A DNA stretch of 34,271 nucleotides from Vicinamibacterales bacterium (GTDB lineage: Bacteria; Acidobacteriota; Vicinamibacteria; Vicinamibacterales; CAVVIG01): assembly GCA_025450765.1 (NCBI GenBank), contig JANWLS010000144.1, positions 1-34,271 of the forward strand, in the 5' to 3' direction. Under the pieces are notes generated by a model. It saw only the letters and a list, made by a program, of their open reading frames with translations. It was not told the DNA's origin and did no database searches. Shown here piece after piece: positions 1 to 34,271 of this stretch (position 1 is its first letter; each line of letters starts with the position of its first letter). A program made the position numbers and the translations under genes.

Positions 1-490
1 CCGCAGTCTGCCACGCCGGCGGGCGCGTTCCCGCACGATCACGAACAGCACCGGAGCAGTAGGTCTTGCGGGCGCGAGCGCGTGTCTGGCGCGTTACCAG
101 ACTGGACGATGCTGCCTGTGACGGGCGCCATGCTGCTTGGGTTGGCGTCTGGTAACAATGCCGGGCGACACGATGCGCGGCGCGGCGGAGCGTGACGAGT
201 CTGCTGCTCCTCTGGCTGGCAGTCGATGGGATTGGTGCTGTTTCTCCCACCATCATCACGACCGCCGTTTCGACCGCGATCCCGAAGAGCGCGATGTACC
301 CGATCCAGGCGGCCACGCTGAAGTCGTAGCCGAGCCACCACTGCAGAATCAAGCCGCCCGTCAGGGCGTAGAACGTGGGGACAATCACGATCATCGCTGC
401 CGCCGCGGAGCGGAAGAGCATGTGCAGCAGGACGAAGATGACGACAAACGTCACGATCACGAGAATCGCGATCAAGATCCAACGGGGCAC
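1..490 (-). pseudogene. Remnant of a CusA/CzcA-type RND metal efflux pump (C-terminal membrane helices)
   Basis: Reading from a GTG at 490 towards the left edge, about the first 80 residues match the last transmembrane block of heavy-metal RND pumps: a hydrophobic helix, then FYALTGGLILQWWLGYDFSV, then AAWIGYIALFGIAVETAVVM. In CusA/CzcA this region lies near residues 870-960 of a protein of about 1,040, so most of the pump is missing. An in-frame TGA lies just upstream of the GTG. After VVMMV (about position 250) the similarity stops and the frame runs on through unrelated sequence to the window edge. A GGAG about 8 bases before the GTG may be chance. The intact protein would be the inner-membrane proton antiporter partner of the outer-membrane channel encoded at 1036-2454. 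I call it a decayed fragment; family identity is fairly secure, coding status is not. Confidence 0.6.
93..156. repeat. Inverted repeat inside the RND remnant
   Basis: GTTACCAGAC at 93-102 and its exact complement GTCTGGTAAC at 147-156 flank a 44-base spacer. A third partial copy, GTCTGG at 84-89, can pair with CCAGAC at 97-102 to form a small hairpin. The repeats lie beyond the point where the RND similarity ends, so they may mark a rearrangement end. I cannot assign them to a known element. Confidence 0.4.
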
Positions 491-538
491 ACGTCATCTC
501 CACTCGCCGGTACGGCGCGTTTCGTCCTGTCTGACCGT

Positions 539-976
539 TCAGCCGCCGCTCCGGCTTCCGGGAAACGGCGGCTGGAAACCAACTTGCCGTGCGACTGGCT
601 TGACGCTTTCCACGAAGATGCCCGTCAAACCGCCCTTCTGGTATTTCTTGCCCTGAACCTCCACCTGCTGGCCGACGAACGGCAGCAGCTTGACGTTCGG
701 ATCGCCGTGATTGACGGGTAAAGAGAGATAGATCGTGCCGGTCTTGGCCTCCAGCACACCCAGCGCATTGCCTTTCTTGGCGCACGCCGTGGCGCAGGCG
801 GCGTGCGAAGCACCGGTCGCGTGCTCATGCGACAGATAGCACACCGGATCGATCACTTCTCCCGTCATCGTGACGGCCGCTCCGGGCTCGTCGTGGCCGG
901 GGTGAGCCAGCAACGCGATGGGCGCCAGCAGAAGGAAGACCGCGAAGGTGACGACGAATCTCAGCGAGCGAGTCAT
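539..976 (-). CDS. Small periplasmic Cys/His-rich protein of the metal-resistance operon
   Basis: Protein of 145 residues with a clear signal peptide (MTRSLRFVVTFAVFLLLAPI...LLA) followed by HPGHDE. The mature part has VIDPVCYLSHEHATGASHAA then CATACAKKG, that is three Cys and several His packed within about 30 residues, then a beta-rich tail. This looks like a periplasmic metal-binding or redox protein; I do not recognise a named family. The ATG at 976 is chosen because GAGGAG lies 9 bases upstream and the signal peptide starts there. A longer reading from 1039 overlaps the stop of the channel gene by ATGA but would place 21 charged residues before the signal peptide. Last intact gene of the minus-strand metal operon. 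Confidence 0.75.
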   Translation of the reverse strand: MTRSLRFVVTFAVFLLLAPIALLAHPGHDEPGAAVTMTGEVIDPVCYLSHEHATGASHAACATACAKKGNALGVLEAKTGTIYLSLPVNHGDPNVKLLPFVGQQVEVQGKKYQKGGLTGIFVESVKPVARQVGFQPPFPGSRSGG

Positions 977-1035
977 GTAGCGTTTCTCCTCTTGGGTTGT
1001 CGTCTTCTCGGACATCGATTCGGGCGAACGAGGGT

Positions 1036-2454
1036 TCATGGGTGTGGTGTGCCCACTTCCACGCCGGGCGAAACGGATGCCGGTTCGCCAGGGCCGACGG
1101 GCGCGGCGAGCCCGTCGGTCAGGAGGAATCCGTTGATCGTGGCCGCCGCTTGACGCAGCGACACGAGCGACTGCACGTACTCTTCCTGGAGTTGAAACAA
1201 CGTGCGCTGCGCAATCAGGACCTGGGGATAGGCCGCCGCCATCTCCTGATAGCGCTGGAGGTACTGCTCGTACGCTTGTTGCGCCTGCGGCAGGATCTGC
1301 GAGCGATACCGGTCGGCCGTCTCCAAGGCCAGACGGTAGGCTTCGTACGGCGCGGCGAACGCGGAGGTAAGGGCCAGCCGTACGCGATCGCGCTCGCGTT
1401 CGGCGTGCGTCACTTCGGCGACCGCTGTTGCCACGTTCCCCTGATTACGGTTGAAGATGGGCACCTGGACGGCCGCTTCCGCGCTCCACTCCCAGCCGAA
1501 CGGCCGGTTCCCGGGCTCGAGCAGTTCGCGGTTGTCATCGAGCCCGCCGCGCAGGACCACGTCGGGCACGCGCTCGACACGCGCGCGCGCCAGCACCGCC
1601 TGGGCGCGCGCGACGTTCTGATCGGCGGCCTTGATCTCCGGACTCTGGCTCAAGATCCGCTGCAAGGCCGCGTCGCGATCGATCTGCGGGAGATCGGTGT
1701 CCAACGCCCCGACCAGCGCCGTCAGCGGACGCGACGGATCTCCGATGAGCGCGGCCACGTGCTGCCAGGCTCGCCGCTGACCCGCTTGCGCGGCCGTCAC
1801 CGCCAGCTCGGCACGCTGCGCCTCCACCGTCGACTCGAGCACGTCGGGTTGGTCGGCCTGGCCGACGTTGAACAACTCCCGCGACGTCGTGAGGGCCGTC
1901 GTCGCGAGCTGCGCGAGCTGCTGCCGGAGGGCCAGGAGCTGCTGCGCGCCGAGGGCGTCGTAGTAGGCCAGGCGCACGGCCGTCAGCACGCGATAGCGCT
2001 GCGCATCAGCGACCGACTCCGTCTGCGCCTGCTCCTGCGCGAAGACCTGCCGGCTGAGGCCCAACTTGCCGGCAGTGATAATGGGCTGCTGAACGAAGAA
2101 GCCCTGTTCACCACCGCGCAGCACAGGCGACGTCGAGATCTGTCGCCCCTCATACCCGATGGTTGGATTCGGATAGAGACCCGCTTGCTGCTTCCGCCCG
2201 ATGGCGGCTTGCACATCGGCCTGCGCTTGCGCCAGGGTCGGGTTGTGCGCGAGCGCCAGTTGCTCGAGCTCGGCGAGCGTGAGGCCGGTACCGCGCGCGG
2301 GCGACGTGGTCACCGGCGGCGCACCCGCTGGCGGGGAAAGAGCGTGCACGTGCGCGGACTGCTGCGCGAGTGCCTGCGATCCGACGGTCAACGTCATGAT
2401 GCCCGCCAGCAGCGCAGCTTGGCCAAGGCACCCAAGGGAGCGGCGGCCCCTCAT
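1036..2454 (-). CDS. Outer-membrane efflux channel, TolC/CusC/CzcC family
   Basis: 472-residue outer-membrane factor. After a signal peptide (MRGRRSLGCLGQAALLAG...ALAQ) comes a His/Pro-rich linker and then LTLAELEQLALAHNPTLAQA, the usual start of the first OEP repeat. The rest is Ala/Gln/Leu-rich and coiled-coil-like in two repeats, as expected for the trimeric barrel and periplasmic tunnel. In the family it forms the outer-membrane exit of RND pumps; here only an RND fragment survives downstream (1-490) and no periplasmic adaptor of CusB type is seen, so its pump partner may lie elsewhere. The start at 2454 is supported by GGGAGG just upstream and an ATGA overlap with the preceding gene; a longer reading from 2586 has an Arg-rich, unlikely N-terminus. 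Confidence 0.88.
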   Translation of the reverse strand: MRGRRSLGCLGQAALLAGIMTLTVGSQALAQQSAHVHALSPPAGAPPVTTSPARGTGLTLAELEQLALAHNPTLAQAQADVQAAIGRKQQAGLYPNPTIGYEGRQISTSPVLRGGEQGFFVQQPIITAGKLGLSRQVFAQEQAQTESVADAQRYRVLTAVRLAYYDALGAQQLLALRQQLAQLATTALTTSRELFNVGQADQPDVLESTVEAQRAELAVTAAQAGQRRAWQHVAALIGDPSRPLTALVGALDTDLPQIDRDAALQRILSQSPEIKAADQNVARAQAVLARARVERVPDVVLRGGLDDNRELLEPGNRPFGWEWSAEAAVQVPIFNRNQGNVATAVAEVTHAERERDRVRLALTSAFAAPYEAYRLALETADRYRSQILPQAQQAYEQYLQRYQEMAAAYPQVLIAQRTLFQLQEEYVQSLVSLRQAAATINGFLLTDGLAAPVGPGEPASVSPGVEVGTPHP

Positions 2455-2699
2455 CGCGCCCTCCCGCCAGGAGCCGTCCCTCGGCTCTGCTCGTCTCTTG
2501 CTTTGATGCGCGACATCACCTGGTCGTACAGATCCGGCGGAAGGACACGCACGAGGGTCATCATGCCCATCACGCCGCCGCTCCATCCCGGTCGGAGGCC
2601 ATAGGTCTCCGGCTTCGCGACCATCGCATCCATCGCCATGAACATGTCCTGCGGATAACCGGGCACGAGGCCGGCGTTCACGGCAGGCTGCACCGGCAT
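2451..2699 (-). CDS. C-terminal segment of the multicopper oxidase, split off by an in-frame TAG
   Basis: 82 codons in exactly the same frame as the multicopper oxidase and directly after its TAG stop (2702-2700). The sequence GYPQDMFMAMDAMVAKPETY followed by GLRPGWSGGVMGMMTLVRVL resembles, from memory, the conserved tail of longer bacterial copper oxidases rather than an independent protein. No convincing ribosome site precedes the ATG at 2699, so expression would need read-through or re-initiation immediately after the stop. Its own stop overlaps the start of the channel gene (ATGA). It could be a real separate small protein, but a broken C-terminus is the simpler reading. Confidence 0.55.
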   Translation of the reverse strand: MPVQPAVNAGLVPGYPQDMFMAMDAMVAKPETYGLRPGWSGGVMGMMTLVRVLPPDLYDQVMSRIKARDEQSRGTAPGGRAR

Positions 2700-3920
2700 C
2701 TACATGCCGGGCATCTTGGAGATATCGTGTTGAGGTGCCGGCGCCGCAGACTTTGGCAAAGGCATGTTCGTCGTTGGGGTGTCGAAGGCCGCGAGGCCGG
2801 TGCCGCGACCGAGGCTCGGGCCGTTACTCTCGGAGAGCGCACCGCCTTCGCGCAGCATACCCATCCCTTCCTCCATGCCTTTGCCGGTCTGCATGCCGTG
2901 CCCCGCCATCGACAGCGGCCCGACCATCGATGCCATGTGGTTCATCATGTGATGCGGCAGATGGCAGTGCAGCATCCAGTCGCCGGCGTACTTCGCATCG
3001 AATTCGATATCGCGCGCCTGCGCCACGCCGACGAGCACGGTATTCTCTGGTCGCCAGGTTGATTGCGGCGCCCGACCGGCTTCGGTGCCCGTGACGTAGA
3101 ACGTGTTGCCGTGTAAGTGCATCGGATGGTGATCCATGCCCAGGTTCACGAACCGGATGCGCACGCGTTCTCCCAGCTTGACGATGAGCGGGGTTGTCGC
3201 GGGGCCGGCCTTGCCGTTGAGCGTCAGCCAGTTGAACTCCATGGAAAGCGAGTTCGGAATGGTGTTGTTCGGCAGGATGGCCCATTCCTGCAGGACAAGG
3301 CCGAAGTCCTTATCGACGCGGGGTCGATACGGTTGGCGCGGGTGCATGATGAAGAGGCCGATCATCCCCATCATTTCCTGCATCGGCATGTGCGAGTGAT
3401 AGAAGTACGTACCTTCCTGGTGCAGCGTGAATTCATAGACGAAGCGGCCACCTGGCGGAATGGGGTCCTGATCGACACCAGGGATTCCATCCATGTCAGG
3501 CGGAATCTCGAACCCGTGCCAGTGCATGGAGGTGGCTTCGGGAAGATGGTTGTCGACGACGAGACGCACGCGATCGCCTTGCACGATCTCGATCGTCGGC
3601 CCTGGGGCACTGCCGTTATAGCCCCACACATCGATGATCGAACCGGGCAGAAAGGACTGCTTGACCGGTTCAGCCACGAGATGAAATACCTTCACCTCAC
3701 CGTCGCGCGTGTACGACAACGCCGGCACGTCCGGCGTCTGGACGGACAAGAAGCCCGAGTGGGTATCCGAATGCGGCGCGGCCCTGGCTGCCGGCGGCGC
3801 CGGCATCGCCATCCCGGACATCGCTGGCATGTGTTGGGCCCGCAGGCCGGCGGTAGCGCTCGCCATGGCGCCCGCACCAAGCAAGCTCTTTCGAACGAAC
3901 TCACGTCTGCTGTGACTCAT
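2700..3920 (-). CDS. Tat-exported multicopper oxidase (copper resistance type)
   Basis: 406 residues from ATG 3920 (GAGGA 7 bases upstream; a reading from 3950 adds ten unlikely residues). The N-terminus SRREFVRKSLLGAGAMASA is a twin-arginine signal. All four copper motifs are present: HWHG at 133-136, YHSH at 174-177, HPMHLHG at 265-271 and HCHLPHHMMNHM at 318-329, which together supply the type 1 site and the trinuclear cluster. The region around 40-50 and the segment after 330 are Met/His-rich, as in CueO and CopA-type oxidases that oxidise Cu(I) in the periplasm. It heads the copper part of the minus-strand operon. An in-frame TAG ends it after KMPGM, and homologous-looking sequence continues in the same frame (2451-2699). 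Family assignment is firm; substrate is inferred. Confidence 0.9.
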   Translation of the reverse strand: MSHSRREFVRKSLLGAGAMASATAGLRAQHMPAMSGMAMPAPPAARAAPHSDTHSGFLSVQTPDVPALSYTRDGEVKVFHLVAEPVKQSFLPGSIIDVWGYNGSAPGPTIEIVQGDRVRLVVDNHLPEATSMHWHGFEIPPDMDGIPGVDQDPIPPGGRFVYEFTLHQEGTYFYHSHMPMQEMMGMIGLFIMHPRQPYRPRVDKDFGLVLQEWAILPNNTIPNSLSMEFNWLTLNGKAGPATTPLIVKLGERVRIRFVNLGMDHHPMHLHGNTFYVTGTEAGRAPQSTWRPENTVLVGVAQARDIEFDAKYAGDWMLHCHLPHHMMNHMASMVGPLSMAGHGMQTGKGMEEGMGMLREGGALSESNGPSLGRGTGLAAFDTPTTNMPLPKSAAPAPQHDISKMPGM

Positions 3921-4091
3921 CTCAATTCCTCGCCATCGCCGCGGGACCATGCCTCACAGGACGCGCAGGCGCGCCCGCTTGGACGACCGAGCGGCGGCAC
4001 ACATTGGGATCGTCGTCATGCGCAGCGGGGCAAGCAGACAGAGCTGCCGCACGGCGGGGCCATCACGACAAAGGCGATAGAGTGAGAAGAG

Positions 4092-4481
4092 TTAGATCCG
4101 CAGCGGGATCTGACGAGATTCGGAAGGCGGACTACTGAACAGAGGAACCGGAGCGCCCAAGTAACCGCCAAGCAGCGCAGGCCATGCGTGCGCCATCGAG
4201 GGGGTGACCATCGCGGCGAGCTGAGTACTGGGAAGTGATGCCGCGACGGACGGAGTCACATTCGCCACCGTCCGAAACGCTCCGTGCGTGTCTTCGCAGG
4301 GCATCGGCGCACGATGGGATCCAGGCGCCTGCAGATCGAGCTGACCGATGGTCGCGTGGCAGGCTGGCTGGTGCGCCAACGCGTCCTGCTCGCAATCGGC
4401 CAAGCAGATGGCGGATAGCATCGGCAGGAACACCAACACCACAACCAGTGTGCCGCCGAGCCCGCGCACGAATCGAGCCAT
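4092..4481 (-). CDS. Small secreted Cys/His protein of the metal operon, unknown function
   Basis: 129 residues from ATG 4481, starting with a signal peptide (MARFVRGLGGTLVVVLVFLP...AICLA). The mature part begins DCEQDALAHQPACHATIGQL and later has PMPCEDTH, so Cys and His are concentrated in the first 50 residues; the tail is Ala/Pro/Ser-rich. Secreted Cys/His proteins of this kind are common in copper gene clusters, but I do not recognise a named family. A possible alternative start at 4532 would abut the MerR-type operator at 4533-4564 directly. First gene of the minus-strand set that continues with the oxidase, 171 bases downstream; the gap 3921-4091 shows no gene. Confidence 0.6.
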   Translation of the reverse strand: MARFVRGLGGTLVVVLVFLPMLSAICLADCEQDALAHQPACHATIGQLDLQAPGSHRAPMPCEDTHGAFRTVANVTPSVAASLPSTQLAAMVTPSMAHAWPALLGGYLGAPVPLFSSPPSESRQIPLRI

Positions 4482-4532
4482 TGATTCTCTTATACCACAG
4501 CAACCCCGCGCACGCGCGAGCGCATCTGTCAT

Positions 4533-4564
4533 TTGACTCGGTACGCGCGTACAGGGTTTAAGCT
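4533..4564 (+). promoter_or_regulatory. MerR-type operator-promoter
   Basis: TTGACT at 4533-4538 and TAAGCT at 4559-4564 are separated by 20 bases, the overlong spacer typical of MerR-activated promoters. The spacer contains the dyad GTAC-GCGC-GTAC (4541-4552). The layout closely resembles the mer promoter (TTGACT, GTAC-N4-GTAC, TAAGGT). It points at the regulator gene whose ATG lies at 4571, 6 bases after the -10, so the transcript may be leaderless. On the minus strand TTAAAC and TCAAAT stand 19 bases apart around the same dyad, which could give a second, outward promoter for the resistance genes. Confidence 0.7.
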
Positions 4565-4570
4565 GGTTTC

Positions 4571-5065
4571 ATGCCGTCGGTGCGCGAATCCACTCAACTG
4601 AAGAGCGGCCAGCTCGCTCGACAGACCGGGATCAATCCGCAGACGATCCGGTACTACGAGCGCGTGGGCCTGCTGCCTCGCCCGCGCCGCCTCCCCTCCG
4701 GATACCGGGTGTTTTCGACAGATGATGTGCGCCGGGTTCGATTCATCAAACGAGCGCAGGCGCTGGGATTCGCCCTGACTGAAATCAAGGCGCTTCTCGC
4801 GCTCGATCGGCAGCCCAGGGGCGATTGCGCGGATGTTGGACGACTCGTGCAGCACCAGATCGAGGCGATCGATAGCCGAATAGAACATCTCGGCAAAATT
4901 CGAGAAGCCCTGGCCCGGTTGGCGGACGCCTGCGTGCATCGCGTTCGAGCCACCGACGATTGTCCGATTCTCGAGTCGCTCAATGAGGAGGTGCCATCCA
5001 CGGCGAGTCACGTACGGCGCTCGTCGATATCGCAGCCAGACCCCACGAACAAAGAAGGAGAGTGA
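4571..5065 (+). CDS. MerR-family metal-responsive regulator with a Cys triad
   Basis: 164 residues. The N-terminal winged helix-turn-helix has the family signature GQLARQTGINPQTIRYYERV and GYRVF, followed by the dimerisation helix. The metal region contains Cys86 (GDC), Cys121 (DAC) and Cys131 (DDCPIL). The 35-residue spacing between the first two equals that of MerR, and a Cys at the first position is a mark of sensors for divalent soft metals (Hg, Pb, Cd, Zn); the Cu(I) sensor CueR has Ser there. The 10-residue gap to the third Cys resembles ZntR. It is probably autoregulated from the operator at 4533-4564. The tail after residue 140 is longer than usual. Exact metal cannot be read from sequence. 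Confidence 0.87.
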   Translation: MPSVRESTQLKSGQLARQTGINPQTIRYYERVGLLPRPRRLPSGYRVFSTDDVRRVRFIKRAQALGFALTEIKALLALDRQPRGDCADVGRLVQHQIEAIDSRIEHLGKIREALARLADACVHRVRATDDCPILESLNEEVPSTASHVRRSSISQPDPTNKEGE

Positions 5066-5068
5066 CCC

Positions 5069-5212
5069 ATGCCGCTCAAGAAAGGCGAACACTATCGGTG
5101 TCCTGATCCGAATTGTGGATGCGAAATTGAAGTCACCAAGGGCGCGAACCCCAGGTGTGGCGGAACACAGGTTCCGCACTGCTGCTGCGGTAAGGAGATG
5201 ACGAAGGAGTAG
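5069..5212 (+). CDS. 47-residue cysteine-rich metallothionein-like protein
   Basis: Short gene three bases after the regulator stop, with GGAG 8 bases before its ATG, so it is cotranscribed with the regulator. It has seven Cys in 47 residues, arranged as RCPDPNCGCEIEV, a central Cys30 followed by GG, and HCCCGKEM near the end. The CxxxxCxC and CCC clusters suggest a cytosolic metal-chelating or zinc-ribbon-like protein; there is no signal peptide. The pairing with a Cys-triad MerR regulator supports a buffering role for a soft metal. I recall similar small DPNCGCE-type proteins but no characterised member. Confidence 0.75.
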   Translation: MPLKKGEHYRCPDPNCGCEIEVTKGANPRCGGTQVPHCCCGKEMTKE

Positions 5213-5615
5213 CTCGAACGCGATCGCCGCGACGTGGCGGCCACCGGGCGTACTCGCCTCCCGGCTGGGGCCGTCCGTCGCGGTCACAGTCGTCTATCCA
5301 CCGAATACTGGTTCGATCGCCGGCGAAACAAGGCTATTTGAGTAACAGCAGGCCAGCCAAGGTGAGCACGAGGACGAGGAACGTGACGACGGTATACAGC
5401 GTGTCGCGCTCTTCGGTCAGGAACAGCACCATTGATGTGAACACGCGGAGAATGCCGAAGCGCCGCGAAACGAAACAGCGAGCGAATCACGGTTGGCGAC
5501 TGTTCGCGTCGACTACGCGCACAGCCCTTGAAAAAATCTTGAAACTTTGTGCACGAAAAGGGCCATCTCGGTCAGACGCCCTCCGCCGGCCCCGAGCGAT
5601 TTTACGAATGAAACC
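5213..5615. other. Intergenic stretch without a clear gene
   Basis: About 400 bases between the metal block and the hairpin. The only coding-like signal is a 32-residue peptide on the minus strand at 5334-5432, FLTEERDTLYTVVTFLVLVL plus a Leu-rich end, which could be a one-helix membrane peptide or the tail of a lost membrane gene; it has no ribosome site. An AT-rich patch at about 5526-5545 holds two CTTGAAA direct repeats. No promoter or RNA gene could be assigned. Confidence 0.35.
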
Positions 5616-5652
5616 AACGCAGCCGGAGCCCGCCGACATCTCCGGCTGCGTT
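5616..5652. terminator. Perfect 13-bp hairpin, probable terminator of the recombinase remnant
   Basis: AACGCAGCCGGAG (5616-5628) pairs without mismatch with CTCCGGCTGCGTT (5640-5652) around an 11-base loop. It lies 3 bases beyond the stop of the minus-strand recombinase tail, the expected place for a terminator, although the T-run after the stem is poor on both strands (TTTC on plus, GGTTTC on minus). Confidence 0.5.
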
Positions 5653-5654
5653 TC

Positions 5655-5999
5655 TCAGCCACGGGACCGGGGTTCGAATCCCCGTACCGGTATACCAAAG
5701 GTTGCAACATCGGCCCTTCCCGCCACGAGCAAGCCATCGAACGATGCCTGCCCTTCGAACCGATACGATCGTCCTTCTGGCGTGAACCTAAGTGGTCCTG
5801 CGAGTACTTCTCGCAGCAGCCGGCGCCCGTCTTCGACCCGTCGCGAGGCAAGGAGCGCCCGCCACTCAGCCGGGTGAGAACGGATCGCCGCCTCCAGCGC
5901 GCCGATTGATGCGCTCTGTCGATCGAGCGCGCGAATATTGTGGTCGGTGTTCTGAGCAGTCGCGACAAGAAGACCTCGGTACGCGGCGGCGCCAGGCAT
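5655..5999 (-). pseudogene. C-terminal remnant of a large serine recombinase
   Basis: 114 residues. The segment AGPLRFTPEGRSYRFEGQAS and the ending GIPVRGFEPRSRG match the usual C-terminus of large site-specific serine recombinases; the upstream Ala/Arg/Leu-rich stretch fits their coiled coil. The catalytic N-terminal domain and the recombinase/zinc-ribbon domains (about 400 residues) are missing, and an in-frame TAA lies just upstream near 6015, so this cannot be functional. The last codons run antisense through the T-arm of a tRNA 3' half (5663-5692), which gives the GFEP motif. This suggests the element once inserted at, or carried, a tRNA attachment site. Confidence 0.65.
5663..5697 (+). 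other. tRNA 3'-half fragment, likely remnant attachment site
   Basis: CGGGG-TTCGAAT-CCCCG (5668-5684) is a perfect T-arm with the canonical loop. It is followed by TACCGGT and A at the acceptor and discriminator positions, then TACCA instead of CCA. No matching ACCGGTA acceptor half or anticodon arm exists in the 90 bases upstream, where the hairpin 5616-5652 sits instead. I therefore read it as a partial tRNA left by integration, not a tRNA gene. Confidence 0.55.
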
Positions 6000-6040
6000 G
6001 CGTATCGCATGGGTTTAGCGCCGCCGCGCTCGATCGGATA

Positions 6041-8095
6041 TCAGAAAAAGGGCGACAAAACGACTTGCCGGATGTGTTCCGCGTCAAACCCACCGAAGAG
6101 CACGTACGCCGCCGTGGCGGCCCAAAACAGCACGGCGGCGCTCCTGAAGACCCGCCGATGATAGGGGACGCCGACAGACAGCAGCGCCAGCATCAGGAAT
6201 AGCTCATACGTCGTCCGTTGGCCATTCCCCACGTACACCCAGACCGCCTTGTAGTTGAGGGAAACGGCCACCGCCCCGTACACGACCGCCGCGACGCTCA
6301 CCGGGCCTGGAGCGAGGACCGCCGCCCAGACGGCCAGGACTGCGCCCGCCGTGATAACAAAGGGATACCAGGTCCCGGCGCGAGCAAACTGCTCAATCCC
6401 CCCGTAGTACTGATGATGGTGGATCAGCGTCCAGAGCGTGCGGATGCCGGCGAACGGCACGCCGAGATCGTGTGAATTGAAGAACAACCCGTGGAGCCCC
6501 CACGTCGGCCAGAAGACCCAACCGACATAGAGCCGCCAGATCGCCACGGGCGCGAAGGCGATCACGGTGAGCCGCACGGCGTCACGTCGGCCTGCGGAGA
6601 TCAGCGTGGCAGCGGCGAGCGCCAGCACGAGCACCGTGCCAGTCTCGCGCACCAGCAACGAGCACGCGAGCAGGAAGCCGGCCCACGCGTACCGACGCTG
6701 CAGCCAGCACCAGTACCCCCCGAGCAGCAGCGCGCCGGCGATTGGTTCTGGGAGGCTCACCTGCACCGACTCCCAGAATCCCGGAACAAGGAGGACGAGC
6801 AACCCCCAGCACGGACTGGCTCCGACCTCACGGGCGACAGCCGCCAGGATGAAGCCCGTGAGGAACAGCGCGGCCAGCACCAGGCCCATCATCGTGGCTG
6901 GATATCGCGGCCAGTGTCCCAGCGAGACGAGGTCGGTCAGCAGCGGGAATCCAATCCTGCCGTAGCGGTACGGCGGCGCGTCGATGAAACGGCCGTACAC
7001 GGCGGGCTGTCCGCGGTACGTGCGCAGGAACGGATCGTAGGCCTCCAGGTACATGAACTGGGCGTCGTACCCGCCATCGCCCAATTGCAGCGTCTGGCGG
7101 ATGTCTTGTCGCTGGTTCAGGGTCGGGTCGGCGTCGTACCACTCGTGCCCGAGCATCAGAAAGCCGCTGAAGTTGCCCCCATAGTTGCGGTCCAGATCGT
7201 AGTGGACCAGGCGGCCGTAGGCGGTCAGCACGAGCACGCCGATCAGGACCGGCGCCACCCACGCTCGATATCGCTGCCGCCGATACCAGCTCGCCACCGC
7301 GGCGGCGGCCGTCCAGACGCGAGGCGCACCCACGAGCAGGACGCCTTCTGCGAACGCCGTCTCCGACACCAGCACTCGGTACGGCGACGCCAGCGCCGAG
7401 CCGAACACCAGTCCAAAGAAGATCGTTGTCGCAGCCGCCAGGCCCCACCAGAGCGCTCGAAGCCCCGGTCGCATCGCTGCCGGCGGAAGGAGAAAGAGGA
7501 GCGTGATGACGAGCCCCACCCACAGCACCGAAGCGGTCGTCGGCGAGCGATACCGGTGAGAAGCCGCGGGGATGATGACCAGGTCGTAGGCCCGTGTGGC
7601 CCCATGATGTGTGGCGAGCTCGAGATACTCGAGAGACCAGGGCGCATCCGGACCGGTGATGAGAATCCGATGATCGCCTGCGCTCCAGGCCCCGGTCACG
7701 GCGCAGTCGACACGTCGAGCGGGCCCTGGCTTCACGATGACGCGACAGATGACGCGGCCATCCGTCTGAAACGTGAACGCCGCCGGGGCCGTCGCGTCGT
7801 TCTCGAGGCGCGCGATCATCGCGAAGGGCGTTTCGAGATCCCCGACCAGTATCCGCGGATCAGGCGTCACGAGCAGGCGACCGGCCGACGACGAAAGAGG
7901 CGCCGTCACCACCTTGAATCGCTCGGCATGGAACTCCACGTACACGCGCGAAGCGAAGACCGCACACAGCGCGGTCGCAATCAGCAGTGCTGGCGCAATA
8001 CGGGACAGCGAGAGAAGCCTTCGGTCGCGAGGCACGGATGCCCGACCGGGGAGTGCCTGCCTTGCACCGTTCTGGGGAGCGGCAACACGCGTCAT
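6041..8095 (-). CDS. Polytopic membrane protein, GT-C glycosyltransferase-like
   Basis: 684 residues from ATG 8095 with one N-terminal helix, an extracytoplasmic beta-rich domain of about 150 residues, and then roughly ten or more hydrophobic segments. The block GDGGYDAQFMYLEAYDP (about 338-354) followed by PPYRYGRIGFPLL resembles the conserved loop YDGQFYY...YRYxRIxYPLL of integral membrane proteins related to GT-C sugar transferases, which use polyprenyl-linked sugars. No other glycan genes flank it apart from a methyltransferase relic, whose stop overlaps this start by ATGA; that overlap is why I prefer 8095 over the upstream ATG at 8362. Substrate unknown. Confidence 0.6.
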   Translation of the reverse strand: MTRVAAPQNGARQALPGRASVPRDRRLLSLSRIAPALLIATALCAVFASRVYVEFHAERFKVVTAPLSSSAGRLLVTPDPRILVGDLETPFAMIARLENDATAPAAFTFQTDGRVICRVIVKPGPARRVDCAVTGAWSAGDHRILITGPDAPWSLEYLELATHHGATRAYDLVIIPAASHRYRSPTTASVLWVGLVITLLFLLPPAAMRPGLRALWWGLAAATTIFFGLVFGSALASPYRVLVSETAFAEGVLLVGAPRVWTAAAAVASWYRRQRYRAWVAPVLIGVLVLTAYGRLVHYDLDRNYGGNFSGFLMLGHEWYDADPTLNQRQDIRQTLQLGDGGYDAQFMYLEAYDPFLRTYRGQPAVYGRFIDAPPYRYGRIGFPLLTDLVSLGHWPRYPATMMGLVLAALFLTGFILAAVAREVGASPCWGLLVLLVPGFWESVQVSLPEPIAGALLLGGYWCWLQRRYAWAGFLLACSLLVRETGTVLVLALAAATLISAGRRDAVRLTVIAFAPVAIWRLYVGWVFWPTWGLHGLFFNSHDLGVPFAGIRTLWTLIHHHQYYGGIEQFARAGTWYPFVITAGAVLAVWAAVLAPGPVSVAAVVYGAVAVSLNYKAVWVYVGNGQRTTYELFLMLALLSVGVPYHRRVFRSAAVLFWAATAAYVLFGGFDAEHIRQVVLSPFF

Positions 8096-8345
8096 CGGCG
8101 GGCGTGAAAGACCGCGCGATCCTGCCGGCACGCGGCATGCCGCGTGTTTCGGTGAGTGGCCCAGTGCTTTACCGCCCGTGCCGTCCGGTACAGCGGCCCC
8201 GGGAGCGGAGTGGTGATCTGCACGTCCGTGAAGCCGACGGCCTTCCGGAAGCAACCGGCTCCAGCGCGCCGAGCGGATCGCGGAGGTGGGACAGCACGCA
8301 GATGAACAGCACGAGCTCTCGAACCGGGCATGCGGCGAGAGTATA
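8092..8345 (-). pseudogene. Degenerate SAM-dependent methyltransferase fragment
   Basis: Two pieces in different frames resemble one class I methyltransferase: ELVLFICVLSHLRDPLGALE (about 8320-8258), like the post-motif region HLRDPLGAL, and CFRKAVGFTDVQITTPLPGP to the stop at 8092, like the C-terminal strands. The first part of the enzyme, including the SAM-binding glycine motif, is absent and a frameshift joins the pieces near 8255. The stop overlaps the start of the membrane protein by ATGA, suggesting a former two-gene operon. Short and from memory, so moderate to low certainty. Confidence 0.35.
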
Positions 8346-8466
8346 CCAACCTCAGCCGGCATCTCCCTCCCAGGTGTTGATCGAACGAAATCCCTTGGCA
8401 GAGTTGGCGGGGTTCCGTGAAGCGGTGCGTGCGCGCGTTAGTACGGATGGCGAGCAGGCCGAACGG

Positions 8467-9095
8467 TCATGAGGTCGTCATCGCGACCTCTCGCTCGGGA
8501 GGAACCGGCATGGCGCCGAGAATGCGTGCGATGCCGATTGGGGGACCGCCAAAAACCGGTGAGGGGAGGTCCTGGATCGGTTCGCCATCGACCACGTTGA
8601 AGACCGTCGCACTGTGGCCCGGCACATCGGCCGAATAGCCGGCCCCGAAATAGCCGTTGTAGTTGTAGAACACATCCAGTTCGAAAGCGCCATTGCCGGT
8701 CATCAGCGCGAGGTACGAACCGTCTCCACTGCCGGGCAGGGTGTACGGCGAGCACGTCATCGCCGCCGGCCCCGCCGGTCCGGCCGGTCCGGCCGGACCC
8801 ATCGCGCCGACGTCACCCTTCGGACCTTGCAACCCTTGCGCACCTGGTGCGCCTGTGGGGCCTTGTGGCCCTGGCGCTCCCTGCGGACCGGTGGCACCGA
8901 TCGTCACGTTGAACGCGCCGAATCGCGATGCATCATCATCATCATCGTCATCGCCGCGATCGTGACGGCCGCGCTGCGCACGAACGGACCGTGAGCAGGT
9001 AGGTACCCGGCGGCAGCGCCGGGGAAGGCAGTGTGGCGACGACCTGCGACGGCGTCGCGCTCTTATACAGGAACCTCAGCCGTAACGCAATGCCG
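8467..9095 (-). pseudogene. Collagen-like repeat protein, frameshifted
   Basis: The intact stretch 8467-8907 codes for [20 protein letters not shown] followed by more Gly-X-Y triplets (about 14 in all) and a 97-residue globular C-terminal part with no motif I can name. Upstream, in another frame, SATPSQVVATLPSPALPPGT and then YLLTV match the beta-sandwich segment that normally precedes these triplets in related bacterial proteins. The two parts are out of frame by one base, and a run of CAT triplets (about 8932-8947) lies at the break, suggesting slippage. No secretion signal or start with ribosome site was found. Probably a decayed surface protein; an ATG at 8907 could still give a short product. 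Confidence 0.55.
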
Positions 9096-9160
9096 ACCCG
9101 TGAGCGTGGCCGGCGCGTTCAACGTGCCGGATTGACGGCTGCAGATCCAGGCAGGCGATC

Positions 9161-11809
9161 TCAGAGCCGGACGGCCTGGCCGTCGGAGCTGACCGACGTC
9201 GCAGTGCGCGCGCGGAAGACGTCCGCGATGGCCTGCACGTGCGGGCGCTTGAGCATGCCATCAACGGTGCACGTGGTGTCCAGGAACACACTCTCGCAAT
9301 CGTCGGCGAGCGGCCGCCAGCGATGCGGCGCAAACGCCGAGTGCAGCCATTCCCGGTTGGGCAGGACCATCACGAGGCGCGCGGCCACCCGCTGTGGGGT
9401 GTAGCGGCGGATCGCCGAGAGCGTCGCGCGCTCGAGCGGCCGGCGCCGCTCCATGATTTCCTCTATCTCGCGTTCAGACGATCGTTTCGGGACGCGGAGC
9501 CGCTTCGCCAGCGACGCCAGGTACCGGCGGTTCGCCTCGTTGGTCGGCCGCGAGGCCATGGCGGTGGCGCGCGCGATGGCGCGCCTCGCGAGCTGGTAGC
9601 GGAACGCCGAGGGATGCGGCGCTCCGAGCAACACGACCCGCTCCACGATCGCACCGCGGGCCTGGAGCTCGCGGGCGAGTGCGAAGGCAATCGTGCCGCC
9701 CGCGCAGTAGCCGACCAGCACGTAGGGACCTTCCGGCCGCGCCGCCTGGATTTCGTCGGCGAAGTACGCCGCGAGCGTCTCGACTGACGCGAGGGGCTCA
9801 CCACCGGCGTCGCCGCCGGGGGGCTGCAGGGCGAAGAACGGCGCCTCGCCGCTGAGCTCGTCGGCCAGCGCGCGATAGCAGAGCACGTCGCCATTGTGGC
9901 CGGGCACGCCGAAAATCGGCACGCCCGCTCCGTGCGGCTGAAGGGGGACGAGCGCAGACGACGCGTCGGCCGTCCGGCTCGCATCTCGTGGCGACCCGAC
10001 GGCCGCCGACGCGCTCGCCGGACGCGCGGACACGAAACCGTCCACCGCGCCTGCCAGCTCACGAAGGGTCGGATACTCCACCATGTGGCGAAGCTGCACA
10101 TCGACGCCGAACGTCTGGCCCATCCGGGCCACCGCCTGCAGCGCGAGCAGTGAATGTCCGCCGAGCAGGAAGAAGTTGTCGTCGGGCCCGACGGCGGGCA
10201 CACGCAGGAGGTCCCGCCAGATATCGGCCACCGCCGATTCAGTGGGCGTATCGAGCGCCGCGGTCGATGCGAGCGGCGCGTGGACCGGCGCCGGCAGCGC
10301 CTGGCGATCGAGCTTGCCGTTGCCGGTCAGCGGAAACGCCTCGAGCGCGACCACCTGCGCCGGCACCATGTAGGCGGGCAGCCGCCCGCGCAGGAACTCG
10401 CGTAGCAGCTCGGGCGCCGGCTTCTGCCCCTCGCAAGGGATGACGTACGCGACGAGCTGCTTATCTCCAGGGCGATCTTCCCGCACCACCACGACTGCCG
10501 AACGCACCGCCTCGTGAGACAGGAGCGCGCCTTCGATCTCGCCGGGCTCGATGCGGTGCCCGCGCAGCTTGATCTGCTCATCGGCCCGCCCGACGTACTC
10601 GAGCACCTCGCCATCGCGTATCCGCACGAGGTCGCCCGTGCGATACATCTTCGCGTCCGGGTCGCCGCCGAACGGATCGGCCAGGAACCGCTCGGCCGTC
10701 AGGGCCGGCCGGTTCAAGTAGCCGCGCGCGACGCCGCGGCCGCCGATGTACAGCTCGCCGATGTCGCCGCGTGCGACCGGTGCGCCCCCCGGGTCGAGCA
10801 CGTACAACGCGGTGTTCGCGATGGGCCGCCCGATCGCCACCGGGCCCTGCGAGGAGTCCGACGGCTGCACTTCGTACGTGCAGCAGCCGACGACGGTTTC
10901 TGTCGGCCCGTACTCGTTGATGATCCGCGTCGCGGGTGCGTGGACCCGCCACGGCTGCACCATCTCGGCCGTGAGCTGTTCGCCGCCGACGACGAGCAGG
11001 CGCGTCAGCCCGGCCAGCTCGGTCGGCGGAAGCTGCGCCGTGAGCAGCTCGAGGTGCGAGGGCGTGAGCTTCACGAGCGCACGGTCCGGACGACGCCGAA
11101 GCGCCGCGATGAGCGCCTCGACACCCACATCGTCCGGCAACAGCTCAATCGAGCCGCCAGCCAGCAGGGCGGGATAGAGACTCGTGACCGTCAGGTCGAA
11201 CGACAAGGCGCTGTGCACCGGCACGGACGCCGTGGCGTCGACCTTGTATTCCGCCGTCGCCCAGCACAGATAATTGACGAGACCGCGATGGAGCACCAGC
11301 GCGCCCTTCGGCCGGCCGGTCGAGCCGGACGTGAACATCACGTACGCCGGGTCATCCGGCGTGCTGGTTCGTCCGAGGTCGTGCGCCGGCTGCGCGTCGA
11401 TGAGGTCGGCGTCCCGATCGAGATTGATCAGCGCCTCCACGAGCCCGGCCACTCTGCCGCTCGAGGCGGCGTGGGTCAGCACCAGCTGCACGCCGGCATC
11501 CGCGGCCATGAAGGCCAGGCGTTGACGCGGCGATGTGGGCTCCAGCGGGACGTAGGCGGCGCCGGCTTTCAAGGACGCGAGCACGGCCACGACCATCTCC
11601 GGGCGCCTGTCGAGGCAGATACCGACCCGTGTGCCTGGGCCGACCTGGTGCAGGCGCAGGACGTGCGCGAGCTGGTTGGCTCGGCCGTTCAGCTCGCCGT
11701 ACGTGAGGTGCCGACCGTCGCAGACGACAGCCGTGGCAGCGGGGTTGGCAGCGGCTTGTTGTTCGAAGAGCTCGTGAACACAGTGATCGTGAGCGGACGC
11801 GACGCGCAT
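9161..11809 (-). CDS. Single-module non-ribosomal peptide synthetase (A-T-TE) without condensation domain
   Basis: 882 residues. The adenylation domain has YVMFTSGSTGRPKG (156-169), NEYGPTE (298-304), YRTGDLVR (389-396), GRADEQIKLRGHRIEPGEIE (407-426) and NGKLDR with the catalytic Lys499. The carrier domain has LLGGHS with Ser553 for phosphopantetheine. The thioesterase (about 625-870) has GYCAGG with Cys702 at the nucleophile position. At the usual acid position the sequence is LLGAPHP (Gly729), and at the usual GDH position it is TVDGML (Val849), so the canonical Asp and His are not visible. The acid-pocket region reads FDLTVTSLY; substrate cannot be assigned. A domain order A-T-TE implies activation and release of a single amino or aryl acid. 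An AGGAG lies unusually close to the ATG. It follows the acyl-CoA dehydrogenase on the same strand. Confidence 0.92.
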   Translation of the reverse strand: MRVASAHDHCVHELFEQQAAANPAATAVVCDGRHLTYGELNGRANQLAHVLRLHQVGPGTRVGICLDRRPEMVVAVLASLKAGAAYVPLEPTSPRQRLAFMAADAGVQLVLTHAASSGRVAGLVEALINLDRDADLIDAQPAHDLGRTSTPDDPAYVMFTSGSTGRPKGALVLHRGLVNYLCWATAEYKVDATASVPVHSALSFDLTVTSLYPALLAGGSIELLPDDVGVEALIAALRRRPDRALVKLTPSHLELLTAQLPPTELAGLTRLLVVGGEQLTAEMVQPWRVHAPATRIINEYGPTETVVGCCTYEVQPSDSSQGPVAIGRPIANTALYVLDPGGAPVARGDIGELYIGGRGVARGYLNRPALTAERFLADPFGGDPDAKMYRTGDLVRIRDGEVLEYVGRADEQIKLRGHRIEPGEIEGALLSHEAVRSAVVVVREDRPGDKQLVAYVIPCEGQKPAPELLREFLRGRLPAYMVPAQVVALEAFPLTGNGKLDRQALPAPVHAPLASTAALDTPTESAVADIWRDLLRVPAVGPDDNFFLLGGHSLLALQAVARMGQTFGVDVQLRHMVEYPTLRELAGAVDGFVSARPASASAAVGSPRDASRTADASSALVPLQPHGAGVPIFGVPGHNGDVLCYRALADELSGEAPFFALQPPGGDAGGEPLASVETLAAYFADEIQAARPEGPYVLVGYCAGGTIAFALARELQARGAIVERVVLLGAPHPSAFRYQLARRAIARATAMASRPTNEANRRYLASLAKRLRVPKRSSEREIEEIMERRRPLERATLSAIRRYTPQRVAARLVMVLPNREWLHSAFAPHRWRPLADDCESVFLDTTCTVDGMLKRPHVQAIADVFRARTATSVSSDGQAVRL

Positions 11810-11920
11810 ACTCCTAACGTAACGCGCGTCGAAGCGGCGGAAGGCTGGTCACAGGAAATTCCCCGCACGGCTGAGGGGATCGCCACCGTGCGGCTGCCGG
11901 AATTCCCCTGAGGTGGCGGG

Positions 11921-13084
11921 TCAGAGCGACGAGGCGATCAGCTCCTTCAAGACCTCGTTGGCGCCGCCGTAGATGCGCGGTGCGCGTGCGTTCACCCACA
12001 TCCGGGCGATGGGCGAGTCCAGCACGTATCCCAACCCGCCGTGGAGTTGCAGGCAGGCGTCGAGCACCCGCCACTCGCAGTCGGTCAGCCAGCTCTTGGC
12101 CATCGCCGCGGTGGCGCCATCGAGCGTGCCGCCGAGAAACCGCCGGACACAGTCGTCGAGGAAGACGCGTCCGACACGCGCGTGGGTGGCGCAATCGGCC
12201 AGCGTGAACCGCGTGTGCTGCAGATCCATCAGCGGGCCGCCGAACGCCCGTCGTTCCCTCGCGTGGCGCGTGGTGAGGGCGAGCGCGCGCTCCGCGGTCG
12301 CGATCGCGCTTACGGCAATCATCAGCCGCTCGTAGGGGAGCTGCTCGACGATCTGCGTGAATCCCTGGCCCTCGGTCCCCAGCAGATTGGCCGCCGGCAC
12401 GCGCACCTCGTCGAAGAACAGCTCGCAGGTGTCCTGTTCGTGCATGCCGATCTTGTCGAACGGCTGGCTGGCGCAGTAGCCGGGCAGGTCGTGCGTTTCG
12501 GCCACGAGGAGCGACATCCCGATGGCGGCGGGCCGGTCGGGGGCGGTCTTCACCAGCAGGCACACCAGGTCCGCCAGGGCACCATTGTTGATGAGCTTCT
12601 TGGTGCCGTTGACGATGTAGTCGTGTGTGTGGCGCTGCGCGGTGGTCTGGATGGCGGCGACATCCGAGCCGGCGCCCGGCTCGGTGAGCGCGATCGCACC
12701 CACCAGCTCGCCGCGGGCCATGCGGGGCAGCCAGCGGCGCTTCTGCTCGTCGCTGCCGTACTTCAGGATGTACCAGGCGACGTAATTCTGCGGCCCGACG
12801 CCAAATTGAATTCCGGCGCGCGCCAGCTCTTCGATCACCACCGCGTCGTGCGCAGCCGTTCCGCCGCCACCGCCGAATGTCTCGGGCACGCTGGCCAGCA
12901 GAAGACCGGCCTGCCCCGCCGCGGCCCACGCGGCCCGGTCCGGGCGTTTGTTGGCGCGCCAGCGGTCCACGTGCGGGACGAAGCGCGTCTCGATGAGCGC
13001 TCGAACCGTCCGGCGGAAGCCGCGCAGCTCGTCAGTCATCCAGGATGGTTCGGAGCTCGATCCTGCCGCCATCGTCTGCATCAT
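11921..13084 (-). CDS. Acyl-CoA dehydrogenase family flavoenzyme
   Basis: 387 residues, the normal family length. Recognisable are the FAD/substrate segment [20 protein letters not shown], the [13 protein letters not shown] strand, the helix [20 protein letters not shown] with a Glu at the position used as catalytic base in long-chain and isovaleryl-type enzymes, and the C-terminal [17 protein letters not shown]. The reaction is alpha,beta-dehydrogenation of an acyl thioester. It lies 111 bases before the A-T-TE synthetase on the same strand, so it may oxidise the carrier-bound acyl group as the prolyl-carrier dehydrogenases of pyrrole pathways do, or supply an unsaturated precursor; it could equally be an ordinary CoA enzyme. 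Start at 13084 is supported by an upstream GAGG; ATG 13081 is possible. Confidence 0.88.
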
Positions 13085-13117
13085 CGCCTCACCTGTTCGC
13101 GTCAGCGCCCGCGGCCT

Positions 13118-13146
13118 AGTTAAACAAAGATACCCGCAGCTGTCCA
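13118..13146 (-). promoter_or_regulatory. Candidate sigma-70 promoter for the dehydrogenase-synthetase pair
   Basis: On the minus strand TGGACA (13146-13141) and TTAACT (13123-13118) are 17 bases apart, about 34 bases upstream of the dehydrogenase ATG. It is the only AT-rich patch in the divergent spacer to the M23 gene. Sequence match only. Confidence 0.4.
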
Positions 13147-13216
13147 GATCATCCGTTCGAATTTCGAGCCTTCTGGCCGAGCTTTTCCACCGACTCTGCG
13201 GTATCATCGATCCGCT

Positions 13217-14677
13217 ATGCGTACTTTGTTCCGCCTGCTCGTTGTGCTCGTCCTGCTCGTTGCCATCGGATTCGGAATTGCCTGGTTCGCCGCCGGCCGT
13301 GCGACACCGCCCGTCATCGAAATCCAGAGTCCCGCGAAGGTGATCGGCCAGAAGGGGACGCTCACCGTCTCGGTGCAGGCACCACGGGGCAAGTTCACGG
13401 CCGTGACGGTCGCGGTCGAGCAGAACGGCAAGGAGACGCCGCTCTTCTCGCTGAGCGGACCCGGCACCGCCACCGTCGCGCAGGAAACGGCGGATCGCAT
13501 CCGCATCAGCGAGCCGTTCGGCAAGCAGGCCGTGCCCGCGCTCACCGCCGGCGACGCGCGCATCGTCGCGACCGCCACGCGCCCATCGTTTTTCGGGCTG
13601 CGCGAGGTGAGCGCCACGATGACGCGCGACATCAAGGTGCAGTTGACGGCGCCGCTCGTGCAGGTCGTCTCGACGAAGCACTACATCAACCTGGGCGGAT
13701 CGGAATTCATCATCTATCGGGTGAACCCGCCGGACGTGGAGTCGGGCGTCAAGGTCGGCGACATCGTCTATCGCGGCTTCTCGGCGCAGGCGGCCGGCAT
13801 TCCGCACGCCGACCCTGGCCTGAAGATCGCCGTCTTCGCCCTGCGCTACGACCAGGACCTGAACACGCCGATGGAAGTGTTCGCCCGTGACGAGGCGGGC
13901 AACGAAGGCACGGCGCAGTTCGATCACCAGGTGTTCCCGAAGACGTTCCGGCGCAGCACGATTGATATCAATGATGCCTTCCTGCAGCGCGTGGTACCGC
14001 CGATCATCCAGCAGACTCCGCAACTCGGCGTCTCGATCAGCGGCCCCGGCGATCTCCTGCCGGCGTTCCTGAAGGCGAACGGCGAGCTCCGGCGGATCGA
14101 CGCGCAGAAGATTGCATCGTACGCGGCGCAAACCGCGCCGCGGATGCTGTGGAACGGTCCGTTCATCCAGCTTGGCAATTCGGCCGTGGAGTCGGCGTTC
14201 GCCGATCACCGCACGTATCTTCACGACGGGAAGGAAATCGACCAGCAGGTGCATCTCGGCTTCGATCTCGCCGTCACCAGCAACGTGCCCGTCGCCGCGG
14301 CAAACGACGGGACGATCGTGCACGCGAGCTATCTCGGGATTTACGGGAACTGCATCATCATCGATCACGGGCTGGGCGTACAGTCGCTCTACGGCCACCT
14401 CTCCTCGTTTGCGGTGAAGGTGGGCGACACGGTGAAGAAGGGCCAGATCATCGGCCACAGCGGCGCCACCGGCATGGCCGGCGGCGACCATCTGCACTTC
14501 ACGATGCTGGTCGACGGGCAGATGGTGAACCCGGTGGAGTGGTGGGACGCCCACTGGATTGCCGACCGCGTGCTGCGGAAGCTCGACGCCGTGGACGGCG
14601 AGAGCCAGGCGGCCGCCGTCGATCGGCCCGCCGCCGAAGCGCCGCACCGCCGCGCGCGCCGTCGCCATCGCGGCTAG
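13217..14677 (+). CDS. Membrane-anchored M23 (LytM-type) metallopeptidase
   Basis: 486 residues with an N-terminal signal anchor (FRLLVVLVLLVAIGFGIAWF), then a long beta-rich region of about 300 residues with Ig-like character, then the peptidase domain. The zinc ligands are visible: HLGFD with His346 and Asp350, and HLHF with His425 and His427; YGHL at 392-395 supplies the other catalytic His. M23 enzymes cut peptidoglycan cross-links, so this is probably a periplasmic cell-wall hydrolase. The C-terminal 30 residues are Arg/Ala-rich. It ends at the palindrome CTAG, which also carries the stop of the convergent MFS relic. Confidence 0.9.
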   Translation: MRTLFRLLVVLVLLVAIGFGIAWFAAGRATPPVIEIQSPAKVIGQKGTLTVSVQAPRGKFTAVTVAVEQNGKETPLFSLSGPGTATVAQETADRIRISEPFGKQAVPALTAGDARIVATATRPSFFGLREVSATMTRDIKVQLTAPLVQVVSTKHYINLGGSEFIIYRVNPPDVESGVKVGDIVYRGFSAQAAGIPHADPGLKIAVFALRYDQDLNTPMEVFARDEAGNEGTAQFDHQVFPKTFRRSTIDINDAFLQRVVPPIIQQTPQLGVSISGPGDLLPAFLKANGELRRIDAQKIASYAAQTAPRMLWNGPFIQLGNSAVESAFADHRTYLHDGKEIDQQVHLGFDLAVTSNVPVAAANDGTIVHASYLGIYGNCIIIDHGLGVQSLYGHLSSFAVKVGDTVKKGQIIGHSGATGMAGGDHLHFTMLVDGQMVNPVEWWDAHWIADRVLRKLDAVDGESQAAAVDRPAAEAPHRRARRRHRG

Positions 14678-15198
14678 GCCTTCCGATCCGACGCGCGCGC
14701 GGTGGCCACGTCGCGGAGATAGGCGCGGCGGGCGAACCAGGCGAGCACGCCGGCGCCTCCGAGCGGGATCAGCATGACGAGCAGCGTGTCGTGCAGGCCG
14801 CCGGCGCCGCCCCCGAACGTCTGATCCGCCGCGTACCCGAACAACACCGGCGCTGCGGCTTCCCCGCACTTCTGCAGGAAGGACCGCACCGATTCCGCAC
14901 GTCCCCACAATCCCGCGGGCATGATGTCGAGCCGCGCGGCGTCGAGCGGCGGATTCACCGCACCGAGGCCGATCCACCAAGTGGCCGACACGAAGGCCGC
15001 CAGCGCGGTCGTGCTGACGGACGCGGTGAGCAGCAGGCCGAGGTCCGTGCGCCCGATGCCGAAGGCGTGCTGCAGCGGCCGAGCCATCGCGCCAATCGCG
15101 CCCTTGTCCACACCGTCCAGCCCGAGCACGCACGCGCAGGTGATCACCGCGCGCATGCGCGCCGGCCCGCCGAGATGCTCCCGCCATGTCGCCCACAC
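14674..15198 (-). pseudogene. MFS transporter with a large internal deletion
   Basis: 174 residues where the family has about 400-450. The N-terminal part has LGLDGVDKGAIGAMARPLQH and helix 1-2 character; after TTALAAF it jumps to a segment resembling a late loop and the last two helices (WWIGLGAVNPPLDAARLDIM ... RSFLQKCGEAAAPVLFGYAA). The reading frame stays open across the joint, so the loss looks like an in-frame deletion of about 250 residues near 15010. Six to eight helices would be missing, so transport is unlikely. Starts at a GTG with no strong ribosome site. Confidence 0.6.
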
Positions 15199-15369
15199 GC
15201 CACACGGATGGGCATTGCATGTGCCATGACCGGATCACGTCTTGCACCGCTGCTCCACGACGCGTCACCACGCGCCGACCGGAGTCATCCACGATGCGCC
15301 CGCCGAATCAAAACCTGACACGCGCGTCCACTATCCACCGACGCCCCCGCCATCGACTCGCGGACGAAC

Positions 15370-17244
15370 ATGAGCACCGCCGTTGAACAGCGCCTGACGT
15401 CGTTGTGGGAAACGCCGAAGACTCTGCGGGGATTTCTCGGCACGGTCGATCACAAGGAACTCGGCCGCCGCTACATCGTCACGGCCTTCATCCTGCTCAT
15501 CATCGGCGGTCTCGAAGCGCTGGTCATCCGGCTGCAGCTCGCGGGCCCGAACGGCACGCTGCTCACACCGGAGGAATACAACCAGATCTTCACGATGCAC
15601 GGGACCACGATGATCTACTGGTACGCCGGTCCCATCCTGTCCGGCTTCGCGATCTTCCTGATCCCGCTCATGAGCGGCGCACGCGACCTCGCGTTCCCGC
15701 GCCTGAATGCCTTCACGTACTGGACGTTCCTCTTTTCGGCGGTGATTCTCTACGTCGGCCCGATCCTCGGCGAGGCGCCGCATGCGGGCTGGTTCGCCTA
15801 CGCGCCCTACACGAACGCGCAGTATTCACCGGCGCACGGGATGGACTTCTTCAACTGCGCGCTGCTGCTCCTCACCGTCTCGACGATCGGCGCCGCGATC
15901 AATTTCATCGTCTCGATCCTGCGGCATCGAGCGCCCGGCATGACGATCGGCCGCATGCCGCTCTTCTTCTACAGCACGCTCACCGCCTCCTTCGTCGTCC
16001 TCTTCTCGCTCCCGTCGCTCACGGCCGCCAACCTGATGATCGAGCTCGATCGCCGGTGGGGCTTCCGCTTCTTCGACGTCGCGCACGGCGGCAAGGCGCT
16101 GCTGTGGCAGCAGGTGTTCTGGTTCTTCGGCCATCCGTGGGTCTACATCATCTTCCTGCCGGCCACCGGCATGGTGTCGATGATGCTCCCCGTCTTCTCG
16201 CGGCGCCCGATCGTCGGCTACACCTGGGTGGCCGCGGCGACGGTGCTCACCGGCCTCACCGGATTCGGCGTGTGGGCGCACCACATGTTCGCCACCGGCA
16301 TGGGCCAGATGAGCATGAGCTTCTTCGGCGCCGCGAGCATGACGATTTCGATCTTCACGATCATCCAGGTGTTCGCCTGGGTGGCGACGATGTGGCGCGG
16401 GCGACCCGTGATGACGACGGCGATGTATTTCGTCGTGGCGTTCCTCGCCCTCCTCATCATCGGGGGTCTGGACGGCGTGGTCACGGCCGTCATCCCGGTC
16501 GACTGGCAGCTCAACGACACCTACTGGGTCGTCTCGCACATCCATTACGTGGTCATGGGCGCGAACACCTTCCCCGTCTTCGCCGCGATCTATTACTGGG
16601 GCCCGAAGATGACCGGACGCCTCATGAACGAGAAGCTCGGCAAGTGGAGCTTCTGGGTGATCATCCTCGGCTTCAACCTCGCGTTCATGACGATGCACGC
16701 GGTCGGCATCGAAGGGATGCCGCGCCGTATCTACACCTATCCGGAGGGCATGGGCTGGAGCGGGATGAACCTGGCCATCACGATCGGCGCCTTCATCCTC
16801 GCGGCCGGCATCCTGCTCACGATCATCAACTTCTTCTGGAGCCTGAAGCACGGCGCGCCGGCCGGCAAGAACCCGTGGAACGCCGACTCCCTCGAGTGGT
16901 CCACCGATTCGCCGCCGCCGCCCTACGGCAGCGTCCACCTGCCCACGGTCACCTCACGCCATCCGCTCTGGGATGAGCACGACGAAGAAGAGGACCCGGA
17001 TGGCTCCCGCATCCTGGACCAGGGGCGCCTCACCTTCTCCACGACCTGGCTGGACGCGGTGCCGTTCGCCGTGGCGCGGATGCCGGACACGACCATCAAG
17101 CCGCTGTTCGCGGCGCTCGGCGTCGCGTTGGCGTTCGGGGCCCTGGCGTATCAGCTGCTGTGGGTGCTGCTCGGTGGCGCCGTCGTCACCATCGTGGTGA
17201 CGGCGATCTGGCTCTGGCCCACGTGGCAGGGAAAGGACGTATGA
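15370..17244 (+). CDS. ctaD: Cytochrome c oxidase subunit I (heme-copper oxidase), divergent proton channels
   Basis: 624 residues with twelve core helices and two extra C-terminal helices (about 575-616). Metal ligands are intact: His77 and His392 for low-spin heme, His390 for heme a3, His255, His304 and His305 for CuB, with the cross-link Tyr259. Channel residues differ from A-type oxidases: the Glu of GHPEVY is Trp257 (GHPWVY), the K-channel Lys of IKVF is Gln333 (IQVF), and the His of the HDTYY magnesium site is Asn382. The entry Asp (Asp106 in GARDLAFPR) is kept. First gene of the plus-strand respiratory cluster; its stop overlaps the subunit III start by ATGA. Function as the O2-reducing subunit is secure; pumping is uncertain. 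Confidence 0.94.
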   Translation: MSTAVEQRLTSLWETPKTLRGFLGTVDHKELGRRYIVTAFILLIIGGLEALVIRLQLAGPNGTLLTPEEYNQIFTMHGTTMIYWYAGPILSGFAIFLIPLMSGARDLAFPRLNAFTYWTFLFSAVILYVGPILGEAPHAGWFAYAPYTNAQYSPAHGMDFFNCALLLLTVSTIGAAINFIVSILRHRAPGMTIGRMPLFFYSTLTASFVVLFSLPSLTAANLMIELDRRWGFRFFDVAHGGKALLWQQVFWFFGHPWVYIIFLPATGMVSMMLPVFSRRPIVGYTWVAAATVLTGLTGFGVWAHHMFATGMGQMSMSFFGAASMTISIFTIIQVFAWVATMWRGRPVMTTAMYFVVAFLALLIIGGLDGVVTAVIPVDWQLNDTYWVVSHIHYVVMGANTFPVFAAIYYWGPKMTGRLMNEKLGKWSFWVIILGFNLAFMTMHAVGIEGMPRRIYTYPEGMGWSGMNLAITIGAFILAAGILLTIINFFWSLKHGAPAGKNPWNADSLEWSTDSPPPPYGSVHLPTVTSRHPLWDEHDEEEDPDGSRILDQGRLTFSTTWLDAVPFAVARMPDTTIKPLFAALGVALAFGALAYQLLWVLLGGAVVTIVVTAIWLWPTWQGKDV

Positions 17245-17864
17245 GCGCGACGGCGATGCTTCAGACCGGCCGGGATTGCCCGCACGCGGCGCCGACGGTG
17301 CTCGAGCTCGATGAGCGCCGCGGCACGTTCGGGATGGCGCTGCTCATCACGGCCGAGTCGATGCTGTTCGTCGTCCTGTTCGCCGCGTACTACTACCTCG
17401 GCCCGCAGACCGATCGCTGGGCGATCGAGGAGCCCCCCAGGCTGCACTACGTGATCCCGATGCTCGTCATCCTCGTGGTCAGCAGCCTCGTGATCTACTG
17501 GGGCGACGAAAAGGTCAAGAAAGAAGCGTTCGGCGCCGGCAAGCTCGCGCTCATCGTCACCATCCTGCTCGGCTGCGCGTTCCTGGCCCTGAGCTATTTC
17601 GATTACACGGAACACCTTCGGACCCTCCTGCCGCAGAGCGATTCGTACGGCTCGATCTTCTACACGATCGTCAGCCTGCATGTGGCGCACCTCACGGCAG
17701 GCCTGCTGATGCTCCTGTGGACGCTGTTCCAGCCCAGGTGGGGCCCGGCGCAGTTCACGCCGCACAAGCCGTATCACAACGCCGCGATGTACTGGCACTT
17801 CGTCGACACCGTGTGGGTCTTCGTCGTGGCCATCCTGTATGTCTATCCCAACATCGTCCATTGA
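17241..17864 (+). CDS. ctaE: Cytochrome c oxidase subunit III
   Basis: 207 residues, five hydrophobic segments. Typical subunit III pieces are ITAESMLFVVLFAAYYYLGP near the N-terminus, FYTIVSLHVAHLTAGLLMLL, and the C-terminal YWHFVDTVWVFVVAILYVYP. The ATG at 17241 overlaps the subunit I stop (ATGA) with GGAAAGGA upstream. It is of the short five-helix form that lacks the first two helices, as in many caa3 clusters where these are fused to subunit I; the two extra helices at the end of this subunit I fit that arrangement. Confidence 0.9.
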   Translation: MSATAMLQTGRDCPHAAPTVLELDERRGTFGMALLITAESMLFVVLFAAYYYLGPQTDRWAIEEPPRLHYVIPMLVILVVSSLVIYWGDEKVKKEAFGAGKLALIVTILLGCAFLALSYFDYTEHLRTLLPQSDSYGSIFYTIVSLHVAHLTAGLLMLLWTLFQPRWGPAQFTPHKPYHNAAMYWHFVDTVWVFVVAILYVYPNIVH

Positions 17865-17866
17865 TC

Positions 17867-18286
17867 ATGAGTACTCCATCTGATGTCGAACGGCCGCAGA
17901 CGGTACCGCGCAAGCACCTGTGGTTCGGCTTCGCGGGCGCGTCGGTGGCCTGGATCCTCGCGCTGGCACTCGACGTGACGTGGACCGGCCGCGGGTGCCC
18001 GCGCTCGGAGACGGTGCTCCTGCTGCCGGCCGAAACGTGGCTCCTCGTCTCGCTCGGGCTCATCACCTTCGGCATGCTCGCGGTCGCCGCCGGCGCGGGG
18101 CTCACGTCGTATCGCAACTGGCGCACGATCGCCGGCCCGGCCGCCGATCTCTTCTCGCGGGAGCCACACAGCCGCGAGGAGTTCATGGCGATCTTCGGGA
18201 TGATCGTGAGCACGTCGCTCGCCATCGGGATCTTCTGGTTCTCGCTGGCCGTGTATCTGATCGGCATGTGTGTGAGGGCCCACTGA
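17867..18286 (+). CDS. Three-helix membrane protein of the oxidase cluster, unknown
   Basis: 139 residues with three hydrophobic stretches (about 20-37, 54-76 and 108-132) and a short amphipathic middle part containing DLFSREPHSREEFMAIFGM. It has two Cys (WTGRGCPRSE and the end IGMCVRAH). It starts two bases after subunit III and shares one base with the next start (TGATG), so it is translated with its neighbours. Position suggests a small accessory subunit or assembly factor of the oxidase. I do not recognise a family. Confidence 0.7.
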   Translation: MSTPSDVERPQTVPRKHLWFGFAGASVAWILALALDVTWTGRGCPRSETVLLLPAETWLLVSLGLITFGMLAVAAGAGLTSYRNWRTIAGPAADLFSREPHSREEFMAIFGMIVSTSLAIGIFWFSLAVYLIGMCVRAH

Positions 18287-18675
18287 TGCGCGCGCTTCGT
18301 CCCGGCCTGCTCGCGGCGATGGCGCTCCTGGGGCTCGTCACGATGACGGCCTGTGTCGGGGGGACCTCGGCGAGCGTGTACGCCATCACGACCGGCGGCA
18401 ACGCCGACGCCGGCCGCCAGCTCATCGCGCAGCTCCGCTGCGGCGCCTGTCACGTCATTCCCGGCGTCCGGAACGCCAACGGCATGGTGGGACCGCCGCT
18501 CATGTGGTTCAGCCGCCGCACGATGATCGCCGGCGAAATTCCGAACACCCCGCAGAACCTCGAACGCTGGGTGATGGCGCCCAAGTCGGTTGAACCAGGC
18601 ACCGCCATGCCGGCGCTCGTCGCGACGCGGCAGCAGGCGCGCGATATTGCGGCGTACCTCTACACGCTGCGTTGA
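18286..18675 (+). CDS. Lipoprotein cytochrome c, class I (upstream of the dehydrogenase)
   Basis: 129 residues. Signal peptide with lipobox VTMTAC (Cys23), so it is membrane-tethered on the periplasmic side. One heme site CGACH (Cys52, Cys55, His56) with Met108 in GTAMPAL as likely sixth ligand. The start overlaps the preceding stop by one base and the PQQ dehydrogenase follows after 9 bases, so it probably shuttles electrons between that enzyme and the oxidase. Confidence 0.9.
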   Translation: MRALRPGLLAAMALLGLVTMTACVGGTSASVYAITTGGNADAGRQLIAQLRCGACHVIPGVRNANGMVGPPLMWFSRRTMIAGEIPNTPQNLERWVMAPKSVEPGTAMPALVATRQQARDIAAYLYTLR

Positions 18676-18684
18676 GGAGGATCA

Positions 18685-20544
18685 ATGACCCGGCAGACCC
18701 GCACGGCGCGGCGGGCGGTATTCGTCCCCGCGCTCGGCATCCTGTGTGGCCTCGTGCTCGTCCTCTCGCCCGGGCTGCACGCGGCGCCGCCGGAATCAGC
18801 CGGTGTCACGGTGCCCGGCCAGCGGAGCGACATTCATCTGGTGAGCCCCGTGCCCGACGGCACCTGGACCCTCCCGGCGGGCGACATGGCGAACACGCGC
18901 TACAGCCCGCTCGATGACATCAATACGACGAACGTGACGAAGCTGACGCCGGTGAAGATTTTCGCCGACGGCATCCCGCACGGCCATGAAGGACAGCCGC
19001 TCGTCGTCAACAACACGCTGTACATGGTGACGCCGTTCCCGAACTACCTGATCGCGTTCGATCTGACCAAGCCCGGCTTCCCGATGAAGTGGAAGTACGA
19101 GCCCCATCCCGATCCGCGGTCCGTCGGGAAAGCCTGCTGCGACACGGTGAACCGCGGCGCGAGCTACGCCGACGGGAAAATCGTCTACGCCACGCTCGAC
19201 GACAACGTCGTGGCGGTGGACGCCGACAAGGGGACGGAGATCTGGCGGACGCCAGTCGGCGAGGTCTCCAAGGGTGAAACCGAGACGATGGCGCCGCTCA
19301 TCGTGAAGCACGTGGTGATTGTCGGCATCAGCGGCGGCGAGCTGGGCACGCATGGCCGCGTCACCGCCCTCAATCTCGATAACGGCCAGGTCATGTGGCG
19401 CGCCTACAACACCGGCCCGGACAAGGACTGCCTGATCGGTCCCGACTTCCACCCGTACTACGCGAAGGATCAGGGGAGGGACCTCGGCGTGAGCACGTGG
19501 CCGCCTGACGCGTGGAAGATCGGCGGCGGTCCCGTGTGGGGCTGGATCTCGTACGACCCGCAGCTCAACCTCATTTATTACGGCACGGGCAATCCCGGGC
19601 CCTGGAATCCCGATCAGCGCCCCGGCGCCAACAAGTGGACCTGCACGATCTGGGCGCGCGATCCGGAGACCGGCCAGGCGAAGTGGGCGTTCCAGATCGT
19701 CCCCCACGACGCGTGGGATTACGACGAAATCATGGAGAACATCCTGGTCGACATGAACTGGGAGGGGAAGCCGCGCAAGCTGCTGCTGCACCCCGCGCGC
19801 AGCGGCTTCATGATGGTCTTCGATCGGCAGACGGGGCAGCTCCTGTCCGCCAAGGCGTTCGAGCCGGTGAACTGGGCCTCCGGGTTCGACCTGAAGACGG
19901 GCGAACCGGACGTGGATTCCTCCAAGGTGACGCACACGGGTGTCTTCGCACGCGACGCATGCCCCTCGTCGACCGGGGCCAAGGAGTTCGTGCCGTCCGC
20001 CTTCTCGCCGAAGACCGGACTGCTCTACATCCCCGCTCACAACACCTGCATGGACCGCGAAGGCCTGAAGGCGAACTACATCCAGGGAACGCCGTACGTC
20101 GGGGCGGACGTCAACATGTATCCCGGACCGGACGGCTACCAGGGCGAGCTCATCGCCTGGGATGTCGAGCACGCGAAGAAGGTCTGGTCGATCAAGGACG
20201 CCGTGCTGCCGGTCTACAGCGGCGTGCTCGCCACGGGCGGCGATCTCGTGTTCTACGGGACGCTCGAGGGGGAGTTCCGGGCGGTCGACGCGCACACCGG
20301 CAAGGTCCTCTGGCAATTCAAGACCGGCTCGGGCATCGTCGGCGACCCGATCACCTTCAAGGGCCCTGACGCCAAGCAATACGTCGCGATCTATTCGGGT
20401 GTCGGCGGCTGGATGGGCGCGGTCGCCTTCCCCAGCATCTCTCTCGACGATCCCACGGCGGCCCTCGGCGTGGTCGGTGCCATGAAGCCGATCAAGCAGC
20501 TCACCGCGCCGGGCGGCGCGCTGTACATCTTCGGTCTCCCTTAG
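18685..20544 (+). CDS. PQQ-dependent alcohol dehydrogenase with lanthanide-type Asp-x-Asp site (XoxF/ExaF-like)
   Basis: 619 residues with a signal peptide and an eight-bladed propeller fold; no fused heme domain. GAGGAGG lies 5 bases before the ATG. Residues of the quinoprotein site are visible: the adjacent disulfide pair Cys151-Cys152 (KACCDTVNRG), Glu219 (SGGELG), Asn303 (GTGNPGPWNP) and the catalytic Asp345. Two residues later stands Asp347 (WDYDE). Calcium-type MxaF has Ala there (WDFAG); Asp at this place is the known mark of rare-earth-dependent XoxF and ExaF enzymes. It would oxidise a primary alcohol, possibly methanol, in the periplasm and pass electrons to the cytochromes c on either side. 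Substrate cannot be fixed from sequence. No pqq synthesis genes are in the window. Confidence 0.92.
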   Translation: MTRQTRTARRAVFVPALGILCGLVLVLSPGLHAAPPESAGVTVPGQRSDIHLVSPVPDGTWTLPAGDMANTRYSPLDDINTTNVTKLTPVKIFADGIPHGHEGQPLVVNNTLYMVTPFPNYLIAFDLTKPGFPMKWKYEPHPDPRSVGKACCDTVNRGASYADGKIVYATLDDNVVAVDADKGTEIWRTPVGEVSKGETETMAPLIVKHVVIVGISGGELGTHGRVTALNLDNGQVMWRAYNTGPDKDCLIGPDFHPYYAKDQGRDLGVSTWPPDAWKIGGGPVWGWISYDPQLNLIYYGTGNPGPWNPDQRPGANKWTCTIWARDPETGQAKWAFQIVPHDAWDYDEIMENILVDMNWEGKPRKLLLHPARSGFMMVFDRQTGQLLSAKAFEPVNWASGFDLKTGEPDVDSSKVTHTGVFARDACPSSTGAKEFVPSAFSPKTGLLYIPAHNTCMDREGLKANYIQGTPYVGADVNMYPGPDGYQGELIAWDVEHAKKVWSIKDAVLPVYSGVLATGGDLVFYGTLEGEFRAVDAHTGKVLWQFKTGSGIVGDPITFKGPDAKQYVAIYSGVGGWMGAVAFPSISLDDPTAALGVVGAMKPIKQLTAPGGALYIFGLP

Positions 20545-20554
20545 GGCATTGAGT

Positions 20555-21067
20555 ATGCGACGACTGCTCCTCACGATCTTCGCGGTGCTGGTGCCGCTCG
20601 GCCTGCTCGCCTGCAGCGGGCGGTCGGCCAATTCGGCCGACCCGCCGGCGCCGCCGATGTCGGGCACGGGCAACGTCGGGATCCCGGTGGGCCCCATTCC
20701 GGGCCCGGGTCAGCCGGCGGCACTGCCGAGCAATCCATATGCAGATAACCCGGTCGCCATTCAGGACGGCCGCCGGCTCTTCCTCTGGTACAACTGCGCC
20801 GGCTGTCATGGTGGCCACGCCGGAGGCGGGATGGGCCCGAGCCTGCGCGACAAGGACTGGATCTACGGCGGCGACCCGGCGCACATCTTCGATTCCATTC
20901 TCGAGGGGCGCGCGCACGGCATGCCCGCCTGGGGCACGAAGATTCCGGAGGACCAGATCTGGAAGCTGGTCGCCTACATCAAGTCCCTGCGCACGCCGCA
21001 GGAACCTGACCCGCCGGTCGCGCCGCCCGAGCCGAAGACGCGCACGGTACACGAGCCGCCGCAGTAA
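20555..21067 (+). CDS. Lipoprotein cytochrome c (downstream of the dehydrogenase)
   Basis: 170 residues with lipobox GLLAC (Cys20), then a Pro/Gly-rich linker of about 45 residues, then a single heme domain with CAGCH (Cys81, Cys84, His85) and Met123 in HGMPAWGTKIP. The C-terminal 25 residues are Pro-rich. ATG 20555 is preceded by AGGG; a TTG at 20549 is possible. A second membrane-tethered cytochrome next to the quinoprotein fits the role of its direct electron acceptor, as XoxG serves XoxF, but which of the two is the partner is open. Confidence 0.9.
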   Translation: MRRLLLTIFAVLVPLGLLACSGRSANSADPPAPPMSGTGNVGIPVGPIPGPGQPAALPSNPYADNPVAIQDGRRLFLWYNCAGCHGGHAGGGMGPSLRDKDWIYGGDPAHIFDSILEGRAHGMPAWGTKIPEDQIWKLVAYIKSLRTPQEPDPPVAPPEPKTRTVHEPPQ

Positions 21068-21088
21068 CAGGTAAAAAGAGACGCAGCC

Positions 21089-22102
21089 ATGTCTGTTCGC
21101 CGCGTGATTCCCCTCTCGACGATCCTGCTGGCGCTCGCCGCCTGCGGCGGCAGTCCGCAATCGACGCTCGCCCCCGCGGGTCCGGCGGCCGGTCTGCTGG
21201 CCCATCTGGGCTGGGTGGTCTACATCACGTTCGGCATCGCCGCGGTCGTCACGATCATCATCGTCCTGATGGCGGCGCTCCGCCGCCGCGGTTCACTCGA
21301 TGGACACCTGCCCATCGACATCGGTGGCGGCCACCAGTGGATCCTGATCGGCGGCCTGGCGATTCCGTTCGTGGTCCTGACCGGCATCTTCATCTTGAGC
21401 CTGGTCCGCGAGAGCGCCTTCCCGATCAAGGACGGCGGGAAGGTGACGCCGGAAATCCAGGTGATCGGGCATCAATGGTGGTGGGAAGTGCACTATCTCA
21501 CCGGCCCGGAGAACGAGCACTTCGTCACGGCGAACGAGATTCACATTCCGGTGGGCCGGCCGGTGGACATCGAGCTGCAGAGCGGCGACGTGGTGCACTC
21601 CTTCTGGGTGCCGGCGCTGCACGGCAAGGTGGAGCTCATTCCCGGCGTCACCAACTACATCCGGATCGAGGCCGACCGCCCCGGCAGCTATCAAGGTCAG
21701 TGCGCGGAGTTCTGCGGCGCGCAGCACGCGCACATGCGGCTGCTGGTCGTCGCCGACTCGCCGCAGACCTACGCGGCGTGGCATCAACACATGCTCAGCC
21801 CCGCCGCGATCCCGCAAGGGGTCGACGCGCAGCACGGCGAAGCGGTGTACATGAACGCGGCCTGCACCTTCTGCCACACCATCGGCGGCACGCCGTCTCA
21901 GGGGAAGGTCGCGCCCGATCTCACGCACCTGGCAAGCCGGCAGTACATCGCCGCCAACACCTACAGGAACGACACGGCCGATCTCGAAGCCTGGGTCACC
22001 CACGCCCAATCGATGAAGCCCGGCGTCCTCATGCCGAATCTCACGAGCTTCAACGGCGTGGATCTACGGGATCTCGTCGCGTATCTGGACCAGCTGAAAT
22101 AA
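21089..22102 (+). CDS. ctaC: caa3-type cytochrome c oxidase subunit II fused to cytochrome c
   Basis: 337 residues: lipobox LAAC (Cys19), two transmembrane helices (about 40-64 and 84-106), a CuA cupredoxin domain with His170, Cys205, Cys209, His213 and Met216 (CAEFCGAQHAHM), and a C-terminal cytochrome c domain with CTFCH (Cys259, Cys262, His263) and Met315. The motif GHQWWWEV (127-134) is the aromatic electron entry patch. Fusion of heme c to subunit II defines the caa3 type, so electrons enter through this domain, probably from the two lipoprotein cytochromes. It is placed after the dehydrogenase genes rather than next to subunit I, tying both parts into one unit. Confidence 0.94.
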   Translation: MSVRRVIPLSTILLALAACGGSPQSTLAPAGPAAGLLAHLGWVVYITFGIAAVVTIIIVLMAALRRRGSLDGHLPIDIGGGHQWILIGGLAIPFVVLTGIFILSLVRESAFPIKDGGKVTPEIQVIGHQWWWEVHYLTGPENEHFVTANEIHIPVGRPVDIELQSGDVVHSFWVPALHGKVELIPGVTNYIRIEADRPGSYQGQCAEFCGAQHAHMRLLVVADSPQTYAAWHQHMLSPAAIPQGVDAQHGEAVYMNAACTFCHTIGGTPSQGKVAPDLTHLASRQYIAANTYRNDTADLEAWVTHAQSMKPGVLMPNLTSFNGVDLRDLVAYLDQLK

Positions 22103-22128
22103 GTGGAATGGCGAGGGCTGGTCCCGAT

Positions 22129-22157
22129 TTGCGCCCACCCGCGCCAGCGATTATCAT
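22129..22157 (+). promoter_or_regulatory. Candidate internal promoter before the cupredoxin-like lipoprotein
   Basis: TTGCGC (22129-22134) and TATCAT (22152-22157) are 17 bases apart in the 126-base gap after subunit II, the largest gap in this cluster up to cyoE. It would give a leader of about 65 bases to the GTG at 22229. Confidence 0.4.
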
Positions 22158-22228
22158 GGGCAGTGGTACGTGCGCCGCTCGCCCGCGCCGTCACTGCCAT
22201 CCTGGCCGCTTCCAAGACGAAATCCGAC

Positions 22229-23050
22229 GTGAAACGTCCTCTGTCCCTGTCTCCGCTCGTCCTCGCCTTCGCCCTGGCGGTTGCCGCCTGCGGTGGCGGA
22301 AGCCAACCATCCCAGGCGGGGAGCCAGGCGGTCTCGGATCAGCCGTCGACGGAACCAGCGCCCGTCAAGCCCGGTCCGCCGGTCGATCCGGCGACCGCTG
22401 GGCGTCTCACCGGTCGCGTGGTATTCCAGGGGACGCCACCACCCAATCCGCCGATTGCGATGACCACCGATCCGGTGTGCACGGCGGCCTCCAAGGGCAC
22501 GACCCCGCACGAGGAATGGTACGAAGTGGGACCGAATGGCGGTCTTGGCGACGTGTTCGTCTACGTCAAGTCGGGCCTGGCGAATCATTCGTATCCGGTG
22601 CCGACCACCCCGGTCACCATCGATCAGAAGGGCTGCCAGTACGAGCCGCATGTCTTCGGCATCCGCGCGGGGCAGCCGCTGCTCATCCTGAACAGCGATC
22701 CGACGCTGCACAACATCCACGCGATGGCGCAGGTGAACCAGGAATTCAACACCGGCCAGCCGCTCCAGGGGATGAAGACCACGCACGTGTTCACCGATCC
22801 CGAGGTGATGCTCCCCTTCAAGTGCGATGTCCATCGCTGGATGCACGCGTATGCGGGCGTCATGCCCGATCCGTATTTCGCCGTGAGCGGCAGGGATGGG
22901 GCGTTCTCGATCGACACGCTGCCGCCGGGCCACTACGTGCTCGCCGCGTGGCACGAGAAGCTCGGCGAACAGACGATGAACGTGACGATCGATCCGAAAC
23001 AGACCGCCCAGGTCACCTTCACGTTCGACGCACCGAAGGCCACGAAATGA
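22229..23050 (+). CDS. Cupredoxin-like lipoprotein with possible type 1 copper site
   Basis: 273 residues from GTG 22229, chosen because the signal peptide with lipobox AVAAC (Cys21) starts there; the open frame upstream to 22103 has no signal character. After a Pro-rich linker come a beta-rich domain and the segment NSDPTLHNIHAM (155-166), then FKCDVHRWMHAYAGVM (197-212). His161 or His164, Cys199, His202 and Met205 have the order of blue-copper ligands in plastocyanin-like proteins. The end (GAFSIDTLPPGHYVLAAWHE) is like the carboxypeptidase-regulatory fold. Located between subunit II and heme O synthase, it could be another electron carrier of the chain. Ligand assignment is inference. Confidence 0.7.
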   Translation: MKRPLSLSPLVLAFALAVAACGGGSQPSQAGSQAVSDQPSTEPAPVKPGPPVDPATAGRLTGRVVFQGTPPPNPPIAMTTDPVCTAASKGTTPHEEWYEVGPNGGLGDVFVYVKSGLANHSYPVPTTPVTIDQKGCQYEPHVFGIRAGQPLLILNSDPTLHNIHAMAQVNQEFNTGQPLQGMKTTHVFTDPEVMLPFKCDVHRWMHAYAGVMPDPYFAVSGRDGAFSIDTLPPGHYVLAAWHEKLGEQTMNVTIDPKQTAQVTFTFDAPKATK

Positions 23051-23057
23051 GGGGACG

Positions 23058-23969
23058 ATGAGCCGCAGCCTGTCGGTGGAATTGACGGCAGACGCCGGCG
23101 CGACCAGTCGCCTGCGGTTCGCGGACTTCATCACGATCACGAAGGCCCGGCTGAACTTCCTCGTGATCATCACCGCGGCCGCCGGCTACTATCTCGGCGC
23201 CGGCGACCACTTCGACTTCGTCACCTTCGTCCATCTCGTCGTCGGCACCGGCCTCGTCGCGTTCGGATCGGCGGTCTTCAACCAGACCTACGAGCGCGAC
23301 ACGGACGCCCTGATGCGGCGTACGCGGATGCGGCCACTGCCCGACGGGCGGATTCAGCCTGGTGAGGCGCTCCTGCTCGCCAGCGTCCTGTCCGGCGCCG
23401 GCACGCTCGAGCTCGCGCTCTGGACCAACTGGCTCGCCACGGGACTGGCGGTCCTCACGCTCGTCACCTACGCGGCGATCTACACGCCGATGAAGCGCCG
23501 CACGTCGCTCGCCACGCTGGTCGGCGCGATTCCCGGTGCACTGCCGCCGATCGTCGGCTGGGCCGCCGGCCAGGGCTCGCTCCCGATCGAAGCCTGGGCG
23601 CTCTTCTCGATTCTCTTCCTCTGGCAGATGCCGCACTTTCTGGCCCTCGGCTGGATGTATCGTGAAGACTTCGCGCGCGCCGGCTTCCCGCTGCTGCCGG
23701 TGATCGAGCCCGACGGCCGGAGCACCGGCCGGCAGACGGTGATGTATGCCGCAGCGCTCGTGCCGGTGAGCCTCATCCCGTGCGTGACGGGCCTCGCCGG
23801 CGGCCTCTATTTCGTCGCCGGCCTGATCCTCGGCGCCGGACTCGTCGCGCTCGCCGTCCGCTTCGCCATGACCCGCACGGTCGCCTCAGCTCGTCGTCTC
23901 TTCCTCGGCTCGATCGCCTACCTGCCGCTGCTGCTGGGGATGATGATTCTGGGGCACCTGCTTCGGTGA
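23058..23969 (+). CDS. ctaB: Protoheme IX farnesyltransferase (heme O synthase)
   Basis: 303 residues, about nine helices, UbiA superfamily. The prenyl-diphosphate site NQTYERDTDALMRRTRMRP (75-93) carries the conserved Asn, Asp81/Asp83 and Arg residues, and the early motif FITITKARLN is typical. It farnesylates heme B to heme O, the first step to heme A needed by the oxidase encoded upstream. GAGGGGACG precedes the ATG, 8 bases after the lipoprotein stop. Confidence 0.94.
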   Translation: MSRSLSVELTADAGATSRLRFADFITITKARLNFLVIITAAAGYYLGAGDHFDFVTFVHLVVGTGLVAFGSAVFNQTYERDTDALMRRTRMRPLPDGRIQPGEALLLASVLSGAGTLELALWTNWLATGLAVLTLVTYAAIYTPMKRRTSLATLVGAIPGALPPIVGWAAGQGSLPIEAWALFSILFLWQMPHFLALGWMYREDFARAGFPLLPVIEPDGRSTGRQTVMYAAALVPVSLIPCVTGLAGGLYFVAGLILGAGLVALAVRFAMTRTVASARRLFLGSIAYLPLLLGMMILGHLLR

Positions 23970-23983
23970 GTTGTCCCGAGATT

Positions 23984-24060
23984 CTGTCAGCATCATTCAA
24001 GTGGCGGCGGGGCCCCACCCCGGTCGCGAACTGACGCCGATGCTTCGCTCGGGATTCACA
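23984..24060 (-). repeat. Dispersed intergenic element, copy 1 (inverted)
   Basis: Read on the minus strand this stretch matches 32824-32899 over about 75 bases: GTGAATCC near the start, GCATC-GCG, a palindrome-like core GGTGGGGCCCC and the end TGATGCTGACA. It lies 15 bases after the heme O synthase stop, pointing back at that gene. Confidence 0.65.
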
Positions 24061-24070
24061 TGTCCCTCGC

Positions 24071-24110
24071 CCTTCGACAGGCTCAGGGCGAGCCTGAGCA
24101 GAGTCGAAGG
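24071..24110. repeat. REP-like palindromic repeat
   Basis: CCTTCGAC (24071-24078) pairs with GTCGAAGG (24103-24110) and the inner GCTCAGG (24081-24087) with CCTGAGC (24093-24099), giving a long imperfect hairpin. The CCTTCGACAGGCTCAGG sequence is a common extragenic palindrome in high-GC bacteria. It may also act as terminator between the respiratory cluster and the DUF420 gene. Confidence 0.65.
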
Positions 24111-24176
24111 CTCGCTCGGCATGGCCGCGGGCGCTCCCATCGCTGACTTCCTGGTTTCGACGGTTCTGACCTGATC

Positions 24177-24590
24177 ATGTTTTCCATCGAAGCGCTGCCG
24201 GCCTTGAACGCTGCGCTCAACGGCATCGCGGCCGCCTTGCTGGTGGCCGGCTTCGTGTTCATCCGGCGCGGGCGGGTGGCGCAGCACCGGGCGTGCATGC
24301 TGTCGGCGCTGGGGGTGTCGGTCCTGTTCCTGATTTCGTATCTCACCTACCACGCGCAGGTCGGCGACGTCCGGTATCAGGGGCAGGGCCTCATCCGCGC
24401 GGGCTATTTCGCCATCCTGATTCCCCACATCATCCTGGCGGCCGTCGTCCCGCCGCTGGCGCTCATCACCGCCTCCTTTGGCCTGCTGGGCCGGTTCGAC
24501 CGCCACGTGAAGGTGGCCCGGTGGACGCTGCCGATCTGGCTGTATGTCTCGGTGACGGGCGTGGTGATTTACGCGATGCTGTTTCTGTAG
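24177..24590 (+). CDS. DUF420 membrane protein (YozB/CtaM-like oxidase assembly factor)
   Basis: 137 residues with four helices. The pattern of conserved His in or near helices (AQHRACM, YLTYHAQVGD, LIPHIILA, DRHVKVARWT) is that of the DUF420 family, members of which are needed for making active heme-copper oxidases in Bacillus and Staphylococcus. Its place after heme O synthase fits that role. It is separated from the cluster by about 200 bases holding two repeats, so it may have its own transcript. No strong ribosome site before the ATG. Confidence 0.8.
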   Translation: MFSIEALPALNAALNGIAAALLVAGFVFIRRGRVAQHRACMLSALGVSVLFLISYLTYHAQVGDVRYQGQGLIRAGYFAILIPHIILAAVVPPLALITASFGLLGRFDRHVKVARWTLPIWLYVSVTGVVIYAMLFL

Positions 24591-24645
24591 CGTTCAGGCC
24601 ACGGTGCCCCAGGCCAGCCCGGCGGCTATTGTTTCGCTCGACAAC

Positions 24646-24675
24646 TTGGCGGTAAACTGAAACCGCATATATACT
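24646..24675 (+). promoter_or_regulatory. Candidate sigma-70 promoter for the TPR protein
   Basis: TTGGCG (24646-24651) and TATACT (24670-24675) are 18 bases apart inside the AT-rich patch CATATATACTTACTG, an outlier in this GC-rich region. The ATG at 24708 would have a leader of about 25 bases with AGGGGAG. Confidence 0.55.
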
Positions 24676-24707
24676 TACTGGCCGCGCTTTCAGGGGAGAT
24701 ATCAGAG

Positions 24708-25655
24708 ATGCGTCTACGTGTTCGTCTGCTTCAGGTAGCCGTGATGGCGCTCTGCGTCATCGGGCTGGCCGGATCGGCGCTGGCCCAGATCGGCCGCGTC
24801 GGCGGCTCCGTGAAGGATAGCAAGGGCAAGCCGATCGCGGGGGCCACGGTGACCGCGCAGAACCCGAACGCGTCACCGAGCTCCTTCACCACCAAGACCG
24901 ACAAGAACGGCGACTTCTCCATCATGGGGATGTCGAACGGCGTCTGGACGTTCACCGCGGCCGCGGATGGGTTCGCTCCCTCGTCGGGCAAGCTGAACGT
25001 CGCGACCATCAGCAGCAACCCGCCGGTCGACTTCACGCTGAAGCCGGGCGAGGGTGCGGCGGGCGGCACGTTCGCGGGCGTCAACACCAAGGAGCTGCAG
25101 GGCGAGCTCTCCGCCGCCGACGCGCTCTTCAACCAGAAGCAGTATCAGCAGGCGATCGACGCCTACCAGGCGATCCTGAAGAAGGCGCCGACGCTCACGG
25201 TGCTGAACCTGCAGATTGGCGCCGCGTACCGGAACATGAAGGAGTACGACAAGGCGCTCGCGGTCTACAACGACGTCCTCAAGACCGACCCGAACAACGA
25301 ACAGGCGGTCGTCGCCATCGGCATGACGGACCTCGAGAAGGGCGACCTCGCCGCCGCCGAGGAGACGCTCACCAAGGCGGCGCAGAGCCTGAGCGCCACG
25401 CGCGAGGTCTTCTACTCGCTCGGCGAGGTGAAGTTCGCCAAGGGTGAGACCGACGAAGCGGCGAAGTGGTACCAGAAGGCGTCCGACACGGACCCGAACT
25501 GGGGCAAGCCGCTCTTCAAGCTCGGGCTGGTGGCGCTCAACAAGGGCGACAAGGCCGGCGCGCTGAAGTACCTGCAGAAGGTCGTCGACGTCGATCCGAA
25601 TTCGCCCGAGGCGGCGCAGGCCAAGGCGGTCATCGCTCAGCTGCAGCAGGGGTAA
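24708..25655 (+). CDS. Secreted TPR protein with N-terminal carboxypeptidase-regulatory-like domain
   Basis: 315 residues. A signal peptide (VAVMALCVIGLAGSALAQ) is followed by a beta-sandwich (about 30-115: GGSVKDSKGKPIAGATVTAQ, then GDFSIMGMSNGVWTFTAAAD), then five or so TPR units (about 128-310) with the usual Ala/Tyr/Pro pattern, such as YQQAIDAYQAILKKAP and KALAVYNDVLKTDPNNE. It probably acts as a periplasmic protein-binding scaffold. AGGGGAG lies upstream of the ATG. It begins the plus-strand TPR-rich group and is separated from the next gene by a strong hairpin. No enzymatic motif. Confidence 0.8.
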   Translation: MRLRVRLLQVAVMALCVIGLAGSALAQIGRVGGSVKDSKGKPIAGATVTAQNPNASPSSFTTKTDKNGDFSIMGMSNGVWTFTAAADGFAPSSGKLNVATISSNPPVDFTLKPGEGAAGGTFAGVNTKELQGELSAADALFNQKQYQQAIDAYQAILKKAPTLTVLNLQIGAAYRNMKEYDKALAVYNDVLKTDPNNEQAVVAIGMTDLEKGDLAAAEETLTKAAQSLSATREVFYSLGEVKFAKGETDEAAKWYQKASDTDPNWGKPLFKLGLVALNKGDKAGALKYLQKVVDVDPNSPEAAQAKAVIAQLQQG

Positions 25656-25674
25656 CGGCTGTCCAAGGGTTCAC

Positions 25675-25702
25675 GGCGCCGGCCGCCCTCGCGGCCGGCG
25701 CC
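25675..25702 (+). terminator. Perfect 12-bp all-GC hairpin between the TPR gene and the next start
   Basis: GGCGCCGGCCGC (25675-25686) pairs exactly with GCGGCCGGCGCC (25691-25702) around the 4-base loop CCTC. It lies 19 bases after the TPR stop and 10 bases before the GTG of the following gene. There is no T-run. It could stop or slow transcription, or hide the start region of the next gene. Confidence 0.6.
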
Positions 25703-25712
25703 TGTCCGCTCC

Positions 25713-27905
25713 GTGCGCCGCTCCTGGCGCGCCCCCCTCATCGTCGGCCTCGTCTCGGCTGGCGTCCTCATCGCTGCTGTCTTCGGATGGCGATTCGCGC
25801 GCAGCTCCACCCGCCCCTCCGGCCCGATCATCCTCATCTCGCTCGACACGACGCGCGCGGATCATCTGTCCATCTACGGCTATACGCACGGCCACACGCC
25901 GGCGATTGACGCGCTCGCGCGCGACGGCGTGGTCTTCGAGCGCGCCTACGCGCAGGCGCCGCAGACGCTCCCGGAGCACACCTCGATTCTCACCGGCGAG
26001 CTCCCGTTCCAGCATGGTGTGCGCGACAACCTCGGGTTCACGCTGACACCCGGTGCGGCGACCTGGCCGAGGCTCCTCGCGGCGCACGGCTACGCCACGG
26101 CCGGCTTCGTTTCTTCTTACGTGCTGCGGCCGGACACCGGGATCAACCAGGGATTCGAAACCTACGACGCGGCGATGCCGGCATCATCTCCGGAGACCTC
26201 GGTGGGCGACGTCCGCCGCGATGGACAGCTCACCGAACAAGCGGCCGAACGCTGGATCGACGGACAATCGTCTTCCAGGTTCTTCCTCTTCCTTCATCTC
26301 TATGACGTGCACCGGCCGTATGAGCCCAGGCCGGCGTTCAAGGCGCTGGCGCCGTACGATCAGGAGGTCGCCTACGACGATCAGGAAGTCGGACAACTGA
26401 TCGGGCTGCTGAAGCGCAAAGGTCTGTACGACCAGGCCACGATCGTCCTGCTGTCGGATCACGGCGAAGGGCTCGGCGATCACGGCGAGCTCGAGCACGG
26501 CGTCTTCATCTACGACGACACGATCCGCGTGGCCCTCGTGATGAAACTGCCCGGCAACCGCTCCGCGGGCCGACGGGTGCCCGTGCCCGTGCAGCACATC
26601 GACGTGCTGCCGACGATCCTCGACCTGCTGCACATGTCGCGGCCGTCGGACCTGCGCGGCCGCTCGCTCGTGCCGGCCCTGGACGGCACCGGCACGATCC
26701 CCGAGCAGGGGATTTACGCCGAAGCGATGTACCCGCGGTATCACTTCGGCTGGAGCGACCTCCATTCGCTCACCGATGTGCGCTATCGCTACATCCAGGC
26801 GCCGCATCCCGAGCTGTACGACCTCGAGCGCGATCCGGGCGAGCGGCACAATATCGCCGCGGATCGGCCGCGCGTCGCCGAGGCGATGGCCGCCGCGCTC
26901 ACGCAGATGATGTCCGGCGCGAAAGCGGACGCGCCGTCGCAGGTCTCCCCCGATACGCTCGCGCGCCTGCAGTCGCTCGGCTACGTCGGGACGGTCGCCG
27001 CCGTCTCGCCGTCCACCCCTTCCTCTACGCTGCCCGATCCGAAAGACAAGCTGCCGGTGCTGGAGCGCTATCGGCAGGCGGTCGACGATGCGGACAGCCG
27101 GCAGTTCGAGCCGGCCATTGCGCTGCTGCGGCAGATCGTGGCCGGCGATCCCGAGATGGCCGACGTGTGGGATCGGATCGGCAACATGAGCCTGCGCATC
27201 GGCCGGTCGGCCGACGCGGCTGATGCCTACAAGCGGTTCATTGCGCTCAAGCCGGACCAGCCGATCGGCTACATGGGTGCGGCCACCGCGCTGATGCAGC
27301 TGAAGCAATACGACGCCGCGCTCGAACATGCACGCCTCGCGGCGAGGGTGTCAGGGACTGGCGATCCCCACGGGGCGGCGAACGCGCATGCGCTCGCGGC
27401 GCGCATCGCCATTGCCGCCGGTCACGCCGACGACGCCCGCCAGGAAGCGTTGGCCGCCGAACAGATCGATCCGACGCTGCCGATGAAGGCGTTCGTCGAC
27501 GCGCGCCTGCTCTATGACGAGGGCAAGTACGCCGACGCGCTGCCACATTTCCAGGCCGCGCTCGCGCAGGCGGCTAATCGTCCGGTGCAGGTGCCGGAGC
27601 TCCACTACTACGCCGGCGATACCTTCGGCCGGCTGAACCAGTATCCGCAAGCCGAGCAGCAGTTCAGCGAAGAGCTGAAGTACTTTCCGCAGAACACGCG
27701 CGCCTACGCCGGGCTCGCGATGGTGTATCGCGCCGCCGGGCAGGATGCGCAATCGGATGCGGCCGTCCAGCGTCTCCTGCAGGCCTCGCCGATTCCGGAC
27801 AGCTACGCGCTCGCGGCGAAGCTCTGGACGATGTTCGGGGAGCCGCAGCAGGCGGAGGCGGCGCGCGCTGAGGCACGACGCCGCTTCGGCACGCGAAGGC
27901 AGTAG
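25713..27905 (+). CDS. Membrane-anchored alkaline-phosphatase/sulfatase-fold enzyme fused to TPRs (paralog 1)
   Basis: 730 residues from GTG 25713: N-terminal signal anchor (about 9-26), a sulfatase-like domain (38-400) and TPRs (about 445-725). Metal ligands are seen in LISLDTTRADH (Asp45) and LLSDHGEGLGDHG (Asp249, His250). At the nucleophile position, where sulfatases have C/S-x-P-S-R before LLTG, it has TLPEHTSILTG: Thr85 and His89. Thr is used by phospho- and phosphonate-transferring relatives, so this is unlikely to be a formylglycine sulfatase. The substrate is probably a periplasmic phosphate ester or lipid head group (inference). No ribosome site is visible before the GTG, which lies 10 bases after a 12-bp hairpin. 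Confidence 0.8.
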   Translation: MRRSWRAPLIVGLVSAGVLIAAVFGWRFARSSTRPSGPIILISLDTTRADHLSIYGYTHGHTPAIDALARDGVVFERAYAQAPQTLPEHTSILTGELPFQHGVRDNLGFTLTPGAATWPRLLAAHGYATAGFVSSYVLRPDTGINQGFETYDAAMPASSPETSVGDVRRDGQLTEQAAERWIDGQSSSRFFLFLHLYDVHRPYEPRPAFKALAPYDQEVAYDDQEVGQLIGLLKRKGLYDQATIVLLSDHGEGLGDHGELEHGVFIYDDTIRVALVMKLPGNRSAGRRVPVPVQHIDVLPTILDLLHMSRPSDLRGRSLVPALDGTGTIPEQGIYAEAMYPRYHFGWSDLHSLTDVRYRYIQAPHPELYDLERDPGERHNIAADRPRVAEAMAAALTQMMSGAKADAPSQVSPDTLARLQSLGYVGTVAAVSPSTPSSTLPDPKDKLPVLERYRQAVDDADSRQFEPAIALLRQIVAGDPEMADVWDRIGNMSLRIGRSADAADAYKRFIALKPDQPIGYMGAATALMQLKQYDAALEHARLAARVSGTGDPHGAANAHALAARIAIAAGHADDARQEALAAEQIDPTLPMKAFVDARLLYDEGKYADALPHFQAALAQAANRPVQVPELHYYAGDTFGRLNQYPQAEQQFSEELKYFPQNTRAYAGLAMVYRAAGQDAQSDAAVQRLLQASPIPDSYALAAKLWTMFGEPQQAEAARAEARRRFGTRRQ

Positions 27906-28019
27906 GCACGCGGTCACGCGGAGCACGCGGAGAAAGCCACTCAGGTCGCCACGATGAGCAAGCGCTCACGTAAACAGGTCCGAAGCCAGAAGGCCGAGGC
28001 CCGAGGCCCGAAGTCCGTG
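27906..28019 (+). repeat. Short imperfect direct repeats around the start of paralog 2
   Basis: CACGCGG occurs three times at 27908-27930 (GCACGCGGTCACGCGGAGCA and on), and at 27981-28016 units like CCGAAG, CCAGAAGG, CCGAGGCC recur. They cover the gap and the first coding positions. Simple-sequence expansion is the likeliest cause. Confidence 0.4.
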
Positions 28020-30140
28020 GCCCACAGCCGGCGCGGCGTCGCGGCATTGATTGTCCTGCTCGCGCTCGCCGGGGCCGGCGCCTACTTCTGGCTTGTCCCG
28101 CGTCGCCCCATCGCCGATCTCCATCGCATCGCCGGCCAGAACGTCCTGCTCATCACGATCGACACCCTGCGAGCCGACGCGCTGAGCTGCTACGGCGGGC
28201 CTGCGCAGACGCCCAACCTCGATCGGCTCGCGCGCGACGGCGTCCGGTTCGACTTCGCGCATGCGCAGGCGGTGCTCACGCTGCCGTCGCACACGAGCAT
28301 CCTCACCGGCGAATATCCATTTCAGCACGGCGTGCGCGACAACACCGGCTTTCGGCTGAAAGCTGGGACGCCGACGCTGGCGACGATCCTCAAGTCGCAC
28401 GGGCTCGCCACCGGTGCGTTCGTGAGCGGCTTCCCGCTGAACGCCCGTTTCGGCCTCGATGCCGGGTTCGATGTCTACAACGACGACTTCGGCGAGACGC
28501 GCGGGCCGGCCGATTTCCTGATGGCCTCGCGCACCGCGGGCGAGACGCTGCCGCCCGCGATCGACTGGCTGAAGGCGCAGCACGGTGAATGGTTCGAATG
28601 GATCCATCTGTTCGATCCGCACGCGCCGTACCAGCCGCCGCCGCCCTTCGATCGCGAATACGCGGCCCACCCCTATTATGGCGAGGTCGCGTACGTCGAC
28701 GCCGCGCTCGGACCGCTGTTCGACCTGCTTCGACAGCAAAGCCGGCCGACGCTCGTCATCGTGACGGGCGACCACGGCGAGTCGCTCGGCGATCATGGCG
28801 AGGCGACGCACGGCCTGTTCGCGTACGAATCGACCTTGCGCGTGCCGCTCATCGTGGCGGAGATCGTCCCAGGTGAGCACGAGCCGTCGCGCGGCGAGGT
28901 CGACGAGATCGGCATCCGCCATGTCGACCTGCTCCCCACGGTGCTCGACGCGCTCGGGTTCACGGGCCCATCCGGGCTGCCGGGGCGCAGCTTTCTGGCG
29001 GCGAGCGAACGCCGGTCTGGCGCGGCCCCGCGCGACTCCTATTTCGAGGCGATGGCGCCGATGCTCAACCGCGGCTGGGCACCGCTCGAAGGGGTGATCG
29101 TCGGCCACGACAAGTACATCGATCTCCCCGAGCCCGAGCTCTACAACCTGGGGGCCGATCCGCACGAAGCGCACAACCTGATCGATGATGCGGCCGACGC
29201 CGAAACGCGGCGGACGCTCACGGCGCGCCTGGCCGAATTTCACGCGGATCTGCCCGGCGATCGCCGCACGGAGGATCCGGACGTTGTAGCGCGCCTTCAA
29301 TCGCTCGGGTACGTCTCGGGATCCGCGCCGCGCAAGGCGCGCTATACCGCCGACGATGATCCGAAACGGCTGATCGTGCTCGATCAGATGCTGCACCAGG
29401 CCGTCGACCTGTACGAGCGTCACCAGCCGCAGCAGGCGATTGCGGTCTATCAGCAGATTGTCGACAAGCGGCCGATGTCGCTCGCCTATCAGCAGCTCGC
29501 CTTCGTGCAGTGGGAAACGGGCGATGTGGACGGCGCGATGGCGACGCTGAAACACGCCATCCAGCACGGCCTCACCGACGCGGCCACGCAGGTGCAGCTC
29601 GCCACGTATTTGTCCGAATCCGGGCAACCCGGCGCCGCCCTCCCGATGCTCGAGTCGGTCGCGCGCACGAGCCCGGACGATGTGGAGGGGCTGAACGCGC
29701 TGGGGATCACGTACGCGCGGCTCGGACGAACGAAGGACGCGATGGCGAGCTTCGAGCGCGTGCTGACGATCGATCCGATCGACGGCATGGCGGTCGAAAA
29801 TCTCGGCTCGGTTTATCTCTCCGAGAATCGCCTGACCGACGCAGGCGAGGCGTTCTCGAGGGCGGTCACGATGAATCCCGGATCCTCGCGCGCCCATGCG
29901 GGCCTTGGCGTCGTCCAACTCAAGACGGGACATACGGCCGACGCGGTAGCGAGCTGGAAGCAGGCGGTGGCACTCGATCGGACCAACTACGACGCGCTGT
30001 ACAACCTGGCCGCCGAGCTCGTGCGCGAGGGGAACGTCCCCGAGGCGCGGCCCTACGTGGAGCAGTTCGTGAAAACCGCGCCGCCGGCGCTGTACGAGCC
30101 GGATCTGCAGGCCTTCTCGCGCTGGCTCTCCGTGCACTGA
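27954..30140 (+). CDS. Membrane-anchored alkaline-phosphatase/sulfatase-fold enzyme fused to TPRs (paralog 2)
   Basis: 728 residues, same order as the preceding gene: basic N-terminus, helix (about 28-47), catalytic domain with LLITIDTLRADALSCYGG (Asp70), LTLPSHTSILTG (Thr109 at the nucleophile place, His113), IVTGDHGESLGDHGE, and about eight TPR-like units from residue 470 on. The two genes are clearly paralogs from a tandem duplication but have diverged in the TPR part, suggesting different partners. The first 21 residues are coded by a run of imperfect GAAGxCCxGAGG repeats, so the GTG at 28017 could be the true start. The 48-base gap before it is made of short CACGCGG repeats. Confidence 0.8.
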   Translation: MSKRSRKQVRSQKAEARGPKSVAHSRRGVAALIVLLALAGAGAYFWLVPRRPIADLHRIAGQNVLLITIDTLRADALSCYGGPAQTPNLDRLARDGVRFDFAHAQAVLTLPSHTSILTGEYPFQHGVRDNTGFRLKAGTPTLATILKSHGLATGAFVSGFPLNARFGLDAGFDVYNDDFGETRGPADFLMASRTAGETLPPAIDWLKAQHGEWFEWIHLFDPHAPYQPPPPFDREYAAHPYYGEVAYVDAALGPLFDLLRQQSRPTLVIVTGDHGESLGDHGEATHGLFAYESTLRVPLIVAEIVPGEHEPSRGEVDEIGIRHVDLLPTVLDALGFTGPSGLPGRSFLAASERRSGAAPRDSYFEAMAPMLNRGWAPLEGVIVGHDKYIDLPEPELYNLGADPHEAHNLIDDAADAETRRTLTARLAEFHADLPGDRRTEDPDVVARLQSLGYVSGSAPRKARYTADDDPKRLIVLDQMLHQAVDLYERHQPQQAIAVYQQIVDKRPMSLAYQQLAFVQWETGDVDGAMATLKHAIQHGLTDAATQVQLATYLSESGQPGAALPMLESVARTSPDDVEGLNALGITYARLGRTKDAMASFERVLTIDPIDGMAVENLGSVYLSENRLTDAGEAFSRAVTMNPGSSRAHAGLGVVQLKTGHTADAVASWKQAVALDRTNYDALYNLAAELVREGNVPEARPYVEQFVKTAPPALYEPDLQAFSRWLSVH

Positions 30141-30189
30141 GCGGTGCTATATTCAGGTATTCACCGGGCCTTGCTCACGGAGACGCGGT

Positions 30190-32802
30190 ATGAAATTCCC
30201 CGCCTGTCTCGCCGTTGCCGCGGTTGTGGCCGCCACGGGCCTCGGCGCCGCTCCACCCGCGCCGCCGGCGGACTCCGCCACGTTCAAGGCCGGCGTCGAG
30301 CTGGTCCGGCTGGATGTCCAGGTCACGGACGCCTCGGGCCGTCCGATCCGCGACCTCCGGCAGGATGAAGTCCAGGTGCTCGAGGGCGGCCATCGGCGTC
30401 CCGTGCTCTTCTTCCAGCATGTGACGCCGCCGGCCGAGCCCTACATCGAAGCCGCGCGCCAGACGATCGGCAGCGAGGTGTCGACCAACCAGGGTGCGCC
30501 GCGCGGCCATCTCTACGTCCTCGTCTTCGACCAGGATCACATCACGCCGGGACGCGAGCAGAAGGTGCGGCAGGTCGCCGATCGGTTCCTCCGGACGCGG
30601 CTCCAGCCCGGCGATCGTGTCGCCATCTACGGCATACCGGGTCCCGGTCCCAGCCTGAACTTCACGGGCGACGTCGCGCTTGCCGAGCATGCGCTGGGCA
30701 GCGTGCGCGGCGGCCTCGATCGCGTGGGCGTGGGCGGCCTTGGCTCCATGGGCATCGATGAAGCCTACGAGATCGTTCGCGGCAATGAGCTCGTCCTCCA
30801 GCGCGTCGTCGCCGGCCTGTCGCAGGCGTCGGGAAGCCACGACGCGCTCGCGGACGTGCCGCATCAAGGTGGAGACGATCCGAGCACGTTCCGGAGACTC
30901 GTGCAGGAAGAGGCGCGGACGCTCGTCGGCCAGGCCGACCAGCGCAGCCGGGCGTTTCTCGCGACGTTCAGCGATCTCATCGGCCGGCTTCGCGCGATCG
31001 AGGGACGCAAGACGGTCTTCCTGTTCTCGGAGGGCTTCTATCCAGACCACCTGTCTCGCTCGCTCGAGCAGGTTGCCGCTGCCGCCGCGCGCTCCTACAG
31101 CGTCGTCTACGCCATGGATCTGAACAGCCGGTCGGTCGATCCCACGCGAGCGACACCGCGCGGCGGCGATCAGCAGACGGAAATCCAGAACCGGATCTCG
31201 CCGCTGTCTTCGCTCGCCCTGGCCACCGACGGCCGGCTGGTGAACGATGCGGCCGCCTGGCTCGATCGCTCGATGAACGCCATTGCGTCAGCGTCGGAAG
31301 ATTACTACCTGGTCGGCTTCGAGCCCTCGAGCGCGGCCAGGCACGATCGCGACGGCTACCACGCGGTCGCGGTGAAGGTGACGCGGCCCGGTGCGCGCGT
31401 CAGCACGCGCACGGGATACGCGCTGCCGCCGCCCGCCACCCCGGCCGACCGCCGGCAGGCGATCGACATGGCCATCGCGGCGCCGTTCCCGGAGCAGGCG
31501 ATCCCGATCGACTACACGACCTATCAACTCCGCGCGTCATCGGCCGACCAGACCCTGATCGTCCTGAGTGTCGCGGCCGACCTGCCGGTGGCGTCCGACG
31601 CGGGCCGGACGGCTGACGTCGTGTTCGTGGTCCGGCGCGCGAGCGACGGAAAGGTCGTGGCGAACGGAACCGACAGGATTCCCCTGCCCACCGCTGCAGC
31701 GTCCGGGTCGACCACCGGTGTCGGCACCTATCGCGTGCAGTTCGAGATGACGCCGGGCGATTACCTGATGCGCGTGATCATCCGGGAGCCCGGCGGTCTC
31801 GTGGGAAGCGCCGATCGACGGTTCACCGTGCGCCAGATCGGCGGACCAGGCGTCTCGGCGGGAGATCTTCTGCTTGGCGCGTCCCGCAGCGGCCAGCTTC
31901 CGGCGCGCATCCGCGCGTACCAGGGCGACCTCCTCGTCGGCACCGTGCCGCTCTACGCGCGCGTGGCGCAGCAACTGCAGAACGCGTCGGTGAGCTTCAC
32001 GCTGACGCCGCTCGGACATTCGTCGACGTCGACGATCACCATGAGCGGCCACGCGGGCGCCGTACAGAACGCGACATCGGGACCTGAGCGTGATGCCGAG
32101 GTGGAATTTCCGCTCTCGGGCACGCCGCCGGGCTCGTACCTCGCGAAGGCGGTGATCCACGCCGGCGGGGAGACCGTCGGCGAGATCGAACGGCAGATCA
32201 CGGTGCTCGCCGGGACGGCGCCGGCGGCCCGCACAGCCGATGCGTCCGGGAGCGCCACGCCCAGCCCGGGCGACCACGAGGCGGCGGACGTTCTTCAAGG
32301 GCAGATCGCGCAAACGTTCGTGACGGACCTGGAATTGCGCACCCCGCAAGGATCACCGGCCGCGCAGGCCGCGGCCCTGGCCGCGCGGCAGGATTGGTCG
32401 GGCGCCGAAAAACTGCTTGCGGCCGCGCCTCAGATGAAGACGGGCGACTCAGCTTCGCTGCTCGCACTGCGCGGCCTGGTGCACCTCGCACGGCACGACT
32501 ACGCCGGAGCGTCCAACGCGCTGCGCCAGGCCTTTACGGTCGATCAGAAGGATGCCCGGCTGGCGTTCCTGCTCGGTTGGGCCGATATGGGTGCTGGCGA
32601 CACGCGGCGGGCGATCGGCGACTGGCGCAACGCGGCGCTGCTCGATCCCTCACTCGTGCCGGCACATCTGGCATTGGCGGATGCCTATCTCTCGCTGGCC
32701 AATCGTGCGCTGGCGATGCAGGCGCTCGAAGCGGGCCTGCGCTCGGTCCCGCAGTCGCCGGAACTGCTGGCGAAGCTGACGGCCATCGAGGAAAAGCAGT
32801 AG
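30190..32802 (+). CDS. VWFA-related Acidobacterial domain protein with C-terminal TPRs
   Basis: 870 residues. A signal peptide is followed by VELVRLDVQVTDASGRPIRD and LRQDEVQVLEGG, the hallmark opening of the VWFA-related domain described in Acidobacteria, then a von Willebrand-like alpha/beta region (about 110-400; VLVFDQDHITPG, KTVFLFSEGFY, YYLVGFEPSS). The usual DxSxS metal motif is reduced to DQD. Residues 430-690 are beta-rich, and 710-865 form TPR-like helices. Probably a secreted adhesion or scaffold protein. GGAG precedes the ATG. A second protein of this type begins at 33709. Function of the family is unknown. Confidence 0.85.
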   Translation: MKFPACLAVAAVVAATGLGAAPPAPPADSATFKAGVELVRLDVQVTDASGRPIRDLRQDEVQVLEGGHRRPVLFFQHVTPPAEPYIEAARQTIGSEVSTNQGAPRGHLYVLVFDQDHITPGREQKVRQVADRFLRTRLQPGDRVAIYGIPGPGPSLNFTGDVALAEHALGSVRGGLDRVGVGGLGSMGIDEAYEIVRGNELVLQRVVAGLSQASGSHDALADVPHQGGDDPSTFRRLVQEEARTLVGQADQRSRAFLATFSDLIGRLRAIEGRKTVFLFSEGFYPDHLSRSLEQVAAAAARSYSVVYAMDLNSRSVDPTRATPRGGDQQTEIQNRISPLSSLALATDGRLVNDAAAWLDRSMNAIASASEDYYLVGFEPSSAARHDRDGYHAVAVKVTRPGARVSTRTGYALPPPATPADRRQAIDMAIAAPFPEQAIPIDYTTYQLRASSADQTLIVLSVAADLPVASDAGRTADVVFVVRRASDGKVVANGTDRIPLPTAAASGSTTGVGTYRVQFEMTPGDYLMRVIIREPGGLVGSADRRFTVRQIGGPGVSAGDLLLGASRSGQLPARIRAYQGDLLVGTVPLYARVAQQLQNASVSFTLTPLGHSSTSTITMSGHAGAVQNATSGPERDAEVEFPLSGTPPGSYLAKAVIHAGGETVGEIERQITVLAGTAPAARTADASGSATPSPGDHEAADVLQGQIAQTFVTDLELRTPQGSPAAQAAALAARQDWSGAEKLLAAAPQMKTGDSASLLALRGLVHLARHDYAGASNALRQAFTVDQKDARLAFLLGWADMGAGDTRRAIGDWRNAALLDPSLVPAHLALADAYLSLANRALAMQALEAGLRSVPQSPELLAKLTAIEEKQ

Positions 32803-32823
32803 GCCACGGCCGAGCCGAGGACC

Positions 32824-32899
32824 AGTGAATCCGAGGCGAGGCATCAGCGATAGCTCGGCGTGGGGGTGGGGCCCCACGCCAACTGAAAAATGCTGACAA
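32824..32899 (+). repeat. Dispersed intergenic element, copy 2
   Basis: About 75 bases with GTGAATCC, GCATCAGCGATAGCTCG, the 12-base palindrome GTGGGGCCCCAC (32866-32877) and AACTGAAAAATGCTGACA. It matches copy 1 read in reverse and ends 9 bases before the start of the propeller-like gene, so the end may supply part of its leader (AAGGAGG follows directly). Confidence 0.7.
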
Positions 32900-32908
32900 G
32901 GAGGCACG

Positions 32909-33670
32909 ATGCATGTGTTGCTCCTCTTGCTTCTGGGACTCCACGCGCCGGCGGCCCCGGCGCCCCTGACCTTCTCCGCACCGGTCCCGGTGGCGCACCT
33001 CGATACCGGCAAGCTCGATGGCGAACTGACGCAACTCGCCTGGTCGCCGGACGGCTCGCAGCTCTATCTCCGCACGACGAAGTCCGACCGGTTCGGCAAC
33101 GTGCAGAACCGGCATTACGTGATCGCGCTCAGCGACAAGTCGCCCAAGCGGGTGAACACGGCGCCGGGCTGGGCGCCCAGCTACTGGCGGTGGAAGTCGT
33201 CGCCCAGCTCTCCAGGATCGGGGGCTTTCCACATCAAGGTCGAGAGCCGGCAGAAGACCTTTCAAGGCGTGGCGACGCCGATGGGCGGCGACCTCGCGAA
33301 AGGCGGCGTCGACACCGGCGCCACCGGGCCGAGTGTGTCCGACATGGCCGCCGCTGCCCGGACACGGCAATCGGCCAACGACGTGCTGTTGACCGCCGCC
33401 GGCCACCTGATCGGCGAGTGGGTCAACGAACCGGTGCAGCCGGGCCTCACCTTCGGCTGGTCGCCGGCATCGGTCGGCGTGCTGACGTTCGTTGATCACG
33501 ACCACGGCGACCGATTGACCGTGCTCGACGCGGCGGGTCACACGACCGTGATCGATGGCGCACAAGGCGCGCTCCTCCCCGCCTGGTCCAACGACGGGAC
33601 GAAGCTGGCATTCCTGCAGCGCGAGGGCAAGAAGAAATACACGTTGGAGATAATGACGGTGAATCGGTAA
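32909..33670 (+). CDS. Secreted beta-propeller-like protein (PD40/TolB-like repeats)
   Basis: 253 residues with signal peptide (MHVLLLLLLGLHAPAAPAP). Repeats of the type LTQLAWSPDGSQLYLRTT, LTFGWSPASVGVLTF and LLPAWSNDGTKLAFLQREGK have the WSPDG signature of PD40/TolB propeller blades. Only three to four blades are evident, so it is shorter than a full propeller. AAGGAGGCACG before the ATG is an excellent ribosome site. It lies between two VWFA-related genes, all on one strand. No catalytic motif seen; probable protein-binding role. Confidence 0.75.
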   Translation: MHVLLLLLLGLHAPAAPAPLTFSAPVPVAHLDTGKLDGELTQLAWSPDGSQLYLRTTKSDRFGNVQNRHYVIALSDKSPKRVNTAPGWAPSYWRWKSSPSSPGSGAFHIKVESRQKTFQGVATPMGGDLAKGGVDTGATGPSVSDMAAAARTRQSANDVLLTAAGHLIGEWVNEPVQPGLTFGWSPASVGVLTFVDHDHGDRLTVLDAAGHTTVIDGAQGALLPAWSNDGTKLAFLQREGKKKYTLEIMTVNR

Positions 33671-33717
33671 TACAAGGGATCAGTGGTGGGGCCCCAGCGC
33701 ATTGAAAAATGATGACG
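33660..33717 (+). repeat. Dispersed intergenic element, copy 3 (shortened)
   Basis: GTGAATCGG at 33660, GGATCAG, the core GTGGTGGGGCCCCAGCGC and TTGAAAAATGATGACG repeat the order of copies 1 and 2 with the middle part reduced. It overlaps the end of the propeller gene and the start codons (33709, 33712) of the next gene. Confidence 0.6.
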
Positions 33718-34271
33718 AATCTCGTGAAAACACATATCTCGGCACGCGCTCACCTGATCGCAGGCGCGATCCTGATCTGCCTCGTCGCGGCGTTGCGCGC
33801 GCAGAGCGCTTCTCCTCAAGCGCCGCCGCCGACATTTCGCGCGGGTACCGCCCTCGTTCAGGTGGACGTCGTCGTCCGCGACGGCAAGGGGAATTTCGTC
33901 GACAACCTGAACAAGGGCGATTTCCGGATTCTCGAGGACGGCAAACCACAGACGGTCGAAACATTCACGCTGGTCGGGGCACCCGGCACCGCCGCCCGAG
34001 CCGCCCAACGCGGTTCGGCCGCGACACAGCCGGCCGGTTTGCCGTCCGTCGTGCAACCGCCGACGCGGCCGATGTTCATCTTCGTGTTCGACGATGAGCA
34101 TATCGAGCCGGGCGGGTTCAAGAACGTGCAGAAGGCGGCCGAGGACTTCCTGCAATCGCACTTCACGGGAAACGCAATCGGCGGCGTCGTCTCGAGCCGC
34201 GGCATGGCCAACAACCGGCTGACCAGCAGTCGCGACGAGTTGCTGAAGGACATTCAGGGTCTCAAGCCGCG
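33709..34271 (+). CDS. Second VWFA-related Acidobacterial domain protein, cut by the window end
   Basis: 187 codons to the edge, no stop. ATG at 33709 or 33712 follows directly after the repeat element. Signal peptide (AHLIAGAILICLVAALRAQS) then FRAGTALVQVDVVVRDGKGN, FVDNLNKGDFRILEDGK, and PMFIFVFDDEHIEPGG, matching the opening of the protein at 30190 (VELVRLDVQVTDASG, VLVFDQDHITPG). The segment is Ala/Pro-rich between about 90 and 120. Clearly the same family; the C-terminal content is unseen. Confidence 0.82.
   Translation, partial: MMTNLVKTHISARAHLIAGAILICLVAALRAQSASPQAPPPTFRAGTALVQVDVVVRDGKGNFVDNLNKGDFRILEDGKPQTVETFTLVGAPGTAARAAQRGSAATQPAGLPSVVQPPTRPMFIFVFDDEHIEPGGFKNVQKAAEDFLQSHFTGNAIGGVVSSRGMANNRLTSSRDELLKDIQGLKP

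Follow-up and report, generated by a model that had tools for sequence, protein, structure and literature searches.

The 34,271-nucleotide stretch of DNA from a soil acidobacterium of the Vicinamibacterales analysed here (the window) carries a gene cluster that probably encodes an XoxF3-type respiratory module, leading electrons from an alcohol to O2 through a dedicated oxidase that has lost canonical proton-channel residues. Nine plus-strand genes, from CoxI to CtaB, span positions 15370-23969 and are followed by the gene for a DUF420 membrane protein, presumably CtaM-like, which begins approximately 200 bases downstream of CtaB (Table 1). Every gene from CoxI to CtaB listed in a preliminary description of the cluster was recovered on this strand, based on open reading frames and Pfam/NCBIfam profile matches. 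The tight spacing claimed there holds for CoxI through CoxII, where neighbouring genes overlap by at most 4 bases or are separated by at most 21, but not for the cupredoxin-like gene, which lies approximately 126 bases past CoxII when the likely start, a GTG at 22229 picked from the lipobox, is used. This gene is indeed present and its copper ligands can be recognized by eye, but no library named a cupredoxin. The cytB protein scored 51.7 bits against TIGR03872 (MoxG), which is under the cut-off. The cluster may be transcribed as one unit; promoter and terminator scans produced signals no higher than those of shuffled sequence.

Table 1. Genes of the dehydrogenase-oxidase cluster and their identifying features.
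Gene product	Position	Strand	Features
CoxI, cytochrome c oxidase subunit I	15370..17244	+	624 aa; PF00115, 477 bits
CoxIII, cytochrome c oxidase subunit III	17241..17864	+	207 aa; PF00510
3-TM membrane protein, in subunit IV position	17867..18286	+	139 aa; no family match
cytA, class I cytochrome c lipoprotein	18286..18675	+	PF00034; CGACH; lipobox MTAC
XoxF-type PQQ dehydrogenase	18685..20544	+	619 aa; Sec signal; TIGR03075, 605 bits, over cut-off
cytB, class I cytochrome c lipoprotein, XoxG/cytochrome cL-like	20555..21067	+	PF13442; CAGCH; lipobox LLAC
CoxII with C-terminal haem c	21089..22102	+	TIGR02866, over cut-off; PF00034; lipobox; CuA CAEFC; CTFCH
Cupredoxin-like lipoprotein, C-terminal CarboxypepD_reg-like domain	22229..23050	+	PF13620, just below cut-off
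CtaB, haem O synthase	23058..23969	+	TIGR01473, 274 bits, over cut-off
DUF420 membrane protein	24177..24590	+	PF04238, 151 bits; likely oxidase assembly

The dehydrogenase retains Cys151-Cys152, Glu219, Asn303, Asp345 and Asp347, the residue set of lanthanide enzymes, and the numbering of the Asp345-x-Asp347 site from which a rare-earth cofactor had been proposed is exact. Glu219, Asn303, Asp345 and Asp347 align with their equivalents in 4mae (the closest match in the PDB), 6oc5, 6dam and 7o6z, whereas MxaF (1lrw) has an Ala where the second Asp stands, two positions past the catalytic Asp. The predicted rare-earth site has the full Glu/Asn/Asp/Asp ligand set of the solved lanthanide enzymes. 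A calcium-type methanol dehydrogenase, the clade placement that would have spoken against the proposal, can be rejected from tree and ligand set alike, given that Asp347 is present and MxaF branches elsewhere. In a tree whose reference set held neither XoxF4 nor curated XoxF3 sequences, the window XoxF falls outside the MxaF, XoxF1, XoxF2 and XoxF5 references and in one clade with a plasmid-encoded XoxF of Methylocella tundrae T4 (SH-aLRT 84), which is probably the single XoxF3 reported for this strain (PMC11102522). The neighbouring genes of its relatives match those of published XoxF3 systems. When compared with the XoxF5 and XoxF2 methanol dehydrogenases (6oc5, 6dam, 4mae), the window enzyme shares the Cys-Cys, Glu, Asn, Asp, Asp set and aligns over approximately 560 aa across the entire fold, yet it belongs to a separate clade. 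In an annotated Mameliella cluster of the XoxF5 branch, the neighbouring genes are for glutathione-linked formaldehyde conversion, and cox genes are missing. To our knowledge, no biochemistry is available for XoxF3.

The location of the dehydrogenase genes between oxidase subunits III and II had been taken as a sign that these are not chance neighbours. Indeed, the order CoxI-CoxIII-3TM-cytA-PQQ-(XoxJ)-cytB-CoxII occurs in approximately 20 other loci, each on another contig, from Acidobacteriota, Gemmatimonadota, Beta- and Gammaproteobacteria, and one Myxococcales MAG; the CoxI-PQQ-CoxII order is therefore conserved far beyond the Acidobacteriota, and chance is ruled out. A permuted order, PQQ-XoxJ-cytB-CoxII-CoxI-CoxIII-3TM-CtaG, is found on plasmids of Methylocystis, Mesorhizobium and Sinorhizobium. 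The distances of PQQ, CoxI and CoxII correlate across 13 loci (r 0.59-0.69, 0/5000 permutations), species phylogeny being uncontrolled in this comparison. The xoxJ gene is not in the window operon and had no match over the cut-off in the genome, which is 83% complete; it is also absent between PQQ and cytB in loci L058, L061, L067 and L073, and XoxJ is therefore not strictly defining for the XoxF3-cox cluster.

The coupling of XoxF3 to an oxidase is itself not new, having been published for Acidobacteria by Voutsinos et al. 2024 (PMC10875860), who also cite an earlier review and whose survey of soil and weathered rock found XoxF3 to be the most abundant XoxF type. XoxF in the window has the neighbours that mark an XoxF3-cox cluster: the three oxidase subunits CoxI, CoxII and CoxIII, a cytochrome c, XoxG and a short hypothetical protein. 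The window shares these parts with the Acidobacteria and Gemmatimonadetes clusters of that report, including a hypothetical protein of ~110-130 aa adjoining CoxIII, but its operon lacks XoxJ and CtaG and instead has the cupredoxin-like lipoprotein, CtaB and DUF420. The 3-TM protein is the same as this hypothetical protein. It is conserved across 20 loci, with Trp29 and Cys135 invariant, and an AlphaFold2 model predicts three helices. It matches no Pfam or NCBIfam family, and a fold search that included CyoD/subunit IV returned nothing at E<=0.001; the likeness to 'vesicle-mediated transport' mentioned for the small protein (PMC10875860) is thus without support from a fold match at this threshold.

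The oxidase had been described as a caa3 enzyme. Its CuA site and haem-c-fused CoxII, both with intact ligands, agree with this, but it is not an ordinary caa3 oxidase since Glu278 and Lys354 are absent. In the window CoxI, Glu278 is replaced by Trp257, Lys354 by Gln333 and Asn113 by Ile95, while Asp124 (as Asp106), the haem and CuB histidines and the cross-link Tyr280 are kept. The A1 haem-copper oxidases carry Glu278 and Lys354 (residue list of PMC3084760), where the window has Trp257 and Gln333. An A2 oxidase, with Tyr for Glu278 in a YSHP motif and Lys354 kept, is ruled out, as the window motif is FGHPWVY; the second CoxI of the genome, on contig 80, is of this A2 type (YSHPAVY, Lys kept). 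The enzyme is A-type in the wide sense, with the PF00115 fold, six His ligands, Tyr280, Asp124 and a CuA subunit. It hence shares with the A1/A2 caa3 oxidases the CoxI fold, the haem and CuB ligands, Tyr280, CuA and the subunit II haem c, and differs from them in having Trp for Glu278 without YSHP and Gln for Lys354. A misreading of the motif can be discarded, as the same Trp occurs between intact His and Tyr residues in 25 CoxI sequences from several phyla.

The CoxI proteins linked to XoxF3 group in a single clade, in which Lys354 of the K-channel and either Glu278 or Asp124 of the D-channel have been lost. Every scored member is therefore cut at key residues of both canonical channels, in two combinations, with the haem, CuB and Tyr280 residues retained throughout, and no acidic residue common to the clade compensates for Glu278. 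As far as we have found, these losses have not been described previously, and the text of PMC10875860 does not mention proton-channel residues. Loss of the K-channel has occurred repeatedly among archaeal family A oxidases (PMC8239418), which resemble the window type in lacking canonical channel residues; the window-type oxidases are bacterial, fused to haem c and tied to XoxF3, and are set apart on these features rather than by sequence comparison. The same oxidase type (W/A) is present on Burkholderia and Paraburkholderia plasmids with no adjoining PQQ dehydrogenase.

In the proposed module, the dehydrogenase, located in the periplasm and dependent on a lanthanide and PQQ, would oxidize methanol or another small alcohol and pass electrons to the XoxG-like cytB, and perhaps also to cytA. 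Electrons would continue through haem c and CuA of CoxII to the haem-copper centre, where O2 would be reduced, while CtaB, the DUF420 protein and the 3-TM protein may have assembly roles or form part of the complex. With Lys354 and, in this branch, Glu278 lost, the oxidase would take up protons by another route, or pumping would be reduced or absent.

The conserved neighbourhood may alternatively reflect shared expression only, the dehydrogenase being co-produced with a general-purpose oxidase and drawing on a common periplasmic cytochrome pool without a physical complex. We give this reading slightly less than an even chance. It fits the plasmid W/A oxidases that lack an adjoining dehydrogenase, the permuted orders, the divergent XoxF block in Methylocella tundrae, and a dehydrogenase that is exported, soluble and served by an XoxG-like carrier of its own; it fits less well with dedicated lipo-cytochromes and with an insertion between subunits III and II that is kept across phyla. 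Furthermore, the only XoxF copy in L067 has all PQQ and metal ligands replaced, yet it retains 61% identity and an intact reading frame, and the operon around it is complete. This protein, the in-operon position conserved in ~20 loci and the correlated divergence of PQQ, CoxI and CoxII would instead favor the physical dehydrogenase-oxidase assembly suggested in the preliminary description, with the beta-propeller also serving a structural purpose. Such an assembly is nevertheless unlikely: neighbouring genes do not equal contact, and L067 is an isolated case from one MAG, since 300 genomes sampled from the same family yielded no further ligand-less XoxF.

The residue losses could also mean that the haem-copper enzyme works as an oxidase that does not pump and draws its protons from the outside, or that its acceptor is not O2 but, for example, NO. 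Both channels are cut in all scored proteins with no new shared acidic residue as replacement; however, the enzyme differs from NO reductases in still having Tyr280, CuA and a full set of metal ligands. Pumping has been reported for oxidases whose D and K residues are altered. The repeated archaeal K-channel losses (PMC8239418) likewise count against this reading, which is improbable. It is conceivable, if rather doubtful, that XoxF3 travels with an oxidase clade of its own in which Lys354 was lost at the base, followed by Glu278 or Asp124, so that alcohol oxidation would be coupled to O2 by an oxidase with another proton route or none, and that XoxF became a structural part of the oxidase in some lineages, where it persists without an active site. 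Should the D and K channels of the dedicated XoxF3 oxidase truly not function, alcohol oxidation with lanthanides in soil would yield a different amount of energy from textbook methylotrophy, and the clade would represent natural channel mutants for the study of oxidase proton uptake and pumping. Plasmid sequences available for Methylocella tundrae, Sinorhizobium medicae WSM419, Mesorhizobium and Methylocystis iwaonis make this testable.

Some observations count against the module. No fae was found in the 83% complete genome and no pqqE match exceeded the cut-off, so that PQQ would need to be imported unless the genes for its synthesis are in the missing 17%; a pqqC search gave no signal in control genomes and is therefore uninformative. 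Two relatives, L078 and L064, have no cox cluster nearby. In the only transcript data that we found for a likely relative, XoxF3 of Methylocella tundrae T4, the transcript was raised under N2O respiration and not under O2 (PMC11102522). The window's genome, at its 83% completeness, shows no second XoxF. In favor of the module, CtaA is present in it.

A re-check of the window bore out the genes, strands and coordinates of the preliminary description. Its central claim, that a PQQ dehydrogenase is coupled to a caa3-type oxidase within one cluster, is correct but is, on good grounds, a rediscovery, since XoxF3-cox coupling in Acidobacteria had already been published (Voutsinos et al. 2024, PMC10875860). 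What looks new is a testable feature of the oxidase, namely changes in its proton-channel residues. From CoxIII, through the 3-TM protein, a cytochrome c lipoprotein (cytA), the dehydrogenase and a XoxG/cytochrome cL-like lipoprotein (cytB), to CoxII, neighbouring genes are at most 21 bases apart; behind CoxII come the cupredoxin-like lipoprotein, CtaB and DUF420, more widely spaced. CoxI is plausibly the first gene of the operon, because its 5' neighbours, an M23 peptidase and an acyl-CoA dehydrogenase-like ORF, are on the opposite strand or unrelated. As a promoter and terminator scan of the window gave no excess over shuffled sequence, it is from the spacing that we infer a single transcript.

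Features located in the window and in the related locus L067
Feature	Position	Strand	Remarks
CoxI	15370-17244	+	4-base overlap with CoxIII
XoxF-like protein	L067:9896-11836 (JASHOY010000087.1)		all PQQ and metal ligands replaced; in frame
Downstream row	24708-33670		TPR/CarboxypepD protein, two sulfatase-TPR fusion proteins, further TPR and PD40 proteins
AMP-binding, carrier protein and thioesterase domains	9161-11809	-	single protein; resembles a stand-alone NRPS module

The channel residues of A-type enzymes include Glu278 (Tyr in A2) and Lys354 (PMC3084760). In the window CoxI, Glu278 is replaced by Trp257 (FGHPWVY versus FGHPEVY of A1 oxidases), Lys354 by Gln333 (FTIIQ versus PTGIK) and Asn113 by Ile; the His, CuB and Tyr280 residues and Asp124 are retained. 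Scoring of CoxI at all loci yielded three types. Trp278 with Gln354 occurs in the window and in loci of the same gene order (Thr in one fragment, L056), and Trp278 with Ala354 in two Gemmatimonadota, Methylocella, Methylocystis, Mesorhizobium INR15 and Burkholderia/Paraburkholderia clusters, the last with no PQQ gene nearby. The third type, Glu278 with Gln354 and Asp124 mostly replaced (retained in loci L066 and L127; the L065 frame is partial), belongs to other Acidobacteriota, Sinorhizobium, Azospirillum and Bradyrhizobium. Every XoxF3-linked CoxI that was scored lacks Lys354, and almost all of them also carry a D-channel change, at either Glu278 or Asp124. When the residue-278 column was masked, the 42 rows formed a single clade (99), separate from Lys354-keeping CoxI, and the four residue labels required only three changes. 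The alignment revealed no new acidic residue common to the Trp-type CoxI, and the window's genome encodes a second CoxI, on contig 80, that is an ordinary A2 enzyme. Since some archaeal family A oxidases are known to lack a canonical K-channel (PMC8239418), channel-residue loss alone is no proof of lost pumping. A search of the open-access literature, subscription papers not included, turned up no description of such substitutions in oxidases linked to XoxF3. Three Paraburkholderia and Burkholderia multivorans plasmid loci (L157, L158, L162) share the oxidase clade and Trp278/Ala354 (FAHPWVY), with no PQQ dehydrogenase alongside; one adjoins an FdhF/YdeP-type oxidoreductase and an Nramp transporter.

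The window dehydrogenase scored 605 bits against TIGR03075 (cut-off 480), and its closest solved structure is the lanthanide enzyme 4mae. Alignment with 4mae, 6oc5, 6dam, 7o6z and 1lrw confirmed the proposed lanthanide-type Asp345-x-Asp347 site, with the adjacent Cys pair, Glu219 and Asn303 also retained, whereas the calcium enzyme 1lrw has Ala in place of Asp347. In a 101-row tree the protein lies in a 70-row clade (SH-aLRT 84), outside which fall all XoxF1, XoxF2, XoxF5 and calcium-type MxaF references, and, within that clade, in a subclade of 30 rows (100) where the CoxI-PQQ-CoxII arrangement is frequent. The wider clade also holds the Methylocella tundrae T4 plasmid XoxF, by locus number probably the one XoxF3 reported for that strain, in a xoxFGJ cluster (PMC11102522); the window enzyme is therefore termed putatively XoxF3-type, as judged against references for XoxF1, XoxF2, XoxF5 and MxaF. 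Other acidobacterial PQQ dehydrogenases (L014-L031 and others), in many copies per genome, keep Asp-x-Asp and lack the adjacent Cys pair.

When a single genome was scanned for each species, 65 loci emerged, about 20 of which have the order CoxI-CoxIII-3TM-cytA-PQQ-(XoxJ)-cytB-CoxII, so that the arrangement recurs in other Acidobacteriota and in other phyla: hosts include Gemmatimonadota, Azohydromonas australica, Modicisalibacter luteus, an uncultured Methylophaga, a Gammaproteobacterium, a MAG labelled Actinomycetes (placed among Acidobacteria in the tree) and a Myxococcales MAG with CoxI and CoxIII apparently fused. Alphaproteobacterial plasmids carry the permuted order PQQ-XoxJ-cytB-CoxII-CoxI-CoxIII-3TM-CtaG, and the relatives L078 and L064 had no cox genes within the flanks examined. 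Pairwise identities of PQQ, CoxI and CoxII across 13 loci were correlated (r 0.69, 0.64 and 0.59; as high in 0/5000 permutations), which, with species descent uncontrolled, fits inheritance as a unit. On the Mesorhizobium sp. INR15 plasmid (L160), pqqABCDE lies immediately 5' of a PQQ-cytB-cox cluster without XoxJ.

The window's genome (3.3 Mb, 83% complete) contains CtaA; no other XoxF-type gene and no fae were found in it, and neither XoxJ nor pqqE gave a match over the cut-off, so methanol is only assumed to be the substrate. The pqqC search gave no match, its control being likewise silent. PQQ is imported by many bacteria (PMC12124388), and would here be either imported or made by genes within the missing part of the genome.

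Within a complete Trp278/Gln354 cox operon, the XoxF-like protein of L067 (61% identical) has Phe-Arg for Cys-Cys, Asn for Glu and Gly for both Asp. It is the only XoxF-type copy of its genome, and no second ligand-less XoxF was found among 300 genomes of the family. If real, it favours a structural role for the propeller, although, coming from a single MAG, this is only a lead.

The 3-TM protein has invariant Trp29 and Cys135, conserved in 20 loci, and its AlphaFold2 model comprises three long helices (pLDDT 79, pTM 0.64) with no PDB match at E ≤ 0.001. The small protein of XoxF3 clusters has been likened to vesicle transport proteins (Voutsinos et al., PMC10875860); as GAT and syntaxin domains are also among the matches here, only at E > 1, that likeness probably reflects generic three-helix bundles. 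Its place after CoxIII suggests that the 3-TM protein may be a subunit IV.
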